Source: Achromobacter pulmonis
GTDB taxonomy: Bacteria; Pseudomonadota; Gammaproteobacteria; Burkholderiales; Burkholderiaceae_B
DNA length: 64,000 nt
Assembly (NCBI RefSeq): GCF_902859765.1
Contig: NZ_CADIJV010000022.1
Location: forward strand, 1 to 64,000
Reading direction: 5' to 3'
Shown here: one piece after another, positions 1 to 64,000 of the stretch
Numbering within the stretch: the stretch's first letter is position 1
How the letters are laid out: each line of letters starts with the position of its first letter
Notes under the pieces: generated by a model
What the model was told of the DNA's origin: nothing
Databases searched by the model: none
What the model saw: only the letters and a program-made list of their open reading frames with translations
Made by a program: the position numbers and the translations under genes

Positions 1-108
1 GGCGGGCACGTTGCTGCCCTGATGCAACTCGGTCAGGGACCCGTCGCTGTTGCGTATCCACGCGCGACCGGTGATTTCAGTGACGACTGCGGGGGAGGAG
101 TTGGCCAT
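1..108 (-). CDS. N-terminus of LapA/BrtA-type giant adhesin (partial)
   Basis: Thirty-six codons starting at 108 and running off the left edge. The peptide opens MANSSPAVVTEITGRAWIR and continues NSDGSLTELHQGSNVPA, which matches the start of the retention module of LapA-type RTX adhesins (BrtA in Bordetella). In that family this N-terminal module anchors the adhesin in the outer membrane and is cut by the LapG protease when c-di-GMP is low. The di-alanine cleavage site would lie outside the window. A GGAA stretch sits about 7 nt before the ATG. It is the next gene downstream of the response regulator at 253-894, same strand, so the signalling genes may control it. Only the start is visible, so repeats and length are unknown. 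Confidence 0.7.
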   Translation of the reverse strand, partial: MANSSPAVVTEITGRAWIRNSDGSLTELHQGSNVPA

Positions 109-252
109 GTTTATTTCCGATTCAGGGAGAAGCCCCAAGGGCTCGCGGCGAAAACGCTGCCGCACAGTGATGCGGTTGAAAAGACTGTGTCAAAAGGCGT
201 ATGGGGTTCGTCCATGCCTGGAACAGGCGTCCTGACTCCCACCAGACGAACG

Positions 253-894
253 CTAGGTGAATAAGTTGTGCGCGGCCAGGAACATGATGAGCTCGTGATC
301 ATTGGAAGTCCCCAGCTTGCGCATGGCCGACACTTTCTGCGCGCTGATGGTCTTGACGCTGCGCTGCTGCTTTTTGGCGATCTGGCTGACGCTCAACCCG
401 GAGAACAGTTCCCGCAGCACCTCCAACTCTTTCCGCGTCAAGTTGCTGAGGACGTCGACACTGGCGTCCTGGTCTTGCACCTGAACACCGGGTTGGGGGG
501 CCGAGCGCTGGACGGCTTGCAGGGTTCTGTCGATCGATCCGCTCAGGTCGTCAAGACTGCCCGTCTTCACAAGCACGGCCGATACGCCCAATTTGTATAG
601 GCTCGCCGCGATTGATGCCGATGAAATCACGGTAAGAACGACGATCCCGATCTCGGGAAAAGTCCTTCTCAGATAGGCGATCATCCGCAGACCGTCGGCC
701 AATCGCCCAGAGCCCGGCATGTTGTAGTCGGTAATGACGACATCCGGTCGAACCTCGGATATCAGGTCGACCAATTCATCCGACGAGCGCGCCTCCCCCA
801 GGATCTGGTAGTTCGGAAATCGCGAGAGGGCGTAACGAACGCCGGCGGTCGCGATCGGATGATCGTCGGCGAGTACGATGGTTGCGCTTTTCAT
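253..894 (-). CDS. RcsB/BvgA-like LuxR-family response regulator (RocA-like)
   Basis: 213-residue DNA-binding response regulator. The receiver domain (1-120) has the acidic pair D10/D11, phospho-acceptor D56 in VVITDYNMPG, T88 and K110. The C-terminal LuxR helix-turn-helix (about 150-205) contains KTISAQKVSAMRKLG, close to the RcsB recognition helix. It is expected to take phosphate from the HPt domain of the kinase encoded 30 bp upstream and to bind DNA as a dimer. With the EAL-domain regulator and unorthodox kinase it forms a trio organised like RocS1-RocA1-RocR (SadARS) of Pseudomonas aeruginosa. Targets are not shown; the adhesin gene just downstream is an obvious candidate. Confidence 0.9.
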   Translation of the reverse strand: MKSATIVLADDHPIATAGVRYALSRFPNYQILGEARSSDELVDLISEVRPDVVITDYNMPGSGRLADGLRMIAYLRRTFPEIGIVVLTVISSASIAASLYKLGVSAVLVKTGSLDDLSGSIDRTLQAVQRSAPQPGVQVQDQDASVDVLSNLTRKELEVLRELFSGLSVSQIAKKQQRSVKTISAQKVSAMRKLGTSNDHELIMFLAAHNLFT

Positions 895-924
895 TGATGT
901 CCCCCGGATATCACGATCTTTCGA

Positions 925-3900
925 TCACGACGTCTTCTCCTGCAACCGATCGAGCATCGTCTCCAGCATGCCGACGGCGGCATATACGCGCTCGATGTCT
1001 TTCTCGTCTAGAGGTATTCCTGTCTCCAGCCGCTCTTCCAGTTCCTGCCAGCTCAACGCCATCTTTTCCTGGCCCGCCATCACCAGACCGCCACGTATCC
1101 GATGCACAGCAGCCTGCAGGCCGGTCTCGCCCGCCGCATCCAAACAGTGGTGAATAACCTTCAGGTCAGCCTCCATGGCGGATTGGAAGATTCCATGCAG
1201 GAAACGCGGCATTTCCTCGTCGATATAGCGGGGCCCGGGGGCGTCCAAGGGCGCAACCCGCGCCGCCTTGGCGCCACGAGGCAGCCGGGCCACGACGGTA
1301 TGCAATAGACATTCCTGCAAAGTTCGAAGCGATATGGGTTTGACCAGCCAAGCGTCGACCCCCGAATACTCGGCCGCGCGTCCCAGATGCACCTGGGCGT
1401 TGGCGGTGACGCATATGATCGGTTTGTCCATTCCCTCCTGACGAAGGCGGCCGATCAGCTCCGGGCCGCCCAGGCCTGGCATGTTGACATCTGTCAGGAG
1501 CACGTCGAATTTGTCCGCGTCCCAGGCCTTGAGCGCGCTGACGCCGTCGCCACGGATCACAACCGAACAGCCCAGCGACTTGAGCTGCCGCCTCAACACC
1601 TCTCTGTTGATGGGGCTGTCTTCGGCGAGCAGTACCCGCAACCCCGTGCTCCTCAGAAGCTGGGTCGGTAATGAAGGCGCATCCATCAAGCTGGGCTGCG
1701 CGCCGGCTACCGCGGTTCCTGGCGAAGGGCGGCTCTCCTGCCTATCATCCATCACCATCGACAACGCCTGCGCCAGCGCCGCGAGAGAGAGACTGCACAC
1801 GCAGACCACATCGGCCAGCCATTGCGGTTGCAAAGGCCCGCGCTCCGTCGCGACGATTTGCCGGCCCGACCAATGCAACGGCGTCATCAACTCGGGCGAT
1901 ACGTTCAAGAGCACCCTCTCCTGCCCCTGCGTCGCTTCGAAGTCCTCGCCGTCGCACTGCACGCCCCAACGTTCCAGCCATTGACGGTAATGGCGCCTGA
2001 GTTCCACCGTGGGCGCGCGAACGACCACGCTCACCTTTGGCGGCTCGAATGCAGGGGCCACCGCGATGCTGTCATCGACCCTGGGCAACTCCAGGCTGAC
2101 CGAGAAAGTGCTGCCATCGCCCAGCTTGCTGGCCACCTCCATGCCGCCGCCCATCAGGTCAACCAGGCTTTTGCAGATCGCCAGGCCCAGGCCGGTTCCA
2201 CAAGCCATGCCCGGCTCGGCGCGCACTTGGAAAAAAGGCTCGAACAGCCGCGCCTGATCCTGGCTCGATATACCGATGCCGCTATCGGAAACCCGCCAGA
2301 TCAACTTCGTACGGCCGGCGGCTTCCGCTTCCGCATCCAGACTGATCCGGACGCGGCCGATCTCGGTAAATTTGATGGCATTGCTGAGCAGATTGTTCAG
2401 CACTTGGCGGACACGATCGGCATCTCCGAACACCGTTCGTGGCACGTCAGGACTGATGACGCAATGCAGCGAAAGCGCCTTGTTGACCGCCGTCGCGGTA
2501 TAGCCCTGCGCGACCATTTCGGTCAGTTCGACGGGCGAAAACGCGGCTTCGTCCAGCTCGATGACGCCGGACTCGATCTTCGACATATCCAGGACGTCGC
2601 CGATGATCCGCAGCAAGATGCCGGCCGAGCGTTGCGTGGTGTCCAGATACCCCTTCTGCTCGGGGGAAAGACGCGTCTCGGACAGCAGTTCCAGCGTGCC
2701 CAGCACGCCGTACAGCGGCGTGCGGATCTCATGGCTCATCATTGCCAGGAATGCGGATTTCGCGGCACTTGACTGATCAGCCAACCGCTTCTCCCATTCC
2801 AGGGACTCCTGGGCCTTGACGTGCGCGCTGATGTCCGAGAGCGTACACAGAAGCACGTCATGGTCCTCGTAGCGAGCATGGGCAAAGCAGCCAGAGAAAT
2901 GGCGATTCCCGATGCGCAACGCGACGGTCTGCATGCCCGTCCCCTTCGCCCCGTAGCTAGCTACCCAGTTGCGCGCCAGATGCTGCACATTATCGTCGTC
3001 GCCCAACCATGCTTTGGCAAGTGCGTTCACCTTCAAGGGCTTGCCCGTCCGGCGATCCACCACACACATGGCGACCTGCGCGACTTCGATGACCCCCCGG
3101 GCGAATTCCTCGCTTTCGATGGTGCGCCGCCGTTGCTCGACCGCGGGCAAGTAATGGCGCTTGAAGTACCACCATGAAAACAGATAGACCGCCATGCAGC
3201 CGACCGCCAGGAACAGGCTCAGCACGACCAGCTGCGGATATAGCTCGCGCAATATATTCAAGTAAGAGAGCTGGTATTTTATTTTCCAGCCGTCTTTGCT
3301 CGTAAATTCGACGATGCAGGAATCCCGCAAGAATCCGATGCCCGCCAAAAGCGGACGGGCTTGCGGAATGTTCGTGGTCAGCAACTCCCCCTCGGGCGAG
3401 TAAACCTCGTAAGACGACGGCATATGCCCGTGACCGCCTACGACATGGGGAAACTGCGGCATATCGTTGAAACTCAAGGACGCCGAGACCCACCAATCAC
3501 CTTGCACAAAAGAGCGCTTCTCGTTGACTTTGGCAAATGCAATCAACCCCTGGCGCTCGCCCTCGCCGCCAAGCCCACTCCAGAAAACCACCTGGTTCGC
3601 GTTCTTTCGTCTCGAACGCATGATCTGGGCCAGTTTGTCGTCGGCATAGGCACAAGCACGCCGCGAGCTTGGCGCATCGCCGATGAAAGGCAAGTCGCAG
3701 CCGAAAGCCGTGCGCCTGCCTTCCTTCAAGTCGAGCAGATTTATCGGCAACCGGTCGACCTCGAACCTGGTCAGGCGTGAGAGGAGGCGGACCAGAACCA
3801 AGCTCGACAACGCGGAGACCGCCTCAGCTTCATCGAGATCGCTCTCCTCGCTACCCAATGACCGGAAAGTCAATTGGTAGGACAAACCCGTCACCACATT

Positions 3901-4194
3901 AGTGACGGAATATGCTTGCAGCGCGGAATCGATCTGGTGGCGCTGACGCGCCAGCTTCAATGGGTACATCGTCAGCGGAAGATGATCGAATTCCTCGATA
4001 TCCGCAGCCCAGAGGAGCGCATCCTGCAAGGCAAGAATGTCGCCCATAATGTATTGAAAATGCTGCTGCATTTCCTCTTTTTCGATGCTGACTTCCCTAT
4101 CGATCGTCCAATAGAAAAGTGCCATCGTCACGGCAATGAGGCAGGCAGCCAGTAGCGCCAAGCTCTGCACCCAGCGATTCGTAAAGGTCGACAT
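925..4194 (-). CDS. Unorthodox hybrid sensor histidine kinase (BvgS/RocS-like)
   Basis: 1089-residue membrane kinase. A first membrane segment lies at about 11-30, a periplasmic sensor of about 290 residues follows, and a second membrane segment is at about 320-343. A PAS-like region (360-460) leads to the dimerisation domain with H488 in MMSHEIRTP, then the ATPase with N601/N605, DSGIGIS (637-643) and GTGLGLAIC. A receiver follows with D902 in LLTDVNMPG, and a C-terminal HPt domain with H1031 in AVHRIRGG. All four phosphorelay residues are present, so it should be active. The periplasmic part is not the Venus-flytrap pair of BvgS, so the stimulus is unknown. It lies 96 bp after the EAL regulator and 30 bp before the LuxR-type regulator. 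Confidence 0.93.
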   Translation of the reverse strand: MSTFTNRWVQSLALLAACLIAVTMALFYWTIDREVSIEKEEMQQHFQYIMGDILALQDALLWAADIEEFDHLPLTMYPLKLARQRHQIDSALQAYSVTNVVTGLSYQLTFRSLGSEESDLDEAEAVSALSSLVLVRLLSRLTRFEVDRLPINLLDLKEGRRTAFGCDLPFIGDAPSSRRACAYADDKLAQIMRSRRKNANQVVFWSGLGGEGERQGLIAFAKVNEKRSFVQGDWWVSASLSFNDMPQFPHVVGGHGHMPSSYEVYSPEGELLTTNIPQARPLLAGIGFLRDSCIVEFTSKDGWKIKYQLSYLNILRELYPQLVVLSLFLAVGCMAVYLFSWWYFKRHYLPAVEQRRRTIESEEFARGVIEVAQVAMCVVDRRTGKPLKVNALAKAWLGDDDNVQHLARNWVASYGAKGTGMQTVALRIGNRHFSGCFAHARYEDHDVLLCTLSDISAHVKAQESLEWEKRLADQSSAAKSAFLAMMSHEIRTPLYGVLGTLELLSETRLSPEQKGYLDTTQRSAGILLRIIGDVLDMSKIESGVIELDEAAFSPVELTEMVAQGYTATAVNKALSLHCVISPDVPRTVFGDADRVRQVLNNLLSNAIKFTEIGRVRISLDAEAEAAGRTKLIWRVSDSGIGISSQDQARLFEPFFQVRAEPGMACGTGLGLAICKSLVDLMGGGMEVASKLGDGSTFSVSLELPRVDDSIAVAPAFEPPKVSVVVRAPTVELRRHYRQWLERWGVQCDGEDFEATQGQERVLLNVSPELMTPLHWSGRQIVATERGPLQPQWLADVVCVCSLSLAALAQALSMVMDDRQESRPSPGTAVAGAQPSLMDAPSLPTQLLRSTGLRVLLAEDSPINREVLRRQLKSLGCSVVIRGDGVSALKAWDADKFDVLLTDVNMPGLGGPELIGRLRQEGMDKPIICVTANAQVHLGRAAEYSGVDAWLVKPISLRTLQECLLHTVVARLPRGAKAARVAPLDAPGPRYIDEEMPRFLHGIFQSAMEADLKVIHHCLDAAGETGLQAAVHRIRGGLVMAGQEKMALSWQELEERLETGIPLDEKDIERVYAAVGMLETMLDRLQEKTS

Positions 4195-4290
4195 GAGTTA
4201 TTGAAGCGGGCCACTGACGAGCGGCAGCGCCCTCTCCTGAAGTAAAAGAAATAACCGGAATTGAAACCAGCGAAACCTAGGGTGCGCGCC

Positions 4291-5538
4291 TCATCGAGAC
4301 ACCGAGGGCGCTGGCAGCGCGGTCAGTGCCTTATGGACCACCGGCACCCGGCAACCATCGTCGAGAAAGCCCCGGCGCAAGCGATGGCTCATCAATTCAC
4401 GGTCCATCGCCTCGGCAACATAAGTGCCTTGCACGGCGGTACAGTCCAGGCGCCGCAACACCGCCAGCTGCTCGGCGGTCTCGACCCCTTCGGCAACGAT
4501 GACGATTCCCAACCTTCGGCCGAGAGCAATGGCGCTTTCAAGAATCGCCTTTACCTTGTCGTCACTCACACAGCCCTGTATCAGGGATCGATCTATTTTC
4601 AATTCGGTGAAGGGCACCGACAGCAAGTTATAAATCGAGCTATATCCCTGGCCAAAATCGTCCTGCGCCAGCTTGAATCCCATCATCCGCAAGCGGCAAG
4701 CGCCTGCGTGAAAATCGCTCAGGTTGCTGGTGGTGGTACCTTCGGTCAGTTCGAAACAGATGCTCTGGGATCGCCCACCGGCCGCATGAACCATGGCCAA
4801 AAGCCGATCCGGCAACGATCGATCATCCAGCAAATGGGTCGGCAGGTTTATCGAAACGGGTACCGAATACCCCTGCAGCAGCCACGCATTCTGCGCCTGA
4901 ACCGAAACCTGAATGATGCGGCTCAAGAGATTCTCGTCAAGTCCATGCAGGCTCACCCACGGCAGGAACTCGCCCGGTAACAGCACCGCACCATCATCCT
5001 GCACCCATCTTGCCAGCGCCTCGACGCCACAGATGGAATTGTCGATCAAAGCCAGCTTCGGCTGAAACCAGGCCTGGATCTGCCCGTTCTCGAGCGCGTT
5101 CAGCAAGGAGTATTTATCCTTGCGGGCGTCGCCATTGCCGGACGCCTGACGACTGTGAGGATATTGAAGCTGCCGCAGCATGTTGTCGACATCCCCTGCC
5201 GACAGCGGCTTACAGACCTGCCCGATGACACGCACCCCCAGCAGCTTGGCCACGAGACAGGCACTGGCCAGCAATCTCTTGGGCGATGCGCTGACCAAGG
5301 CAACGGCAGGAGGATGCCGGAACTCGGCCAGGCTCTGTATCAATTGCACGCCGTCCACGCCGGCCATCATCAGGTCGGTGACAACCAGATCAAAGCGGCG
5401 CACCCTCAATTTCCGCAGCGCGTCCCAACCATTGGCCGCGGTATCGACGTGACCGGCGCTCGCTTCGCGCGCCAGGTGTGCCATATATTCGCGCTGAAAC
5501 GCGTGATCATCGACGATAAGTATGTTCAACGAAGACAT
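4291..5538 (-). CDS. Response regulator with EAL c-di-GMP phosphodiesterase domain (RocR-like)
   Basis: 415 residues: receiver (1-125, phospho-acceptor D55 in LVVTDLMMAG) joined to an EAL domain (about 145-390) that hydrolyses c-di-GMP to pGpG. Residues matching the catalytic set are E173 (EAL signature in GVEALARW), N231, E263, D293-D294 in QDDFGQGYSS, K314, E350 and Q370; loop 6 (DDFGxGYSS) is intact, so activity is expected. The layout equals RocR/SadR of Pseudomonas. Phosphorylation by the neighbouring kinase would tune local c-di-GMP, which fits an adhesin whose retention depends on c-di-GMP through LapD/LapG-type proteins. The receiver is followed by EAL directly, with no GGDEF domain. 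Confidence 0.92.
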   Translation of the reverse strand: MSSLNILIVDDHAFQREYMAHLAREASAGHVDTAANGWDALRKLRVRRFDLVVTDLMMAGVDGVQLIQSLAEFRHPPAVALVSASPKRLLASACLVAKLLGVRVIGQVCKPLSAGDVDNMLRQLQYPHSRQASGNGDARKDKYSLLNALENGQIQAWFQPKLALIDNSICGVEALARWVQDDGAVLLPGEFLPWVSLHGLDENLLSRIIQVSVQAQNAWLLQGYSVPVSINLPTHLLDDRSLPDRLLAMVHAAGGRSQSICFELTEGTTTSNLSDFHAGACRLRMMGFKLAQDDFGQGYSSIYNLLSVPFTELKIDRSLIQGCVSDDKVKAILESAIALGRRLGIVIVAEGVETAEQLAVLRRLDCTAVQGTYVAEAMDRELMSHRLRRGFLDDGCRVPVVHKALTALPAPSVSR

Positions 5539-6213
5539 TGATTTTGACGATCATCGCATTACGAGGACTATCGGAAACTATTGAGGAATATGTCGGCGCC
5601 CCCACCCAAACGTTCGGGTCGCAGTGGGATTAGTCTAAGTGAAGAAATTACAGATTTGTTTCAGACAAATCTCAAATGTCAGCCACGTCGGCCGCGTGTC
5701 CTGCGGCCCGGCACTTCGGCGCACACAATGCGCTGGCAACGCTACCACGCCCATGCAACGCAAAGCGGCGACTTTTCATTTATTGACGTTGTTCGGCGCT
5801 GCAGTCTGACGCCGGCGCCGGAAAGTGTTGCGTGGCCCCATCGATTGGGTCATCCATGCAGGCCGGCTCGCGACCTCCCGCGATATTCGGTGCGGTCCCG
5901 CATCGATTTTAGATTCGTCTTATTTTTTTTACCTTTGCGCATTGATACGCTGTCTCCATTAGCACTGGAACCGCCGCGGCCTCACCACCGAATCCGATCT
6001 GGTCACCGATGATCGCGGCGCTGCCCGCCATCCGCTCGCCAACGTGAGCCCGAGATGCGCAGGCCGTCGGTGCTGCAAGCAGCCGGTCACGCCGCGTTTC
6101 GCAAACCTCTCCTCGCATTGACCCGAACGCAATGTTCGCGGGCCATCAGGTCTTCTGGCGACCCGCGCTTCCCTCTTCTACCCGCGCCCCCCCTTCCCGA
6201 CGGAGACCACACC
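5539..6213. other. Divergent intergenic region with inverted repeat
   Basis: About 675 bp without a convincing gene between the EAL regulator and the autotransporter. It is AT-richer than its surroundings at 5580-5680. It holds a perfect 8-bp inverted repeat, AGATTTGT at 5652-5659 and ACAAATCT at 5665-5672, which could be a regulator site. A T8 run lies near 5920-5930. I see no confident sigma-70 promoter. Confidence 0.5.
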
Positions 6214-9200
6214 GTGAAAGCGCATTTCCCCCTTCGCCGCAGCCGACGCCAGAACGCTTTCGCGCCCCTGCGCCTGCTTGGGCGCGACGCGGACCGCCAC
6301 CGGACCCGCTACCTGCTGGCGTTGTCGTTCCTGGCCAGCCTCGCCACGGAGCGCGCCCATGCCGCGAATGCGTGCGGCCCCGCCTCCGCGGCGCCCCACT
6401 ATCTCGTGCAGTGCAACGACATCACCCTGAACCCCTACGCGAGCGGCATCAGTTACAACATGGCAGAGGGCTTGGACCTGCGTATCGGTCCAGGAACCAC
6501 GATCGTACCCGCCCCCGATACCTTGATCTATGGCGTCGCGGCTTCTACCTCCGGCACCCAGGACATATCGGTCACCTTGGCGCGCGGCGCCCGCATCCGG
6601 ACCGAGGGCATGGACGCGGCCGGCATTCTGGCAACCGGCGCAGGCAATGTGTCCGTCGTGTCGGCCGGCGCCATCGTCACTCGCGATGCCACGCCGCCCA
6701 CATTCGATTCCAGCGGTCCCTACGGCATCGTTGCCGACAGCGACGGCGATGCCGGTTCGCTGCGTATACGGCTGCTGACGACCGCATCCGTGTTGACCGA
6801 CGGCGAGGCCGGGGCGGCCGTCTATGCGATCAACGATTCCACCGGCGCCGCCACGGTGGACGTCAGCGGGTCGATCGAAACCCTGGGCCTGAATTCCGAC
6901 GGCGTGTTGCTTTTCAACCGCAACAATGCCAACAACGCGCCGGCCTCCGTCACGCTTTCGCCCTTGGCGCGCGTCAGGACGCGCGCAAACCAATCGAATG
7001 GCGCATGGATCCTGAACTACGGCACGGGCACCACTTTTCTGGCGTCCAGCGGCGTGGTGCAGACCTCCGGCGACTCATCCAACGGCTTTCACCTGCAAGC
7101 CAGCGCCGGCAATGCCTCTGTCATGCACCTCGAACTGGGCAACGGCGCGCGAGTGATCACCGAAGGCGATACCGCCGTCGGCGTCGCGCTGTCGCATGAA
7201 GGCACGGGCGACATCCGGGTTCATCTGGATCGAGACACCGCGCTTCTCACTTCCGGCATGCTTTCACACGGCCTGAACGCGGAAGGAAACGGCGCTGTGT
7301 TGCTGAGTCAACGCGCGGACTCGACTGTCACGACGTCCGGCGCGCAAGCCATCGGCGTGCTGTTGATAGGCGGCCCTTCGGTCAATGCGGCCGTGGGCGG
7401 AACGGTCCGCGCGCAGGGTCGGCACGCCACCGGCGTCGCCCTGCTGGCCCGGGCCGGCGGGGTCCATCTGGCGGTGGCGCCCGGGGCATCGATCGAAGGA
7501 GGCTGGCAGGCCGATGTGGCCGGCAGAGATGCGCCGCTCGGCCAGCCCAGTGCCGGCGTCATCCTGGGCGGCGCGACCGCGAGCACTCTGGAGAACGCCG
7601 GCGCCATCGGCGCCCAATCCGACCGGGCCATCTTCGACGAGGGCCGCATTGATGGCAAGGCGGGCTACCTGTCTGTCCTGAACACGGGGCGACTGACGGG
7701 CTTTGTCGAACTTGCCGCCGACGGGAGCAACCGGTTTACCAATGCACCGGGAGGGGTTTGGGAGGTGCGCCATTTCGCCGACACCGACGGCAACGGCGTA
7801 CGCGACACCCATCGCGTGGCCATCTCCGACTTCGGCGCGCCGACCAGCCGCTTCGATAACGCCCCGGGTGCAACGGTACGGCTGGCGCCCGTGGCGCCCG
7901 CCCTGGTGAAGGATACCGCCGGCTATTACGTGCCAGGCAGCCAACCGGCCGCGGCGCGCGTCGATACGCCGCAGCCGCCGTCGGTTCGTCCAGGTGTTGC
8001 CCAAGGCCAGTTTGTCAACCTTGGCGCCTTCGTGCACGCCGGTGTCCTGGATCTGCGCGGCGCCACGGCCGGCAACTCGCTGGTCATGACGTCCCGGCCC
8101 ACGGCAAACGGCCCGGCGGGCACCGGCATGTTCGTGTCCGAGGGCGGCACACTGCTCGTCAATGCGGCCTTTGGCGCGGAGGGCAGTACCGGCGTCGCGG
8201 ACGTGCTGGCGGTGGATGGAACTCGGCGGGGCCAGGCGGCAACGACCATCGTGGTCGACCGTCGGGAAGGGCCCGGCATGGCGACTGCCGACAACGGCAT
8301 TCTGGTCGTCGACGTGCGCAACCCCGCCGCGTCGGACGCTAACGCCTTCACACTGCAAGGCGACTACGTGCGTGAAGGCCGGCCATTCATCATTCGCGGC
8401 GCCCGCGCCTACGGGCTCTATTTCAACGGGGTCGGTCAAGCCGATCGCGACGGCCGCTGGTATCTGCGCGACACAGCGGTGGCGCCTACCGTGCCCGTGT
8501 ATTCGAGCTATCCATTGGCGCTGCAGGCATTGATCGACCTGCCCACGCTGCGGCAACGAGCGAGCCAAGGCGGCGCTCCCTGGCCGGACGCCGCCAACTC
8601 GGCGGCACGGCCGGATTTCAATTCGCACCCGACCGCCAACGGCTCGGTATGGATGCGGACCAAGGCAGGCCACGCCAGGCAACAGCTCGATCTCTCAAAT
8701 GGCAAAGCGACCGCCGATGCCGATCTGTACGTGCTGCAAGTGGGGCGGGACTGGACGCTGTCAAGCACACCACGAAACCTGGTGCAGGGTGGCTTGAATC
8801 TCCAGTATGGTCACGTCAGCAGCCAAGTCCGCTCCCCCGAGGGAAGCGGCCGTGTGCGTGCCTCCGGCTACGGCGCCGGGGCAACACTGACCTGGTACTC
8901 CGCGCGAGGCTTCTATACCGACTTGCAGGCGCAGCTTGTCAGAACCGAAGGCGACATCCATTCCGCGACGACGGGCTCGCCGCTCATCAAGAACAACCGA
9001 GGGCTGGGCCACGCCGCGAGCATCGAGGCAGGGATGCCGCTCGCGCTGACGCCGCATTGGCGCATCACGCCGCAGGCACAGTTGCTGTACTCGAAAATCC
9101 GTTTCGACCCGTTCACCGATCCTTACGGCGCCAGGGTGGCCAGCACCCAGGGCAAGGACACGCGGCTGCGGCTCGGTCTGGACCTGGCGTATCGACCGGA

Positions 9201-9474
9201 CGGCTCAGACACGCACTCGCCGCAGCGCGGCCTGGCCTATCACGGCGGGCTGAATCTGTACCGGACGCTGCGCGGTTCCAAGACTGTCGGGATCACCAAT
9301 GAACAGTTTTCCTCCGCCGTGGAACGCACCTTGGCGGGCCTGGACATCGGCGCCCATTACACACGCGACGACCGCATCTCGGCCTATGCTGAAATCTCGG
9401 CGCAAACCGGCTTGGATCGCCCTGGCGCGAACTATGCATTGAGCGGGCGGCTCGGGCTGCGAATGCTATGGTGA
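6214..9474 (+). CDS. Autotransporter (type Va) with beta-helical passenger
   Basis: 1086 residues when started at GTG 6214, which has CGGAGA 7 nt upstream; an ATG at 6055 in the same frame has no good ribosome site. The N-terminus is an extended signal peptide: basic region (1-32), hydrophobic core RYLLALSFLASLATERAHA and probable cleavage after A50. The passenger is Gly/Ala/Thr/Val-rich with repeated short strands, the pattern of a right-handed beta-helix. A proline-rich linker near 590-600 and an autochaperone-like stretch precede the beta-barrel (about 810-1086, from SVWMRTKAGHARQ), which ends in the aromatic residue W. No protease triad or RGD is seen, so adhesin-type function is inferred only. 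Confidence 0.9.
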   Translation: MKAHFPLRRSRRQNAFAPLRLLGRDADRHRTRYLLALSFLASLATERAHAANACGPASAAPHYLVQCNDITLNPYASGISYNMAEGLDLRIGPGTTIVPAPDTLIYGVAASTSGTQDISVTLARGARIRTEGMDAAGILATGAGNVSVVSAGAIVTRDATPPTFDSSGPYGIVADSDGDAGSLRIRLLTTASVLTDGEAGAAVYAINDSTGAATVDVSGSIETLGLNSDGVLLFNRNNANNAPASVTLSPLARVRTRANQSNGAWILNYGTGTTFLASSGVVQTSGDSSNGFHLQASAGNASVMHLELGNGARVITEGDTAVGVALSHEGTGDIRVHLDRDTALLTSGMLSHGLNAEGNGAVLLSQRADSTVTTSGAQAIGVLLIGGPSVNAAVGGTVRAQGRHATGVALLARAGGVHLAVAPGASIEGGWQADVAGRDAPLGQPSAGVILGGATASTLENAGAIGAQSDRAIFDEGRIDGKAGYLSVLNTGRLTGFVELAADGSNRFTNAPGGVWEVRHFADTDGNGVRDTHRVAISDFGAPTSRFDNAPGATVRLAPVAPALVKDTAGYYVPGSQPAAARVDTPQPPSVRPGVAQGQFVNLGAFVHAGVLDLRGATAGNSLVMTSRPTANGPAGTGMFVSEGGTLLVNAAFGAEGSTGVADVLAVDGTRRGQAATTIVVDRREGPGMATADNGILVVDVRNPAASDANAFTLQGDYVREGRPFIIRGARAYGLYFNGVGQADRDGRWYLRDTAVAPTVPVYSSYPLALQALIDLPTLRQRASQGGAPWPDAANSAARPDFNSHPTANGSVWMRTKAGHARQQLDLSNGKATADADLYVLQVGRDWTLSSTPRNLVQGGLNLQYGHVSSQVRSPEGSGRVRASGYGAGATLTWYSARGFYTDLQAQLVRTEGDIHSATTGSPLIKNNRGLGHAASIEAGMPLALTPHWRITPQAQLLYSKIRFDPFTDPYGARVASTQGKDTRLRLGLDLAYRPDGSDTHSPQRGLAYHGGLNLYRTLRGSKTVGITNEQFSSAVERTLAGLDIGAHYTRDDRISAYAEISAQTGLDRPGANYALSGRLGLRMLW

Positions 9475-9610
9475 AGGCACAAGCTTCGCATTCCGGGCCG
9501 TCCAAGCGCACCGACTGCAAGCCGTAGCCCGCCGCATCGAACAGCCCCGGCATCACCGCCACGAAATCGCCCGTCTGCACCAAGCGGGCTCGATGGCGCC
9601 CAAAAGCAAA

Positions 9611-9643
9611 GGGCCGAATCCAATGTTTCAAAGGATTCGGCCC
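9611..9643. terminator. Hairpin after autotransporter
   Basis: Perfect 11-bp stem, GGGCCGAATCC / GGATTCGGCCC, with an 11-nt loop. It lies between the convergent autotransporter and cold-shock genes and lacks a clear T-run, so it may be a bidirectional or Rho-assisted terminator. Confidence 0.5.
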
Positions 9644-9687
9644 CGCACTCTACCCAATTGCTCACATTCCAGCGAGCACGTGGGCTA

Positions 9688-9897
9688 CTAAATCGTCTTG
9701 ATCATCGTCGCAGTCGGGCCTTTTTGCCCCTGGCCGGCAACGAATGACACTCGCTGGTTCTCTTCAAGAGATTTGTGACCATCACCCTGAATCTCAGAGT
9801 AATGCGCGAAGAGGTCTTTGCCACCCAGCTCCGGCATGATAAAGCCGAAGCCCTTGTCGTTGTTGAACCACTTCACAATACCAGTTTCAATTTTCAA
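9688..9897 (-). CDS. Cold-shock protein (CspA family)
   Basis: 69-residue single-stranded nucleic-acid-binding protein. RNP1 (KGFGFI) and RNP2 (DLFAHYS) are both present in the cold-shock beta-barrel. The chosen start is TTG at 9897, since AAGGAC lies 6 nt before it and the product then begins [11 protein letters not shown] as in the family; the longer open frame from 9939 would add 14 unrelated residues. As in other csp genes the upstream region (9898-10059) may be a long 5' leader. It acts as an RNA chaperone or antiterminator in the cytoplasm. Confidence 0.93.
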
Positions 9898-10059
9898 TGT
9901 AAGTCCTTGATGTTCAGGGAAAAGTACTCCCAGGGGCACTATGGACCCTTCCTCAGCATAAAGATACCGCTGTTACGCAAAGACACATTCATCGCCACGG
10001 ACGGCATGCCGCGGCACGATGGGCCCGACACCCTGCACGACCTCGACGCCGCCCATGCC

Positions 10060-10269
10060 CTAGGCGAGACGCCACCCAGCCGACTCATCACGTTTGTCGT
10101 GGAAGTAGTCCCACTCCGCTCCACATTCGGAGCAGACAAACGCCTCATGGCTCGCGCCGCTGCGGGCGGTGGCAAGACTGCGGACATAGCCAAGGCTGAT
10201 CAGCCCGGCGTGCCCCTCGGCACCCCGCTTGTGCTGAATGATCCCGCAGCAGTCCGCGCACAGCGACAT
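10060..10269 (-). CDS. Small zinc-ribbon-like protein
   Basis: About 69 residues beginning MSLCADCCGIIQHKRG. Two cysteine pairs, CADC near the N-terminus and CSEC in the middle, suggest a single zinc ribbon. ATG 10269 is preceded by GGCGGAG; a TTG at 10284 would add five residues. No membrane or signal sequence. Function not recognised; it lies upstream of the cold-shock gene on the same strand but 160 bp away. Confidence 0.6.
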   Translation of the reverse strand: MSLCADCCGIIQHKRGAEGHAGLISLGYVRSLATARSGASHEAFVCSECGAEWDYFHDKRDESAGWRLA

Positions 10270-10432
10270 GTCTCCGCCTTTCAATTTTCTTTCAGCAGAG
10301 ATCCTACAAAATGAAACCTAGGTTGAGGCTCACGAATCCTCACCCGGTCATCTGCCCGCGCACGCGCGGCCGGATAGGCCTTTGGGACCGTCCGGCAACC
10401 CTTGTCGAAGCGTCACCGCGCCGCGGGCCCCA

Positions 10433-12325
10433 TCATTTCAAGAAACCCGTGGAAATCCACGGCACCGCGGCCACGATCACGATCCCGACCGCAATCGAGC
10501 AAAGATAGCCCGCAATAGGCCGGATGCCGGCTTCAGGGGCGACTCGGCCAATTGCGCATGCCGCGTAATAGCCCACGCCGAAGGGGGGCGCGAAGAGGCC
10601 TATACCCATGGACAGGATGACGACCATCGCGTAGTGCACTTCGTGGATACCCATCTGGTGCGCGATCGGAAACAGCAGCGGGCCGAACAGCACGATGGCC
10701 GGAATCCCCTCCAGCACGCTGCCCAGCACCACGAAGGCGACGATGGACACGGCCATGAAGGTGGTCGCGCCGCCGGGCAACCCTCCCATGACGCCAGCCA
10801 GTTGCGTGGAGAATCCCGATTGGGTCAGCGCCCAGGCCATGCTGGTGGCGGTGCCGATGATCAGCAGTATGGCGCCGGACAGGCAGGCCGTGTCGACCAG
10901 CATCGGCAACAGGCGTTTGGGGTCGAAGCAGCGGTAGATCAATAGCCCCACCAGCGTGGCGTAGACGATGCCGATGGTGGAGACTTCGGTCGCGGTGGCG
11001 ATCCCTTCGATCACAGCGGCGCGGATCACGAAGGGGAGCGCCAGCGCAGGCAAGGCCACCCACAGCGCGTGGGCAATCTGGCGGCCGGTGGCTTTGCGGA
11101 CGCCGCTGAGATCTTCCCGGCGATTGCGCCACCAGACGACGAGACAGAGCATCACGCCCAGCACCAGGCCCGGCAGCAGGCCGCCGGTGAACAGCGCCGT
11201 GATCGACACGCCCGTGACCGACCCTATGGTGATCAGCACCAGGCTGGGCGGCACGGTTTCGGTTTGAGCGCCGGTGGCGGACAGCAGTGCGACCAGATTG
11301 CCTTCGTCGGCGCCGCGCTTGCGCATCTCGGGAAACAGCACGGGTGCGACCGCTGCCATGTCGGCCGCCTTGGCGCCGGATATGCCGGACACCACACACA
11401 TGGCACCAATCAGCACGTAGGAAAGGCCGCCGCGGACATGGCCCAGCAAGCTTGCCAGAAAGGCCACCATGCGTTGCGCCATTCCCGTCATTTCGATCAG
11501 CACGCCCAGGAAGACGAAAAGCGGCACGGCCAACAGGATCAGGTGGGACATGCCTTCATCCATGCGCCCCACCACGACCATCATGGGCAGGTCGGTGGTC
11601 AGCGACAGGTACCCGAAGGTGGCCAGTCCGAAGGCAAAGGCAATCGGCACGCCCGCGAACACGGTGGCGGCGACCACGCCGACGAAGAAGATCAGCAGGT
11701 TCAAATTGCCCAGGCCGGCCAGCACGGGCTGCAGCGCGGCCATGGCGGCCACCACGCCGCCCACCAGCAATATCGCCAACCCGGTGGTGCGCCACTGCGC
11801 CTTTTCGACCAGGCGCAGCAACGCAATCAGCAGCATCAGTGCGCAGCCCACGGGCAGTGCCGCCGCTCGCCAGGCGTTGGGGATTTCCATGGCGGCGGTC
11901 GTGACGTAGCGCTCTTCGGAGGCGTATTCAAAGCCGGGGGCTTGCAGCATCAGCAGGAACGCCAGCGCGGCGGCGATGGATACCATGTCCAGCACTGCCC
12001 GGGTAGAGGGCGATGCCTTGTTGACCAGCGCAGCCATGCGCATGTGTTCGCCGCGGCGGAACGCGACCACCGCGCCCAGCATGGCCAGCCACAGGAACAG
12101 GATGGAGGCCAGTTCGTCGGACCAGACCAGCGGCGTGTGCAGCACATAGCGCGCGACGACGCCCGAGAACAGAATGACGATCTCGGCGACCACCAGGATG
12201 GCCGCCGGGATTTCGACCAGGTGTCCCAGCATGCGGTCCAGCGCGGCGGCCCAAGGCCGGCTGACTGCCGCGGGCGCCCCCGCGTCGGTCAACACGTCCC
12301 CGACGTGGGTCATTGCCACTCTCAT
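10433..12325 (-). CDS. TRAP transporter fused small and large permease (DctQM)
   Basis: 630 residues from ATG 12325, which overlaps the stop of the binding-protein gene (ATGA). Residues about 20-190 are a DctQ-type four-helix domain with WSDELASILFLWLAMLGAV; from about 200 on is the DctM-type domain with a dozen hydrophobic helices. It sits in the inner membrane and imports an organic acid using the sodium gradient with DctP. The substrate cannot be read from sequence; the neighbouring acyl-CoA ligase and thiolase suggest a carboxylate. Start choice: the frame extends to 12388, but that part lies inside dctP. Confidence 0.93.
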   Translation of the reverse strand: MRVAMTHVGDVLTDAGAPAAVSRPWAAALDRMLGHLVEIPAAILVVAEIVILFSGVVARYVLHTPLVWSDELASILFLWLAMLGAVVAFRRGEHMRMAALVNKASPSTRAVLDMVSIAAALAFLLMLQAPGFEYASEERYVTTAAMEIPNAWRAAALPVGCALMLLIALLRLVEKAQWRTTGLAILLVGGVVAAMAALQPVLAGLGNLNLLIFFVGVVAATVFAGVPIAFAFGLATFGYLSLTTDLPMMVVVGRMDEGMSHLILLAVPLFVFLGVLIEMTGMAQRMVAFLASLLGHVRGGLSYVLIGAMCVVSGISGAKAADMAAVAPVLFPEMRKRGADEGNLVALLSATGAQTETVPPSLVLITIGSVTGVSITALFTGGLLPGLVLGVMLCLVVWWRNRREDLSGVRKATGRQIAHALWVALPALALPFVIRAAVIEGIATATEVSTIGIVYATLVGLLIYRCFDPKRLLPMLVDTACLSGAILLIIGTATSMAWALTQSGFSTQLAGVMGGLPGGATTFMAVSIVAFVVLGSVLEGIPAIVLFGPLLFPIAHQMGIHEVHYAMVVILSMGIGLFAPPFGVGYYAACAIGRVAPEAGIRPIAGYLCSIAVGIVIVAAVPWISTGFLK

Positions 12326-13335
12326 GACAGGCTCCCGACGGATTGCTCCAGCAGGCCCCAGGCCTTTTCGCCGTACTTTTCTTTCCAACCGCTATAGAAG
12401 CCGGCCTTGCGCAGGACCGCGCGGATGGGTTCCGGCTCTGGCGTATTGAACGCCAGTCCTTGTTCCGCCAGCTTGGTTTGCAGCTGGTTGTTCAGCGCCA
12501 GAACGTCGGCGCGTTCAGCCATGCCGGCCGCATTGATGTGTTTGGCGACGACTTCACGGATGTCGGCGGGCAGCTTTTCCCAGGCGCGGCGGTTGCCAAG
12601 GAACCAAAAGCCATCCCACATGTGGTTGGTCATCGAGCAGTACTTCTGCACTTCGTAGATCTTGGCGGTCTGAATGATGGCCAGGGGATTCTCCTGGGCG
12701 TCCACCACACGGGTCTGCAGCGCGGAATAGGTTTCGTTGAAGTTGATGCTGGCGGGCGAGGAACCCAGGGCCTTGAACATCGAAGTCCAGAGCGGGCTGA
12801 CGGGCACGCGGATTTTCAGGTCGCGGAAGTCGTCCGGGCCGTTGATGGCGCGGTTGCTGGTCGTAATCTGCCGAAAGCCGTTGTCCCAAATATGGTCCAT
12901 GACGAACAGGCCCTTGCCGTTGATTTCCTTGCGGATGTGCGCGCCCAGGTCGCCATCCATCGCCTTCCAGACGCTGGCGTAGTCGGGAAACGCAAAGCCG
13001 ACGCCGCTGATGGAGGCGGTGGGCACCAGGGTCGACAGGATCAGGCCCGACAGCGTGAAGAACTCGACAGCGCCGGCGCGCAGCTGGCTCAGGGTGTCGG
13101 TGTCGGATCCCAGCTGACTGCTGGGGAACACGGCCAGCTCGAAGCGCCCGCCGGTGTCCCTGAGGATGTTCTGCGCGGCCTCGGTGGCGCGCAGGTTCAT
13201 CGGATGCGAGGGCGGCAGGTTGTTGGCGTACTTGTAGCGGAACTGTGGCGCCGCCAGCGTCCGTTGGAACGGCGCCAGGGCCAGCAACGCGCCGCCTCCC
13301 GCGGCGCGCATGAGGTTGCGTCGAGTCGTGTTCAT
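12322..13335 (-). CDS. TRAP solute-binding protein (DctP family)
   Basis: 337 residues from ATG 13335 (AAGGAG 7 nt upstream). The N-terminus MNTTRRNLMRAAGGGALLAL carries a twin-arginine motif, so export may be by Tat. The mature part shows DctP family features such as FPSSQLGSDTDTLSQLRAG and the arginine-containing LKIRVPVSP stretch that binds the substrate carboxylate. It delivers the ligand to the DctQM permease encoded 4 bp overlapping downstream. Transcribed divergently from the IclR gene; a perfect palindrome at 13423-13439 lies in its promoter region. Confidence 0.94.
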   Translation of the reverse strand: MNTTRRNLMRAAGGGALLALAPFQRTLAAPQFRYKYANNLPPSHPMNLRATEAAQNILRDTGGRFELAVFPSSQLGSDTDTLSQLRAGAVEFFTLSGLILSTLVPTASISGVGFAFPDYASVWKAMDGDLGAHIRKEINGKGLFVMDHIWDNGFRQITTSNRAINGPDDFRDLKIRVPVSPLWTSMFKALGSSPASINFNETYSALQTRVVDAQENPLAIIQTAKIYEVQKYCSMTNHMWDGFWFLGNRRAWEKLPADIREVVAKHINAAGMAERADVLALNNQLQTKLAEQGLAFNTPEPEPIRAVLRKAGFYSGWKEKYGEKAWGLLEQSVGSLS

Positions 13336-13422
13336 GCTGTCTCCTTGGTTATGAGATCCGGCCGCCATCGAGGACGGCCGGATAAAGCGCCTTGCCAGGC
13401 CTATTGCTTTATCTTTGCATGC

Positions 13423-13439
13423 GGTCCATTATATGGACC
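13423..13439. promoter_or_regulatory. Palindromic operator, site 1 (perfect arms)
   Basis: GGTCCATTATATGGACC: 7-bp arms GGTCCAT / ATGGACC around TAT. It lies in the dctP promoter region, 84 bp before its start codon. The same motif occurs at three other places in this locus, so it is the probable binding site of the adjacent IclR-family regulator. Confidence 0.75.
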
Positions 13440-13531
13440 ATATCAATACCCTTAAATTTATTTAATCACACTGATTCACTAGCGTAAATCAATAAAACTG
13501 GTGCAGAATGAAAAAACAAAATCAATCACAT

Positions 13532-13548
13532 GGTCCACTAAATGGACC
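13532..13548. promoter_or_regulatory. Palindromic operator, site 2
   Basis: GGTCCACTAAATGGACC, one arm mismatch from site 1. It lies 22 bp before the preferred GTG start of the IclR-family gene, a position fit for autorepression. Confidence 0.7.
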
Positions 13549-13570
13549 TGATAATGAAACAGGCGGAGAT

Positions 13571-14398
13571 GTGACGGAGACCTCATCCCAGGTCGGAGGC
13601 GCTCAGGCGATTTCCCGCGCCATGCTGGTGCTGCGCGCGGTGTCGCGCACCCGCGGCGAAGGCGCGGGCCTGTTGGCGTTGACGCGCGACACGGGCATGA
13701 GCAAGCCCACCGTGCACCGCCTGCTGGCCGCCCTGGCCGCCGAGGGCATGGTCGAGCAGGACCCGGCCAATCGCCGCTACTTCCTCGGCCCCGAATGCCA
13801 TGTGCTGGGCAACATCGCCAGCGAGCGTTTCGGCATCAACCGCCTGGCCGCGCCGGTGGTGGCGCGGCTGGCGCACGAATGCGGCGATTCCGCCTTTTTC
13901 TCGCTGCGCCGCGATGTGTTCGCGGTCTGCGTGTTGCGCGAGGACGGCGACTACCCACTCAAGACCCATGTGCTGCTGCCGGGCGACCGCCACCCGCTGG
14001 GCATCGGCGCCGGCAGCCTCGCCATCCTGGCGGCGCTGCCCGATGACGAGGTCGAGGCCTGCCTGCAGGCCAATGCCGCCCTGATCGAGCGGCGCTATCC
14101 GCATTATTCGGTGCCGCTGATCCGCACGCTGGTCGACGAGGTGCGCGAGCAGGGCTACGCCGTGAACCGCGGCCTGGTGGTGCCCGGTTCGTGGGGCATC
14201 GGCATGCCGCTGCGCGACGAGCAAGGCCATGTGCTGGGCGCGCTCAGCATCGCTGCGGTCGAATCGCGCATGGACGAGGAAAGACAGTTCCAGCTGGCCA
14301 AGCTGTTGTCACGCGAGGCCAAACGCCTGCTCGCGCAGGCCAACCCGGCAGGCCGCGAGGCGCGGGCGCGCCCGCCGGCCGCCAAGCCCCGGTCCTGA
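13571..14398 (+). CDS. IclR-family transcriptional regulator
   Basis: 275 residues from GTG 13571 (AGGCGGAG just upstream). An in-frame ATG at 13508 would add 21 residues but has no ribosome site and would place operator site 2 inside the gene. The winged helix-turn-helix (about 15-75; TGMSKPTVHRLLAALAAEGM) precedes the IclR effector domain (about 90-250). The family binds small aromatic or keto acids and represses or activates catabolic genes. It is divergent from the TRAP genes and points to the thiolase 45 bp downstream. The four GGTCCAT-type palindromes suggest it controls both this operon and the one starting at 20251. Confidence 0.92.
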   Translation: MTETSSQVGGAQAISRAMLVLRAVSRTRGEGAGLLALTRDTGMSKPTVHRLLAALAAEGMVEQDPANRRYFLGPECHVLGNIASERFGINRLAAPVVARLAHECGDSAFFSLRRDVFAVCVLREDGDYPLKTHVLLPGDRHPLGIGAGSLAILAALPDDEVEACLQANAALIERRYPHYSVPLIRTLVDEVREQGYAVNRGLVVPGSWGIGMPLRDEQGHVLGALSIAAVESRMDEERQFQLAKLLSREAKRLLAQANPAGREARARPPAAKPRS

Positions 14399-14443
14399 TC
14401 CGCCAAGCCGGCAGGGACGGGGCTGCCAACAGAGGAGACAGCA

Positions 14444-15616
14444 ATGAGCAAGCGTGCCGTCATCGTGGGGTGGTCGCACATCCCGTTCGGCAAACTCGAC
14501 GACCCCGACACCGAAAGCCTGATGGCGCGCGTGTCCGGCGCCGCGCTGGATCATGCAGGCGTGAGCCCCGATGCCGTCGACGGCATCTATGCCGGCGTCA
14601 TGAACAGCGGATTCCAGAAGCAGGATTTCCAGGCGGCGCTGGTGGCGCTGGCCGACCCGTCGCTGGCCCACGTGCCGGCGACGCGACTGGAGAACGCCTG
14701 CGCCACCGGGTCGGCCGCGCTGTACGCGGCCATGGATTTCATCGAGGCGGGGCGCGGCCGCGTGGCGCTGGTGGTGGGAGCCGAGAAGATGACCGCTCGC
14801 TCCACCGAGGACACGGGCGACATCCTGCTCAATGCCAGCTACCGCAAGGAAGAGGCCACGCTGCCAGGCGGCTTTGCCGGCGTGTTCAGCCGCATCGCCA
14901 CGGCCTATTTCGAGCGCCACGGCGACCATGGCGAGGCGCTGGCCCGCATCGCCGCCAAAAACCACGCCAATGCGTTGGACAACCCCTACGCGCAGATCCG
15001 CAAGGACCTGGGCTTCGAGTTCTGCAATACCGTTTCCGATAGAAACCCTTATGTGGCGGCGCCGCTGCGGCGCACCGATTGCTCGCCCATCTCCGACGGC
15101 GCGGCGGCGCTGGTGCTAGCCGACGCGGAAACGGCGGCGGGCCTGCGGCGCGCCATCGGCTTTCGGGCGCGCCGCCACGTTAATGACTTCCTGCCGCTGA
15201 GCCGGCGCGATCCGATCGCCTTCGAGGGTGCGGCGCGAGCCTGGCGTGAGGCGCTGGCCGATGCCGGCGCGACCCTGGACGACCTGAGCCTGGTGGAAAC
15301 GCACGACTGCTTCACCATCGCCGAACTGATCGAATACGAGGCCATGGGCCTGGCGCCGCGCGGCCACGGCGCGCGGGCATTGCGGGAAGGCTGGGTGCAG
15401 AAGGGCGGGCGCCTGCCCATCAATCCCTCGGGCGGGCTCAAGGCCAAGGGGCATCCAGTGGGCGCCACCGGGGTGTCGCAGCACGTCATGGCGTGCCTGC
15501 AACTGGCCGGCGAGGCTGGCGCCATGCAGGTGCCGGACGCGACACTGGCCGGCGTCTTCAACATGGGCGGCGCGGCCGTGGCCAACTACGTCAGCATCCT
15601 GGAGCGCGTCAAATGA
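14444..15616 (+). CDS. Thiolase-family protein (SCP2/acetyl-CoA acetyltransferase type)
   Basis: 390 residues. The nucleophile C86 is in ENACATGSAAL; the second half has ETHDCFT and GGLKAKGHPVGATG with the catalytic histidine. These are SCP2-thiolase-type signatures. It would cleave a beta-ketoacyl-CoA or form one. It is the first gene of an operon with an acyl-CoA ligase (4-bp overlap). The canonical C-terminal CxG cysteine of degradative thiolases is replaced by the GVFNMGGAAVANY stretch, as is common in this subfamily, so substrate and direction are uncertain. Confidence 0.9.
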   Translation: MSKRAVIVGWSHIPFGKLDDPDTESLMARVSGAALDHAGVSPDAVDGIYAGVMNSGFQKQDFQAALVALADPSLAHVPATRLENACATGSAALYAAMDFIEAGRGRVALVVGAEKMTARSTEDTGDILLNASYRKEEATLPGGFAGVFSRIATAYFERHGDHGEALARIAAKNHANALDNPYAQIRKDLGFEFCNTVSDRNPYVAAPLRRTDCSPISDGAAALVLADAETAAGLRRAIGFRARRHVNDFLPLSRRDPIAFEGAARAWREALADAGATLDDLSLVETHDCFTIAELIEYEAMGLAPRGHGARALREGWVQKGGRLPINPSGGLKAKGHPVGATGVSQHVMACLQLAGEAGAMQVPDATLAGVFNMGGAAVANYVSILERVK

Positions 15617-17256
15617 GCGGCCCACAGGAGCAGGCGCTGGCGCCGCCGGGAGGCGTCGCGCCAGTCTCGCGGCGGGTGATGAACCTGGGCCACTTCCTGG
15701 TGCAGGCCGCGCGCCGCCACCCCCTGCAGCCGGCCCTGATCTGCGGTGACACCCGCTACAGTTGGCGTGAACTCGATGCGCGGACGGCGGCGCTGGCGCA
15801 GGCGCTTGCTGACCGCGGCATCGGCAAGGGGGACCGCGTGCTGGTGCATTCGCGCAATTGCTTCGAGTTCGTCGAAACACTGTTTGCCACGTTGCGACTG
15901 GGGGCGGTGTGGGTGCCGACCAATTTTCGAATTTCTCCCGACGAAGCCGTGTATCTGGCTCGAACCTCTGGCGCCAAGGCATTCCTGTGCCATGGCGACT
16001 ACCCCGGGCATGCCGCGGCGGTGATGGAGGCCGTGCCGCACTTGTCGCTATTGGCGCGGCTGGGACCGGGCGACTTTCCCGCGCTGGATGCGGCCGACCT
16101 GATCAAGGCGCGGCTAGGCGCGACACAGGTTTGCGCCGATGTGGATCACGATGACCCCTGCTGGTTCTTCTTCACTTCCGGCACGACCGGACACCCCAAG
16201 GCGGCGGTGTTGACTCATGGGCAGATGGCCTTCGTCATTACCAACCACTTGTGCGACCTCATGCCCGGCACCACCGAGCGTGACGTGAGCCTGGTGGTGG
16301 CGCCCCTGTCGCACGGCGCCGGCATCCACTTCCTGACCCAGGTGGCGCGGGCCGCCTGCACCGTCCTGCCGGCTGGCGCGCGCTTCGATGCCGACGAGAT
16401 CTGGCAGCTGGTCGAGCGGCACGGCGTGACCAATATGTTTACCGTGCCCACCATCGTGAAGATGTTGGTCGAACATCCTTCCGTGGACGCCTGGGACCAC
16501 CGCAGCCTACGGTACGTCGTCTATGCCGGCGCGCCGATGTATCGCGTGGATCAGAGGCGGGCGCTGGAAAAGCTGGGTCCGGTGCTGGTGCAGTATTTCG
16601 GGCTGGGCGAGGTCACCGGCAACATTACGGTGCTGCCGCCCGCGTTGCACGACCCCACGGATGGCCCAGGCGCGCGCGTGGGCACCTGCGGCTACGCGCG
16701 TACCGGCATGCAGATCAGCATCCAGGACGATACGGGCCGGTCATTGGCGGCGGGCGAAACGGGTGAAATCTGCGTATGCGGCCCGGCGGTATTTGCAGGG
16801 TATTACGCCAACCCGCAAGCCAATGCGAAGGCGTTTCGCAATGGCTGGTTTCGCACCGGGGACCTGGGCTGCATGGATGAAGAGGGGTTTCTCTACATCA
16901 CCGGCCGGCAGTCCGATATGTACATCTCGGGCGGCTCAAACATCTACCCGCGAGAGGTAGAGGAGAAGGTGCTGGCGCATCCCGCGATTGCCGAAGCCGC
17001 AGTGCTGGGCGTGCCGGATCAGACCTGGGGAGAAGTCGGTGTGATGGTCTGCGTGCTGCGCGCGGGCCATGCGCTGAGCGAGGAAGAATTGATGGACTGG
17101 ATAACACCTCGCGTGGCGCGCTACAAACTGCCGCGCCAGATCTTCTTCTGGGATGCCCTGCCGCGTTCGGGCTACGGCAAGATCACCAAGAAGCTGGTGC
17201 GCGATGCCCTCTATGAACGCGGCTGCCTGACCGAGGCCACCGAAGCCGCGCGCTAG
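15613..17256 (+). CDS. AMP-binding acyl-CoA ligase
   Basis: 547 residues from ATG 15613, overlapping the thiolase stop (ATGA); the open frame upstream is not used. The P-loop-like motif FFTSGTTGHPKAAV is at about 186-199, the hinge GWFRTGDLG and RQSDMYISGGSNIYP follow, and the C-terminal catalytic lysine is in SGYGKITKK (about 518-526). It activates a carboxylic acid to acyl-AMP and then acyl-CoA. With TRAP import, thiolase and SDR it suggests uptake and CoA-dependent breakdown of one substrate, but it could also supply a starter to the carrier-protein pathway. Confidence 0.93.
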   Translation: MSGPQEQALAPPGGVAPVSRRVMNLGHFLVQAARRHPLQPALICGDTRYSWRELDARTAALAQALADRGIGKGDRVLVHSRNCFEFVETLFATLRLGAVWVPTNFRISPDEAVYLARTSGAKAFLCHGDYPGHAAAVMEAVPHLSLLARLGPGDFPALDAADLIKARLGATQVCADVDHDDPCWFFFTSGTTGHPKAAVLTHGQMAFVITNHLCDLMPGTTERDVSLVVAPLSHGAGIHFLTQVARAACTVLPAGARFDADEIWQLVERHGVTNMFTVPTIVKMLVEHPSVDAWDHRSLRYVVYAGAPMYRVDQRRALEKLGPVLVQYFGLGEVTGNITVLPPALHDPTDGPGARVGTCGYARTGMQISIQDDTGRSLAAGETGEICVCGPAVFAGYYANPQANAKAFRNGWFRTGDLGCMDEEGFLYITGRQSDMYISGGSNIYPREVEEKVLAHPAIAEAAVLGVPDQTWGEVGVMVCVLRAGHALSEEELMDWITPRVARYKLPRQIFFWDALPRSGYGKITKKLVRDALYERGCLTEATEAAR

Positions 17257-17343
17257 TCACCTTGACCGGCAGCGCAGACTGCCGCGCAATTCGCCGCGCG
17301 GCGGCAACACAACCACTACACCAATGAACGAGGAGGCTGGATC

Positions 17344-18108
17344 ATGGAGATGACGCAAGAGGCAATCCTGGTGACGGGCGGCGCGTCCGGCATCGGGCTG
17401 GCGGTCGCGCGCGGCCTGCTGGACGCAGGGCGATGTGTGCTGGTGGCGGATGTTTCCCAGGAGCGGCTGGACGCTATGCGCGACCTGGCGCCGGCCGACC
17501 AGTTGGGTCGCGTGCGTATGGATGTATCGGACGAGGCGCAGGTAGTGGATGCGCTGGAGCGGCTGGAACTGGACTTCGGCCCGATATCGGGCCTGGTCAA
17601 TTCCGCCGGCATCGGGCGCGATCTTCCGTTCCTGGACACCGACACCGCCTTGCTGCGGCGCATCATGGAAGTGAATCTGATCGGCTCTTTCGTCGTGGCG
17701 CGAGAGGCCGCCCGGCGGATGCGGGAACGACGGCGCGGGTCCATCGTCAATATCGCGTCGGTGTCAGGCATACGCGGCAATGCGGGGCGCGCCGCGTATG
17801 GCGCATCCAAGGGGGCTGTCGTGACCTTGACCCGCGTGATGGCGGTGGAGCTGGCGGCCTATGGCATCCGGGTCAACGCCGTGGCGCCTGGCCCGATCGA
17901 AACACCGCTGGTCGGGCAGATGCACACCGCCGAAGCCCGCCAGGCCTGGCAGCAGGTAGTGCCCCAGCACCGGTATGCCGCACCCGAAGAGCTCAACGGC
18001 ACCATCGGATGGTTGCTTGATGAGTCCAAGTCCAGCTATGTTACCGGGCAGATTATCTGCGTGGATGGAGGGTTCACGGCCGCAGGCATGTTGCCCGCCA
18101 TGCACTGA
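17344..18108 (+). CDS. Short-chain dehydrogenase/reductase
   Basis: 254 residues with the Rossmann motif TGGASGIG (11-18), NAG-type motif in LVNSAGIG, serine in IVNIASVSG, and YGASK (Y about 152, K about 156). The D in VADVS after strand 2 favours NAD(H). It oxidises an alcohol or reduces a ketone, possibly a 3-hydroxyacyl-CoA, matching the thiolase two genes upstream. An 87-bp gap with no obvious terminator separates it from the ligase; ribosome site GAGGAGG lies just before ATG. Confidence 0.93.
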   Translation: MEMTQEAILVTGGASGIGLAVARGLLDAGRCVLVADVSQERLDAMRDLAPADQLGRVRMDVSDEAQVVDALERLELDFGPISGLVNSAGIGRDLPFLDTDTALLRRIMEVNLIGSFVVAREAARRMRERRRGSIVNIASVSGIRGNAGRAAYGASKGAVVTLTRVMAVELAAYGIRVNAVAPGPIETPLVGQMHTAEARQAWQQVVPQHRYAAPEELNGTIGWLLDESKSSYVTGQIICVDGGFTAAGMLPAMH

Positions 18109-18163
18109 GTTTGTCATTGCCCAGGTTCCACTTATTGCGCCACAAGCGCACGGAGTCCAGACC

Positions 18164-18745
18164 ATGCGATACACCACCGTGGATCGTTCGTTGCGGGGAA
18201 TACAAGCACTGCCCCGCCCCAGAACGCTGATACACCCGGGGGCGTTCAACCCGGTACGCATTCATAGCCGCTCGGCCGGGCATGGCCGCCATATCCGCCT
18301 GTCGTTGCGCCCCGGCGTCAGCCTGTTTGACGCCCTGGTCGGTGTACTGGCCAGCGCCGGCGTCGCCAATGCTTCGATGACCATACTGGGCGGCGCCTTC
18401 CGGCACATCGACTATTGCACGGCACCGCCTGACCCCCAACACCGGATGGTTGTGGCCTATACCGCGCCCATTCCCGCCGGGCCGGCCTACCTGATTTTTG
18501 GCAACGCCACGCTGGGCAAGACCGATGCCGGCGCGCCCCTGGTGCACTGCCATGCCGCCTTTTGTCGCGATGGCCTCGCGCCGCAGGGAGGGCACATCAT
18601 TCCGCAGACGAGTATCGTCGGGGATCGTCCCGTGCCGGTGCTCGTCACCTCGCTGGAGGGGTTCGAGCTGCGCGCGACCTACGACGCGGAAACCAATCTA
18701 CGGCTGTTGCAACCCCAAGGAGGCGATCACCATGAACTCGCCTGA
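18164..18745 (+). CDS. PPC/DUF296-domain protein 1
   Basis: 193 residues from ATG 18164 (CGGAG upstream); the longer frame overlaps the SDR gene. The PPC (DUF296) fold is suggested by ILGGAFRHIDYCTAPP, GPAYLIFGNATLG and LVHCHAAFCRDG, with clustered histidines that could bind metal as in the family. A leading segment (1-60) is unlike typical single-domain members. It overlaps the next PPC gene by 14 bp, so the two probably form a hetero-oligomer; PPC proteins are trimers. The chemical role is unknown; it has no AT-hook. Confidence 0.75.
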   Translation: MRYTTVDRSLRGIQALPRPRTLIHPGAFNPVRIHSRSAGHGRHIRLSLRPGVSLFDALVGVLASAGVANASMTILGGAFRHIDYCTAPPDPQHRMVVAYTAPIPAGPAYLIFGNATLGKTDAGAPLVHCHAAFCRDGLAPQGGHIIPQTSIVGDRPVPVLVTSLEGFELRATYDAETNLRLLQPQGGDHHELA

Positions 18746-19130
18746 AATCGAAAGCGGCAGCATGGGCCGCGTTGCCTATGCGCGGATCGGCCCGAACGAG
18801 GACTTGATCCAGGGCGTGGAAAAACTCTGCCTGGCTGAGGGTTTTCGCAACGCGTTCGTGCGCGGGGCGTTGGGCAGCCTAGTGGATGCCTGCCTCTACA
18901 CCCGCGAAGGCGGATATCGCCACATCGCGGGCCCGGCGGTGGAGATCGTCAGTCTCGCCGGTGAAGTACGCGCGCAGCCGGATGGGTCCTTGACGGCATC
19001 GCTGTCGGGGGTGGTGGCGGATCCGGAGGGCCAAGTGCATGGCGGCCCCTTCGTGCCCGGCGCCAACCCGATCTGCATGACGTTCGAGGTCACGCTGGAG
19101 GAATGGCTGCCGACGCCGAGCGGGGGCTGA
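18732..19130 (+). CDS. PPC/DUF296-domain protein 2
   Basis: 132 residues, ATG 18732 preceded by AAGGAGG. Features of the PPC fold: AFVRGALGSLVDACLY, a middle EIVSLAGEV strand, then GVVADPEGQVHGGPFV with a histidine-glycine turn, and FEVTLEEWLP near the end. It starts inside the last codons of PPC protein 1, showing translational coupling. Bacterial PPC proteins are poorly understood; tandem pairs inside a catabolic operon are unusual. It ends the rightward operon, 17 bp before the convergent TSUP gene. Confidence 0.78.
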   Translation: MNSPEIESGSMGRVAYARIGPNEDLIQGVEKLCLAEGFRNAFVRGALGSLVDACLYTREGGYRHIAGPAVEIVSLAGEVRAQPDGSLTASLSGVVADPEGQVHGGPFVPGANPICMTFEVTLEEWLPTPSGG

Positions 19131-19146
19131 GGATGGCGCGGGGCGT

Positions 19147-19911
19147 TCAGAACCAATACTTCGCCGCATAGATCACGGTCATGACGGCGCCGGTGACGAT
19201 GACGAACGCCCGGATCGCCGAAGCAGGCAGGACACGTATCAAGTGGCCGCCCAGGTAGCCGCCTGCCAGCGCGCCGGCCAGCATGAACAGGGTGGCCGGC
19301 CAATGGACCGAGCCCTGCACGATAAAGATGACGATCGCCGCGGCGGTGACAAACGTCGCCAGCAGGTTCTTGAGCGACTTGATGGCGCGCAGATTGCCGG
19401 GGTCCGTGATGGAAATCACGGCGGTCAGGATCACGCCCAGCCCGGCGCCAAAGAACCCCCCATAGACAGAGGCCAACGCGATAGGCAATACGCCGCGCGC
19501 CGGGCCGTCCTGCGCCTGGTCGCCGCGCCGGCGCGCGCTCCAGGCCTGCACCTGCGGCGCAAAGGCAAACAGCAAGGTGGCGAACGCGATCAGGGCCGGC
19601 ACGGGCAGGATGAAATAGGCGGGGGGAATGGCAAGCAGGATGAATGCCCCCAGCGCGCCGCCCGCGGTGGTGGCGGCCGAGAGCAACCAGAACCGCCGAT
19701 CGGGGGCCGGCAGGTTTTCACGGTCAGCCAGGGCCGCCAGGATGTGGCCGGGTGATATGGCCACCGCGCTCGATGCATTGGCGATGACGGGCGGCAGGCC
19801 CGCCGCCACCATCGCGGGAAAAGTAATCAGCGTGGCGCCACCCGCCAGCGCATTGATGACGCCGCCCAGCGCACCCGCGCCGGCCAGCAGTGCCGCCATG
19901 CTCCATTCCAT
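19147..19911 (-). CDS. TSUP (TauE/SafE) family permease
   Basis: 254 residues with about eight hydrophobic helices. The N-terminal repeat has GGVINALAGGATLITFPAM and the second SVYGGFFGAGLGVILTA, the two TSUP signatures. Members move sulfonates, sulfite or small organic acids across the inner membrane. It faces the PPC genes and is divergent from the methyltransferase operon, sharing the promoter region with two copies of the palindrome (19941 and 20036). It may export the pathway product or import a precursor. Confidence 0.9.
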   Translation of the reverse strand: MEWSMAALLAGAGALGGVINALAGGATLITFPAMVAAGLPPVIANASSAVAISPGHILAALADRENLPAPDRRFWLLSAATTAGGALGAFILLAIPPAYFILPVPALIAFATLLFAFAPQVQAWSARRRGDQAQDGPARGVLPIALASVYGGFFGAGLGVILTAVISITDPGNLRAIKSLKNLLATFVTAAAIVIFIVQGSVHWPATLFMLAGALAGGYLGGHLIRVLPASAIRAFVIVTGAVMTVIYAAKYWF

Positions 19912-19940
19912 GCCGCACCTTTCAAGTTAAATGGTGTTTA

Positions 19941-19957
19941 GGTCCATATAACGGACC
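19941..19957. promoter_or_regulatory. Palindromic operator, site 3
   Basis: GGTCCATATAACGGACC, arms matching 6 of 7 bases. It lies 30 bp upstream of the TSUP start codon, in position to repress that gene. Confidence 0.7.
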
Positions 19958-20035
19958 TATATATATCGCGTGAAATTTATTATTGCCTATTTTGGCAGCA
20001 GGTATAGAATTCTCGAAAATAAATGAATATATATT

Positions 20036-20052
20036 GGTTCATATTGTGGACC
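20036..20052. promoter_or_regulatory. Palindromic operator, site 4 (degenerate)
   Basis: GGTTCATATTGTGGACC, arms matching 5 of 7 bases, 95 bp from site 3 on the same helical side region. It precedes the methyltransferase operon by about 200 bp; the leader between them (20053-20250) has no convincing gene. Confidence 0.55.
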
Positions 20053-20250
20053 TTTATAGAGACTCCGGCGAAATTCTTCAACCGCCACCGCAAGATCGCT
20101 ATCAACTCCCAGGATGGCGCATGCGGCCGGATCACCATCGGCTTTGCGTGCCACGTCCTGATCGCTGGCTTCCAACCCCATCCTGGGGTTGTTGCGTGTT
20201 CACCTGTTTGGCCCGTCGGGCCATCACTGCTGAATCAGGAGGGAATCTCG

Positions 20251-21240
20251 ATGGATGTGAGCTTCATGGCGTTTTCCCGTTTGGCGTTCGGGCATTGGGA
20301 GGGGCAACCCTTGTATGCCCTGGCCGATCTGGGTATTGCCCAACGTTTGTCCGACCCCCGCACGTGCACCGAGCTGGCTCGAGAACTGGGTTGCGAATCC
20401 GAGCCGCTGGAGCGCTTGCTGGACTGCGCGGTGGCGCAAAAACTGCTGATATGCGAGGACGGGCGCTACGCCAACACCGATCTCAGCGCGCGCTTTCTCA
20501 CCGAAGACAGCCCCGAATCCCTGTTGTGCTGGATCCGGATCATGGATCGCTGGAAGCGGCCCTGGATGCAACTGGCCGAAGCCGTGCGACGGGGAGAGGC
20601 CGTCGATAACCAATCGAAGTGGCTGGGCGAAGACCCCCAGTTCATGCGGGATTTCATCCTGGGCATGCATCAGTTTGCGTCCCGTTCGGGCCCTGCGTTC
20701 GCAGAGGCGCTGAAAGACGTGCCCATTCGCCGCCTGGTGGACGTGGGTGGAGGCGCCGGCACGTATTCCCTTGCCCTGTGCGCGGCGCGGCCCGAAATCA
20801 CCGCACAGGTTCTGGACCTGGCGCCGGTGGTCGAGATCACGCGTGAAACTGCGCAGGCTGCCGGCTTGGCGGACCGCGTCAGTGCCCAGGTGGCCGACTA
20901 TCGCCAGGACCGTTTCGGCGAGGAGGCCGACGCGCTGCTTTTTTCCAACGTGTTGCATCAAGAGAGCGCGGAGGTCTGTCGATCGATGCTGCACCGTGCG
21001 TGGCAGGCGCTGCGCCCAGGCGGGACCTTGCTGGTGCAAGGCTACTTCCTTGCCGAGGACCGGCGTGCGCCGCTGTTTACCACCTTGCACAACCTGTCCG
21101 CGTTGGCGCTGTGGGACGGCGGGCGCAGTTGGACTGTGGGCGACATGCAGGCGCAGATCGCGGTTGCCGGCTTCGAGCGCCAAGCCGTGCTGCGCCAGGA
21201 GAGCAGCGGTTTCTGCCTGCTGTCGGCCGTCAAGGTCTGA
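20251..21240 (+). CDS. SAM-dependent O-methyltransferase (acetylserotonin OMT type)
   Basis: 329 residues from ATG 20251, with AGGAGGG 7 nt upstream; the frame runs back to 20023 without a start of this quality. The N-terminal winged-helix dimerisation domain (1-100) precedes a class I Rossmann fold with SAM motif VDVGGGAGTYS (about 163-173) and a later LRPGGTLLVQG. This is the plant-type/CrtF-like small-molecule O-methyltransferase family used in natural-product tailoring. As first gene of the carrier-protein operon it probably methylates a hydroxyl, perhaps an N-hydroxy or oxime oxygen made by the AurF-like enzyme; that step is inference. Confidence 0.9.
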   Translation: MDVSFMAFSRLAFGHWEGQPLYALADLGIAQRLSDPRTCTELARELGCESEPLERLLDCAVAQKLLICEDGRYANTDLSARFLTEDSPESLLCWIRIMDRWKRPWMQLAEAVRRGEAVDNQSKWLGEDPQFMRDFILGMHQFASRSGPAFAEALKDVPIRRLVDVGGGAGTYSLALCAARPEITAQVLDLAPVVEITRETAQAAGLADRVSAQVADYRQDRFGEEADALLFSNVLHQESAEVCRSMLHRAWQALRPGGTLLVQGYFLAEDRRAPLFTTLHNLSALALWDGGRSWTVGDMQAQIAVAGFERQAVLRQESSGFCLLSAVKV

Positions 21241-21271
21241 CGCGATATCCACTTATTGAACCGGAGCCTAT

Positions 21272-21520
21272 ATGTCCACACCCACCGTCACCGATACCGA
21301 AGCCGAAGTGATTGCCTGGCTGAAGGAAAACCGCAATGCGCAGGTCGAAGGCATCAAAGAGAAGAACCTGATCGAAGAACGCATCCTGGACAGCATGCAG
21401 TTCCTGGACTTCATCATGTTCCTGGGCGAACTGGCGGGACGAGATGTCTCTACCGCCATCACCGTCGACGACCTGCGCACGGTGGATGCCATCGTCAATT
21501 TCGTCCACGTCCAGCGCTAG
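21272..21520 (+). CDS. Stand-alone acyl/peptidyl carrier protein
   Basis: 82 acidic residues with the phosphopantetheine site S41 in ILDSMQFLDF, followed by helices typical of carrier proteins. DSM replaces the usual DSL. It has no fused partner. The phosphopantetheinyl transferase (24608-25129) would add the arm, and the amino acid:[carrier protein] ligase (23464-24249) would load an amino acid on it. It lies 31 bp after the methyltransferase and 22 bp before the oxygenase. Confidence 0.88.
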   Translation: MSTPTVTDTEAEVIAWLKENRNAQVEGIKEKNLIEERILDSMQFLDFIMFLGELAGRDVSTAITVDDLRTVDAIVNFVHVQR

Positions 21521-21542
21521 TCCGGGCGGCAAGGAGGGCATC

Positions 21543-22436
21543 ATGGAAATCGACTACGCAAGAATCGGCAGACTGATGACGCTATCCAAAGGACGTTCGC
21601 ATGACCCCTACGAGCGCTTTGAGTGGCCCGCCAGAATCCCGGACGACCAACCCTGGTGCAGCAATGACTTGCTCACCACCTACGGAACGCCGTTGCAAGC
21701 GCAGTTGGACGCGGCGCAGCAGATACGGCTCAGCAAATGGGAGGCGGTCAATTTCTTCAGCCTCAACGTGCATGGCATCAAGGGGGTACTGAACTTTGTC
21801 AGCCGGTGCATCTACGAAGAGCGCTATGCCGATGTGTCCGAATACCTGCATGTCTTCATGGGTGAAGAGAACTTCCACATGTGGTATTTCGCCAAGGCTT
21901 GCTTGGATTATGCGGGAAAGATATATCCGTCGATTCAGTTGCAGGGCGATGCGCAGGCGTCCACGCCAGAACTGGGCGACTTATACATGTTCGCCAGCAC
22001 GCTGATCTTTGAAGAGTTCGTCGACTACTACAACCATAAAGTCGGCACGACGGACGGCATCACCGAGATCCTCAAACAGATCAACTACCAGCATCATGTC
22101 GACGAATCCCGCCATGTGTCCTTTGGCCGGGAAATGGTACCCCGCCTTTACCGGCTGGCGCTGGAACGCGCGGACGACCCGGACGCGATCCGGGCGGAGG
22201 TGTCGCACACGGTGACGAACATGTTCCGATACTTCATCAGCCTGATGTACAACCCGGCTGTCTATGCCGATGCCCAGGTCTACGAGCCGCTGGGATTTCG
22301 CAACGGCAACGCCATGCGCAACGCGCTGCGGTCGCACCCGGCGCGCAAGGCTGTCCACGAGCAATGGTTCAAGCGTAGCGCCGCCTACTTCACCAAACAG
22401 GGGTTGGTGACGGACTTGAATCTGGCCGCGCTGTAG
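21543..22436 (+). CDS. AurF-type di-iron N-oxygenase
   Basis: 297 residues from ATG 21543 (AAGGAGGG upstream). Metal-ligand pattern of the AurF family (PF11583): E109-x2-H112 in MGEENFHMW, E157/E158 in IFEEFVDYY, and H184-x3-E188-x2-H191 in HHVDESRHV; the first ligand may be E67. AurF relatives oxidise an amine to hydroxylamine, nitroso or nitro. Here the likely substrate is an amino group carried on the neighbouring carrier protein. Relatives act on aminobenzoate or on peptide-carrier-bound valine/leucine in diazeniumdiolate pathways (MgoC/HamC). The substrate here is unknown. Confidence 0.85.
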   Translation: MEIDYARIGRLMTLSKGRSHDPYERFEWPARIPDDQPWCSNDLLTTYGTPLQAQLDAAQQIRLSKWEAVNFFSLNVHGIKGVLNFVSRCIYEERYADVSEYLHVFMGEENFHMWYFAKACLDYAGKIYPSIQLQGDAQASTPELGDLYMFASTLIFEEFVDYYNHKVGTTDGITEILKQINYQHHVDESRHVSFGREMVPRLYRLALERADDPDAIRAEVSHTVTNMFRYFISLMYNPAVYADAQVYEPLGFRNGNAMRNALRSHPARKAVHEQWFKRSAAYFTKQGLVTDLNLAAL

Positions 22437-22450
22437 CGCAGAGGCACACC

Positions 22451-23407
22451 ATGGCGCAGATTGTCAGCAGTCCCCAGGTGGAAGCGCTTTTGGGCGCACG
22501 CTTGCCCGTGCTGCAAGCCGGCATGGGCGGCGTGGCACAACCGGAACTGGCGGCCGCCGTGTGCGAGGCCGGCGCGTTCGGCATGATTGGCCTGTACCGC
22601 CACACGCGTGACGAAATCGGCCAGCTAGTCGCGCAGACCGCCGGATTGACCAAGGCGCGCTTCGGCGTAAATCTGGTGCCGTTCGTGCTGGATGCGGACG
22701 CATTGCTGGATCGATTGGCGTATGTCGCGGACCGGCCGGAACGGCCGATCGTGACCTTCTTCGGCTTACCTGACCACACCGTGCTGCGCGCCTTGCCGAC
22801 GGGAATGGACTACGGTGTGCAAGGGGGCACCTGGGAGGAGCTGGACGCGGGGTTCGATGCGGGCGCGCGCTTCGGGGTGTTGCAAACAACAGAGGCGGGC
22901 GGTCATCACCTGGGCAAGCTCACGCGCGCGCAAGCGCTGGATCAGGCCGCCCGCCTTGGCGTCGACAAGCGCATGGTGTTTCTGAGCGGCGGCATCAGCA
23001 ACGCGGCCGAGTTGCGCCAGGTGCTGCACGCCGGATTCTCCGGCGTATTGTGCGGCACAGTATTCGCGGCCACCCGGGAATCCGCCGCGCACGAGCGCTA
23101 CAAGCAGGCGATCGTGGACGCCTCACCCGGCGACACCGTGGTCACCGACCGCTTCAGCGTGGGCTGGCATACCCATTGCCACCGGGTGATCCGTAACGCG
23201 AGCTGCGAGGGGACGCTGCCGGCGGGTGTGATTGGCTTTGCGCACTATTTTGGGAAACGCTATCCCATCCTGCGTTACAGCGTGGCAGTGCCTACTACGC
23301 AGACCGAGGGTTTGATTGAAGACATGGCGTTGTATTGCGGAACGTCCTGCAAGGACGCGCATTCCATCCGTAGCGTGCAGCAGGTGCTGGCCGACTTGAC
23401 GGCGTAA
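22451..23407 (+). CDS. Nitronate monooxygenase / 2-nitropropane dioxygenase-like flavoprotein
   Basis: 318-residue FMN TIM-barrel protein. LPVLQAGMGG (19-27) is the N-terminal flavin-binding turn; EAGGHHLG contains the family histidine (H152); FLSGGISNA and FSGVLCGTVF hold the phosphate. The family oxidises nitronates (class I NMO) or reduces enoyl-ACP (FabK); EAGGHH fits the former. Beside an N-oxygenase it could finish or detoxify a nitro/nitronate intermediate. It follows the oxygenase by 14 bp. Confidence 0.85.
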   Translation: MAQIVSSPQVEALLGARLPVLQAGMGGVAQPELAAAVCEAGAFGMIGLYRHTRDEIGQLVAQTAGLTKARFGVNLVPFVLDADALLDRLAYVADRPERPIVTFFGLPDHTVLRALPTGMDYGVQGGTWEELDAGFDAGARFGVLQTTEAGGHHLGKLTRAQALDQAARLGVDKRMVFLSGGISNAAELRQVLHAGFSGVLCGTVFAATRESAAHERYKQAIVDASPGDTVVTDRFSVGWHTHCHRVIRNASCEGTLPAGVIGFAHYFGKRYPILRYSVAVPTTQTEGLIEDMALYCGTSCKDAHSIRSVQQVLADLTA

Positions 23408-23463
23408 GGCTTCGTCCTATCCGCGCGCTTAAGTGAATTCAGTGACCACTAGGAGATTGCATC

Positions 23464-24249
23464 GTGATAATCGAAAAGCAATGGCATCAGGTAAAGAACG
23501 TGCTGCAGGGAAAACTGGATGAAATATTTTCGATCGCGCCAGACGCCACCGCGGAGTTCGACAGTTTGCTAGCCCATGAAGAGATCAACGCGCTGGGGTA
23601 TGTGCGCAATTTTCCGCATCTGACCTGCGTCATGTGCTCGATTGAAGAGGGAGAGTTGCTGGGATTCGCGCGCGGCCAGCGCAAGCTGGACCGAGATTTC
23701 AAAGCGCTCACAGCCGACGTCGCCCTGTTGCCGGCGACTTGCTACAAGGTCTACCTGGGGCTGCAGGGGCAGCGCCTGGGCGGCGCGCGGGTGGAGTCCT
23801 GCATTGCGCGCTGCTTCCGGCACGAGGACAAGGCGCTGGACCGTTACCGTGCCTTCAATTTCACCATGAAGGAGTACGTGTACCTGGGCACTGCGGAGGG
23901 CGCGCAGGCGCATCTGGAAGCAGGTTACGATCGCCTGTTCTCCTTCTTCGCGCAGTTGGGAATCAACGCGGGTTGCGAAGAAGCCAACGATCCCTTCTTT
24001 GATTCAGGCAGCGGCGTGGCGCGGCTGTCGGCATTGACGCCCACCAAGCGTGAACTGGTGTTCGACGGCCATGCGGTGTCTTCGCTGAACTATCACCGCA
24101 ACTACTTCGGTGAGAAATTCGATATCCGCCTGGAAGACAATTTCGTCCATACCAGTTGTGTTGCGTTTGGATTGGAGCGTTGGATCTCCATGTTCAAGGA
24201 TCGTTTCGGCAATGCGGCCGATGCGCTTGCCGCGCTGGAAGGCGCCTAG
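23464..24249 (+). CDS. Amino acid:[carrier protein] ligase (SerRS-like)
   Basis: 261 residues resembling the catalytic core of atypical class II seryl-tRNA synthetases without a tRNA-binding domain. Motif 2 is IARCFRHEDKALDRYRAFNF (R119, E121); motif 3 is AFGLERW (E238, R239). C93, E137 and C232 fit the Cys-Glu-Cys zinc triad of the aa:CP ligases from Bradyrhizobium, with similar spacing. Those enzymes adenylate glycine or alanine and pass it to a dedicated carrier protein, not to tRNA. The carrier protein lies three genes upstream. The amino acid cannot be told from sequence. Stop abuts the next gene's ATG. Confidence 0.85.
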   Translation: MIIEKQWHQVKNVLQGKLDEIFSIAPDATAEFDSLLAHEEINALGYVRNFPHLTCVMCSIEEGELLGFARGQRKLDRDFKALTADVALLPATCYKVYLGLQGQRLGGARVESCIARCFRHEDKALDRYRAFNFTMKEYVYLGTAEGAQAHLEAGYDRLFSFFAQLGINAGCEEANDPFFDSGSGVARLSALTPTKRELVFDGHAVSSLNYHRNYFGEKFDIRLEDNFVHTSCVAFGLERWISMFKDRFGNAADALAALEGA

Positions 24250-24633
24250 ATGGAGCGTCCGATGCTAGAGGCGCGGGCGTTGTTCCAGACAGGCCAGCAG
24301 TTCGAGAAAACCTGCGTGGTGGATGCCGCCGCGAGCTCGCTGAACTACGGCGGGGATCTGGACGTGCTGGCCACCCCCGTCATTGTCTATTGGATCGAGT
24401 CGTACGCCACGGAATGCATCCGGTTGGCAGGCGGCGGGCGCTGCGGGTCGGTGGGACATGCGGTCAGCGTGCGGCACGTGGCGCCGGCGCTGCGGGGCAG
24501 CGCGGTGCATCTGACGATTACGGTCGAGACCTTGTTCGGCAATTCCTTGCGGTTCAGCGCTCGCGCCGTGACTGGCGAGGGGGGCACCCTGATCGCGACC
24601 GGCACGCATGACCGAACCCTCGTCGAACTTTGA
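24250..24633 (+). CDS. FlK-type hotdog thioesterase
   Basis: 127 residues with the hotdog fold. T42 (in LATPV), E50 (YWIESY) and H76 (SVRHVAP) fall at exactly the numbers of the catalytic triad of fluoroacetyl-CoA thioesterase FlK. The tail GTLIATGTHDRTLVEL is also FlK-like. It would hydrolyse a thioester, either releasing the amino-acid product from the carrier protein or clearing a toxic acyl-CoA. It begins directly after the ligase stop and overlaps the transferase gene by 26 bp. Confidence 0.82.
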   Translation: MERPMLEARALFQTGQQFEKTCVVDAAASSLNYGGDLDVLATPVIVYWIESYATECIRLAGGGRCGSVGHAVSVRHVAPALRGSAVHLTITVETLFGNSLRFSARAVTGEGGTLIATGTHDRTLVEL

Positions 24634-25129
24634 CGTCACGGTAGTGCTGGGTGCCCAGCGCTGCGCGCGTGACGGGCAGGCCGCGCGCACCAAGTTGGGC
24701 AAGCCCTACCAATCCGGTCATGCCGGCTTCGGTGTGAGCGACAGTTGCGGCATACAGGCGCGGCTGTACGCCAACCGCAAGTATGTGGGCATCGATATCG
24801 AGCATCTGGACCGCCCTGACCTGGCGGTCCGCCAACAGCGCCTGTCGGCGTGGCTGGCGCGGCGGGACCGCGTCACAGTGGATTTCCTGGCCGGCTGGGT
24901 CGCGCGCGAGGCTTGTGCGAAAAGCGTGGGACTAGGGCTGCTGCATGCGCTGCCGCGTTTGTCCATCACCTGGAAGCGGCCGCTTGAGCAGCCCGGGCAG
25001 GAAGAAATTGGCCTGACCTTCAGTCGCTGGCGATTCGTGGCCCGGTGCGAACGGGTCGGCCGGGTGCTGCTCTGCGTGTGCTATCGGGCCGAATATGGCA
25101 AGCCCCGCATCGCCTTGCTGCGGCCTTGA
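24608..25129 (+). CDS. 4'-phosphopantetheinyl transferase
   Basis: 173 residues with the two transferase motifs: VGIDIEHLDR (D63, E65, magnesium) and WVAREACAKSVGLG (W97, E101, K105). It would convert the cluster's carrier protein from apo to holo form using CoA. The short length is of the AcpT/Sfp half-size class. It is the last gene of the operon, which supports a self-contained carrier-protein pathway. Confidence 0.88.
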   Translation: MTEPSSNFDVTVVLGAQRCARDGQAARTKLGKPYQSGHAGFGVSDSCGIQARLYANRKYVGIDIEHLDRPDLAVRQQRLSAWLARRDRVTVDFLAGWVAREACAKSVGLGLLHALPRLSITWKRPLEQPGQEEIGLTFSRWRFVARCERVGRVLLCVCYRAEYGKPRIALLRP

Positions 25130-25457
25130 CCAGGACGGAACCTCGGTGGTGTGAAAAATCCGAGCAGGTCAGCCCAGCATCGCCGGGTCGATCACGTCGG
25201 CGTACAGGTTGGTACCCTGCCAGCCTCCTGTCCAGTCACCTTGAAAGCGGCCAGGACCTCTTCATCAAAACGAATAGGTGGTTGCAGATTTACGCACGGC
25301 CGCGATGCTTCCGACAGTCCGGCCACGGCGCCGCGGCCAGAGGACGGCGCCGCCGGCGCAGCCAGTGGGTATAGCCGCTCCGCATGGGATACCGCCACGA
25401 CCAAAGAAAAGCCGCCCGTTGCGGGGCGGCTATTCTTTGGCGAGGTTCGTCAACCTG
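25130..25457. other. Intergenic junction after biosynthetic operon
   Basis: About 330 bp with no full gene. On the minus strand around 25250-25300 a short reading frame gives PPIRFDEEVLAAFKVTG, which resembles part of a BrnA-type antitoxin, but it is incomplete. The strong hairpin at 25401-25440 lies at the right end. Confidence 0.4.
25401..25440. terminator. Bidirectional terminator
   Basis: Inverted repeat of about 17 bp: CCAAAGAAAAGCCGCCC with GGGCGGCTATTCTTTGG, loop of five. A- and T-rich flanks on both sides fit termination of the biosynthetic operon and of the opposing HTH gene. Confidence 0.8.
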
Positions 25458-25835
25458 CTACGCAGCTTTGCGCATGTCCTCGGTGAGATGCATATCGATG
25501 TGGATATCGGCGAATGGGCATATCAATCCGCCATCCTCATCTTGCTCCAGAAGCCCAAGATCCACGAGAGCGTGCGCATCCTGGTGAACGCGCTTCACGT
25601 CCCGGCCCAGGCGGCGGGCCAGTTCGCGCACGCCGACTCGACCTGCGCCTAACATCTCCCGCACCATGTTCCATCGCAGCTCCGTCAACTGCCCAAAGAA
25701 TGCAGCTGCGGATTCGAAGTTCAGCCTCTCCCCCTGATACTCGCCGGACTGCGCCCCGGCGACAGCGCGCTTGCTGGCGCTGGTCAGAAAGGCACGCCAA
25801 TCCTGATTGATAGTGATAGTCAGAGTCCGCTTCAT
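25458..25835 (-). CDS. HTH regulator/antitoxin-like protein
   Basis: 125 residues from ATG 25835 (GGAGG 9 nt upstream). The C-terminal half has a winged helix-turn-helix: GVRELARRLGRDVKRVHQDA, then LVDLGLLEQDEDGGLICPF. It resembles COG4190-type predicted regulators paired with DUF6516 proteins in putative toxin-antitoxin loci. The upstream partner is frameshifted. It overlaps the partner's end, so translation is coupled. Confidence 0.75.
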   Translation of the reverse strand: MKRTLTITINQDWRAFLTSASKRAVAGAQSGEYQGERLNFESAAAFFGQLTELRWNMVREMLGAGRVGVRELARRLGRDVKRVHQDAHALVDLGLLEQDEDGGLICPFADIHIDMHLTEDMRKAA

Positions 25836-25837
25836 GT

Positions 25838-26120
25838 TCAGGCCCTCCATTTCGTGACCTCAGCGACGAAGTCCTCTAGCAATTGCGCCACACCGCGAAA
25901 TTTGTAGGGAAACTCTTCGTCTCCCTGGTGCCTGTGGTCGCCCTTGCCGCGCTCGTTATCGAAACCAACGATCCGTTGCCCCCCCACGGGCATATACCAA
26001 CCGGTACTTGAACCCGTGCGAAGTCGGCGGAACAGGCTGTGGCACCTTCCAGATAACAATTTGCATAATGCCGCCTTCGGCATCGACGCTTTTCTCGTTG
26101 ATGATCAGAGTAGCGCTCAT
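25838..26120 (-). pseudogene. DUF6516-like toxin partner, frameshifted in a G7 tract
   Basis: Starts at ATG 26120 (MSATLIINEKSVDAEGG). The first frame reads to KYRLVYARGG and then stops; the conserved second half (RIVGFDNERGKGDHRH, then EEFPYKFRGVAQLLEDF) continues in another frame to 25838. The switch lies in a run of seven G on the minus strand (25979-25985). Six G would give the uninterrupted family sequence. This may be a dead gene, a phase-variable one or a sequencing error. Confidence 0.75.
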
Positions 26121-26138
26121 GTTGTCAATTTTGACAAC
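26121..26138. promoter_or_regulatory. Palindrome abutting the toxin start codon
   Basis: GTTGTCAATTTTGACAAC: perfect 8-bp arms around TT, ending at the base before ATG (minus strand). It occupies the place of the ribosome site, so it is either an autoregulatory operator overlapping the promoter of a leaderless message or an RNA-level control element. Confidence 0.6.
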
Positions 26139-26254
26139 ACTCCAGATGAAGTCCCGAGCTAAGCCCCGGCCCGCAAGAATTGGCGGGCGTTGCGACAATG
26201 GGGGATCCCAGCAACCGTGTCAGCACAAAATGCGCAAAAGCGGATGCATTCACG

Positions 26255-26293
26255 CCTCTGGAGGTCTGGGCTCCCCGACCTCCAGAGGCTTTT
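26255..26293 (+). terminator. Strong hairpin with T-run
   Basis: Perfect 12-bp stem CCTCTGGAGGTC / GACCTCCAGAGG, loop of ten, followed by CTTTT. It looks like a plus-strand terminator, but no plus-strand gene precedes it here, so it is probably a leftover of an earlier element. Confidence 0.6.
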
Positions 26294-26341
26294 ATCCTTC
26301 TCCACCTATCTTTGAATCGCTGACCGTCGGCCGGGTTCGTA

Positions 26342-26704
26342 TCAGCCCGGGTAGTCCGATACCTTCGAAAGCAGTTGCTCAACGAGCAAGCAAAGCGCGA
26401 GGTTCGGGCGCAGCATAATCTCGGCCTGGATGGCAATCACGCGCTGGGCCGGCAACCGGTTGGTCTGCGCCTCCGAGTGCACGGGCCGCGTTCTGACCGG
26501 CGGAAGATCCACGGCGGCTGCGCCGCCACTCTCTGACTGGGCGCGGATCAACTTGGTCACAGCCTCGCGATCCTCCTGTCGAATCAGGCCACGGCTCGCG
26601 CACAGGTCGCCGTAGCCGTCAACGTGCACCACCCACGCCCGCCAAGGGCTTGAGATCGGCGGGATAGCCGTATAGCGACTGGCGAATCGCCCCAACCTGA
26701 CCAC
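26342..26704 (-). pseudogene. ParB-like protein, C-terminal fragment
   Basis: About 120 residues. VVHVDGYGDLCASRGLIRQE and LPAQRVIAIQAEIMLRPNLA resemble the regions after the nuclease domain of ParB-type proteins of integrative elements. The N-terminal ParB domain is missing, and no good start is visible. Treated as a remnant; resemblance is by eye. Confidence 0.5.
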
Positions 26705-26766
26705 GCCAGTTCTTGATGTTGGCGTGCAATTTCGTCAGCTTGGCGCTGGTATCCTCACCCACGCTC

Positions 26767-27260
26767 ATGGACAAAAAGCTCTACCCAGTAGAAATTCTCC
26801 TGGGCGGCCAAACCCGCACCTATTCTCCGGAATTCCAGACAGCAGAAGAGCATAGTGCTGGATGGAAGCGGGTTCTGCTTATGGCGCATAACAAGGCTCA
26901 CGTTCGCTGTGGCTGCCCTGGCACCGGCGATCGGCGACTATCGATCCATAGCCGATCCCACTCCGATCGCTTCCACCTGGCACGCTTTCCCGAAACCGGC
27001 CCAGAGCACAGCGAGGACTGCACGTACTACGGCGTTGACCCCAGCCTGTCCGGGCTCGGTTCTTACCGTCGCGGGGTGGTTCAGAACTCGACGACGGCGC
27101 CGTCAAGATCAAGTTGAAGGTCGGCCTGCAGCAACGTCCAGCAGTCGCCCCTGATGAAGCGCCCCCCCCGCAAAGCCAAAGCCCCAGCTCGCCCGCGATC
27201 CAGCCGGGCGAGCATGACGTTGCTGGGCCTTCTGCATTTCCTCTGGACACAGGCAGGCCT
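26767..27260 (+). pseudogene. DUF1173-family gene, frameshifted
   Basis: Starts MDKKLYPVEILLGGQTRTYS. The DUF1173 pattern is recognisable: RCGCPG, LARFPETGPEHSEDCTYY, LSGLGSYRRGVVQN in one frame, then DDGAVKIKLKVGLQ in a second frame from about 27090, and RASMTLLGLLHFLWTQAGLN back in the first from about 27154. Two frameshifts and a missing C-terminal part mean it is inactive. DUF1173 genes travel with ParB genes on integrative elements, matching the neighbour. Confidence 0.7.
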
Positions 27261-27617
27261 GAACGGCTGTTCTGTGTGGTGCAAAGAGCGCTTCTGCGCC
27301 CGGACGGCGCACGCAGCGACTATCTGTTCGCCTCGACGCGCCGTGGAAGCTGCTATTCCAGATCGGGCTGGGGCGCCTCATGGCAGGACGCCATGAACGC
27401 CTGGATCCGAACCTTGGATCCCTCGGTTCGGGCGGCCGACCTCGTCACGCACCATCCGATGTACTTCGCGCTTCAGGACATCCGGCCGACCGCGGTGAGC
27501 ATGAAGCTGGAGAAACAGGCCAAGGATGCCTACGATTTTGCCGGCCATGCGAGCCCATCCACGACCCACAAGCACTATGACCGACGCCGGGTCAGGACTG
27601 CCGATGCGACCGAGTGA
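27261..27617 (+). pseudogene. Tyrosine recombinase, C-terminal remnant
   Basis: The open frame ends LQDIRPTAVSMKLEKQ, YDFAGHASPSTTHKHYDRRR. DIRPTA fits the second-arginine box and GHASPSTTHKHY the His and nucleophile-Tyr boxes of phage-type integrases. The N-terminal and first-arginine regions are absent and upstream sequence belongs to the DUF1173 remnant. It ends 95 bp from the tRNA-His fragment, so it may come from an older element that used the same site. Confidence 0.65.
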
Positions 27618-27662
27618 ATTTAAACATTCGGCTTTTTATTTAAATTTTCACATCGCGCAATG

Positions 27663-27694
27663 AAAAAAGGCACCCCGCTTGCGCGTAAGTGCCT
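27663..27694 (-). terminator. Terminator of the tRNA-His locus
   Basis: On the minus strand AGGCAC ... GTGCCT followed by TTTTTTC, 19 bp downstream of the tRNA-His 3' end. It marks this side as the original host flank of the tRNA gene. Confidence 0.7.
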
Positions 27695-27712
27695 GATTTC
27701 ACATGAATTCTT

Positions 27713-27762
27713 TGGGGTGGCTGATGGGACTCGAACCCACGACAACCGGAATCACAATCCGG
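27713..27762 (-). repeat. tRNA-His 3' fragment: prophage attachment junction
   Basis: The minus strand reads a tRNA-His from the anticodon stem (CCGGA-TTGTGAT-TCCGG, anticodon GTG at 27753-27755) through the T-arm (GTGGGTTCGAGTCCCA) to an encoded CCA (27713-27715). The D-arm and 5' acceptor strand are missing. This is the displaced 3' end left when an element integrates into a tRNA gene; the complete tRNA should stand at the far end of the prophage, beyond 64000. Confidence 0.85.
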
Positions 27763-27907
27763 CGTAATTCCTAGGATTTATGCGGGTCTCCGCTGGAAAC
27801 TGGTGGCATGGGGACACAAAATGCTCACGGTTTCATGCGGTTCTCCGGGGCGCCGCCACCACCATTTTGCCGCCTTATACTGGCTTCGATCAAGGAGCCA
27901 GACGACC

Positions 27908-28126
27908 ATGGACGACAATGGAATCCTGGAACAGGTCCCCGGCCAATATGTGGCCCAGGCCGCCCTCACCCTGCCGCCTGCGGCCACGGCCGAGGACCGC
28001 GACTACACGGTCGAGATCGACGCCGGCCACGCCGGCCTGGTGCGCATCACCTTCCGGCGCCAGAAGGCCCGGCGCGCCAAGCATATGCATTGGTTCTGGC
28101 TGGCGCAGCGTGCGGACGCGGTCTAG
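27908..28126 (+). CDS. Small hypothetical phage-edge protein
   Basis: 72 residues from ATG 27908 with AAGGAG upstream. Begins MDDNGILEQVPGQYVAQ and ends with a basic stretch FRRQKARRAKHMHWFWLAQR. No known domain. It is the only plus-strand gene at this end of the prophage and converges on the spanin genes, overlapping their end by 4 bp, so it may be a lysogenic-state accessory gene. Confidence 0.6.
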   Translation: MDDNGILEQVPGQYVAQAALTLPPAATAEDRDYTVEIDAGHAGLVRITFRRQKARRAKHMHWFWLAQRADAV

Positions 28127-28587
28127 GGCCTGGCGCCGCGTAGCCCGCGAATGTAGCCCTGCAGGCCGTTCACTTGGTCGGCCCATCCTGCGGCGTCGGC
28201 AGCCAAGTCTCCATATTCCGCGTAGCACGCTGCAAAACCTCCGATCCAGTCGGGGCCGGCTTCATCAGGTCGGCGGCCGGCTCGGGGATTCGCGGGATCA
28301 CGGCCGGCGGCGCGGAGCAGGCGGTCAAGGTCAGCACGGGCAGCAGCCAGGCCAGCTTTCGCAGCCTCGCGCGCCAGGACGGCACCACGGTATTGGGCAT
28401 CAGCAAGATCTTTCTCCACTTGGTAGGCTTCGGTGATGGCGCGCTGCGCGGCTTCGGTGCGGGCGCGCTCCTTGGCAACGCCGGCGGCCTCCCGGTGCGC
28501 GCCGTACAGCACCACGCCGGCGCCAAGCACCATCACCACCGCCGCGCCGCCGATCCAGGGCAGCGCCATGCGCAGGAACGGGTTCAT
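28123..28587 (-). CDS. Inner-membrane spanin (Rz)
   Basis: About 154 residues from ATG 28587, overlapping the endolysin stop (ATGA). One N-terminal membrane helix (ALPWIGGAAVVMVLGAGVVL) is followed by a long alpha-helical periplasmic part rich in Ala, Arg and Glu, the i-spanin layout. It links with the outer-membrane spanin nested in its sequence to fuse the membranes at lysis. Confidence 0.85.
   Translation of the reverse strand: MNPFLRMALPWIGGAAVVMVLGAGVVLYGAHREAAGVAKERARTEAAQRAITEAYQVEKDLADAQYRGAVLAREAAKAGLAAARADLDRLLRAAGRDPANPRAGRRPDEAGPDWIGGFAACYAEYGDLAADAAGWADQVNGLQGYIRGLRGARP
28170..28400 (-). CDS. Outer-membrane spanin lipoprotein (Rz1), nested in Rz
   Basis: 76 residues from ATG 28400 in a different frame inside Rz. 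Signal sequence RKLAWLLPVLTLTAC ends in a lipobox with C28; the mature part is proline-rich (SAPPAVIPRIPEPAADL), as in Rz1 proteins. Wholly embedded Rz1 genes are a known arrangement. GGAGA lies upstream, slightly far from the start. Confidence 0.8.
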   Translation of the reverse strand: MPNTVVPSWRARLRKLAWLLPVLTLTACSAPPAVIPRIPEPAADLMKPAPTGSEVLQRATRNMETWLPTPQDGPTK

Positions 28588-29087
28588 TTCGGCAGCTCCG
28601 TCTCGCACATCTCCCGCTCGATAGCGCGCCGCTTAACCAGGCCGGGCAGCATCTGGCCGCCGGCCCAAACCCATTGCGGCTTGCCGTTGTCGGCCTGGTT
28701 CATCGCCCGGCAGGCTCCGGTCCAGTCTCCGGCGTTGAACCGGCGCGCCGTCACCGACCTGCAGTAGGCGCCGACTCCCACGTTGAAGGCAAACGAGGTG
28801 GCCGCCGCCAGTTGGTACTGGTGGCCGGCCAGCGCCGGCGTGCAGGCCAGAACGCCCTCGGCGTGGTCGACCAGGTCGCTCTCCAGCAGCCGGCGGCATT
28901 CCTCTGGGCTGTATGGGCGCCCCAGTACCGCCGTCTTCGTGTGGCCCGAGCAGGCTGTGACGATGCCGATGGGGTCCTTGTAGCCCCGCAGGATCGTGCC
29001 TTCCACCTGGGGCACGAAGTTCAGCAGCATCGCCGCGGCGCCCGCGCCCACGGTCCCCTGCAGGGTCCGCTTAGTTCCTGTCTTCAT
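28584..29087 (-). CDS. Endolysin, GH24 lysozyme with N-terminal SAR-like helix
   Basis: 167 residues. Catalytic triad in the T4-lysozyme spacing: E29, D38 and T44 (EGTILRGYKDPIGIVTACSG). The weakly hydrophobic N-terminus (GTVGAGAAAMLLNFV) could be a signal-arrest-release helix that gives export through Sec, as in P21. It cuts peptidoglycan at the end of the lytic cycle. It lies between holin-like and spanin genes in a lysis cassette. Confidence 0.9.
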   Translation of the reverse strand: MKTGTKRTLQGTVGAGAAAMLLNFVPQVEGTILRGYKDPIGIVTACSGHTKTAVLGRPYSPEECRRLLESDLVDHAEGVLACTPALAGHQYQLAAATSFAFNVGVGAYCRSVTARRFNAGDWTGACRAMNQADNGKPQWVWAGGQMLPGLVKRRAIEREMCETELPK

Positions 29088-29289
29088 CGTTCAGCCTCGG
29101 CTGGGAAATCACGCGCGCGACAGCCGCGCACAAAGAGAAAAGCCCCGCGCCAATCACGATCAGCGGGGGCTTGCCACTCAGCCACCAATTGATGGCCACC
29201 TCGATCGCCGAAAGCACGGCCGCGATCAGGGCCAGGCGCACACTCCACAATCGATGAAACTTGCGGCGCCAGTCGTCGATCAGGTTCAT
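29071..29289 (-). CDS. Holin-like small membrane protein
   Basis: 72 residues from ATG 29289. Two membrane helices, LALIAAVLSAIEVAINWWL and PLIVIGAGLFSLCAAVARV, and a charged tail. Position directly before the endolysin gene (17-bp overlap) and size suggest a class II holin or pinholin. It overlaps the upstream gene by ATGA. Confidence 0.8.
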   Translation of the reverse strand: MNLIDDWRRKFHRLWSVRLALIAAVLSAIEVAINWWLSGKPPLIVIGAGLFSLCAAVARVISQPRLNDEDRN

Positions 29290-29618
29290 TTGAGATAGTC
29301 CTTTGCGCTGCGCAGCAACATCCACAACAGCCCTACCAGCATCGCCCAGGTGCTGCCCTTGAGCAGATGGGTCAGCACTTCGCGGCGGATCTGCTGGCGC
29401 TGCTCTTCGCGCGCGATGAGCAATTCGTGATACCGGCGATGGCCGTCGAAGTCACCGTCCGGGAATGCGGTCTTCACCGCGGCGGACAGCGCCAGCATTT
29501 CCTTGCGATTGGCCTCATGCTTGGCATCGCTGTCGCGCTGGGCCTCGGCCTGCATGTCGCGCAACGCCGTCAGAATCACCTTGGCGTCTTCGCCCAGGGT
29601 CGGGGGATCGGCGATCAT
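29286..29618 (-). CDS. Membrane-anchored lysis-cassette protein
   Basis: 110 residues from ATG 29618 (GGAGG 8 nt upstream). A charged alpha-helical N-terminal part (AEAQRDSDAKHEANRKEM) and a C-terminal membrane helix GSTWAMLVGLLWMLLRSA. It could be a second holin or antiholin. First gene of the lysis cassette. Confidence 0.65.
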   Translation of the reverse strand: MIADPPTLGEDAKVILTALRDMQAEAQRDSDAKHEANRKEMLALSAAVKTAFPDGDFDGHRRYHELLIAREEQRQQIRREVLTHLLKGSTWAMLVGLLWMLLRSAKDYLK

Positions 29619-29703
29619 GCCGCAGCCTCCATCAATGCCGCGCAGCCATAGGGAGCCCCAAGGGCGTCGAAGTCTTGGATGTTCAATCGCGTCCCCTATA
29701 GAC

Positions 29704-29728
29704 GAAAAAAAACCCGTCGAGGCGGGCG
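29704..29728 (-). terminator. Terminator between tail-fibre and lysis genes
   Basis: Minus strand: GCCCGCCTCGACGGG followed by eight T. It would end or attenuate the tail operon before the lysis cassette. Confidence 0.75.
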
Positions 29729-29754
29729 TCTGCTTTATCAAGTGCTACACGCAG

Positions 29755-30264
29755 TCATCGCAGATATGCAGTGATGCGCAGGTTGATGCCGTAAGATGGT
29801 TTCACCGGGAATGAGCCAGCCATTGACCTCTGCCAGCGAATTTCAAAGCACCGGTCATCGTCCAACGGCACCCAAGTGGCAGCCGTGCTGCGCTGACCAC
29901 CGGTAACGTCCACTTCGCAGCACTGCATCACAAAGGAGTGGTCATTCGGGTCCCAGGCCGGCGTAGGGTTCAGGGCATATCCAGGCTTTCTGAACCCTAT
30001 CGCCAGGTCTGCTATTCCAGCTTCAGATCCATGCGTGATGATGAGCAGACCCGACAAGAAAACAGCCTTGGTTCCCTCCGGGACAATGTCGCTCAAGTCC
30101 ACTTTTCTCCACGGCCCGTTGCTGCCTGGCGCGCCTGAATCCGGGAGCTGTGCCACGCCGGCGCCCGTCGCTGTATTGATGAAGACCGGCGAAATCATAT
30201 GGCTGGCCGGGCCACCTATCGGCACTGCAACAATGCTCCCTTCAACCCATTCATAATTGCCCAT
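29755..30264 (-). CDS. Hypothetical tail-tip protein
   Basis: 169 residues from ATG 30264, AAGGAGG 9 nt upstream. Starts MGNYEWVEGSIVAVPIGGPA; the rest is beta-rich with no familiar motif. Its place after the tail fibre and fibre-assembly genes suggests a virion surface or receptor-related protein, which is inference from position. Confidence 0.65.
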   Translation of the reverse strand: MGNYEWVEGSIVAVPIGGPASHMISPVFINTATGAGVAQLPDSGAPGSNGPWRKVDLSDIVPEGTKAVFLSGLLIITHGSEAGIADLAIGFRKPGYALNPTPAWDPNDHSFVMQCCEVDVTGGQRSTAATWVPLDDDRCFEIRWQRSMAGSFPVKPSYGINLRITAYLR

Positions 30265-30284
30265 AAGCAAAGCCCTCCTTGACG

Positions 30285-30665
30285 CTAAGTCGGGCTAATC
30301 GGTTTGGTCTGCGGGAACTCGGCTGTCTGGGGCCAGTTGCGAAGGCGCACACGATACGCCCGCCATTCTTGTTCTGTTGCCACGGCTGCCGGGTCCTGAT
30401 CTCCATGTTTTCGGATTTCGTTGTCCGAACGAACCAGCTCGAGGTCTCGCCACGCCCGCGCGACACAAGCTAGGTCATGCGGCGATGGGAGACATTCAAC
30501 TGCTACGGGCGCGCCATCCTCGCCAGGAATGATTTCCTTACCGTCAGATTGTTCCGCCAACAACGCAGCGTGCTGCTCGGGCGTGATCGAAATGGCATCG
30601 GTAGGTATTTCACTCCCGTGTATATCAGGGGAATAAAAACCACGCGTGCTTCGAGAATAGAGCAT
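30285..30665 (-). CDS. Tail-fibre assembly chaperone-like protein
   Basis: 126 residues starting MLYSRSTRGFYSPDIHG, a common opening of Tfa-type proteins, then ISITPEQHAALL and a C-terminal helical part with YRVRLRNWPQT. A TTG at 30671 has the better-spaced AGGAG and may be the real start. It follows the fibre gene, the usual place for a fibre chaperone. Confidence 0.75.
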   Translation of the reverse strand: MLYSRSTRGFYSPDIHGSEIPTDAISITPEQHAALLAEQSDGKEIIPGEDGAPVAVECLPSPHDLACVARAWRDLELVRSDNEIRKHGDQDPAAVATEQEWRAYRVRLRNWPQTAEFPQTKPISPT

Positions 30666-30682
30666 ATCCAATTTTTTTCTCC

Positions 30683-31483
30683 TCAGTACCCCAAAGCGAT
30701 CCACCGAACGTCGCCGAAGTTCGTATCGGTTCCCCAGAACTTGATCTGCGTGGTATTCGATGCCCCAGGATCAAGCCCGATCGGATCCACGGCCGTGGAA
30801 GTCGCCTGGTCCATGCCAGATACGGACAACAGCGCGTTGGGAAAGGCGATGGGAAGCGTGATGGTTCCGCTGGTTACCCCGGCGCTGAAGTTCGATTTTC
30901 CCCATTGAATGATGAGGCCCCCGGGGAGCACTTGAAACCCATTGGCCGTGAGACTCTGTCGGCTGCCGGCGAAAGCGTCCGCGAGCTTCTTGGGCGTGAG
31001 GGCGACGACGTCGCTCGTCATAGCCTGCGCCTGCGCCGTCGTCGCAATGGCGATGATCCCCGCCGCGGTGGTGCTCGCAGCATTGCTGATCACGGCCGTC
31101 CAATTGGTGCCGCCGCTATCGGGGTCCGTCGTGTTGTTGTCGGCGCCATTGAGCCAGAAGCCGGTGCCGGCGGAATTCAACAGAATTGCACCCTTCGGAT
31201 ATCCTCCGATTGCCGTGGCAAACGTGGAATCGTAGTTATACGAGCCTCCCGCTTGCTGCCAGCGCATGGCCGCGCTCAGAAAATATAGGATGCCGTTAAA
31301 GTCCTGTCCTCGGGGCGGAATGCCACCAGCAGACAGCGGCGTCATGGTCAGCGGAGGGAATCCATCCGTGAACGATGCAAGCCCCGGAGTGATACCGATC
31401 TGAGAATCTACGGGGATGGTGTTCTTGGAGCCGCTTTCCGCAAAAGGTACCGGCGATTTGGAGGGTGCGTTGCTAGCCTGCAT
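30683..31483 (-). CDS. Tail fibre protein
   Basis: 266 residues. The first half has PPRGQDFNGILYFLSAAMRWQ and GGYPKGAILLNSAG, the virion-attachment part of short fibres; the end has LPGGLIIQWGKS and TITLPIAFPNALLSV, a receptor-binding tip module of the gp53-like type. It should decide host adsorption. No adenine-variable region or reverse transcriptase (as in BPP-1) is seen nearby. Confidence 0.85.
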   Translation of the reverse strand: MQASNAPSKSPVPFAESGSKNTIPVDSQIGITPGLASFTDGFPPLTMTPLSAGGIPPRGQDFNGILYFLSAAMRWQQAGGSYNYDSTFATAIGGYPKGAILLNSAGTGFWLNGADNNTTDPDSGGTNWTAVISNAASTTAAGIIAIATTAQAQAMTSDVVALTPKKLADAFAGSRQSLTANGFQVLPGGLIIQWGKSNFSAGVTSGTITLPIAFPNALLSVSGMDQATSTAVDPIGLDPGASNTTQIKFWGTDTNFGDVRWIALGY

Positions 31484-32147
31484 TTATGAGCCCCGAAGAA
31501 GTGAAAAACACCCCAGAACCGAAGGGCTGCATAAGCCCCTCACTGAATCCGAAGGTGGTAGGCAGGTCGACCTGCAAAACGTTGGCCAAGACTGCGGCCG
31601 GCTTGGGAATAGCGCCCGACTGAGTCAGGATCGCGATTTCATACGGCTCCAGCAAAAACTCGAACACATAACGAAATTCCATATTGCCCGTGTCGGAGAC
31701 GTAGCATCGCCCACGGCCTTCGAATAAGTTCGAAAGCAGCCGGTTCAGGCTTGGCGACGTGCAATCCGTGATGTTCGCAAGCGCCTTAACCAATATCAGC
31801 CTACGGTATGCATCGTCAGCCAAGCGGTAGGTTTGCGTCTCTTGTTCGCCTACATACATCGGTGCCTGATTGAATGGCTGCCAGCTCGCTGCCTCGTCGT
31901 AGCCCAGGTAGGTCACATCTCCAGGCACCGTCAGCAGCCGCCCGATATCTACGATCCTTCCCCAGATGTCCAGCCCGAACCCCTGCGCTGTCTCCACGTT
32001 CCACACGAAGTTGTAGAAGGCGTCGAAATCCACGTCAGGGTTGATGTATTCGTCCATGTTGTTGGCCAACTGGACGAGCGTCGGGCTGTTCGCGTACTGG
32101 CTGATGATGGTCCTCGCCACCAAGCCGGGTTTTGGTTGCACGCTCAT
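31473..32147 (-). CDS. DUF2612 tail/baseplate protein
   Basis: 224 residues from ATG 32147, overlapping the baseplate J stop (ATGA); the longer frame is a shadow. NVETAQGFGLDIWGRIVDIG and YVGEQETQTYRLADDAYRR are typical of DUF2612 proteins, which lie between baseplate J and fibre genes and join the fibre to the baseplate. Confidence 0.85.
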   Translation of the reverse strand: MSVQPKPGLVARTIISQYANSPTLVQLANNMDEYINPDVDFDAFYNFVWNVETAQGFGLDIWGRIVDIGRLLTVPGDVTYLGYDEAASWQPFNQAPMYVGEQETQTYRLADDAYRRLILVKALANITDCTSPSLNRLLSNLFEGRGRCYVSDTGNMEFRYVFEFLLEPYEIAILTQSGAIPKPAAVLANVLQVDLPTTFGFSEGLMQPFGSGVFFTSSGLINAG

Positions 32148-33352
32148 ACCAAGGTCACCGAGATATCGGCAGCCGACACTGTCGGGCGCCGGTTGATGGG
32201 CACGGTCAGGCTTGCCGCCGTCGGAGTCACGTCGCCCAGCAGCAATGAAAGGATCGACACCGACGCACCCAGCAGCGACACGGGCGCGTAAAAGCGGCTC
32301 GCGTAGATGGTGGAGCCGATCCTCGCGCGCTGGCCGCCGTCGGTGCCGTTGAACGCGTCGATGATGGCCTGCTTGGTCAGGTCCACGATGTTCGAAGGAA
32401 GCGACGGGTTGTCGGCCAGCTGCACCGCGAACTTCACCGGCAGCGCCGCCGGGGTTTCCCACTTCACAACATAGGACGGGTACGGGTAGGCATAGCCATC
32501 CAGATCTTCGACCGTGTAAGACGTATTCCCGTTATAGTCCGCGCCGTTGCTCTTCTTGCGCCAGATGGCCGTGGCGATATCAGCCGCCTCGCCGCCCACC
32601 ACCGCCACCCAGATGGAATGCGGCACGAGCGACACCCCGCCGATTGTCTGGTCGACGGACAGGTTGTTCTCAGTCACATAGACGTCGATGACGCCGTCCA
32701 GGTTTGCTACCGCGGCGTAGATGGACTGCAGCGAGCTTCGGGCGTTGATCGCCACCGACTGGCGGCGCCGCTCTTCAAACTCGGCGCGCGATTCGACATT
32801 GCTGCCGACCGTGCCGGCATCCGCATTCAGGACTGAATCCCAGCCCGGGATAGCCTGATAGATCTGGCTCAGCGTGCCAGCCGCGCAGCTGATCGGACCG
32901 TTGACCGAGCAGGAGAAAGGCAAGTCGATGCTGCCCGAGGGCGGAATAGTGCCGGCCTGCGTGCAGAGGTAGATATTGCCATCGACCGCCTGCGCGCGAG
33001 CGCCCACCGGTATCGTAACGCCCGTCAATCCCATGCACGTCGCGATCACAGTGGTGGCCGTTCCAGGCTTGCGGTCCAGGAAGTAGATGCGGCCGATGGC
33101 ATCCTGCATCCGGCCCGCGGCGAAGGCAGGGTCCACCTGGTTCACGTACTTGGCGAACTCGCTGTTCTTGTCGCCGATGATCGCAGTGGTGGTACTGGCC
33201 AGTTGGCCCTGGGGCGTGTCCAGGTTCTTGTTCAGGCCGCCGCCGAACGCGCTGTCCATGTCCGCCAGCACACCGGTCAAGATCTCGGATTCTTGAGGCA
33301 ATACGAGGCCTTCCGGCGTGAATTTCACGCGCGGTACTTGGGAGGTAGCCAT
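32144..33352 (-). CDS. Baseplate J-like protein
   Basis: 402 residues. The gpJ-type features include TVGSNVESRAEFEERRRQS and a long strand-rich middle. It forms the baseplate wedge around the hub. It follows the gp25-like gene by 7 bp. Confidence 0.9.
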   Translation of the reverse strand: MATSQVPRVKFTPEGLVLPQESEILTGVLADMDSAFGGGLNKNLDTPQGQLASTTTAIIGDKNSEFAKYVNQVDPAFAAGRMQDAIGRIYFLDRKPGTATTVIATCMGLTGVTIPVGARAQAVDGNIYLCTQAGTIPPSGSIDLPFSCSVNGPISCAAGTLSQIYQAIPGWDSVLNADAGTVGSNVESRAEFEERRRQSVAINARSSLQSIYAAVANLDGVIDVYVTENNLSVDQTIGGVSLVPHSIWVAVVGGEAADIATAIWRKKSNGADYNGNTSYTVEDLDGYAYPYPSYVVKWETPAALPVKFAVQLADNPSLPSNIVDLTKQAIIDAFNGTDGGQRARIGSTIYASRFYAPVSLLGASVSILSLLLGDVTPTAASLTVPINRRPTVSAADISVTLV

Positions 33353-33359
33353 GGGGTCC

Positions 33360-33710
33360 CTAGAAAGTAATGGTCGATGTCGTGCCGTTGGTCAGCGTGA
33401 CTTCGACATAGCCGCTCAGGCGGCGATTCTCGAATGCGGTGATGGTCGGTATGGCATCGGCCACGTCAGGCACGGTCAAGGCCGCAGTGCGCAGCCGTTC
33501 GCGAACCAGCGCCAGAGGCGGCAGTTGGCCCAGCACCTCGGTCCAGTACGGTATGCCCTTGGCGGTGTCATAGAACAGCTCGCCGCGGAACAGCTTGATG
33601 GCGCTGGCCACGTCCTGCGCCACTGCGTACGGATTCGACGCCATCGCGATGTTGCCAGCAGCATCGAGACAAACATCCCACACCGTGCGATCCAGCAATA
33701 GGGTGTTCAC
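33360..33710 (-). CDS. Baseplate wedge protein, gp25-like
   Basis: 116 residues with DVASAIKLFRGELFYDTAKG and IPYWTEVLGQ, the sheath-initiator/wedge family related to T4 gp25 and P2 W. It starts sheath assembly on the baseplate. Overlaps the spike gene by ATGA. Confidence 0.82.
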   Translation of the reverse strand: MNTLLLDRTVWDVCLDAAGNIAMASNPYAVAQDVASAIKLFRGELFYDTAKGIPYWTEVLGQLPPLALVRERLRTAALTVPDVADAIPTITAFENRRLSGYVEVTLTNGTTSTITF

Positions 33711-34486
33711 GTCAGCCCCCCTTCCACCGTAGAGGTCAGATGTGATGAGTTCATCTGCTGCGTCGGCGTATTCGTTTCAGACCCCACCCCGTTCTCATGG
33801 TGGGTATGACTGTTGAAAAGAGCCTGAAAGGCGGAAGTGACGAACGCCTTCAAGCTCTGGCCAGCGGCACCGAGCAATATGGACGGCGCCGTCACGCTGG
33901 CGCTGCCGCTCGCTGTTACGGTAGAAGTGGCACAGTCAACAGTCGCTGCGCCAGATGCCGTCACTGCCACCGTCGGCGCAATGACTTCTACCTTGGTCGG
34001 CGACACCACGTTGATGCCGCCTTCCGTGAACTGCACATACTGCACCGGCGCGCCGTTGAGAAAGCCGCCAAAGTAGAGGCCGTCGGCCATGTCGTACGTC
34101 CGCCAGGACCCAGGGTTCGCTTGCTGCTTGCTCGCCTTGACGGCCGACAGGTCCCGGCTCGCGAATGCCGCCATGCCGATGTCTCCGACCTTGGGGTCCA
34201 GAATCACGGCGTCCGTGCCGCCCTGCAGCCGGAAATACGGCAGCTGGAACAACTGGCCATGCGGCACAGCATTCCCGTTTCCATCCAGCTGATTCACCAG
34301 CGGCTGCACGTCGACAAAGCCGACCGGTGACACGCCACCGTTGTTCGTCACCGCGACCACGCGCACCAGCGTGCAGGTGTTCAGCCGGTTCAGCATCTGC
34401 GCCACCAGGAAGGAAAAGGCGCCATACTCGCCACTCCCGTCGGACGCCCTTGCCAAGCCTTGGTAGCCGAATTCCGGGTTAGCCAT
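33707..34486 (-). CDS. Baseplate spike protein (gpV/Gp138-like)
   Basis: 259 residues. An OB-fold-like N-terminal part (LVRVVAVTNNGG, VGFVDVQPLVNQLD) is followed by a repetitive beta-helix (VTASGAATVDCATSTVTASG) and a tip segment LFNSHTHHENG whose HxH could bind iron, as in known spikes. It pierces the outer membrane on contraction. Confidence 0.85.
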   Translation of the reverse strand: MANPEFGYQGLARASDGSGEYGAFSFLVAQMLNRLNTCTLVRVVAVTNNGGVSPVGFVDVQPLVNQLDGNGNAVPHGQLFQLPYFRLQGGTDAVILDPKVGDIGMAAFASRDLSAVKASKQQANPGSWRTYDMADGLYFGGFLNGAPVQYVQFTEGGINVVSPTKVEVIAPTVAVTASGAATVDCATSTVTASGSASVTAPSILLGAAGQSLKAFVTSAFQALFNSHTHHENGVGSETNTPTQQMNSSHLTSTVEGGLT

Positions 34487-35342
34487 TGAAAGACCTCACG
34501 CACATTATTTCGGACACCCAGGCCCCGCCCGGACTTTCTGCTTCTAGACTGTGGACCAGACTCACCACAATCCATTCGCCGTGAGCACCTTCGTTCACGC
34601 TCACGACCTGCACCTTTTTCCCCACGCCCAGGCGAGGCTCATACAGGACTCGCACCACGATCCCACCACCGGTGAACGTCGGGTACCCGATCATGTTGGT
34701 TGCGGAGTCAATAGCAATGGCGTCATTCTGGCGGCCGCCATCCCAAGGCCAGATTGCGAGAATTCCGCCCTCGATCGTGTAGTTGAATCGCGCCGCCTTG
34801 GCCAGCGCGCGCAACTGGTCTATGGCGGTTCCAGGGAAGTAAGGGTTGACCAGCCGCCCCTCGACTTGGTTTGATTCGAAAGCGAGGCCCAGACTGGTAG
34901 CAATGTCGCGAGCCACATCGACAACGCTCACTGCCGTCCTGTAGCTTCTTGCAGGCACAGGTTTTAGCGCTGCGCTGGCCTCTGCCAGCGCCGTCACGTA
35001 GAAAACCACCTCCGGAGCCTGGTTGTAATCTGCCCAGGCCTGGTCAATCTTTCCCTCGTAGAGAACGGACAGGGCCTGCCCCGCATCTCCGGCCTCGACC
35101 AGAATCCGATTCTGACCGCGGCGCTGGGTCAGGACTGGCCCCACGGTCGTCAGCTTGTTGATGACGTCCTGAGGAAGCCCATAGATGCGCATCTGCATCT
35201 GCGCCTGGGCGTCCCCGTTGTAGGAAACCACCACTACCTGCACACGGTGGCCAGTGAGAGTGACGTCGGGGCCCTTCTGATCACCGAACTGCCCCTCTCC
35301 AAGGCTGATAGTCACGTCTATCCGGCGTTTGATGAAACTCAT
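34479..35342 (-). CDS. Baseplate hub protein
   Basis: 287 residues. Strand-rich start MSFIKRRIDVTISLGEGQFG and mid-part VVDVARDIATSLGLAF with YTIEGGILAIWPW fit the hub proteins (gpD/XkdQ-like) that carry the spike. It overlaps the spike gene by 8 bp. Confidence 0.75.
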   Translation of the reverse strand: MSFIKRRIDVTISLGEGQFGDQKGPDVTLTGHRVQVVVVSYNGDAQAQMQMRIYGLPQDVINKLTTVGPVLTQRRGQNRILVEAGDAGQALSVLYEGKIDQAWADYNQAPEVVFYVTALAEASAALKPVPARSYRTAVSVVDVARDIATSLGLAFESNQVEGRLVNPYFPGTAIDQLRALAKAARFNYTIEGGILAIWPWDGGRQNDAIAIDSATNMIGYPTFTGGGIVVRVLYEPRLGVGKKVQVVSVNEGAHGEWIVVSLVHSLEAESPGGAWVSEIMCVRSFNG

Positions 35343-35638
35343 AGGTCTGTGCTTTCTCGGTACATCAACTGGAAGCGGCCACCGAAGCCGGTATAGACGG
35401 GGTCATCGCGACCTTGGGTGTCGACGAAGCTCAGGTCTCCCGCAAAGCCGCTGTAGGTCTCGCGGATCAGCCAGACGCGGTCATGGCAAAGCACCGCCAT
35501 GGCAACCGGCTCATGGTTCACCTGCAGGTCGAGATATACCCCCGTGGACTTTTGATAGACGCTGACCTGGCAGTTCTGGCCACCCAGTACGACGCTGCAG
35601 GCCTGCGCCGCCACGGCGCGCAGTGGGATCTTCCTCAT
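35339..35638 (-). CDS. Baseplate plug-like small protein (DUF6983-like)
   Basis: 99 residues: LGGQNCQVSVYQKSTGVYLDL, VLCHDRVWLIRE, DDPVYTGFGGRFQLMY. This pattern occurs in small proteins next to hub genes of contractile phages. Overlaps both neighbours by ATGA-type junctions. Confidence 0.7.
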   Translation of the reverse strand: MRKIPLRAVAAQACSVVLGGQNCQVSVYQKSTGVYLDLQVNHEPVAMAVLCHDRVWLIRETYSGFAGDLSFVDTQGRDDPVYTGFGGRFQLMYRESTDL

Positions 35639-36270
35639 TGAAACTCCGTCGTCAGTATCAACGGCTCGCCGGGCTCAGTGCCAAGCGGAAAGCTCTGCAC
35701 TTGCCCGTTGTTCTGCTCGCCGGCGCCGTCTGGCTCGGCTGTGTTTTCAAATTCCGCCTGTGCGGTCTGCCGCACTTCTTCGACATACAGGTCCACGATC
35801 AACTGGCTGGGCCCGGAGCGCGTATTTCGCTCGTAGGAATACGCCACCACGTTGGCCGACGGGTAGACGATTTCCGGCGTCACCACCGAGAACAGGTCGA
35901 CGCTCCCCTTCAGGGCTTCCAGGGTGTTCAGCAGCGCGCCGCGCGATGCCATATCGCCGCTGAGGGCAAACCTCAGCATGGCGTCGAACGGTGTGTCCAC
36001 CTTGTTGAACGACGAGAATGTGCCCTGCTCCACAGGGAAACTCGATATCCGCGATCCGTTGCGAAAGCGGATGCCTAGGAAGGTATCGAACAGAAGAACC
36101 TGCTGGCCATTCTGGTCATAAAGCCCCCAGCGCGGAATGCCGAAGATCAGCGCAGCGATGGCGCCCAGGCCAAGGTTGGCCAGCTCATCCAGCGACGGAA
36201 TCGTCAGCCCGCGCAGCACCGCCGGCACCCCCGGCACCTGCGGCACGTTCGGAAATTCGATCAGCGGCAT
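35635..36270 (-). CDS. Baseplate/tail protein upstream of hub
   Basis: 211 residues starting MPLIEFPNVPQVPGVPA. Contains FGIPRWGLYDQNGQQVLLF and a strand-rich second half with VVAYSYERNTRSGPSQLIVD, like the Dit/N-type tail proteins after tape measure genes. Exact family not recognised. Confidence 0.7.
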   Translation of the reverse strand: MPLIEFPNVPQVPGVPAVLRGLTIPSLDELANLGLGAIAALIFGIPRWGLYDQNGQQVLLFDTFLGIRFRNGSRISSFPVEQGTFSSFNKVDTPFDAMLRFALSGDMASRGALLNTLEALKGSVDLFSVVTPEIVYPSANVVAYSYERNTRSGPSQLIVDLYVEEVRQTAQAEFENTAEPDGAGEQNNGQVQSFPLGTEPGEPLILTTEFQ

Positions 36271-38090
36271 CAGAAAGTCCCTGTATTCGCCTGATTGACC
36301 AAGCTCTGGCTACCACCCAGCGCGCCCAGGTCGCGGGCAATGCCCTGACCGTCGGTCGCCTGCGTGTGAATCGTCACCGGCCCGTTGATGTTGACCTCGT
36401 GATTGTTCTCGGTGTTCAGCGGCAACGGCTTCGCGCCGGCCTGTGCAAGTACCGGAGCAGCCTGGGCCGCCGCAGCGGTCGAAGCACCAGCAGAGGCTTC
36501 CATGCTGGAGATGTGCGCGGCGCCATACAACGCACCGGCCGCAGCCGCCCGCTTCTCAGCCTCGCCGTCCTTGTCCTTCGGGCGCTCGTAATAGCGCGAC
36601 ACTGCATCGCCGGCCTGCTGCGGTGTCTTGGCCGCCTGCAGCTTCTCCATGGCCGTGCGCTCGGTGTTGCGCAACTCCCAATCCACGAATGCCAACTGCT
36701 GCGCCAACGTCGCATCCTTCAGGTCAATGCCGAACGCTTTCTTGAAGTCAGCCTGGCGCACCGGATGCCACTGCCCGATACCAACCGCCTGCCCGTTGTC
36801 GCCAATGGCCTTCGGGTTCAGGTTACTTTCGGCCATCAGGTTTGCCACGATGCCGGCCGCCTGCTCGCGCGAGTAACCCTTCCCCTCGAAGAACTTGATG
36901 GCGTCCATCGCGGCCTTGTTGCCGCTCTGGTACGCCGGGTTGTTCAGTGCATCCTGTTGCGTGCCCTCGCCTTGGTTGAGCGATTTGCTGTAGGTGGCCA
37001 AGGCCACGCCACCCGCGACCGTCGCAATGGTACCTAGGGCGGCGACACCAGCCGCGCCCGAGGCGCCACCGATCAAGCCTAGCGAAGCGCCGATGGACGC
37101 CAGGGCAGTAGCCAGCGATGCCATGGGCGCGACGATCGACAGGATTTTCAGCGCGGCTAGGCCAATCAGGACGTTCTTCCAGCCGCCAACGGACTGGGCA
37201 GCCTCATCCGCCTTCTTCAGCAAGTTACCCAGACCATCCACGGCGCCGTCAATCCACTTCACGATCTGGTCGCGGTTCTCCAGAAAGTAATCGCCGACCT
37301 TCTGCGCGATTTTCAACAGCTTTTCGAAAGTTGGAATCAGCGCGATCAGAACTTTCGTGCCCACCGACTCGAATGTGTCCCGAAGATCCAGGTAGATGTT
37401 GCGCAGCCGCTTGGCATCCTGAGAATCCTTTTCCGAGATGGCCGAGCGCTTCTCCTGGGCCAGCACCAATTGCTGAATGGCAGCTGGTCCCTGCTTGATG
37501 AGGTCGAACTGGTCGTCCGAGATGCCCATCATCTGGGCAGCCAGAGCGGCGCGGGCCCGATCAGTCTTGTAGATCTCCGAAACGATGCGCGAGCGCGCCA
37601 GCAGGTAGCTGTTACCGTCCTTCAGATCCTCGACCTTGCCGCCGAACTGGAAGAACGCCGGTAGCGTCTCAGCGGACATGCCGCGTCGGAACTTCGCCAC
37701 CTCGCTGGTCGATTGGCGCAGTTGAGCCGTGATGCCGTCAGCCGACCCGCCGGCACGCTCTGCGGCTCGCTGCCAGGCCTGCAGGCGCTCCGTGCTCATG
37801 TCCAAGTTCTTGGACATCTGCCCCAGGCCGGCCGCCCCGCTGATGGTGTTCGCGGTGAAATTCTTCAGGCCCATCCCGGCCGTGAACACCGCCAGCAGCG
37901 CCAGCGCCTCGTTGCGCATGCGGCTGAAGAACATGGCCGCCTGCTTACCATTGGCTTCCATTGTCCGCGCGGCGCGGCCGGATTCCTCCGTCGTGTGCTT
38001 CAGCGAACGGTCGACCTCCGCAACGCCTTGCTTGAACCCCTTGGCGTTCAGCTTCAGCTCGACGAACAGGGCATCCAGAATGGTGGCCAT
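36270..38090 (-). CDS. Tape measure protein with C-terminal tail lysozyme domain
   Basis: 606 residues. N-terminal helical coil and a central membrane-like segment (AALKILSIVAPMASLATALA). Residues about 400-530 (FFEGKGYSREQAAGIVANLM, AVGIGQWHPVRQADF) match the phage tail lysozyme fold, for local peptidoglycan digestion during DNA entry. It sets tail length. It shares one base with the next gene. Confidence 0.88.
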   Translation of the reverse strand: MATILDALFVELKLNAKGFKQGVAEVDRSLKHTTEESGRAARTMEANGKQAAMFFSRMRNEALALLAVFTAGMGLKNFTANTISGAAGLGQMSKNLDMSTERLQAWQRAAERAGGSADGITAQLRQSTSEVAKFRRGMSAETLPAFFQFGGKVEDLKDGNSYLLARSRIVSEIYKTDRARAALAAQMMGISDDQFDLIKQGPAAIQQLVLAQEKRSAISEKDSQDAKRLRNIYLDLRDTFESVGTKVLIALIPTFEKLLKIAQKVGDYFLENRDQIVKWIDGAVDGLGNLLKKADEAAQSVGGWKNVLIGLAALKILSIVAPMASLATALASIGASLGLIGGASGAAGVAALGTIATVAGGVALATYSKSLNQGEGTQQDALNNPAYQSGNKAAMDAIKFFEGKGYSREQAAGIVANLMAESNLNPKAIGDNGQAVGIGQWHPVRQADFKKAFGIDLKDATLAQQLAFVDWELRNTERTAMEKLQAAKTPQQAGDAVSRYYERPKDKDGEAEKRAAAAGALYGAAHISSMEASAGASTAAAAQAAPVLAQAGAKPLPLNTENNHEVNINGPVTIHTQATDGQGIARDLGALGGSQSLVNQANTGTF

Positions 38091-38092
38091 AT

Positions 38093-38697
38093 CTACTTTC
38101 TCACTTCGGACAGAACACGCCTGTTGTGCGCGTCCACCGCGATCACCTCAAGCAGGTTGTAGAGATCCTCGGCGCCGTACACCGTCTGCAAGTCGTGCAG
38201 CATGTGCGGGTGCCGAGAGATGACCGCGGCGATGTTGGGGGGCACATTGGCGTAGCTGATCAGCCTGTGGTTGCCGCCGTGCCATGGCTGGACGCCGAAG
38301 TCGATTGGCCGGCGGCTTGCGAAAAATCCAGGTGCAGCGCCACGATCTCGCGCCGCAACAGCAGCCGCGTGGCCACTTCCTCGATGTCGTCGTCGGTCAG
38401 CCGCCGTGTGCCAGCACGGCCCATATCCATCTGGACGCACTCCATCATCTTGTCGAAAAGCGGCTTCGCCTGTTCGAACTTCAGAGTTTGGAGCGCCTTC
38501 AGACCGATCGAGGCCAGCCCGGCCAGACCGGCCTGCGCGATGTTATCGGGGATCTCGACCCCCGCATTCATCAGCGCGAACATGGCCCGACCGGCCCACT
38601 CCTCGGCGTCGGCCGCTGGCAGCTCGGTGATCAAGAACGCCTTGCCCTTGTCGCGTCCCGGCGCGCTGATGGTGATGGTCTTTTGTTTTCGAGCCAT
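38093..38697 (-). CDS. Tail assembly chaperone fusion (G-T type) made by -1 frameshift
   Basis: Predicted product: zero-frame residues 1-125 (through LHLDF) joined in the -1 frame to FASRRPIDFGVQPWHGGNHR and ending AHNRRVLSEVRK. The -1 frame is open from above the overlap to 38093. The tape measure gene follows, exactly where lambda-like G/GT frameshift genes lie. The slip site proposed is TTTTTC at 38321-38326. Confidence 0.7.
38260..38697 (-). CDS. Tail assembly chaperone, short (G-type) form
   Basis: 145 residues beginning MARKQKTITISAPGRDKGKA. Mostly helical; DDDIEEVATRLLLRREIVAL. The zero frame ends in low-complexity STSASSHGTAATTG, as expected past a frameshift site. It binds the tape measure protein during tail assembly and is not part of the virion. 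Confidence 0.8.
   Translation of the reverse strand: MARKQKTITISAPGRDKGKAFLITELPAADAEEWAGRAMFALMNAGVEIPDNIAQAGLAGLASIGLKALQTLKFEQAKPLFDKMMECVQMDMGRAGTRRLTDDDIEEVATRLLLRREIVALHLDFSQAAGQSTSASSHGTAATTG
38321..38328 (-). promoter_or_regulatory. Candidate -1 frameshift site
   Basis: Minus strand GATTTTTC: codon TTT can re-pair one base back on TTT, bringing TTC into the A site. It is the only homopolymer run in the 180-bp overlap of the two frames. Confidence 0.55.
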
Positions 38698-38698
38698 A

Positions 38699-39130
38699 TC
38701 ACACCAGGGACGGAGAGACGTTTTGCCAGGTGATCTGGAACGTCATGGGCTGCAGGAGGGCGCGGGCCGTGGGAACGGGTGGTGCCTGCGTCAGAACGCC
38801 TCGCTGCAGCGTGTACTTGCGTTCGATGGACGGGATAGCCAAGGAGCCATTGGCATAGAACACTTCCCGCGCCGTTTTCATCGCGGCGAGCCATGCCTCG
38901 AAGAGGAACTTCGAAGGCGAGTCTGCCATGATGGTGATGTTCTGGACAACGGGCTGCGGCGTGAAGCCGGCGGACATATAACCGTCGACCCCCATCACCG
39001 CCTGCGCAGTCTGCACCGCATCGAACGCGAAAGCGTCATCCGTGGCATAGCCCTCGATCTTCTGCGGAATCGGGAATACAAGCCCGATGCCCAGCATCAA
39101 GGAGGAATTGGCACTGGTCAAAGTCGTCAT
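38699..39130 (-). CDS. Tail tube protein
   Basis: 143 residues, MTTLTSANSSLMLGIGLVFP; strand-rich with FEAWLAAMKTAREVFYANG. Size, composition and place between the sheath and chaperone genes fit the tube of a contractile tail. Confidence 0.8.
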   Translation of the reverse strand: MTTLTSANSSLMLGIGLVFPIPQKIEGYATDDAFAFDAVQTAQAVMGVDGYMSAGFTPQPVVQNITIMADSPSKFLFEAWLAAMKTAREVFYANGSLAIPSIERKYTLQRGVLTQAPPVPTARALLQPMTFQITWQNVSPSLV

Positions 39131-39142
39131 GATGTGTAGCCC

Positions 39143-40621
39143 TTACAGGACGGCCAACGAGGCCAGGGTGATCTGCTGGACGGAACCGCCATCCATGTAC
39201 CAGAACGTCATGGGCGGCGTCTCGCGCGCCTCGCGAACCTGCGGCGTGGCGTCCTTGATCTGCAAGTACCAGCCGCGGGTCTGGAGCGTATCGGAGATGT
39301 CAACGCCGGCCTGGTTGTTCACCTGGGCCTTCTGCTGCGCGGACAGCGTCACGCCGGCGCGGATGGCGCCAAAGTTGTCCGCATTGTTGATCGGGTCCAG
39401 GCAGGCAGCATCGATCAGCGTGTAGCCGTCCAGGTTGTAGGGGATGGAGTTCACCTGCGTGAGCAGCGTCATCAGCGCTTGCTGGAAGGCAGCGTTGAGC
39501 CAGATCTGGTTCACATAGGTGTCGATCCACTTCCAGTTGCCGCTGATCTGCCCGGGGTAGAAGAAGCGGAATTGGTCGTTGCTGGTGGCGTAGTCGCCGT
39601 AGAAGTTGTAGCCGTTGTCGATCAGCGTCTGCGCGGTCGTGGCGTCCGTCACCGAGAACGTCAGCCCGGACTGGCCCTTGAACGCCAGTGTGATCCGGCC
39701 GTTCGTGCGCGCGAAGTCGATCGACGCCACCGTGCCAAGCACAAAGGCCGCATGCTGGATGTCCTGGTAGATGGGCACCGACCCCGAATATTCGTTCGCC
39801 GCGATGCGAGCAGCCCAGCTCGTGGTGCTGCCCTGCGTGGTGGCCTGCACATCGGTGTCCCAGCCGACGTAGACGTAGCGGTTGCCCTGGCTGTTCGTCC
39901 AGTCCGAAAACGCCACCTTGCCGTCCGTGTCGGGTTCGAACGTGGTCATGAACGACGCCCAGTTCTGGGTGATGTCGGTGATAGCGCTCATGTTCGTGGC
40001 CGGCACGCCGGCGACCGCGCCCTGAGACAACACCGCGCCCGTGGCCTGCGTCAGCTTCAGGCCCGCGGCAATCGTGCCGCTGCCGTAGGTGATGGTGCTG
40101 GCGGCGCCGTCGGTGCCCGAGGTGATCATGAAAGCCGCGCGCTGGGCGTCATAGGTGCACGAGGCACCGAAGGTCGTGAAGGCGGCCTGGATGATCGACG
40201 CGGCATTCGAGAAGCTGGTGGCGCCAGACAGGTCGATGGCGCTGGAAGTCTTCGGCGTGCCATCGACGGAGACGGTCAATACGCCGCTCAGCGCTTGCAG
40301 CTGCTCCAGCGTCATCGAAGCCATCGAGCCGCCGCGCACGTACGCCGCCACCGCAGCGGTGGGGTATTGCGAGAACAGCAGATTCCCGGGCTTGCGCGTC
40401 GAGTTGTCGAAGCCGTTGAAGTAGATGCCGGCCAACGTCGCTTCAGTGGACGTGGGGCCGAAAAAGCGCTGCACGTCGCGCGCGGTGGCGAAGCTTTGGA
40501 CGGTGCCGACCGGCACGGCAGTATCGGAGGTCAGGATCAGGCCGTTCAGGTCGAGCGCCGATCCGCCGGCGCCGATCACGCCAGGGACCACCTGGACGAT
40601 TTCACTGGCGGGAATGGACAT
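39143..40621 (-). CDS. Contractile tail sheath protein (DUF3383)
   Basis: 492 residues. DUF3383-like features: [38 protein letters not shown], and near the end [20 protein letters not shown] with [16 protein letters not shown]. The presence of a sheath shows a myovirus-type tail. Confidence 0.88.
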
Positions 40622-40625
40622 AGCT

Positions 40626-41159
40626 TTAAGCTCCCGGAGGGTAGGTAGTGTCGACCTCGGTGAGGTCTACGTGGAGTTGGTCCGCAAACTGCTGCGGCAC
40701 GGTGATGGATGGGTTGAACTGCAGGACCGCGTCGACTGACCAGCGTTCCAGGTATTGATCCTCGCCGGTGATGAACGGCAGTTGCCGCGGATCACCGGTA
40801 TAGAGCGGCTGGGCGCCGCTCGACTTCAATGCATCGCAGCCGTAGGAGCTGCGCAGCGCGATGCAGATGGCCAGGGCCATGTCTTGCGCACTGTCGCCGT
40901 AGCAGTCGACCTGCGCAGTCCACTGGGTCGGCCGCGTCAGGGTCATGGTGCCGGCGTTCGTCACGTCGGCGTAGGTTGTGTGCGGCAGCGAAAGCGCGGG
41001 CGCCAGAATAGGCGTGATGTACACGTAGCGGCCGGCGGGCGGCGGCACGCGGTTCTGCTGCCCGCGCACCACCGTGACCTGGTCGCCGACGATTACCTGG
41101 ACGAACGCACCCAGCGCATCGACCAGCGCGTCCTCGGTGAGGGAAACAGGAATGCTCAT
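40626..41159 (-). CDS. Neck/tail terminator-like protein
   Basis: 177 residues from ATG 41159 (ATGA overlap with the gene before). [20 protein letters not shown] and [17 protein letters not shown] resemble the LIC_12616-type neck proteins found just before DUF3383 sheath genes. It closes the tail and joins it to the head. Confidence 0.72.
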
Positions 41160-41533
41160 GGCGACGCGTCCATCTGAAGGGTCACACCGACCTTGCACCA
41201 GTCGGGCCAGGTCTCGAAGACCACCTCCACGAGCCACACCTGGCCGCCGAAAACCAGCAGATCGCCACCCTTGGCCAGTGGACGGACGACACCCTGGGTG
41301 TCGCCGTACATATACACGCTGCGCTGCACGCCCTGGATGTTCTGCGCCTCCAGGTGAGCCACGTCCTTGCCACTCAGCGGCTGCACCTGGAGCCGCGCGG
41401 CGGCATCCGGCTTGTACTTCGGCACCTGCTTGCGGCCGGCGCCGATCTCATAGCCGTCGCTGGCGCGCAGCGTGCCGTCGATCATCGGGTTCACCGCGGC
41501 GATGATCGGGCCGGCGATTCCGTGCAGGTTCAT
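41156..41533 (-). CDS. Head-tail connector-region protein
   Basis: 125 residues, MNLHGIAGPIIAAVNPMIDG; second half LAKGGDLLVFGGQVWLVEVV is strand-rich. Small structural protein by location; no family recognised with certainty. Confidence 0.7.
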   Translation of the reverse strand: MNLHGIAGPIIAAVNPMIDGTLRASDGYEIGAGRKQVPKYKPDAAARLQVQPLSGKDVAHLEAQNIQGVQRSVYMYGDTQGVVRPLAKGGDLLVFGGQVWLVEVVFETWPDWCKVGVTLQMDASP

Positions 41534-41982
41534 GTGTCGACCTCGTAATCCACACTGTTCATCATGTGGCCGGTGTCCACCAACGGCTTGGCGAAACCTT
41601 TCCGCGCCACCGTCACCGGAGCAAGCGGCGGGCTATCCAGGCTCCGGATAGATTCCTGCAGCTGCCCCTTGATGCCTTCGCCCATCTGGCCCAGCGTCTT
41701 GTCGATGTCGTAGTCGTTGTTCTTGGCCACAGCGCCCAGCGCGCGCGGCCAGTCCTTTTGCTTTTCGGCGATCATCGATCGGAAAAACGGCCGCGGCGGC
41801 TGGTTGCGTTCCGGCCGGCCAAACTCATTGACGGCGGCCACCAGCGCGACCGGAGTGCCGTCCGGATAGGTGGCGCCTTCCAGGAACCCCACACGCAGGG
41901 ATCCTCCGTCGCCCAGCTTCTTGGCCATTTCCTCCAGCCGCCGCACCAGGGCCTGGCCACCCTTCAGGCCTACGGACGCCAT
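41530..41982 (-). CDS. Tail completion protein, HK97 gp10-like
   Basis: 150 residues from ATG 41982. RRLEEMAKKLGDGGSLRVGF, NEFGRPERNQPPRPFFRSMI and a final KPLVDTGHMMNSVDYEV are the marks of gp10-like/virion morphogenesis proteins. Confidence 0.82.
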   Translation of the reverse strand: MASVGLKGGQALVRRLEEMAKKLGDGGSLRVGFLEGATYPDGTPVALVAAVNEFGRPERNQPPRPFFRSMIAEKQKDWPRALGAVAKNNDYDIDKTLGQMGEGIKGQLQESIRSLDSPPLAPVTVARKGFAKPLVDTGHMMNSVDYEVDT

Positions 41983-42401
41983 GGGCCCCCCACGGGGGCC
42001 GCGTAGCCCGTCGGAGCGGGCCGATAGCGCCCCACCCGGTACTTGGCGGTGGCCTCCCAATACTGGGCGCCGTAGCCGGTCTGCGCGTACCACTGCGCCG
42101 ATCCTGGCGCCACGTTGTACTCGGCCGACACGGACACGGAACCCTCGGTCGCGCTGCTGATGCGCCCCACCAGCGGGCGCGGACCCTGGCCGTTCTCGCC
42201 ATAGGTCAGCGCCGCCACGTGGGCCGTCAGCAGATACAGGAGAACCTTGCGCTCATCGACGTCACAGACCGCGCTGGTGTCCTTGTTGCTCAGGTACAGC
42301 GTGGCCATGCTGAAGGCATGATTCAACTGCGCGTCCGAGAGCGTGGCGAAGGACGGGTAGATCAGCCGGAACTCGGCGGGGTCAAAGACGACGACAGCCA
42401 T
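41970..42401 (-). CDS. DUF4054 head-tail adaptor
   Basis: 143 residues: FRLIYPSFATLSDAQLNHAF and LLYLLTAHVAALTYGENGQG. DUF4054 proteins fill the gp6-like adaptor position between capsid and tail genes. Overlaps the gp10-like gene by 13 bp. Confidence 0.82.
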   Translation of the reverse strand: MAVVVFDPAEFRLIYPSFATLSDAQLNHAFSMATLYLSNKDTSAVCDVDERKVLLYLLTAHVAALTYGENGQGPRPLVGRISSATEGSVSVSAEYNVAPGSAQWYAQTGYGAQYWEATAKYRVGRYRPAPTGYAAPVGGPWRP

Positions 42402-42410
42402 GGGCCGCTC

Positions 42411-42749
42411 CTATTTCTTCTTGCCTTCGTAGTTCTCCGGCTCGACGCCGGGCGCGGGCTTGTCGGGGTCCAGGCCTTCCAAGCCGCTCTTTTCGTCCTT
42501 GCGCTCCTTGGCCTTGGCGGTGGCGCTTCGCTCGCTGCCCTGGGCGAAGATCATTTCCTTCTTGAGCGGCTGGAAATCCGCATACAGCTTTTTCCAGGCT
42601 TCCCAGAAGTCGGCGTCCACTTCGGTGAGGCCATGGCCTGCGACGGCATCCGGGTGATTGGCGCCGTTCAGCACTACCGGCTCCTTGGCACCCGGGATGT
42701 CCATGATCACCCCGTTGGGCAACTTGCACGCGACTGTAACTTTCGGCAT
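42411..42749 (-). CDS. Small head-region protein
   Basis: 112 residues, MPKVTVACKLPNGVIMDIPG, a charged Lys/Glu-rich tail ending EGKKK. Resembles small proteins next to DUF2184 capsid genes; function unknown. Confidence 0.68.
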   Translation of the reverse strand: MPKVTVACKLPNGVIMDIPGAKEPVVLNGANHPDAVAGHGLTEVDADFWEAWKKLYADFQPLKKEMIFAQGSERSATAKAKERKDEKSGLEGLDPDKPAPGVEPENYEGKKK

Positions 42750-42763
42750 TTTTCTTCCCTCAG

Positions 42764-42793
42764 AAAAAGAAGAAGGGCGCCACCTGGGCGCCC
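42764..42793 (-). terminator. Attenuator-like hairpin after capsid gene
   Basis: Minus strand GGGCGCCCAGGTGGCGCCC followed by TTCTTCTTTTTC. It may reduce transcription of tail genes relative to the capsid gene. Confidence 0.5.
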
Positions 42794-42816
42794 CTCATTT
42801 CGGTTGGTGATAGACG

Positions 42817-43836
42817 TTACACGCCGATCATGCTGGCGATGCCCGCAGGCACCCGGATGACCGTACCCCAGGTGCCCTGAGACTTCTTCTGCTTGAAGCT
42901 GGAGGTCTCGCGGACAATCGCGTGGGCGCGCATCTTCTCGGTGAAGGCCGCCGTGGCTACGCGCTGGCCCTGGACCGAGTCGGCGATGAGCTGCACCAAC
43001 TGGCCCGAGGACGTGTCGTACTGGACGGCGGTCTCGACGGTCATGTTGGGGAAGTTCTTCGCCAGCAGGTCCATGACGTTGACGTTGTACTGGTTCGTCT
43101 TGGTCAGGTTGTCAGCGTCGATCTCCGGCGACAGGCAGAGCGTCATCTTGTCCTTTCGCGTGACCAAGCCGCGCGTCTGACGCACGAGCTGTGCGAACAG
43201 GCTCTTGATGTCGTCATAGACGCCTTGGCCGTCCTTGGTCGACCAGGCAGCGCCGCCGCTCGGAGCGATAGAGGCCGGCAGGTTCGGATCGTTCAACAGA
43301 CCGTAGTTTTGCAGGCCGGCAATGCCGAAAAAGTAGCTGTTGTCCTGGAACTTGTTCAGCACCAGGGCCGACGCGATGTTCAGCTCGGACGCCCAGTTGA
43401 TCTTCGCCTGACCGGCCATGTCCAGCTCGCGCTCACCCCATTCCGTCATGGTCTGGTAGTGGTACGACTGGCGCTGCGGGAAGTTGGCGTTGGCGTTGGC
43501 GCGGCCGTTGTTGTTGTAGTCGCCGTAGGACGACACTTCACCCGTGGATTCAACCACCGGGAAGGTGGTGGTCAGGGTGGTCCAGTCGCCCTTCTTCGAC
43601 TCGCCCAGGATCACCGCGCCCTGCATCGGCGTCGTGAGCACGCGGGTCAGCTCGGGGTCGATGTAGTTCAGCAGGTAGCCCGGGATGCCCGAGTTGCTGA
43701 CCGTCACCAGCGGGCCGGCCGCGTCCATGGCGAAGCCATAGTCGCTGCGGAAGCCGTCGGGCAGGTAGTCCTGAGCGCCCGGGAACACGATGCCGAAGCG
43801 CTTCTCCAGCATCGCGAGGTCTTGATGTCGTTTCAT
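42817..43836 (-). CDS. Major capsid protein (DUF2184)
   Basis: 339 residues. [40 protein letters not shown] and [18 protein letters not shown] are DUF2184 signatures; these are HK97-fold capsid subunits. No N-terminal scaffold is fused; the protease gene upstream probably carries the scaffold role. Confidence 0.88.
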
Positions 43837-43840
43837 GTCA

Positions 43841-44326
43841 TTACCCCAGGTTGGTGGAGGTGATCTTGATCAGCGCGCCGACGGCCCCCGCGCTGGCGAC
43901 GAACCAGTCGGTTTCGGTGCTGCCGGCGATGGTGGCGCCAGCGGCGCCGGTGGAGATGGTGCCGTCCGTGTTGGAGGCGAACACCTTCTGGCCGATCGTC
44001 GCCACGGTATTGGTGGCGGCCCAGAAATCGCCCAGGTTGTGCAGAGTGACGCCCAGACCGGCCGGGATGACCATGGTGGCCTCGGCCAGCCAGATGGTGA
44101 TGACGCCCTGCTGCTCACGGTGCACGAAGCCCGTGGGCACGCCGGTGCCGGCATTGGTGACCTTGCCGTTGGCGTCGGCCCAGGCAAAGCGCCCGACCGT
44201 CACGCCGGCGGTATCGGCTACGAGCGCGCCGGGCCCGGCCAGAACGGTGGACCGCGGGTTCGAGCTGGCAAAGTCGCCCGCCACCGCGGCGGCGGGTTCG
44301 ATGTAGACCTGTTTCTGGAAGCCCAT
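43841..44326 (-). CDS. Capsid decoration-type protein
   Basis: 161 residues, Gly/Ala/Thr-rich, [20 protein letters not shown], with [20 protein letters not shown]. It resembles DUF2190-like head decoration proteins placed between protease and capsid genes. Confidence 0.75.
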
Positions 44327-45697
44327 TTAGATCACCTTCGGCTGATGGGGGTAGCGCTGGTTGAAGCTCTGCACCGAGGCCGAGTCCATCGCCACACGCG
44401 GGGTTTGGGGAGCCTGGTCTTGCGCCTGCAGCATCTTGACCAGCGCGCGGTACGCCGAGGGCGGCGTATCGGTCAGGTCGACACCCTTGGCATCCAGGGC
44501 CATCTTGTAGACCGCCTCGGCCGAGTCCTGGGCGACGATCTCGCCGAGGATGGGCCGGCATTCCTGCTCGGCGGTGCGGATTTCGGTCCAGCGCTTGACG
44601 GCGGCCTGCTCGCCATCCTTCTGAGCCTTGGCCAGCGCGGCGTCCATGGCCTGCTTGGTCACCGGCGCCGGCGGCGTGCCGGGCGTGGGCGGCGGCTCGT
44701 CGGCTGCGCCGGCGGCCGGCTCGCCCAGGGCAGCCATGACGCGCGCGGCTTCTTCCGGGCCCAGCTTCTCGCCGAGCATTTCGCGGATCTTGCCCATCAG
44801 CTCGTCGTCTTGGGCAACCGGCTTGGGATCGACCACCTCGTCGTCCTCGTCCTCGCCGATCGGCGCCACGGCCGGGTCGGTGAACACCTCGATGACCTCT
44901 TTCAGGTCTTCCAGGTCGGCGTCCTGCGCCAGCTTGCCCTTGAAGTGGTTCTGCATGGCGCGCACGATGCGCGGCAGCTCCGACTTCAGGCTCTTGCGGC
45001 TGACGCCCTTGAGGAAGGGGGTCAGGTCGCCCAGTGCCGCGTCCTGGGCCAGCCGGGGCCGGATATGCGCCCCGAGTGCCCCGGCGACGACGGCGGCGGT
45101 TTTGCTCAGTTTCATTTTCGGGATCTCCGAAGGGTTGAGGGTACTGCTGTCGCCTACGACGACGTCCGGGCCTGCGCGGCCCACTTCGACAAGCGCGACG
45201 TGATTGCCGCGGATGTCTCGCATCACCCCGTCGTATGCGACGCCTTCATAGACGCCGGGCGTCATGTCGGCCCGGTAGCGATAGGCGCTCGAAAGCTCCT
45301 TTTGCTCTTCGGATTCGATCAGCGCGATCGCGACGGCGTCCCACACGACGAGGGAATTCTTGAGGTACGGCGCCTGGTAGGAGGCGTTCGAACCCGTGGC
45401 CCCGACCACGAACTCTTTCTGCGGCTCGGCGGCCGAGACGGGGATGTGCTTGGACAGCAGCGGGATGTTGTTGAAGGTCGGCGCCGCCTTTTCCAGTTCC
45501 TGCGGGTCACGCAGCAGGAAGTAGATGCGGTTGGCGTCGAGGCCCAGGGCCTCCCAGTCCGGGATTTCGTTGCCGCGGTATGGGTTGACCGTGGCCTTGC
45601 TGATGTTGCTGATCTCGACATGCATCCGGCCGTCCACGTCGATCCGGCGGACGGTGGCGCGGTCGAAAGCCAGGCCGTGATGGTTCTGCTGTGTCAT
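44327..45697 (-). CDS. DUF2213 prohead protease with scaffold-like C-terminus
   Basis: 456 residues from ATG 45697 (ATGA overlap). The N-terminal 170 residues form the DUF2213 protease (YEGVAYDGVMRDIRGNHVAL with the histidine; SNISKATVNPYRGNEIP). The remaining acidic, helical part (EDEDDEVVDPKPVAQDDELM) looks like an internal scaffold. It matures the capsid. Confidence 0.85.
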   Translation of the reverse strand: MTQQNHHGLAFDRATVRRIDVDGRMHVEISNISKATVNPYRGNEIPDWEALGLDANRIYFLLRDPQELEKAAPTFNNIPLLSKHIPVSAAEPQKEFVVGATGSNASYQAPYLKNSLVVWDAVAIALIESEEQKELSSAYRYRADMTPGVYEGVAYDGVMRDIRGNHVALVEVGRAGPDVVVGDSSTLNPSEIPKMKLSKTAAVVAGALGAHIRPRLAQDAALGDLTPFLKGVSRKSLKSELPRIVRAMQNHFKGKLAQDADLEDLKEVIEVFTDPAVAPIGEDEDDEVVDPKPVAQDDELMGKIREMLGEKLGPEEAARVMAALGEPAAGAADEPPPTPGTPPAPVTKQAMDAALAKAQKDGEQAAVKRWTEIRTAEQECRPILGEIVAQDSAEAVYKMALDAKGVDLTDTPPSAYRALVKMLQAQDQAPQTPRVAMDSASVQSFNQRYPHQPKVI

Positions 45698-46578
45698 GGG
45701 TCGAATCCCGGGATGATGCTGATGGCCACGCAGCGGCAATTCGGCAGCTCACCGGGGCGGATGTACTCGTCGTCGATGAGCATGCCCTTATCGACGTCGT
45801 AGATCTCGCCGTCAGCGTCCTGGTGCGACTTGCGCGGGTGCTTGCCGCCACGCGAGTGCCGCCATTTGGCCTGCTTGATGCCCAGCCCCTGCTGGCGAAC
45901 CCGCGTGATGGTGGCCGTGGCCTTGTTGTTCTGGTCGCGCGCAATGAACGCCGCGCGCCGCTTGGTGATGCCGTACCGCTTCTGCAGGTCTTCAACCAGG
46001 CCTTCCAGGTCCCGGCCCTGCGTAACCGACCGCATGACCATGCCCTGGACCTCAGTCAGATACTCGGACGCGATCGACTTGATCAGCCCGACGTTCTCCT
46101 GCACCGTGGCCTGGAAGACGTCATTGGCCGCCCGGGTCATCTGGAACTGCACGCTGAATCCCTTCTGCCGAAGGGCGTTGCGCAGAGACAAGTCCGCCGC
46201 GCTCATCGAGGCTTCCGCGAACTCCGTGGCCACCGGCTGGGCGGCCTCGTCGAAGCGCCGCTGCCATTGCTTGGCGAGCCGGCGCATCATCTTGGTCAGT
46301 GCCATCGCCGGGCTTTCGTCCTGGGCGATCTCCGGCACGTTGCGCCGGTAGGCAGCTGTCAGCCAGTACACGACCGACCGCTGCATCTCGTCGATCAGAC
46401 GGTCCAGGCGCTTGCGGTAGGCCGCCTCGATCCCCTGATTGGCGTGCACGGGGCGCAGCGGCTGGTCGCGCCCGGTGGGAGATACCAGGCCGGCAGCCAG
46501 TTCCGCTTGGAGTCTGCGACCGTCGGCCGTGACATAGCGGCGACGCCGCAACATCTTGGCGCGATCAGTCTCAGGCAT
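45694..46578 (-). CDS. Head morphogenesis protein (Mu gpF/SPP1 gp7-like)
   Basis: 294 residues from ATG 46578. The C-terminal module KRRAAFIARDQNNKATATIT, WRHSRGGKHPRKSHQ and PGELPNCRCVAISII is the phage Mu F-like domain. It is a minor head protein that associates with the portal. Overlaps the portal end by 8 bp. Confidence 0.88.
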   Translation of the reverse strand: MPETDRAKMLRRRRYVTADGRRLQAELAAGLVSPTGRDQPLRPVHANQGIEAAYRKRLDRLIDEMQRSVVYWLTAAYRRNVPEIAQDESPAMALTKMMRRLAKQWQRRFDEAAQPVATEFAEASMSAADLSLRNALRQKGFSVQFQMTRAANDVFQATVQENVGLIKSIASEYLTEVQGMVMRSVTQGRDLEGLVEDLQKRYGITKRRAAFIARDQNNKATATITRVRQQGLGIKQAKWRHSRGGKHPRKSHQDADGEIYDVDKGMLIDDEYIRPGELPNCRCVAISIIPGFDP

Positions 46579-48121
46579 AGGCTTGTCCCTGGGGTTCGTC
46601 TTCCAATGGCGGCGGCGCGCCGGGCACTGCATCCGGCCGACCGTCGTCATCGTCGTCGCTGATGTCCAGCGAGTGGTAGCCGTTCGTCTCGTCCGCCGCG
46701 ACGCGCTCGCGCACCTCCTTCGGGCTGACAGCGCCGATATCGACCAGCACCGCGTCCGTCTCGGCGTCGTACTTGCGGACCTCGGCCAGCTCCTTCTCGC
46801 TCATCTGCCAGAGTGGCACGAAGCTGAAGGTGATGTCGGGGTCGATCTCGCCGAACTCGCTGAGCTGGATCATTTCCAGACACGTTTGCAACGGGTCGCG
46901 GAACACCGCTTCCTGCGCCGAGTGCATGTCGTCGTAGAAGACCCGGATTTCGCCGTCGGCCGTGGCGTTCAGGCCGCTGGGCGAAATGCCCATCAGCTTG
47001 ACCAGCGGGATACCCGAGACGACGGAAAGCTGCTCCAGCGACTGGTTTTGCAGCGCGTCCAGGCCCGACAGCGGCACGTTCTCGAAGCCGAATTCCTCGG
47101 TGTCCTTGTCGATTGCGTAAGTCCCGCGATTGCTACGCGTGCGGTTGAAGACGTCGATCCGGGAAAACACGTCGTCGCCCGGCTCACCGGACAGCAGCGA
47201 TTGCAGGTTGCTCTTGAAGACGCCGACCGAGAAGCCGTCGATCAGGTTGGCCACGGCCTGGCGCGTCTTCAGCCAGTTGTTGACGTAGGGAATCGCCAGC
47301 TGCGTCATCGACATGCCGCCGAAGTTGTACGACGGCTTCAGCAAGTCCGGCACCTCGCGCGACACGATGTTCAGCAGGCGGCTGCTGTGCACCTGGCGTC
47401 CCAGCACAAACCAGGACGTGGGCTTGTAGAAGTCCGCCCGCATCGGGTTGTCGCTGTTGTACAGGTAGGGCGTCGTCCAAACCGGGTCGATGACCTTGAA
47501 GCCCACCAGCGAGCCCTTGGCGATCTTCGCCGGGCTCTTGACCAGGATCGATTGCAGCTCGTCCGGATCGGCCCAGGCCAGCGTGCCGCTGGGCGTCTTC
47601 ACGTCGATATAGATCTGCGACCGGCCGAACAGACCGTCCTGCAGCGCGGCGAGGCGGAACTTGGCGCGCAGGCGGTGCCGGCGCATGGCCTTCTCGATGA
47701 CCTCGAGCTTGTCGCTCTTGTCGTCTTCGCCCTTGACCTCCAGCTTGATCCACTTCCGGGTCATCTCCTTGGCGATGACGTCGGACATCTTGCGGTACTC
47801 GGGGCGCTGGGACAGCTCGGCCAGGTACGGATACCCGAGGAAGCCCATGCCCGCATAGGCCTCGCTCACGTACGCGTACACGGGGCTCATCGCCTCGTCC
47901 ATCGCCAGCAGCGCCTTCTTCTTGTCTGCCGGGATGACGAACGGGGCCACGTCGGGGCGCTTGAACTCGCCCTTCGGCGGCTCTTCGGGCTCGGCGGCCG
48001 CGATATTGGCGCGGCCCAGCGCCTCCAGGCTGATCTTCATCCCAGGCTCGCGGCGCGCGCCCGGCGCCGGCGCGGGAGCCACAAGGGCATTCCTGCGCAG
48101 GATCCAGTTCAATAGCTTCAT
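46571..48121 (-). CDS. Portal protein (DUF1073 family)
   Basis: 516 residues. Portal-type features: VIAKEMTRKWIKLEVKGED, DGLFGRSQIYIDV, LVKLMGISPSGLNATADGE with an acidic C-terminal tail. It forms the DNA entry ring. DUF1073 portals are sometimes labelled Acb1-like anti-CBASS proteins because some are fused to that domain; no extra C-terminal phosphodiesterase with paired HxT motifs is present here. Confidence 0.88.
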   Translation of the reverse strand: MKLLNWILRRNALVAPAPAPGARREPGMKISLEALGRANIAAAEPEEPPKGEFKRPDVAPFVIPADKKKALLAMDEAMSPVYAYVSEAYAGMGFLGYPYLAELSQRPEYRKMSDVIAKEMTRKWIKLEVKGEDDKSDKLEVIEKAMRRHRLRAKFRLAALQDGLFGRSQIYIDVKTPSGTLAWADPDELQSILVKSPAKIAKGSLVGFKVIDPVWTTPYLYNSDNPMRADFYKPTSWFVLGRQVHSSRLLNIVSREVPDLLKPSYNFGGMSMTQLAIPYVNNWLKTRQAVANLIDGFSVGVFKSNLQSLLSGEPGDDVFSRIDVFNRTRSNRGTYAIDKDTEEFGFENVPLSGLDALQNQSLEQLSVVSGIPLVKLMGISPSGLNATADGEIRVFYDDMHSAQEAVFRDPLQTCLEMIQLSEFGEIDPDITFSFVPLWQMSEKELAEVRKYDAETDAVLVDIGAVSPKEVRERVAADETNGYHSLDISDDDDDGRPDAVPGAPPPLEDEPQGQAYA

Positions 48122-49620
48122 GCACGCCTCAATGCGTCGGGGTTGATTTGCATCGGCCGCTTGGTGATCAGCTCGGCGAAGGCCCGTGAGAGCCCGTCGA
48201 CCTGGTCGTCATGCTTGCCGTTCGGGAAAGACCGCAGTTCGTCGATCAGCGCCTTGTTCCAGTCGCCGCGCATCATCAGCACGTTGCCGACGTTGACCTG
48301 GGCGGCGAACGGCTCGGCGCGCACGACCTTGTCGCCGCTTTCCGGGCTGCTCACGATCCGATACCCGGGCATGCCGCGCGTCAGGTACAGCACTTGCGTC
48401 TTGCCGGCCTGGCCCGGGTCCTGCGGGATGCTGATGCGGACCTGCCGGCCGTCCAGCGCCGCGGTGTTCTCCAGAGCCTTGTCGCGCCGGTCTGGTCCCC
48501 ACTGGCCGCGCACCATGTCGCCGATCACGTACTGACCGGTTGGCAGGCGCCCCAGCTTCGGGCCGGCCGTGTAGTCGCCCGCGCCGTCGGTACTGGCGAA
48601 GTCCCAGCCCCGCACCCAGTCGATGCGGCCAGCCGGCAGCGCGTCGATGGTTTGGATCTGGTCGGGCTTGAACAGGTCGCCATCCAGCGGCGTCGGTAGC
48701 TGCTGATACAGCGACGACCAGGTGCGCGAGTTGCTTTCGAACTGCGCCCAGTGCTGGCGATCGAACCATTCCGGCCAAAGGTATTCACCCCTGGCACGCC
48801 CGAGCGGGTCGCTGTCGACCTCACAGCGCGCCTGGATGCACAGCACCTCCCAGTCGTTGCCGTCCTTGCACCGGATCAGGCCGCTTTCGCCCTTCCAGTC
48901 GTCCGGCAGAATCCGGCCGGCCAGGTCGTCCTCGTGCCACCTCGTGGTGATCAGGACAATCCAGCCGCCCGGGATAAGGCGCGTTTTCAGGTCGTCCTCG
49001 TAGGCATCCCAGGTCTTGTTCCGAATCGTGTCGGAGTTCGCCTGCTCGCGGCCCTTGATCGGGTCGTCGATGATGATGCCGTGGGCGCGGTTGCCGGTGA
49101 TGCCCGACAGGATGCCGCAGGCCATGTACTCGCTGCCGTTGGACAGCGCGAATTCCTGGGCGGCGTTCGAATCCGACACCAGGGCCGCGCCCCAGATGTT
49201 CCGGTACCGCGGCTGCTTGATGATCGATCGCGTGCGGCGCCCCATCTTGCGGGCCAGGTCGTCGCCGTAGCTGGCCAGGATGACTCGCCGGCCGGGCGTG
49301 GCGCCCAGGTACTTCGAGGGGAACACCACCGACGCATACGTTGACTTGGCGCTCCCGGGCGGCATGCAGACGATCATCCGGCCGTGCCGGCGCTGGCTGG
49401 TCTCTTCCAGCTTGGCCAGCAGCAAGCGGTGGTGCACCGCCATGGTGGTCTCGATGGGCTCGAAAAACTCGGTGTCGGGGTCTTCCTCGTCTACCGGGCG
49501 CCCAGGCACCTCGATGGCGTTGGCGTACTGGAGGATGTCAGCCCTCGCCCGCCTGCGGATCAGCAGCTCCCTGGCCGCTTCCTGTCGCGAGGGCAAGTAG
49601 CTCTTCGTCGGTGAGGTCAT
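48118..49620 (-). CDS. Terminase large subunit
   Basis: 500 residues. ATPase: Walker A MPPGSAKST (86-94), Walker B GIIIDDP (D185-D186), coupling motif VLITTRWHEDD. Nuclease: VRGWDFAST (D340) and KHDDQVDGLS near 475. It packages DNA with the small subunit. Start overlaps the small-subunit gene by 83 bp. Confidence 0.94.
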   Translation of the reverse strand: MTSPTKSYLPSRQEAARELLIRRRARADILQYANAIEVPGRPVDEEDPDTEFFEPIETTMAVHHRLLLAKLEETSQRRHGRMIVCMPPGSAKSTYASVVFPSKYLGATPGRRVILASYGDDLARKMGRRTRSIIKQPRYRNIWGAALVSDSNAAQEFALSNGSEYMACGILSGITGNRAHGIIIDDPIKGREQANSDTIRNKTWDAYEDDLKTRLIPGGWIVLITTRWHEDDLAGRILPDDWKGESGLIRCKDGNDWEVLCIQARCEVDSDPLGRARGEYLWPEWFDRQHWAQFESNSRTWSSLYQQLPTPLDGDLFKPDQIQTIDALPAGRIDWVRGWDFASTDGAGDYTAGPKLGRLPTGQYVIGDMVRGQWGPDRRDKALENTAALDGRQVRISIPQDPGQAGKTQVLYLTRGMPGYRIVSSPESGDKVVRAEPFAAQVNVGNVLMMRGDWNKALIDELRSFPNGKHDDQVDGLSRAFAELITKRPMQINPDALRRA

Positions 49621-50218
49621 CGGCCTTCCGCGGCGTCGTGTTCAGGTTGATCTGCTGCGGCGTCGGCAGGATGCCGTAGGCCTCGCGCTCCAGCGGGATC
49701 AGCACCTTCAGCATGTCGGCCAGCTTTTTGGCGCCGTCCAGACGACCAGCGCTCGATATGGCGCGCCGGTAGACCTCGGCCCGCTTGTCGGCCGACGCGT
49801 CGTCCTCGCCCCGCAGGAACTCGCCCAGCTCCTGGAACAGGCCGGGGGTGTTCGTCTCGGCCTCGATCTCGCTCATCAGGGTGTCGCACAGGGTGCGCAT
49901 GCGCGTCAGCGAGGTCTTGTGCGACAGCTTGACCTCGGCCACCAGCTTGGCGCCGATGGCCACCGCTTCCGCTTCGCGGTACGCAATTGATTCACTGCGT
50001 ACCTCCTTGCGTACCTCCTCCCTGCGTACCAGCTCGTCGGCCTTGGCCTGCACCTTCGCAGCCAGGTCACGGGGCCACTCGTCGCGCTTGGCACGCTTGC
50101 GGATGGCCCCCTCGGTGATTCCGTGCAGGGTGGCGAGTTCGCGCAAGGACATGACGCCCGCGCGGTAGCCCGCCTCGATGCGCTCCCAGTCGGGTTGCGC
50201 CTTCTTGGGCTGTGTCAT
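49538..50218 (-). CDS. Terminase small subunit
   Basis: 226 residues. N-terminal helix-turn-helix MSLRELATLHGITEGAIRKR, a long central helical oligomerisation part, and a C-terminal tail that would bind the large subunit. First gene of the late structural operon. Confidence 0.85.
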   Translation of the reverse strand: MTQPKKAQPDWERIEAGYRAGVMSLRELATLHGITEGAIRKRAKRDEWPRDLAAKVQAKADELVRREEVRKEVRSESIAYREAEAVAIGAKLVAEVKLSHKTSLTRMRTLCDTLMSEIEAETNTPGLFQELGEFLRGEDDASADKRAEVYRRAISSAGRLDGAKKLADMLKVLIPLEREAYGILPTPQQINLNTTPRKADDLTDEELLALATGSGQGAADPQAGEG

Positions 50219-50426
50219 TCGGTTCTCGGTGTGGTTGCCCCCATCCGACTACCCGCCACGGCGGGCTGGGCGCGGCGGTTCTCGTCGTGCTGGCCGCCGG
50301 CGACAAGACCGGAAAGAAGTGCCCCGCGCATTTGCCCCTGCGCGGGCGCCAGGCCAGCTGAGGCGACTCATGGGGGTGTTACGAAGGTGCTATCGTTGGC
50401 TTCCCTCAACGGCCAAGGAGCCAGAT

Positions 50427-50654
50427 ATGTCGGAAGAGACCAACAAGGTGGTGTTTCGCATCGATAGCGGAAAAATCGTCAATGTCTCCGCCATCGCCCA
50501 TGTGCCAATAGGCACGCCGCTTCCGGTGCCAGGCGACACGGTAACGCTGCAACCGTCGCCGGAACACAGCGGGACGTTCACGGTGAAATCTCGCCACTTC
50601 AAGTACGGCGTCGGCGTCTACGTGGCCCAGGAAATCGAGATCCTGGTCGGTTGA
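50427..50654 (+). CDS. Small hypothetical protein
   Basis: 75 residues, ATG 50427 with AAGGAG 6 nt upstream. MSEETNKVVFRIDSGKIVNV and a strand-rich remainder ending VAQEIEILVG. It is alone on the plus strand between the late regulator and the terminase and may be expressed in the lysogen. Confidence 0.65.
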   Translation: MSEETNKVVFRIDSGKIVNVSAIAHVPIGTPLPVPGDTVTLQPSPEHSGTFTVKSRHFKYGVGVYVAQEIEILVG

Positions 50655-51039
50655 TGACTGTGGGGCCCCTCCCCCAAGCACGCGTTGCACGTGGCGCTGT
50701 GTGGCGCAGGGAGACTTCGGGCGGCGCCGGTCGGAGCCAGCGGTACGGGGCGTTCCCCGAGTGCAGCGGCCGCGGCGGCGCGCTGCTGTCTGGTCGATTG
50801 CGGCGGCTGTTCCCACAGAGCAGAGGCCAGAACGTGACGTCTGCCAGCCGGTGCCCATGCGGCCCGGCGGACGGTTCTCTCTGGCCCCTGCTCTCTGGAA
50901 ACAAAAGGTGCAGATGCACCAATGTCGTCAGCTCGATCACGGTCAGACGACGACGCCCGCAATGCAAAAAGCCCCGGCCATTGGCTCGGGGCTTTTCTTC
51001 CGGAAACGCGACATCCGCCTACGGGCATCAGTCTCGTCG
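50655..51039. other. Late-promoter region without a clear gene
   Basis: 385 bp between the late regulator and the terminase genes. It holds a long imperfect inverted repeat (AGAGCAGAGGCCAGA near 50818 against CTGGCCCCTGCTCTCTGG near 50881-50898), a small perfect one (GGTGCA-GA-TGCACC, 50907-50920) and the terminator at 50967. It may contain the late leader where an antiterminator acts, or a small RNA. Confidence 0.45.
50967..50996. terminator. Bidirectional terminator
   Basis: AAAAGCCCCG / CGGGGCTTTT around GCCATTGGCT; perfect 10-bp stem with A and T flanks. It lies just downstream of the late regulator gene on the minus strand, where a late antiterminator would act. Confidence 0.85.
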
Positions 51040-51489
51040 TTAGACGGTAGTCATCACGGATTGAGGGGGATTATGCACCCGGGAGACGAACTTGGCAACA
51101 TAAGACTCGAATTCGTAGACAGCCCGAACCAGAATGTCGTCGAACTCCCGTACACGCATCCCCTGCATGCGGCAGATGATGGCCGGCGGCTGTCGCAGAA
51201 CGTAGTAGGAGCGCAACAGCGCCGTTTCGCGTGGCAGACCTCGGTATCCCGCCGCCGTCCGCCAGCAGGCCTCGATCAACTCTGCATCCGCCTCGTCTTT
51301 CTCCGGGCGCAGATGCTCACTGTCTTCTCCACGCGGCAGCTTGCCAGCCTTGCGCGCCAGTTCCTGGCATACCTGATACGTGGGCGATACCGAGAATGAC
51401 GGCCGATCGCGCATCACCGCGCCCCAATTTTCAAGCCGTTCGTGAAAGTCGGCCGGCAGCCGGTCCAGGAGCAGTTTCGGAATGGTCAT
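51040..51489 (-). CDS. Putative late-gene antiterminator/regulator (Q-like)
   Basis: 149 residues from ATG 51489 (ATGA overlap with the gene before). ADAELIEACWRTAAGYRGLP, LRSYYVLRQPPAIICRMQGM and FESYVAKFVSRVHN resemble DUF1133/Q-type antitermination proteins. Its place at the end of the early operon, followed by a terminator and the late genes, supports this role. Confidence 0.65.
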   Translation of the reverse strand: MTIPKLLLDRLPADFHERLENWGAVMRDRPSFSVSPTYQVCQELARKAGKLPRGEDSEHLRPEKDEADAELIEACWRTAAGYRGLPRETALLRSYYVLRQPPAIICRMQGMRVREFDDILVRAVYEFESYVAKFVSRVHNPPQSVMTTV

Positions 51490-51692
51490 GGCGCGGTGCG
51501 CTCCTCGTACTTCGAACAACGTTGGCCGATCTCTTCGCCCAAGGCGCAGCGCAGGACGCGCCGGCCGCCGAATGGGTTGGTGATCAGGCGGATTTCCTTG
51601 CAGCCCGCGCAGGTGCGCGCCGGCGGCGGCTCTTGGCGGCGCTCCAGCAGCTTGGCCGGGTCGCCGCGCTCGGCTCGGCGGGCCCAGGTCAT
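51486..51692 (-). CDS. Small Cys-rich zinc protein
   Basis: 68 residues, MTWARRAERGDPAKLLERRQ, then CAGCKE and later CALGEEIGQRC. Four cysteines could bind one zinc. Overlaps both neighbours by ATGA. Function unknown. Confidence 0.6.
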   Translation of the reverse strand: MTWARRAERGDPAKLLERRQEPPPARTCAGCKEIRLITNPFGGRRVLRCALGEEIGQRCSKYEERTAP

Positions 51693-52114
51693 ATGCGCCG
51701 CTCCCTGATCCCGGCCAGCGAGCGCAGCGGTTCCTGCTCGGCGCGGGCACGCGCGGCGGCAAGCGCCATAGCCGGCGACATAGAGAACGGGCGCGCCGCC
51801 ACCTGCGTTCCGGGCACGACAGTCACCGGGCCGGTGTAGGGCTGATCCGGCCACACTGGCACTACGGCCTGCGCCACCCTGCGCCGCGGTGCGCCGGCGG
51901 CCTTCACCTCGCGCGGCTCGCGCTTTCTCGGCTTGGCCTTGACGCGGGGCCGGGTCGGAATTTCGCCGATCTTTTCCCGGTGGCGGCGCACCAGCTGGGC
52001 GATGCGCGTGGACGTCACACCGTATTCGCGCGCCAGGGCGGCCGTGCCTTCGCCGGCCAGGCGGCGCGAAACGATTTCCGCGTTGCGCGCGGTCTGTTCG
52101 TGGGTGGTGGTCAT
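51689..52114 (-). CDS. Helix-turn-helix phage protein
   Basis: 141 residues from ATG 52114. The first 45 residues hold a helix-turn-helix (GEGTAALAREYGVTSTRIAQ LVRR); then a basic linker KPRKREPREVKAAG. It may bind DNA in early-operon control. Family not recognised. Confidence 0.65.
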   Translation of the reverse strand: MTTTHEQTARNAEIVSRRLAGEGTAALAREYGVTSTRIAQLVRRHREKIGEIPTRPRVKAKPRKREPREVKAAGAPRRRVAQAVVPVWPDQPYTGPVTVVPGTQVAARPFSMSPAMALAAARARAEQEPLRSLAGIRERRI

Positions 52115-52362
52115 GAAAACCTCTTCGCGTGAGGAAGCGCTTGAGCGCAGCGCTGGCAGCGCGGGAAGTTGCCCGGCACCAGCAGCGGCACCTGGTGGGT
52201 TTCGGCGCCGCGCATGCCGCAGGTGGAATGCACGAACCGGCCGCCGTCGCCTGTTTCGTTGCCGCGCTGGAAGTAGTGGGCCTTGTCGCCGCGGAACGGC
52301 AGCAGGCCCCAGCCCTCCAGGCGGATGACGGGCCACACGCCCAGGGCAAGGTGGCCGCTCAT
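52111..52362 (-). CDS. Small zinc-binding-type protein
   Basis: 83 residues from ATG 52362. H45/C48 (FVHSTCGM) and C69/C72 (FPRCQRCAQAL) could form a zinc site. Part of a run of small Cys proteins with overlapping ends; function unknown. Confidence 0.6.
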   Translation of the reverse strand: MSGHLALGVWPVIRLEGWGLLPFRGDKAHYFQRGNETGDGGRFVHSTCGMRGAETHQVPLLVPGNFPRCQRCAQALPHAKRFS

Positions 52363-52595
52363 GGACGCAGCTCCTTCTCTTGCCGATAGGCGGCGATCTT
52401 GGCCTTCCAATGCGGGTCCTTCATCCACTTCAGCACCAGCTCGTTGAGCGCGATGTCGCAGGGCGTGCAGATCGGCCGGAAGAGATTCCCGTCCGCGCAC
52501 ACGTTCCACTGGAAGCGCGCCTGGCCGCCGCAGCGCACGCAGGCCAGGCGGCGGATGCCGGCAGCGGTGTAGGGTTGCTTGCGGCCGGGCTTCAT
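52359..52595 (-). CDS. Small zinc-ribbon protein
   Basis: 78 residues from ATG 52595. Two CxxC pairs (ACVRCGG, PICTPCDIALNE) give a zinc ribbon; the end is basic and helical. It overlaps the end of the RuvC-like gene (ATGA). Confidence 0.65.
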   Translation of the reverse strand: MKPGRKQPYTAAGIRRLACVRCGGQARFQWNVCADGNLFRPICTPCDIALNELVLKWMKDPHWKAKIAAYRQEKELRP

Positions 52596-53257
52596 GCTTT
52601 GCGCTCCTGCGCCACGGCCCAGTGCAGGATTGCCAGGGCGTCGGCGTCGTTGTCGGAATCGGGGCGGAAGCCGCGGGCTCACGCCTGGGCTTCCATGGCG
52701 GCCTTGTCGGCGTTGCCCTTCCCCGTCCAGTGCTTCTTGATCGTGCCCACGCCCACCGGCATGAGCGCGGCGCGGTGGCTGTCGGCCACCATCTGCACCA
52801 GGCACAGGAAGGCGCCATAGGCATGGGCGGCGTCGGTGCCGGCGTGGCGCTTCACATCTTCGTAGGCGATGGCGTGAACCTGGTGGCGGACCACCAGATC
52901 CGTGACGAATGACCGCGCGCGCAGCCAGCGCTGCCCTGGTGTCCAGCTCTTGCGCGGCGTGAAGACCTCGGTTCCATGCCATACCGCGCCGTCGCGAGCG
53001 CGCACCGCCCAGCCCAGCTTCGTGCCCAGGTCGAGCGCCAGGATGTTGACGTTCAGCGCCGGCGCGGCGCCGGGAACCGAACTTTCCGAATTTCGAAAGT
53101 TGGCAATTTCGTCCAGCGCGCGCGCGAAGCTGTCCGGTGCGGCAGGCCTGCACACCAGGCACCCGTCGCAGCCGCGGGCAGCGCACTGCATCGCGGTCCT
53201 GGCCAGCGTGCCGGCCATCGGGTCGTAGGCGTCCGTGAGGTTCTGTGAAGAGGTCAT
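52592..53257 (-). pseudogene. RuvC-like Holliday-junction endonuclease with in-frame TGA
   Basis: 221 codons from ATG 53257. RNase H-like active-site parts: D76 (ILALDLGTKLGW), E133 (AYEDVKRH) and, after the stop, the final acidic cluster in RPDSDNDADALAILHWA. Codon 193 is TGA (52679-52681) inside MEAQA*ARGF. A CGA-to-TGA change would explain it. Without readthrough the protein lacks its last 28 residues and the fourth acidic residue. The N-terminus has a Cys cluster (CAARGCDGCLVC). Confidence 0.8.
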
Positions 53258-53730
53258 GCGTCGATTTCCTCGGGTTGGTTTTGGTCCAGCCAGGTCGTCC
53301 CCTGGCCGGCGCGTTTCGGGGTGCCCATGTGTTCCTGGGGCTGGCGGCATTCGTCTCCCAGGACGCGGAGCATGTGGACGCCCAGGTGGTAGGCGGTGAC
53401 GCCGCGCACGCTGGGCACCTTCTCCAGCAGGTCGGCCCGGCCCAGGGCTTTGATGCGGTCGCGCACCTTGCGGCTGATGGTGTCGCCCTTGGGGCGATTC
53501 ACCAGCCAGTAGGCGGCGATGAACAGGGCCTTGCGGTTCTGGACGCGCGCGCTGATGTCGTCGAATTCCGAGCGCGGCGCGCCGAAGTGCAGCCGGCAGT
53601 GCCAATCCTTGCCGCCCTGGGTGCTGGCGGACATCGTGCCCGGCAGGCAGCAGCCGAAGGCGGCGCAGACGCCATACCCCCCGCTCTCGTTGCCGCCCAC
53701 GGCGGCGCTGGCTTCGGCGTAGCTGCTCAT
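53254..53730 (-). CDS. Hypothetical phage protein
   Basis: 158 residues, MSSYAEASAAVGGNESGGYG. A Cys-rich start (VCAAFGCCLPGT, then WHCRLHFG) may bind metal; the rest is helical with ALGRADLLEKVPSVRGVTAY. Found between replication and RuvC-like genes; overlaps both by 4 bp. No family named. Confidence 0.65.
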   Translation of the reverse strand: MSSYAEASAAVGGNESGGYGVCAAFGCCLPGTMSASTQGGKDWHCRLHFGAPRSEFDDISARVQNRKALFIAAYWLVNRPKGDTISRKVRDRIKALGRADLLEKVPSVRGVTAYHLGVHMLRVLGDECRQPQEHMGTPKRAGQGTTWLDQNQPEEIDA

Positions 53731-54482
53731 GCCTGGGCTCCTTGCTGGTGCTGGGCGACCTTGGCCGCGGTCTGCGCCTTGAGGGCGTCGAGGCGATCAC
53801 GCTCTGCCTGGCTGGCCTCTTCGGCGGCGCGCCGGCGCTTCTCGGCCGGCGTCATGGCCTTGGCCAGCATCTGGTGCAGCTTGCGGATGTTCTCGGCCGC
53901 GACCTCGTCGTCGGGCAGCCCGCCCTGAGGCGCCGGCGGCGGCAAGAGCGCTGCGACGTGCGGCGCCGGCAGCAGGCCGGCATTGCCGGCGGCGGTCAGC
54001 GCGCGCTCGCGGCGGTCGGAGTCCCAGCCAAGGGACGCCTGCCAGGCCACGGGCTGGCGTTCATGCCGGGCCCGCGCCACCAGCCTGTCGTAGGCGCCCT
54101 TGAATGCCATGCGCGCGCCCACCTCGTCGCCCAGGTCCAGCACGGTGCGGCAGGCCGCGAACGCCTGGGCCGTCTCCAGCGTCCAGACGACCGTTTCCGC
54201 CTCGTCGCGCGACACCAGGGCCGTGGCCCATGCTTCGTCGGCGGTAGGCCGGCTGTCGCCCGTGCCGTGGCCCAGCAGCGCCAGAATCTGCGCCGGCGTG
54301 GGCGGAAACTTCGGCTCGTTGGCCACGTACTGCGAAAAGGCGGCGGTCACCGCGGAGAACTCGTAGGGCTCGAGCATGCGCAGCCAGAGCATTTGCGTGG
54401 CAGGTTGCGGCGGCATGCGGTTGTAGGCGTCGAAGGCGCCGGCCAGCAACTCGGCGAAGGCAGAAACATCGCGACTGTCCAT
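53727..54482 (-). CDS. Putative replication protein P-like/helicase-loader partner
   Basis: 251 residues. MDSRDVSAFAELLAGAFDAY, FPPTPAQILALLGHGTGDSR and a helical C-terminus with long Arg/Glu/Ala stretch. It follows the O-like gene by one base, the place of lambda P, so loading the host DnaB helicase is the likely role; no AAA+ motif is present. Confidence 0.65.
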   Translation of the reverse strand: MDSRDVSAFAELLAGAFDAYNRMPPQPATQMLWLRMLEPYEFSAVTAAFSQYVANEPKFPPTPAQILALLGHGTGDSRPTADEAWATALVSRDEAETVVWTLETAQAFAACRTVLDLGDEVGARMAFKGAYDRLVARARHERQPVAWQASLGWDSDRRERALTAAGNAGLLPAPHVAALLPPPAPQGGLPDDEVAAENIRKLHQMLAKAMTPAEKRRRAAEEASQAERDRLDALKAQTAAKVAQHQQGAQA

Positions 54483-55276
54483 CAGGCCCGCTCCATGTCG
54501 AGGGTGTAGTTGTCCTGGCCACCGCCCTGCCCGGCCAGACGTAGGAATTCCTGCTTGCGGCGCTCGGCTTCGCTCATGGCGGGCGCGGCGCGCGGACCGA
54601 AGGCTTGCTTCGGGGGGAACAGGCCCTGCCAGCTCTTGCCGATGCAGTGCCGGATGACGTCGTCCGGCTGGTGGCCCTGGCCGCGGAAGGTCCCGAGGTC
54701 CGCGATCTGCTGGCGTGCAGCTTCCTCGGTGATCGGCTTTTTCAGCTGCATGCGGTGGCGGACCCAGCGTTCCCAGCTTTCGGCTGGCAGCCAGTCCGGC
54801 AGGTTGACCGTCATCGCGTCGAAGCCCGGGGCCTTCGGCTTGCGCACGCGCTTATTGGTTGTTCCTGGTTGTTCTCTTGGTTGTTCTTGGTTGTTAGACC
54901 GCAGCTGCTGCGGGGGTGACTGCGGGATTTGCGGGGGTACCACCGCAACGGCTGCGGTGGTTACTGCGGTATTTGCGGGGGTGCAGCTGCTGCGGGGGTG
55001 CAGCTGCTGCGGGGGTTGTTGAAAGGAATTCGCATCCACAACGTAGGTTGTGTGGCGCCCATTGGCGCGGTCGGCCACCACCACCTTGGCCTGTTCCAGC
55101 CATTTGATGGCGGCGTGAACGGTGCGCTCGGACAGGCACGTGTACTCGCACAGCGTCGGGATCGACGGCCAGGCCGAGCCGGCCTCGTCGGCATAGTCGG
55201 CCAGCGCCATTAACACCGCCTTCGGCGAGGAAGGCATCTGCAGGGGCCGGCAGGCCTTCATCACGTCATAGCTCAT
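54482..55276 (-). CDS. Replication protein O-like, DNA-binding
   Basis: 264 residues from ATG 55276. N-terminal winged helix-turn-helix (LADYADEAGSAWPSIPTLCE, then YTCLSERTVHAAIKWLEQA) of the lambda O type, a Gln/Pro/Ala-rich linker coded by repeats, and a C-terminal helical part with WERWVRHRMQLKKPITEEAA. In lambda the origin lies inside O; here repeats at 54855-55016 take that place. Confidence 0.82.
   Translation of the reverse strand: MSYDVMKACRPLQMPSSPKAVLMALADYADEAGSAWPSIPTLCEYTCLSERTVHAAIKWLEQAKVVVADRANGRHTTYVVDANSFQQPPQQLHPRSSCTPANTAVTTAAVAVVPPQIPQSPPQQLRSNNQEQPREQPGTTNKRVRKPKAPGFDAMTVNLPDWLPAESWERWVRHRMQLKKPITEEAARQQIADLGTFRGQGHQPDDVIRHCIGKSWQGLFPPKQAFGPRAAPAMSEAERRKQEFLRLAGQGGGQDNYTLDMERA
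54855..55016. repeat. Iteron-like repeats inside the O-like gene (origin candidate)
   Basis: Four near-copies of TTGGTTGTTC (54855-54896), then three copies of GCAGCTGCTGCGGGGGT (54901-54917, 54983-54999, 55000-55016) around a perfect 9-bp inverted repeat ACCACCGCA/TGCGGTGGT (54939-54961). Position inside O resembles lambda ori. Confidence 0.65.
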
Positions 55277-55836
55277 GCGGACGCCCCTGAATACCGAAAC
55301 GTCCAGCCTTTCGAATGGGCTTGGATTCCGTTGCAGCAGCGGGGCACCGAACCAGAAGAGAGACCTATGGCGCGAGCCGCTTCGTGAGTGCTGCCAAAAA
55401 TACGCACTTCGCCCGAAACCGTATGCCGGGCGACCACAGCCTTGGAGCAATGGTGCAAGGCACCGGTCTTTCCAGCATGACCGCCCGACGAGACGCGCCC
55501 GAGGGCTTCATAGGAATGAAGCGCGTTATGCGACTGGTCGCACCACTCCAGATTCTGAGCGGCGTTGTGTGCCCTGTTTCCATCCAGATGGTTGACCTGC
55601 GGCTTACCAGCAGGCGCGGCACCATGGAATGCTTCGCAGACCAGCCGATGCACCTTCACGCGGCGCCCCTGAATGTCGACCGCCATATAGCCCTTCTTCC
55701 CGTTCCTGAATGGCACCAGACGCTTTCCCTTGCGTGGCCTGCCGGCCGCGTCCAGTCCTTCCAAGGAGCGGACAGCGCCGAGGCTGCTCACCTCGTACCG
55801 CTGGGCCCACGAGATGGGCTTCCACTCTTCATTCAT
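55273..55836 (-). CDS. HNH endonuclease with NUMOD4 and NUMOD1 modules
   Basis: 187 residues from ATG 55836 (GGAG 6 nt upstream). NUMOD4 start EEWKPISWAQRYEVSSLGAV, HNH core VNHLDGNRAHNAAQNLEW, C-terminal NUMOD1-like part (RIFGSTHEAARAIGLSSGSV). This is the build of free-standing homing endonucleases. It lies directly before the O-like gene, which it overlaps by 4 bp. Confidence 0.88.
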   Translation of the reverse strand: MNEEWKPISWAQRYEVSSLGAVRSLEGLDAAGRPRKGKRLVPFRNGKKGYMAVDIQGRRVKVHRLVCEAFHGAAPAGKPQVNHLDGNRAHNAAQNLEWCDQSHNALHSYEALGRVSSGGHAGKTGALHHCSKAVVARHTVSGEVRIFGSTHEAARAIGLSSGSVPRCCNGIQAHSKGWTFRYSGASA

Positions 55837-56227
55837 CGGTTGCTCCAAGCTTTTCATTACGCGCGGCGGACCAGCGTGTGTAAGCCCATTCCCAGGTCGC
55901 GCGCTTCTGGGCCTTGGTCAGGGTCATGCCCTGGTCGAGGCAGGCGTGGCAGCGCGCGCAGCCGGGAACGGTGTAGATGTCGGGGGCCTTGATGCCCATG
56001 CCCTTGCCGTAGTCGCTCCAGTTGGCGTGACACGGCACCACGCTTTCCACCTCGCCGCGGCAGACGCCAGGGATCTGGAGATAGCAGCGCTCGCCGCGGC
56101 AGGCGGCCAGGTACTTCGGTTCGTGGCCGGGGCGCTTCTTCGGCGCGCGGCGCTTCATTGGGGTGCGCTGCAGGCCGGCGGTGGCGCGCAGCGGGGTCTT
56201 GCGGGTCAGGGGTGTGCGGCGAAGCAT
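55829..56227 (-). CDS. DUF1364 putative nuclease
   Basis: 132 residues. Basic start MLRRTPLTRKTPLRATAGLQ and a Cys/His site: RCYLQIPGVCRGEVESVVPC, HANWSDYGKGMG, GCARCHACLDQG. This is the DUF1364 family of lambdoid phages, thought to be HNH-like nucleases. Shares a base with the next gene. Confidence 0.82.
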   Translation of the reverse strand: MLRRTPLTRKTPLRATAGLQRTPMKRRAPKKRPGHEPKYLAACRGERCYLQIPGVCRGEVESVVPCHANWSDYGKGMGIKAPDIYTVPGCARCHACLDQGMTLTKAQKRATWEWAYTRWSAARNEKLGATDE

Positions 56228-56802
56228 CAGCGAGCCTCCCTTTGCTCGAGGCGTTCATAGGCGTCCCACATGCGCAGACTCGCCAAGCGCGCGATGTCCA
56301 CGGCGGCGCCAGGACTGATGACTTTCGCGTCGCGGTTGGGGGTCGCTGGGCGCCGAACGCGGGCCTTGACCTGACCGTCTTCATCCGTCAGCAACAGCAC
56401 GCCCGAAGCTGGCGAGCCGAGGCAATCCAGCAATTCGTCCGTCCAAATCTCAGCAGGCAGCGCGTAGTAGTGCTTCCAGACTTGGCGGGGCCACTCCCTC
56501 AGTTCGAACTGCTGCGCGTACACGCGGCGACGGCTCTGGAGTCGGCCGCCCTGGCCCAGCTTCTCAACCGTGCGCGGGTTGCCCACATACTGGCGGTGCC
56601 ACCACTTGTCTTTCTTGGCGTCGGCCTTCAGATCGGCCCGGCTGATCTTGATCTCGACGTCGATGATGCGCAGGTTCTCCGTCACGACCAGCAGGTCGCA
56701 CTCGTGGCCTGTCCAATTGCAGTTGGGCACCACCACCAGGTACTTGCGGTTAAAGGTCTGCCGCGCGAGGGCGCGTGCGATGGAAGTCTCGGACCAGGCC
56801 AT
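56227..56802 (-). CDS. MmcB-like/PD-(D/E)xK nuclease-type protein
   Basis: 191 residues from ATG 56802. HECDLLVVTENLRIIDVEIK gives D and ExK of a PD-(D/E)xK core, then WWHRQYVGNPRTVEK. Similar to MmcB-type DNA repair proteins. Overlaps the NinB-like stop by one base (TGATG). Confidence 0.7.
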   Translation of the reverse strand: MAWSETSIARALARQTFNRKYLVVVPNCNWTGHECDLLVVTENLRIIDVEIKISRADLKADAKKDKWWHRQYVGNPRTVEKLGQGGRLQSRRRVYAQQFELREWPRQVWKHYYALPAEIWTDELLDCLGSPASGVLLLTDEDGQVKARVRRPATPNRDAKVISPGAAVDIARLASLRMWDAYERLEQREAR

Positions 56803-57209
56803 CAGCGCACCCATCCCGGCACGTCGACCGGCTCAGACCAGGTGACGTCGTTCTCGGCGCCGAAGCTGTACAGGAACTCGATGGCCTCGGACATCTCCCG
56901 CACGGTCATGGTGCTGGTGCGCTTGCCCAGGATGACGAAGCCGCCGCGCAGGCCGGCCGCCATGCGCTTTTCCTGCATGAGGCTGGCCACCACCACCGAC
57001 TTCCAATCGTCGACGCTCAGGCGCTCCATCTTGCCGTTCACGGGCCATTCAACCTGGCGCGCAACATCGGCAAGCATGGCGTGCAGCTTTGCCGACTGGC
57101 CCAGCGTGCGCGTGGGCTCGACCGGCGGCGCAAAGAAAAACCCATCGGGCGCGGCGTCGATCGCTTGGTGTGCGCGCTGGCGCGTGCGGGGGTTGAGCGG
57201 GAAGCGCAT
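56802..57209 (-). CDS. NinB-like recombination protein
   Basis: 135 residues from ATG 57209. QSAKLHAMLADVARQVEWPV, RLSVDDWKSVVVASLMQEKR and TMTVREMSEAIEFLYSFGAE are NinB family features. NinB (Orf) helps recombination on SSB-coated DNA. The reading frame of the CII-like gene runs over its first 170 bp. Confidence 0.85.
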   Translation of the reverse strand: MRFPLNPRTRQRAHQAIDAAPDGFFFAPPVEPTRTLGQSAKLHAMLADVARQVEWPVNGKMERLSVDDWKSVVVASLMQEKRMAAGLRGGFVILGKRTSTMTVREMSEAIEFLYSFGAENDVTWSEPVDVPGWVR

Positions 57210-57517
57210 GCATACCTCGCCCCGCAATTGCCCAGACTCAGCCGGGCCTTGCAGCAGCGCGAGCCGATCTCGTTCCCGCGCGCCAGATAGTCCATGTAGC
57301 CGACCTCAACGATGGTCAGGCCCAGGGCCCGGCACATCGAATCCAGCTTTTCCAGCGTGATGCCGGTGGCGCCGGAACAGATCTTGGACGGCATGCTGGC
57401 GTCCCAGCCCGTTTCATCCAGCAGCTTTTGGCGCTGGGCCTGGTTGGCCATTGCCAAGCGCAAGGCCGTCTCGATGATGTGGGGACCGGACATTCCGGCC
57501 GGTTCAATGGGAATCAT
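57038..57517 (-). CDS. CII-like transcription activator with unusual read-on
   Basis: 159-residue frame. Residues 1-95 look like lambda CII-type activators: IIETALRLAMANQAQRQKLL, WDASMPSKICSGATGITLEK, LGLTIVEVGYMDYLARGNE. After GNCGAR no stop is met and the frame continues 60 residues in arginine-rich sequence over the NinB gene. CII proteins are near 95 residues, so a lost stop or frameshift is likely. Confidence 0.68.
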   Translation of the reverse strand: MIPIEPAGMSGPHIIETALRLAMANQAQRQKLLDETGWDASMPSKICSGATGITLEKLDSMCRALGLTIVEVGYMDYLARGNEIGSRCCKARLSLGNCGARYACASRSTPARASAHTKRSTPRPMGFSLRRRSSPRARWASRQSCTPCLPMLRARLNGP

Positions 57518-57593
57518 GGCTGCTCAAAAGGAAAGGAATGCCCTGGAATGCGCCCCTGGGCAAACTGGCGGTACTGAAAAAACGAGGCCCAAC

Positions 57594-57758
57594 ATGACCG
57601 ACACCGAAAAGCTGCTGCAGAACGCCCAGGACATCGCGCGGCGCACCTTCGTCGACCCCAGCGAGGCCGCGGTGCTGGCCATCTTTGAAGAGCTGCGCGC
57701 CGAGCGCGACCGAATGGCGTGGGCCACCGACGACCGCGCAGGCGCGACGGTGCACTGA
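57594..57758 (+). CDS. Small hypothetical protein opposite the early operon
   Basis: 54 residues, MTDTEKLLQNAQDIARRTFV, helical and acidic; GAGG 9 nt upstream. On the plus strand, against the direction of the cro-cII-O operon. No known domain. Confidence 0.5.
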   Translation: MTDTEKLLQNAQDIARRTFVDPSEAAVLAIFEELRAERDRMAWATDDRAGATVH

Positions 57759-57873
57759 GCCATGGCGCCCCGAAACTGGCGAGAACCCCATCCTGCGGCT
57801 ACGATCGGCGTTGCCCGGATTGCCCGGGCGTGGCGACCAACCACTACCAACTTTCCCCACAGGAGGGGTTCTC

Positions 57874-58050
57874 ATGACGAAGAAGGAATACGGACTGGCC
57901 CGCGAGTTCTTGGAGAAGATCCTCACAACGCAACCGAATCTGTTCAACGGAGTGCACCCGCGGGATCTCAATGGCAAGGCCATCGCGGAGTTCGCTTGGG
58001 GCTTCATGGAGACGTACGTTCGGTTGGAGCAGGAGAAGACGAAGGACTGA
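57874..58050 (+). CDS. Small hypothetical protein opposite the early operon
   Basis: 58 residues, MTKKEYGLAREFLEKILTTQ, helical; excellent AGGAGGGG 6 nt upstream. Overlaps the end of the minus-strand gene at 58004. No family recognised; may act in the lysogen. Confidence 0.55.
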   Translation: MTKKEYGLAREFLEKILTTQPNLFNGVHPRDLNGKAIAEFAWGFMETYVRLEQEKTKD

Positions 58051-58222
58051 TCCCGTTCAGCAGTCCCCAAGCTTCCAGGGCCGCTTCCGCCACCAGGCGG
58101 GCGGCCTTGACCGCATCGTCTTCGCCGTTGTCCCGCAACGCATTGACCGCGCTTTGGGTAGCCGCGCCGATCACGTCGCGCTGGATGTCGTGCGGGATAT
58201 CGCCCGCCTTGATGTCGTTCAT
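58004..58222 (-). CDS. Small hypothetical early protein
   Basis: 72 residues from ATG 58222 (AGGAG 7 nt upstream). MNDIKAGDIPHDIQRDVIGA then ALRDNGEDDAVKAARLVAEA; helical. Part of the early operon after the Cro-like gene. Confidence 0.6.
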   Translation of the reverse strand: MNDIKAGDIPHDIQRDVIGAATQSAVNALRDNGEDDAVKAARLVAEAALEAWGLLNGISPSSSPAPTERTSP

Positions 58223-58289
58223 CACTTTCTCCTGGGTGGGTCAGATATCGGTGGGACCGATGGGGATGCGGTCGTCCTTGGGATCGGGG

Positions 58290-58415
58290 TCACGCATGGC
58301 TCGGCTCCTGCTGGGCGAGCCAGCGTTCGACCCAGGTAATGGCAGCGTTCGCGGCCGAGAATCCGATGAGGGCGCCCACTACGGCGGCACCGATGCCGGC
58401 AAGAAAGGCAACCAT
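58290..58415 (-). CDS. Small membrane protein
   Basis: 41 residues, MVAFLAGIGAAVVGALIGFS plus AANAAITWVERWLAQQEP. One membrane helix. It begins one base after the Cro-like gene stop, so it is translated with it. Confidence 0.55.
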   Translation of the reverse strand: MVAFLAGIGAAVVGALIGFSAANAAITWVERWLAQQEPSHA

Positions 58416-58667
58416 CTACGCCGCCTCCTGCTGGGCCGGCGCGGCGGTGGCCAGCTCGGGCCAGATGCGTTGCCAATCATCGGGTCGGAGGTCTCGGCGG
58501 GAGACGTCGCCGCCGGTTACCTGTTCAATCGCCGCGCAATGCTCCACGGGAACAGGCCGGCGCCCAGTGCGCCACTGGTATACGAGCGCTGGGGAAACGC
58601 CCACATGGCGGGCAAGCGCTGCCGCGCTGCTCGCATCATCCCGGTTCAGGTAGCTGTTCAGGTCCAT
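58416..58667 (-). CDS. Cro/YdaS-like repressor
   Basis: 83 residues from ATG 58667. Helix-turn-helix: AAALARHVGVSPALVYQWRT then GRRPVPVEHCAAIEQVTGG, the YdaS/Cro pattern. Divergent from the CI gene with 71 bp between start codons that hold the operators. It should switch the phage to lytic growth. Confidence 0.85.
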   Translation of the reverse strand: MDLNSYLNRDDASSAAALARHVGVSPALVYQWRTGRRPVPVEHCAAIEQVTGGDVSRRDLRPDDWQRIWPELATAAPAQQEAA

Positions 58668-58677
58668 GGCAGAAACT

Positions 58678-58738
58678 ATAGCGTTGCTACAGTTTAAACA
58701 CAAGCCATGCTACAGATTTATTCGAATAGCATCGCTAT
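58678..58738. promoter_or_regulatory. CI/Cro operator cluster (OR-like)
   Basis: Three sites of a 13-bp palindrome: ATAGCGTTGCTAC (58678), degenerate CAAGCCATGCTAC (58701), ATAGCATCGCTAT (58726-58738, ending at the CI start codon). Spacing 23 and 25 bp, like lambda OR. Confidence 0.8.
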
Positions 58739-59488
58739 ATGAAAGATTGGACAACCGAACAAGAAGCCGCGAACTTGCGCGCCCGCTTTGAAGGCGTGAA
58801 CCGCGCGGCGTTCGCTCGTGACCACCACCTGAGCGGCGGTCAAGCGATGATCTATCAACACATCAATGGGCTACGGCGCATCAGCCTGGATGCTGCGCGC
58901 GTGTATGCCAAAGCGTTCGGTTGCGATCTGTCGGAGATCAGCCCTAGGCTGGCAGCAGAGGTCGCTTCTGCAGCGGAACTGACAAGTTCGGCAAAGGGCG
59001 GTATCGGGGGAAAGCCTGCGCGGGCGGTTTCCAACGCCGATTGGGGGGATGCGCGTGAATCCGACGATGTCCCCATTCCGCAATTCGACACGGGCGGCAA
59101 GATGGGCGACGGTCTGGAGCTGCGGGACCAGCCAGGCATGATCAAGAGCTGGCGCGTGGATCTGGAATGGCTGCACAAGAACGTGCGCGGTGCCACGGCG
59201 GCCGGCAACTTGTGCATCGTGACCGGATTCGGCGATTCGATGCGCCCCATGTTCAACCCTGGCGACCCGCTACTAGTCGACCGCGGCGTCACCACGGCCG
59301 ACTACGACGCCGTGTACTTCTTCCGTGTGGACGGCGAGGGCTTCATCAAGCGCCTGCAGAAGATCCCTGGCAAGGGCCTCGTGGCGCTGTCGGAGAATCC
59401 GGCATACCAGGCCTGGGTCGTCGAACCCACAATGGATTTCGAGGTCTTCGGCCGCGTGCTGAAGGTCTGGCGCAGCGAAGACTTCTAG
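58739..59488 (+). CDS. CI-like repressor with S24 peptidase domain
   Basis: 249 residues. N-terminal DNA-binding part (FARDHHLSGGQAMIYQHING) and a C-terminal LexA/CI peptidase: S167 in GFGDSMRPMF and K204 in GFIKRLQK. It keeps the prophage silent and would self-cleave on RecA activation; no certain Ala-Gly cut site is visible. Its start codon touches the third operator, so it may be translated from a short or leaderless message. Confidence 0.9.
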   Translation: MKDWTTEQEAANLRARFEGVNRAAFARDHHLSGGQAMIYQHINGLRRISLDAARVYAKAFGCDLSEISPRLAAEVASAAELTSSAKGGIGGKPARAVSNADWGDARESDDVPIPQFDTGGKMGDGLELRDQPGMIKSWRVDLEWLHKNVRGATAAGNLCIVTGFGDSMRPMFNPGDPLLVDRGVTTADYDAVYFFRVDGEGFIKRLQKIPGKGLVALSENPAYQAWVVEPTMDFEVFGRVLKVWRSEDF

Positions 59489-59500
59489 AAAAGGTAAATC

Positions 59501-59947
59501 GTGACTGAACCTACCCCACCGAACGACTCTGAACTTCTCAGCAAGGTAAGAGTTCGCCAATGCCCTGGCTGCAAGAACAACCTCGAGTGGTACGACCTCA
59601 CAGCTTTAATGCTCCCGATTGAGCAAGCCACAATGCAAGGGCTGAAGGATATGAACCGATTAATCTCCTGGTCGGTGAGGACCTCGGGAGAAATGAGTTT
59701 AGGGGAACTTCAATTTCTTGCATTCGCCTCGGTCTGCGAGCATTGCTCCCTGATTTCCCACTGGGACTTCGGCACAGAAGAGCTAGAAGCGATTCTTGAG
59801 CTCAGTTCTCGCTCGCCAACAAAAATTAAATGGAACCACAACCCTAAAAAGATTGCCTGGGTTGTCGAAAATGCACCCGAGAAGCGTAAAGACTCATTTC
59901 AACGGGTGCTGGACATCCTCCAACCCAAGGGAGCATCCAGCAAATGA
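59501..59947 (+). CDS. Accessory protein with two CxxC pairs (lower GC)
   Basis: 148 residues from GTG 59501, 12 bp after CI. VRQCPGCKNNLEWYDL and ASVCEHCSLISHWDFG give a possible zinc site; the rest is helical. GC is about 50 %, below the phage average. Its place just after CI equals lambda rex, so exclusion or defence is a fair guess only. Confidence 0.65.
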   Translation: MTEPTPPNDSELLSKVRVRQCPGCKNNLEWYDLTALMLPIEQATMQGLKDMNRLISWSVRTSGEMSLGELQFLAFASVCEHCSLISHWDFGTEELEAILELSSRSPTKIKWNHNPKKIAWVVENAPEKRKDSFQRVLDILQPKGASSK

Positions 59948-60513
59948 GACCGCCGCAAAAGCCGGCAGATGTTGCATTTCACGAGTTTCGGAGCAAGTAT
60001 ATTGCTATCTTTGATGCCGATTCTGAATCCATTGAAACCGGAAGACTTGAAGAAGACGCCGATCTTTCGACTCACCCATTTAACGCTATGACCTCCCCTT
60101 CACGAGAAGAACTCGACGCCAAATTCGAACGCACCGAAGCGCGCGTGGATGCACGTTTGGCCGGCTTTGAGCAACGCGTAGCGGAACAGCTTGGCACTAT
60201 GGCCGCGGACCTTCGCGAGATCCGCGTGGAAGTTGCTCACTTGAAAGGAGTCAAAACTCAAGTGTGGGCAGCAGCCGGGACTGCTATTGCTGTAACCGTG
60301 GGCAGCATCTGGGCGGCTTGGGCTCTTGGCTTCGGTGCATTTGAGTCTGGGCGCAACACAGCTAATCTGGTGAGGGACGCTCAGGAGAAGATTGAAAAGG
60401 CATCTAACGACATGGCAACGCAACAAAACGAGATGGCACGTCAACAAGAGGAGACCCGGAAGATCCTGCAGGAAGCAATAAAAGCTATCAACAACGCACA
60501 GCCTAAGCAGTAA
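59944..60513 (+). CDS. Coiled-coil membrane protein, partner of previous gene
   Basis: 189 residues, ATGA overlap with the previous gene. Coiled coil (REELDAKFERTEARVDARLA), one membrane helix (VWAAAGTAIAVTVGSIWAAW) and a second coil (MATQQNEMARQQEETRKIL). A shorter start at MTSPSREEL is possible. Together with the zinc protein it forms a two-gene cassette, low in GC. Confidence 0.68.
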   Translation: MRPPQKPADVAFHEFRSKYIAIFDADSESIETGRLEEDADLSTHPFNAMTSPSREELDAKFERTEARVDARLAGFEQRVAEQLGTMAADLREIRVEVAHLKGVKTQVWAAAGTAIAVTVGSIWAAWALGFGAFESGRNTANLVRDAQEKIEKASNDMATQQNEMARQQEETRKILQEAIKAINNAQPKQ

Positions 60514-60531
60514 TTCCTTACGCCAAAAGCG

Positions 60532-60562
60532 AAAAAGCGCGCCCGCCCCGAGCGGGCTTTTT
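60532..60562. terminator. Bidirectional terminator
   Basis: AAAAAGC, GCCCGC-CCCGA-GCGGGC, TTTTTC. It separates the rightward repressor transcript from the opposing secreted-protein gene. Confidence 0.85.
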
Positions 60563-60567
60563 CATGC

Positions 60568-61071
60568 CTACTTGAGCGGCTGCCATTTAGGATCAGGGCC
60601 ATATCTGCAGTCATAGTCTACGGCGCGCGTTAGCTGTTGCGAGGGCAGCGCCAGCGCCCATGACTCAAAGTACGTGGTGTTCACGACGCTCTTGAGCGTC
60701 TTCTCATCGATCTTCAGCCATTTCTCTGCCTTGAGCTGCGCTAGCGCACTCTCTGGAGGCTGCCTGTTGTCTCTCGATATGCTGGCCAGCATATACGCGG
60801 AGCTATAGCGCCGGCACCCGTCAAAAAGTCGGCTCAATGCCTCCCGTGGATCTAGCCCCGCCGCTGTCAGCTTCTTCTCGTATTCAGCAATGCGGGGGCA
60901 TTCCTCGTTCGCAATCTTCGATCCCGCTCCATGCGTCGAACAAAGCCCTTGCGATCGCGCGTATCGCTGCACCAGTTCATGCGTTTGCTGAGGCGTGAGC
61001 CCCGCCTGGCCTGCCGCGGCAGCACCCGCGACCGCGCACAGGGCAGCAAATAATCCAGCTCGCAACTTCAT
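60568..61071 (-). CDS. Secreted/periplasmic accessory protein
   Basis: 167 residues from ATG 61071 (GAGGAGGG upstream). Signal peptide MKLRAGLFAALCAVAGAAAA; mature part helical with four cysteines (GLCSTHG, NEECPRIAEY, DGCRRYSSAY, YDCRYGPD) that may form disulfides. Unrelated to phage growth genes; a moron that may alter the lysogen's envelope. Confidence 0.75.
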   Translation of the reverse strand: MKLRAGLFAALCAVAGAAAAGQAGLTPQQTHELVQRYARSQGLCSTHGAGSKIANEECPRIAEYEKKLTAAGLDPREALSRLFDGCRRYSSAYMLASISRDNRQPPESALAQLKAEKWLKIDEKTLKSVVNTTYFESWALALPSQQLTRAVDYDCRYGPDPKWQPLK

Positions 61072-61180
61072 CTCTGACCCTCCTCGTTGTTGCACAGAAT
61101 AGCAGCCCGCGCCGACGCCCTTCTCACGGCGCTCGCTTGGCATGGGCTCACGGCCTTAACGCGTCGGTTACAAATTATCT

Positions 61181-61218
61181 ATAGCATAGCTATTGCACCA
61201 AAACTGTAGCGTTGCTAT
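61181..61218. promoter_or_regulatory. Second operator cluster (OL-like)
   Basis: ATAGCATAGCTAT (61181-61193) and GTAGCGTTGCTAT (61206-61218), same motif and 25-bp spacing as at OR. They precede the rightward operon at 61265. Confidence 0.8.
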
Positions 61219-61264
61219 ATTTCTCCCAACACCTCCCCACCCCGGGGAGAACTGGGAGAACAGC

Positions 61265-61609
61265 ATGAGCAACGCAGCAAACCTGAAGCGTGATGTAGCC
61301 GAAGCCCGCGAATACGTAGGAAAGATCGGTCGCCCGCAACATCACTTCCGCGATGGCTCCGTTGGCAGGCTTCACCGGCTGGACGTTGCCAGCGAGATCG
61401 GCCACCAAGAATCCACAGGTTCCACGAATTACTGGAAGGACAAGGCCTTCGATCTGGCGCTGGCGAAGGTTGTGCGCGCCCGCTTCGCCGAGCTTTCGGC
61501 CGCCGCTCTGGAGCTGATGGAGCAGGAATTCAAGGCCGCTCGCATTGCCGAAAAGGAAGAGCTGCTGGCCAGCCTTGCGGAAATCGAAGCTCTCGAATCC
61601 GAAGCCTGA
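61265..61609 (+). CDS. First gene of the OL-controlled early operon, hypothetical
   Basis: 114 residues from ATG 61265 (GGGAGAAC upstream). MSNAANLKRDVAEAREYVGK; a helical tail AARIAEKEELLASLAEIEAL. Position equals lambda N, but no arginine-rich N motif is obvious. Confidence 0.68.
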   Translation: MSNAANLKRDVAEAREYVGKIGRPQHHFRDGSVGRLHRLDVASEIGHQESTGSTNYWKDKAFDLALAKVVRARFAELSAAALELMEQEFKAARIAEKEELLASLAEIEALESEA

Positions 61610-61652
61610 TCCTTCCCCCACCCGCCCCGGGTGCCGGGGCAAGGAGATAACC

Positions 61653-61907
61653 ATGTCCAAGAACATTTTCAGCACCGCCACGACGGAGCAAGCAGTCGCG
61701 GAAATGATGCTAGTCGGCGGCAATGGCATGAAGAAGCTGGCCGCATGCTGGCTGGCTTTCGATGCAGATCGCCGCGCGCGCTTGGAAGCTGCACTGCGGC
61801 CTGACTTCGACTACTACCGTCAATCGGCGGCCCAGGCTCCCGACTTCAAGCCGACCTTGGCCCAGCGCGCGGCGCAAGACGTTGCCGCCGGCGATGCAAG
61901 GAACTGA
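61653..61907 (+). CDS. Hypothetical early protein
   Basis: 84 residues, AAGGAG upstream of ATG 61653. MSKNIFSTATTEQAVAEMML; helical. No domain recognised; same operon, 43 bp after the previous gene. Confidence 0.68.
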   Translation: MSKNIFSTATTEQAVAEMMLVGGNGMKKLAACWLAFDADRRARLEAALRPDFDYYRQSAAQAPDFKPTLAQRAAQDVAAGDARN

Positions 61908-61910
61908 GCC

Positions 61911-62273
61911 ATGGGTGCCTATCACGCTGAACTGATGGACGACCTGATGCGGGTCGCGCCGCCCTTCTCCCTGCCGCATGAGCCGGACGAGGACGCGCCG
62001 ACGGTGACGCAGGAGCAGGCCGTGGCGGCCGTGGTGGCCTGCCTGTCCAACGAAGCGCCGACGGCCTACGGGCTGACGGCAGCCGAGTGGGCGGAACACC
62101 TGATGGACGAACTGTCCGACAACCCTGCGGCGGTGCTGCTGGTGCTGCTGATCGGCGCGACCGTGCCGAGCGTAGGCAAGTTCCTTTCCAGCCACCTGGG
62201 CAACTGCATCGAAGGCGTGGCCAACCGCCAACTGTCCGAAATGGACCCGGACGAAGCCGAGGCGTGCCTGTGA
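61911..62273 (+). CDS. Hypothetical early protein
   Basis: 120 residues, MGAYHAELMDDLMRVAPPFS, acidic, with a hydrophobic stretch AAVLLVLLIGATVPSVG in the second half. Begins 3 bp after the previous stop. Confidence 0.65.
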   Translation: MGAYHAELMDDLMRVAPPFSLPHEPDEDAPTVTQEQAVAAVVACLSNEAPTAYGLTAAEWAEHLMDELSDNPAAVLLVLLIGATVPSVGKFLSSHLGNCIEGVANRQLSEMDPDEAEACL

Positions 62274-62371
62274 TCGCCGTTGCCCTCTTCACCCTGTGCG
62301 GCCTGTGCGCCGCTTACCCCATGGGCCGGCTGGGCGATGCCTGGATGGCCTTTCTTAGGGAGTCAGCATGA
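62270..62371 (+). CDS. Tiny membrane protein
   Basis: 33 residues from GTG 62270 overlapping the previous stop (GTGA). VIAVALFTLCGLCAAYPMGR then LGDAWMAFLRESA; one membrane helix. Overlap on both sides supports translation. Confidence 0.55.
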   Translation: MIAVALFTLCGLCAAYPMGRLGDAWMAFLRESA

Positions 62372-62937
62372 CGACGAAATTATCTGTCGATGCTGCGTTC
62401 GAGCGCGACATACCCGCCGAGCATCGCGACGACGTGATGCAGATGATCTGCGAGACCGCGCAATACGGGGATGACTATCACCCGCAGCACGTCAGCATCC
62501 TGGACCGCGACCGAATCGACGCGATCAATGTGCGCGCCGAAGGCGTCCTGACGTTCCAGGGCCGCGAGTTCGCCTTCATCGTCCGCGATGGCAACTGGGA
62601 CGGCACGGTGCTGGAGGGCTGGGAAGAAGCCGGCACGCAGACGTTTGAGCCGTTGCCGCGCACCGAATGGACGCTTGCCCCGCAGCCGTCTCTGGTCAGC
62701 GATGCGATTGCCAACGGCAAAGGCCCGTTCTTGGTGGCGAAGTGGGACGCCTTCATCCAGCGCCCTGAAATCGCCAAGATCACCGGCAGCTACACATACG
62801 ACCGGATGGTGCAGCCCGGCCTGAAAGTGGAGCAGTACTGGAAGGCCCAGGCCGCCAAACATCAATTCATCATCACCGACAAGGAAAACGCGGACGACAT
62901 CCGCGCCCGCCTGTTGGCCGCTCGAGGTGCCCAATGA
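62368..62937 (+). CDS. Hypothetical early protein
   Basis: 189 residues, MTTKLSVDAAFERDIPAEHR. Strand-rich middle (GVLTFQGREFAFIVRDGNWD) and a tail with AAKHQFIITDKENADDIR. Common type next to recombination genes in betaproteobacterial phages; role unknown. Confidence 0.7.
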   Translation: MTTKLSVDAAFERDIPAEHRDDVMQMICETAQYGDDYHPQHVSILDRDRIDAINVRAEGVLTFQGREFAFIVRDGNWDGTVLEGWEEAGTQTFEPLPRTEWTLAPQPSLVSDAIANGKGPFLVAKWDAFIQRPEIAKITGSYTYDRMVQPGLKVEQYWKAQAAKHQFIITDKENADDIRARLLAARGAQ

Positions 62938-63098
62938 TCCGCCTCCTGCGCGCCCACGGCGACCTGCTGATCGGTGCCGCTGCCCTCTGCGTCGGCGTCT
63001 TCATGGCCTGCGTGCTTGGCCCCACCCTGGACGCCCAATCCACCCTCACCGCCTGCGAAGGCTGCGGCAAGACCGCCGTGGCCGCGCGCCAACCCTGA
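62934..63098 (+). CDS. Small membrane protein with CxxC
   Basis: 54 residues from ATG 62934 (4-bp overlap). Membrane helix DLLIGAAALCVGVFMACVLG followed by TLTACEGCGKTA. Possibly an envelope protein; no family named. Confidence 0.6.
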   Translation: MIRLLRAHGDLLIGAAALCVGVFMACVLGPTLDAQSTLTACEGCGKTAVAARQP

Positions 63099-63110
63099 GA
63101 GACCACCACA

Positions 63111-64000
63111 ATGACCGAAGTTGCAGACGAAATCCTCGACGCTCCCGCCGCGCTCACCGAATTCAACGCCGTGCAGAAGGGCCTGGCCGAACTGCGCCAG
63201 GAGCTGGACGGCGTTCAGTTCGATGTCACCACCACCGCCGGCGATAAGGCCGCCCGCGCTGCGCGCGCCCGCTGCGTCAGCATCCGCACTTCGGCCGACG
63301 CCGCCTACGAAGGCTGGAACAAGCCGATGCTGGCCAAGCAGCGCGAGATGCGCGCCATCCTGGCCAAGATCAAGGATGAGGTGAAGGCGGTTGAAGAGCC
63401 GATCGATGCGCAGATCAAGGCGGAAGAGGCCCGCAAGGCGGAAATCAAGGCGGCGAAGGAAGCGGCCGAACTGGCGCGCCAGCAGGCCATCCAGTCGCGG
63501 ATCAACGCCATCAACCAGTACCCGGTGCAGGCCGCGGGCAAGAGCGCCGCCGATATCGCCGCGCTGTTGGCCGCCGTTGCCGAGCTGCCCATCACCACCG
63601 AGCTGTACGAACATCGCGCCGGCGAGGCCATGGCCCTGCAGGCGGACACCGTCGCCAAGCTGGAACAAATGCACGGCGCCGCGCTGGCGCAGGAACAGGA
63701 AGCCGCCCGCCTGGCGGAAGAACGCGCCGCGCTGGAACGCCAGCGGCAGGAGCAGGAAGCGGCTGCCACCGCCGCACGCAAGGCCGAAGACGAGCGCCTG
63801 GCCAAGGAGCGCGCCAAACTGGAAGAGCAGCAGCGCCGCCTGCAGGCCGAGCGGGACGCCGAGAACGCCCGCCAGGAAGCCGCGCGCGCTGAGCAGGCCC
63901 GCAAGGATGCCGAGGCCGCCGCGGCGCTCAAGCGCCAGCAGGATGAGGCGGCCGCCGCGCTGCGCGCCCAGCAAGAAGAGATCGACCGCCAGCGCCGCGA
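63111..64000 (+). CDS. Coiled-coil phage protein, partial (recombination-region, DUF1351-like)
   Basis: Open from ATG 63111 to the window end, 296 codons seen. MTEVADEILDAPAALTEFNA, then RTSADAAYEGWNKPMLAKQR and a very long Ala/Glu/Arg/Gln coiled coil from residue 100 on. Proteins of this build stand before single-strand annealing or nuclease genes in phage early operons. The end is outside the window. Confidence 0.7.
   Translation, partial: MTEVADEILDAPAALTEFNAVQKGLAELRQELDGVQFDVTTTAGDKAARAARARCVSIRTSADAAYEGWNKPMLAKQREMRAILAKIKDEVKAVEEPIDAQIKAEEARKAEIKAAKEAAELARQQAIQSRINAINQYPVQAAGKSAADIAALLAAVAELPITTELYEHRAGEAMALQADTVAKLEQMHGAALAQEQEAARLAEERAALERQRQEQEAAATAARKAEDERLAKERAKLEEQQRRLQAERDAENARQEAARAEQARKDAEAAAALKRQQDEAAAALRAQQEEIDRQRR

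Follow-up and report, generated by a model that had tools for sequence, protein, structure and literature searches.

Among the described systems that act on amino acids tethered to carrier proteins, the closest are the glycine-nitronate cassettes, in which, according to the accounts that PMC9967187 and PMC12154687 give of He & Ryan (Nat Chem 2021), carrier-protein-bound glycine is converted by a diiron oxygenase into a nitronate that is subsequently O-methylated or denitrified; the O-methylation scheme is also stated in PMC12183544. The first-pass annotation of the operon presented here had found no described pathway with such a gene set, which is too strong a claim in view of this published chemistry, even if full-text searches of PMC listed no paper on the seven-gene set itself. 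A second group, the pvf/mgo/ham clusters known for leudiazen, valdiazen and fragin, likewise has an amino acid oxidised at its nitrogen by an AurF-type enzyme while bound to a carrier, but is NRPS-based and comprises other partner genes.

Organization and distribution of the operon

The window, a stretch of 64,000 nucleotides from Achromobacter pulmonis, contains seven intact genes, all on the forward strand, at positions 20251-25129. The open reading frames lie exactly where they had been annotated, and their tight packing is borne out by intergenic distances of 31, 22, 14, 56, 0 and -26 bp (range -26 to 56). The first gene encodes a COMT-type O-methyltransferase (OMT, 20251-21240) with dimerisation and Methyltransf_2 domains (PF00891, 88.6 bits; PF08100, 41.6 bits). 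It is followed by a stand-alone carrier protein (CP, 21272-21520), with sub-threshold ACP/DltC matches and a putative phosphopantetheine Ser41 in the motif ILDSMQF, a ferritin-like AurF-type diiron oxygenase (21543-22436; PF11583, 94.7 bits), and a nitronate monooxygenase-like protein of the FMN family (NMO, 22451-23407). The last three genes encode a putative SerRS-like amino acid:carrier-protein ligase of 261 residues with a GTG start codon (SerL, 23464-24249), a FlK-type hotdog thioesterase (24250-24633; PF22636, 65.9 bits) and a 4'-phosphopantetheinyl transferase (PPT, 24608-25129; PF01648, 24.9 bits for a cut-off of 25). OMT, AurF, NMO and FlK score above the curated Pfam cut-offs; PPT, SerL and CP fall below theirs and are assigned from motifs and context. 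No known RNA family reached the gathering threshold between positions 9000 and 29000.

The absence of an NRPS, noticed at first reading, holds for the seven genes, among which a Pfam search detected no adenylation or NRPS domain. This weighs against the idea that the operon makes a valdiazen- or leudiazen-like diazeniumdiolate, or a pyrazine N-oxide signal, the AurF-type enzyme oxidising carrier-bound valine or leucine. PvfB is indeed cited in PMC12154687 as an AurF-family N-oxygenase for valdiazen and pyrazine N-oxide biosynthesis; the NRPS loading module of such systems is nevertheless missing from the seven genes, and neither NMO nor FlK has an evident role in them. This origin is accordingly highly improbable. 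We know of no other pvf/ham partner gene within the operon, and the SerRS-like ligases of solved structure use small amino acids.

SerL occurs in 5 of the 43 Achromobacter genomes, 38 being devoid of it, and the operon gene order is kept in all five carriers (the window, L003, L004, L005 and L081). In 12 gene comparisons between carriers, the FlK and CP of L081 being left out, dN/dS ranges from 0.06 to 0.27, indicating purifying selection; together with the kept order, these values rule out chance or mis-called reading frames. The pairing of AurF with SerL is also present, alongside differing tailoring genes, in Agrobacterium vitis, in Tistrella, in Streptomyces and elsewhere, reaching other classes and the Actinomycetota. 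The co-conservation on which the original proposal depended is thus found, and the conserved order, the low dN/dS and the recurrence of AurF with SerL elsewhere make the operon more than a chance assembly.

Eight lineages possess AurF and SerL in one cluster; a cassette NMO is present in four of them and absent from the other four, and an OMT of this type occurs in two. As their thioesterase-type gene, Achromobacter, A. vitis and Tistrella have a FlK-like one, and Streptomyces NBC_01431 an alpha/beta hydrolase. SerL-type ligases are also encountered without a close AurF, plasmid records matching SerL numbering 94 and those matching AurF 11. A plasmid origin of the operon was considered and rejected, the 72,556 plasmid records yielding a single near-identical piece of 56 bases. 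A single-sequence search of genome contigs returned four loci, and no relative was confirmed among the viral contigs scanned with the AurF alignment.

Predicted loading, oxidation and tailoring enzymes

SerL matches the solved amino acid:[ACP] ligase 1 (3mey) with E=1.4e-20, and its residues C93, E137 and C232, invariant in a 7-row alignment, line up with the Cys/Glu/Cys of that ligase and are presumably the zinc residues. With these residues and a partner CP in the same operon, SerL is predicted to function as an amino acid:[CP] ligase-like enzyme. It shares with the 3mey-type ligases the class II synthetase core, the Cys/Glu/Cys set and the partner carrier protein, but is shorter and belongs to a subfamily of its own, whose genes frequently lie in one cluster with AurF. 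Its scores are 19.7 for PF00587 (cut-off 29.3) and 114.1 bits for NCBIfam NF005479; since the cut-off of the latter is 357, SerL is regarded as a related subfamily rather than a NF005479 member. Small amino acids are the substrates of the solved SerRS-like ligases, and the known ones use alanine too. From this relationship, the amino acid loaded by SerL would be a small one, most likely glycine. The CP gave no PP-binding match, and its best NCBIfam ACP match scores 20.3 for a cut-off of 65. Nonetheless, each of 12 CPs compared between cassettes has the motif S(M/L)xF, with a D in front of it in 11, while a thirteenth (G369) has TSV at this place. The PPT translation contains GIDIE and W..REA..K, which we take to be the phosphopantetheinyl transferase motifs.

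In AurF, a 7-row alignment shows E67, E109, H112, E157, H184, E188 and H191 to be invariant, i.e., six metal ligands, assigned by motif, plus a seventh histidine. In the description given by PMC12154687, a seventh histidine characterises the N-oxygenases of the AurF family, and its counterpart here is H184; the E109-H112 and E157-H184-E188-H191 spacings equal those reported there for Dob3, but the two remaining ones do not. The similarity of AurF to poxin-type proteins of solved structure (E>=0.045) was put down to chance. The predicted structures of SerL and AurF, with a mean pLDDT of 44, were left unused.

Two genes of the unit, OMT and NMO, are predicted to process a nitronate. With 90.6 bits for PF03060 (cut-off 28), NMO is assigned by Pfam to the nitronate monooxygenase family, an activity predicted at the family level, and the motif AGGH(H/L)L is kept in the four cassette NMOs aligned. 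Its matches among solved structures comprise both FabK-type enoyl reductases and nitronate monooxygenases, the top ones including FabK, which is also its top NCBIfam match (79.5 for a cut-off of 453); judged by these similarities, NMO could be a FabK-like reductase instead. Such a function would suit a different outcome, in which the amine is taken only to the oxime or nitroso level, OMT forms an O-methyl oxime, the flavoprotein serves as a reductase or dehydrogenase and a (methoxyimino) acid results. As far as the cited accounts go, AurF-family enzymes go no further than the nitroso stage in some pathways (PMC12154687), and a diiron oxygenase has been proposed to form the aldoxime of akazaoxime and althiomycin (PMC9967187). 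With NMO as similar to FabK as to nitronate monooxygenases, this outcome has something in its favour; the Pfam assignment and the conserved motif run counter to it, as does the published related chemistry, which leads to nitronates, and we regard it as unlikely.

The distribution of OMT bears on whether the operon is mainly a denitrification route forming nitrite and glyoxylate, OMT working on something else. NMO without an OMT of this type occurs in the A. vitis and Streptomyces NBC_01431 cassettes, and the title of He & Ryan 2021, as cited in PMC9967187 and PMC12154687, names denitrification. Yet OMT heads the operon and is under purifying selection, and an ortholog, 52% identical, adjoins NMO in both Tistrella-type cassettes, which renders a purely denitrifying role distinctly unlikely.

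The thioesterase possesses T42, E50 and H76, which we take to be the FlK catalytic residues. These residues and the Pfam family are shared with the FlK fluoroacetyl-CoA thioesterase, but the match to the solved FlK is weak (E=0.0085) and the presumed substrate here is a CP thioester.

Exporter and paired palindromes

Divergently from the operon, on the reverse strand, lies a gene for a TauE/SafE-type exporter (19147-19911; PF01925, 121 bits). Because its close orthologs (92-100% identical) occur exclusively in the five of 43 genomes carrying SerL, and because the A. vitis operon is also followed by a TauE gene (35% identical), the exporter is considered part of the unit.

The operon promoter contains two operator-like palindromes of the form GGTCCA-N5-TGGACC (19941-19957 and 20036-20052), each with one mismatch; the pair has its counterpart in all five carriers, with a spacing of 93-106 bp. 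Between them, on the forward strand and within a stretch conserved across the 5-genome alignment, lies a weak candidate sigma-70 promoter (19983-20010, TTGCCT-16-TAGAAT); sites of such type number 3 in 19850-25450, for a mean of 1.5 in shuffles. The same palindrome, with no mismatch, occurs upstream of a forward-strand gene for an IclR-family regulator (13423-13439) and in its start region (13532-13548). The regulator gene itself (13508-14398; PF01614, 60.5 bits; PF09339, 50.7 bits), whose true start may be further in, belongs to a cluster that includes an AMP ligase (15622-17256). All 12 IclR loci tested carry the palindromes as a pair spaced by 109 bp, and the regulator is at least 79% identical in 14 of the 43 Achromobacter genomes, all five carriers among them. 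The bare palindrome at one mismatch has 37 sites in the genome of the window, so that only close pairs mean much; neither the A. vitis locus nor that of Streptomyces NBC_01431 contains a copy with at most one mismatch. The pair common to the operon promoter and the IclR gene is new here and suggests that this regulator probably controls the operon.

Proposed pathway and comparison with known systems

From the computed gene set, families, conserved residues, co-inheritance and shared palindromes we infer, with somewhat better than even confidence, an NRPS-free glycine-nitronate operon with an exported product and IclR control. PPT would convert CP into its holo form, which SerL would charge with a small amino acid, glycine being the likeliest, and the AurF-type enzyme would oxidise the tethered amine to a nitroacetyl or nitronate thioester. 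OMT could then O-methylate this nitronate thioester, or NMO could oxidatively denitrify it to a glyoxylyl thioester and nitrite. Whichever branch dominates, the activated thioester would be hydrolysed by the FlK-type thioesterase and the small acid exported by TauE/SafE, transcription being set through the paired palindromes by the IclR regulator encoded at 13.5 kb. The enzyme logic originally proposed, in which PPT arms, the ligase loads, AurF oxidises, NMO and OMT tailor and FlK releases, thereby gains support from family matches, residues and co-conservation, as a prediction. Among the points that count against the glycine-nitronate reading are that both OMT and NMO are kept, which is puzzling if they compete for one nitronate, and that SerL scores far under the curated ligase cut-off. 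The similarity of NMO to FabK, the use of alanine by known SerRS-like ligases, the cassettes that lack NMO or this OMT, the SerL-type ligases away from any close AurF, the 38 Achromobacter genomes devoid of SerL and, for the palindromes, their 37 single-mismatch sites and their absence from the A. vitis and Streptomyces NBC_01431 loci point the same way.

A further step, which we consider doubtful, would be that a single amino acid is turned, without any assembly line, into a very small O-methyl nitronate (or related N-oxygenated) acid, in a free-standing pathway for its manufacture, export and regulation. NMO would act as a safety valve and IclR would couple production to a TRAP-uptake/acyl-CoA cluster, the whole being a signal or weapon system of small molecules so far unrecognised in Achromobacter, a genus that infects cystic fibrosis patients. 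More generally, the cellular function of SerRS-like ligases that act on amino acids and carrier proteins is to our knowledge largely open; the proposed pathway would assign them a defined chemical task, amenable to testing, in bacteria of several classes. It would also represent a minimal nitronate route with two branches, one that seven short genes would suffice to reconstruct. The probable IclR operator hints at the way in which the operon is expressed, which would permit a direct search for its product.

With the glycine-nitronate cassettes, i.e., the enteromycin carboxamide pathway and its denitrifying relatives as outlined in the citing papers, the operon shares the AurF-family oxygenase, here adjoining a CP that is itself sub-threshold, and, as predicted, the CP-bound amino acid and O-methylation or denitrification as the ensuing steps. 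It is set apart from the He & Ryan cassettes, as those papers describe them, by the joint presence of OMT and NMO, the SerRS-like ligase, its own PPT, FlK and TauE, and the lack of any NRPS/PKS gene. We regard the operon as most plausibly a variant that encodes both branches and, free of any NRPS, brings a loader, a thioesterase and an exporter of its own; in its gene set and probable switch it seems to be a new form of chemistry already published in closely related guise.

Make-up and active sites of the operon

The seven-gene operon proposed by the first-pass annotation was recovered as seven open frames lying exactly at positions 20251-25129 of the forward strand, in the order O-methyltransferase (OMT), carrier protein (CP), AurF-type diiron oxygenase (AurF), nitronate-monooxygenase-like flavoprotein (NMO), SerRS-like amino acid:carrier-protein ligase (SerL), FlK-type thioesterase (FlK) and phosphopantetheinyl transferase (PPT), with intergenic gaps of 31, 22, 14, 56, 0 and -26 bp. 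In a Pfam search, OMT, AurF, NMO and FlK exceed the curated cut-offs, PPT falls narrowly under its own (24.9 vs 25) and SerL and CP are clearly under theirs, so that the identities of the last three rest on motifs, on the match of SerL (E=1.4e-20) to the amino acid:[ACP] ligase of known structure 3mey and on context. According to Pfam, the divergent upstream gene (19147-19911, reverse strand) belongs to the TauE/SafE family of exporters (TauE). An HVO_A0114-family gene occurs on the opposite strand just 3' of the operon (25458-25850).

In SerL, residues C93, E137 and C232 are kept in 7/7 aligned rows and align with the Cys, Glu and Cys of 3mey, residues that have a zinc role in the solved ligase. 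FlK possesses T42, E50 and H76, which we take to be catalytic, H76 being aligned with H76 of the solved FlK. The serine motif S(M/L)xF occurs in the 12 cassette CPs compared, preceded by D in 11 of them and by N in Streptomyces NBC_01431; the CP of the genome G369 displays TSV at the position of DS(M/L). AurF residues E67, E109, H112, E157, H184, E188 and H191 are kept in 7/7 aligned rows, and the spacings inside E109-H112 and inside E157-H184-E188-H191 are those of Dob3, whose metal ligands and extra N-oxygenase histidine are listed in PMC12154687; the other two spacings differ. An AurF profile run on even samples of 369 genomes from the class of the window and 385 from that of Salinarimonas yielded a high group (at least 224 bits), which includes some rows of the profile itself, and a low group (at most 93 bits). 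The high group consists of the window plus three further genomes in the first class, and of Salinarimonas plus two Tistrella-type genomes in the second. Judged by this gap in sequence scores, the window-type AurF is a distinct, rare subfamily.

Distribution of the AurF and SerL genes

SerL occurs in 5/43 Achromobacter genomes (that of the window and 42 of the same genus) and in 6/268 genomes of the family, the sixth being a 29% match with no AurF within its 16-kb region. The operon genes are co-conserved in related genomes, the set being complete in all five carriers (the window and the loci L003, L004, L005 and L081; the contig positions of L003, L004 and L005 match those of SerL hits among the 43 genomes, and the CP of L081 was read from the five-genome alignment). 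The closest named loci are from A. insuavis, A. dolens and A. ruhlandii (AurF identity 94%). TauE orthologs, 92-100% identical, occur in the same 5/43 genomes (next best 37-39%), and dN/dS amounts to 0.06-0.27 against L003 (seven genes) and 0.10-0.24 against L081 (five genes).

Among 72,556 plasmid records searched by tblastn, AurF matches 11 and SerL 94, at least five being common to both when counted among the 40 SerL matches listed (two A. vitis, Tistrella, two Streptomyces). Taking into account seven plasmid loci examined for gene neighbourhood, there are eight lineages, counting that of the Achromobacter operon, in which AurF and SerL belong to a single cluster, with NMO in 4/8 and an Achromobacter-type OMT in 2/8. 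The A. vitis F2/5 plasmid carries CP-AurF-NMO-SerL-FlK-PPT-TauE, devoid of the Achromobacter-type OMT; its AurF frame (L018, 12001-12891) contains one in-frame stop close to the N-terminus, the annotated start following the stop. Tistrella mobilis and a near relative, G1176, possess AurF-CP-SerL-NMO-OMT and, a short distance away, a FlK-type gene. Streptomyces NBC_01431 exhibits AurF-CP-SerL-NMO-alpha/beta hydrolase-second CP-like-PPT, and Streptomyces NBC_00335 AurF-CP-SerL-PPT, adjoining ketosynthases. The proteins directly 5' of AurF in the two Streptomyces cassettes (L020, 10993-11922; L022, 10846-11937) show a 31% mutual match and matched no Pfam family. A second, different cassette occurs in Achromobacter G025 (L080, 7840-9905), with AurF-CP-SerL followed by a hydrolase gene, LysR upstream and EamA nearby. 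In G369 (same order), AurF-CP-SerL precedes a thioester-reductase-like gene (L077, 8214-11464), which suggests aldehyde release. The Salinarimonas cluster consists of AurF-SerL only, the best NMO match in its genome reaching just 8.8e-5.

In Azospirillum and Nostoc, AurF is instead accompanied by adenylation/NRPS genes. In the genome G695, two ketoacyl-synthase-III-like genes bracket AurF and CP (L079, 7670-10741). Plasmid pF1D18A of S. clavuligerus carries SerL-CP-PPT (L024, 7902-10086), with no AurF within the stretch seen and with condensation-domain and phytanoyl-CoA-dioxygenase-family genes nearby.

Palindromes and the adjoining IclR cluster

In 5/5 carriers, the 339-bp divergent intergenic region harbours GGTCCA-N5-TGGACC twice, each copy having 0 or 1 mismatch and the two lying 93-106 bp apart; between them is a conserved block that includes a weak sigma-70-like match. 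When up to two mismatches are allowed, the degenerate palindrome has six sites in the genome of the window (control pattern, two), four of which are the operon pair and a pair at 13423/13532, 109 bp apart, located where an IclR-family gene (13508-14398, forward strand) begins. The latter pair, with zero mismatches, occurs in 12/12 loci tested (five carriers, seven non-carriers), from among the 14 genomes that have the gene. In first-order Markov resamples of the window, the rate was 0.115 matches per 64 kb, and none of 200 resamples contained a pair. As a caveat, the bare palindrome with one mismatch allowed has 37 genome sites, about 0.4 per 64 kb (reversed control, 182), which exceeds the Markov figure, so that single sites mean little; by hand estimate, 37 sites placed at random would be expected to form about 0.03 pairs within 120 bp.

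A cluster headed by the IclR gene (10433-19130) comprises a TRAP transporter (DctQM, DctP), thiolase, AMP ligase, SDR and PCC-domain genes, and its IclR palindromes recur at the operon. In L081 as in the window, this cluster directly adjoins the operon; it is also present in G012, a genome without SerL. Both Tistrella-type loci show one one-mismatch palindrome before AurF, as do their genomes upstream of the best IclR homologs (45-46%); the two being close relatives, this evidence counts once, and three-mismatch sites were disregarded since they occur 20 times per locus. Weighing against a shared regulator, no palindrome at up to one mismatch occurs in the locus of A. vitis or in that of Streptomyces NBC_01431. 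From the sites common to the operon and the IclR gene, we infer that IclR probably controls the operon besides its own cluster.

Comparison with carrier-bound nitronate pathways

In a known scheme, carrier-bound glycine is converted by a diiron oxygenase to a nitronate, whose O-methylation on the carrier protein is stated in PMC12183544; the title of He & Ryan 2021, as cited in PMC9967187 and PMC12154687, adds denitrification. An NRPS/PKS cluster of Azospirillum argentinense (L019, 8914-11047) containing CP, an LCM-type methyltransferase and AurF, together with a gene annotated as arginine 2,3-aminomutase, looks like an assembly line for an O-methyl nitronate. The Achromobacter operon appears to fit the nitronate scheme, with candidate genes for both fates. 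The enzyme logic first proposed, from carrier loading and nitrogen oxidation to modification and release, was largely right; the accompanying remark that no described pathway was known does not stand, given the O-methylation scheme in PMC12183544. The operon would rather be a variant of this known pathway type. Its predicted combination of the two nitronate fates with loading free of any NRPS, with release and export, and with control by IclR makes it worth direct reconstitution.
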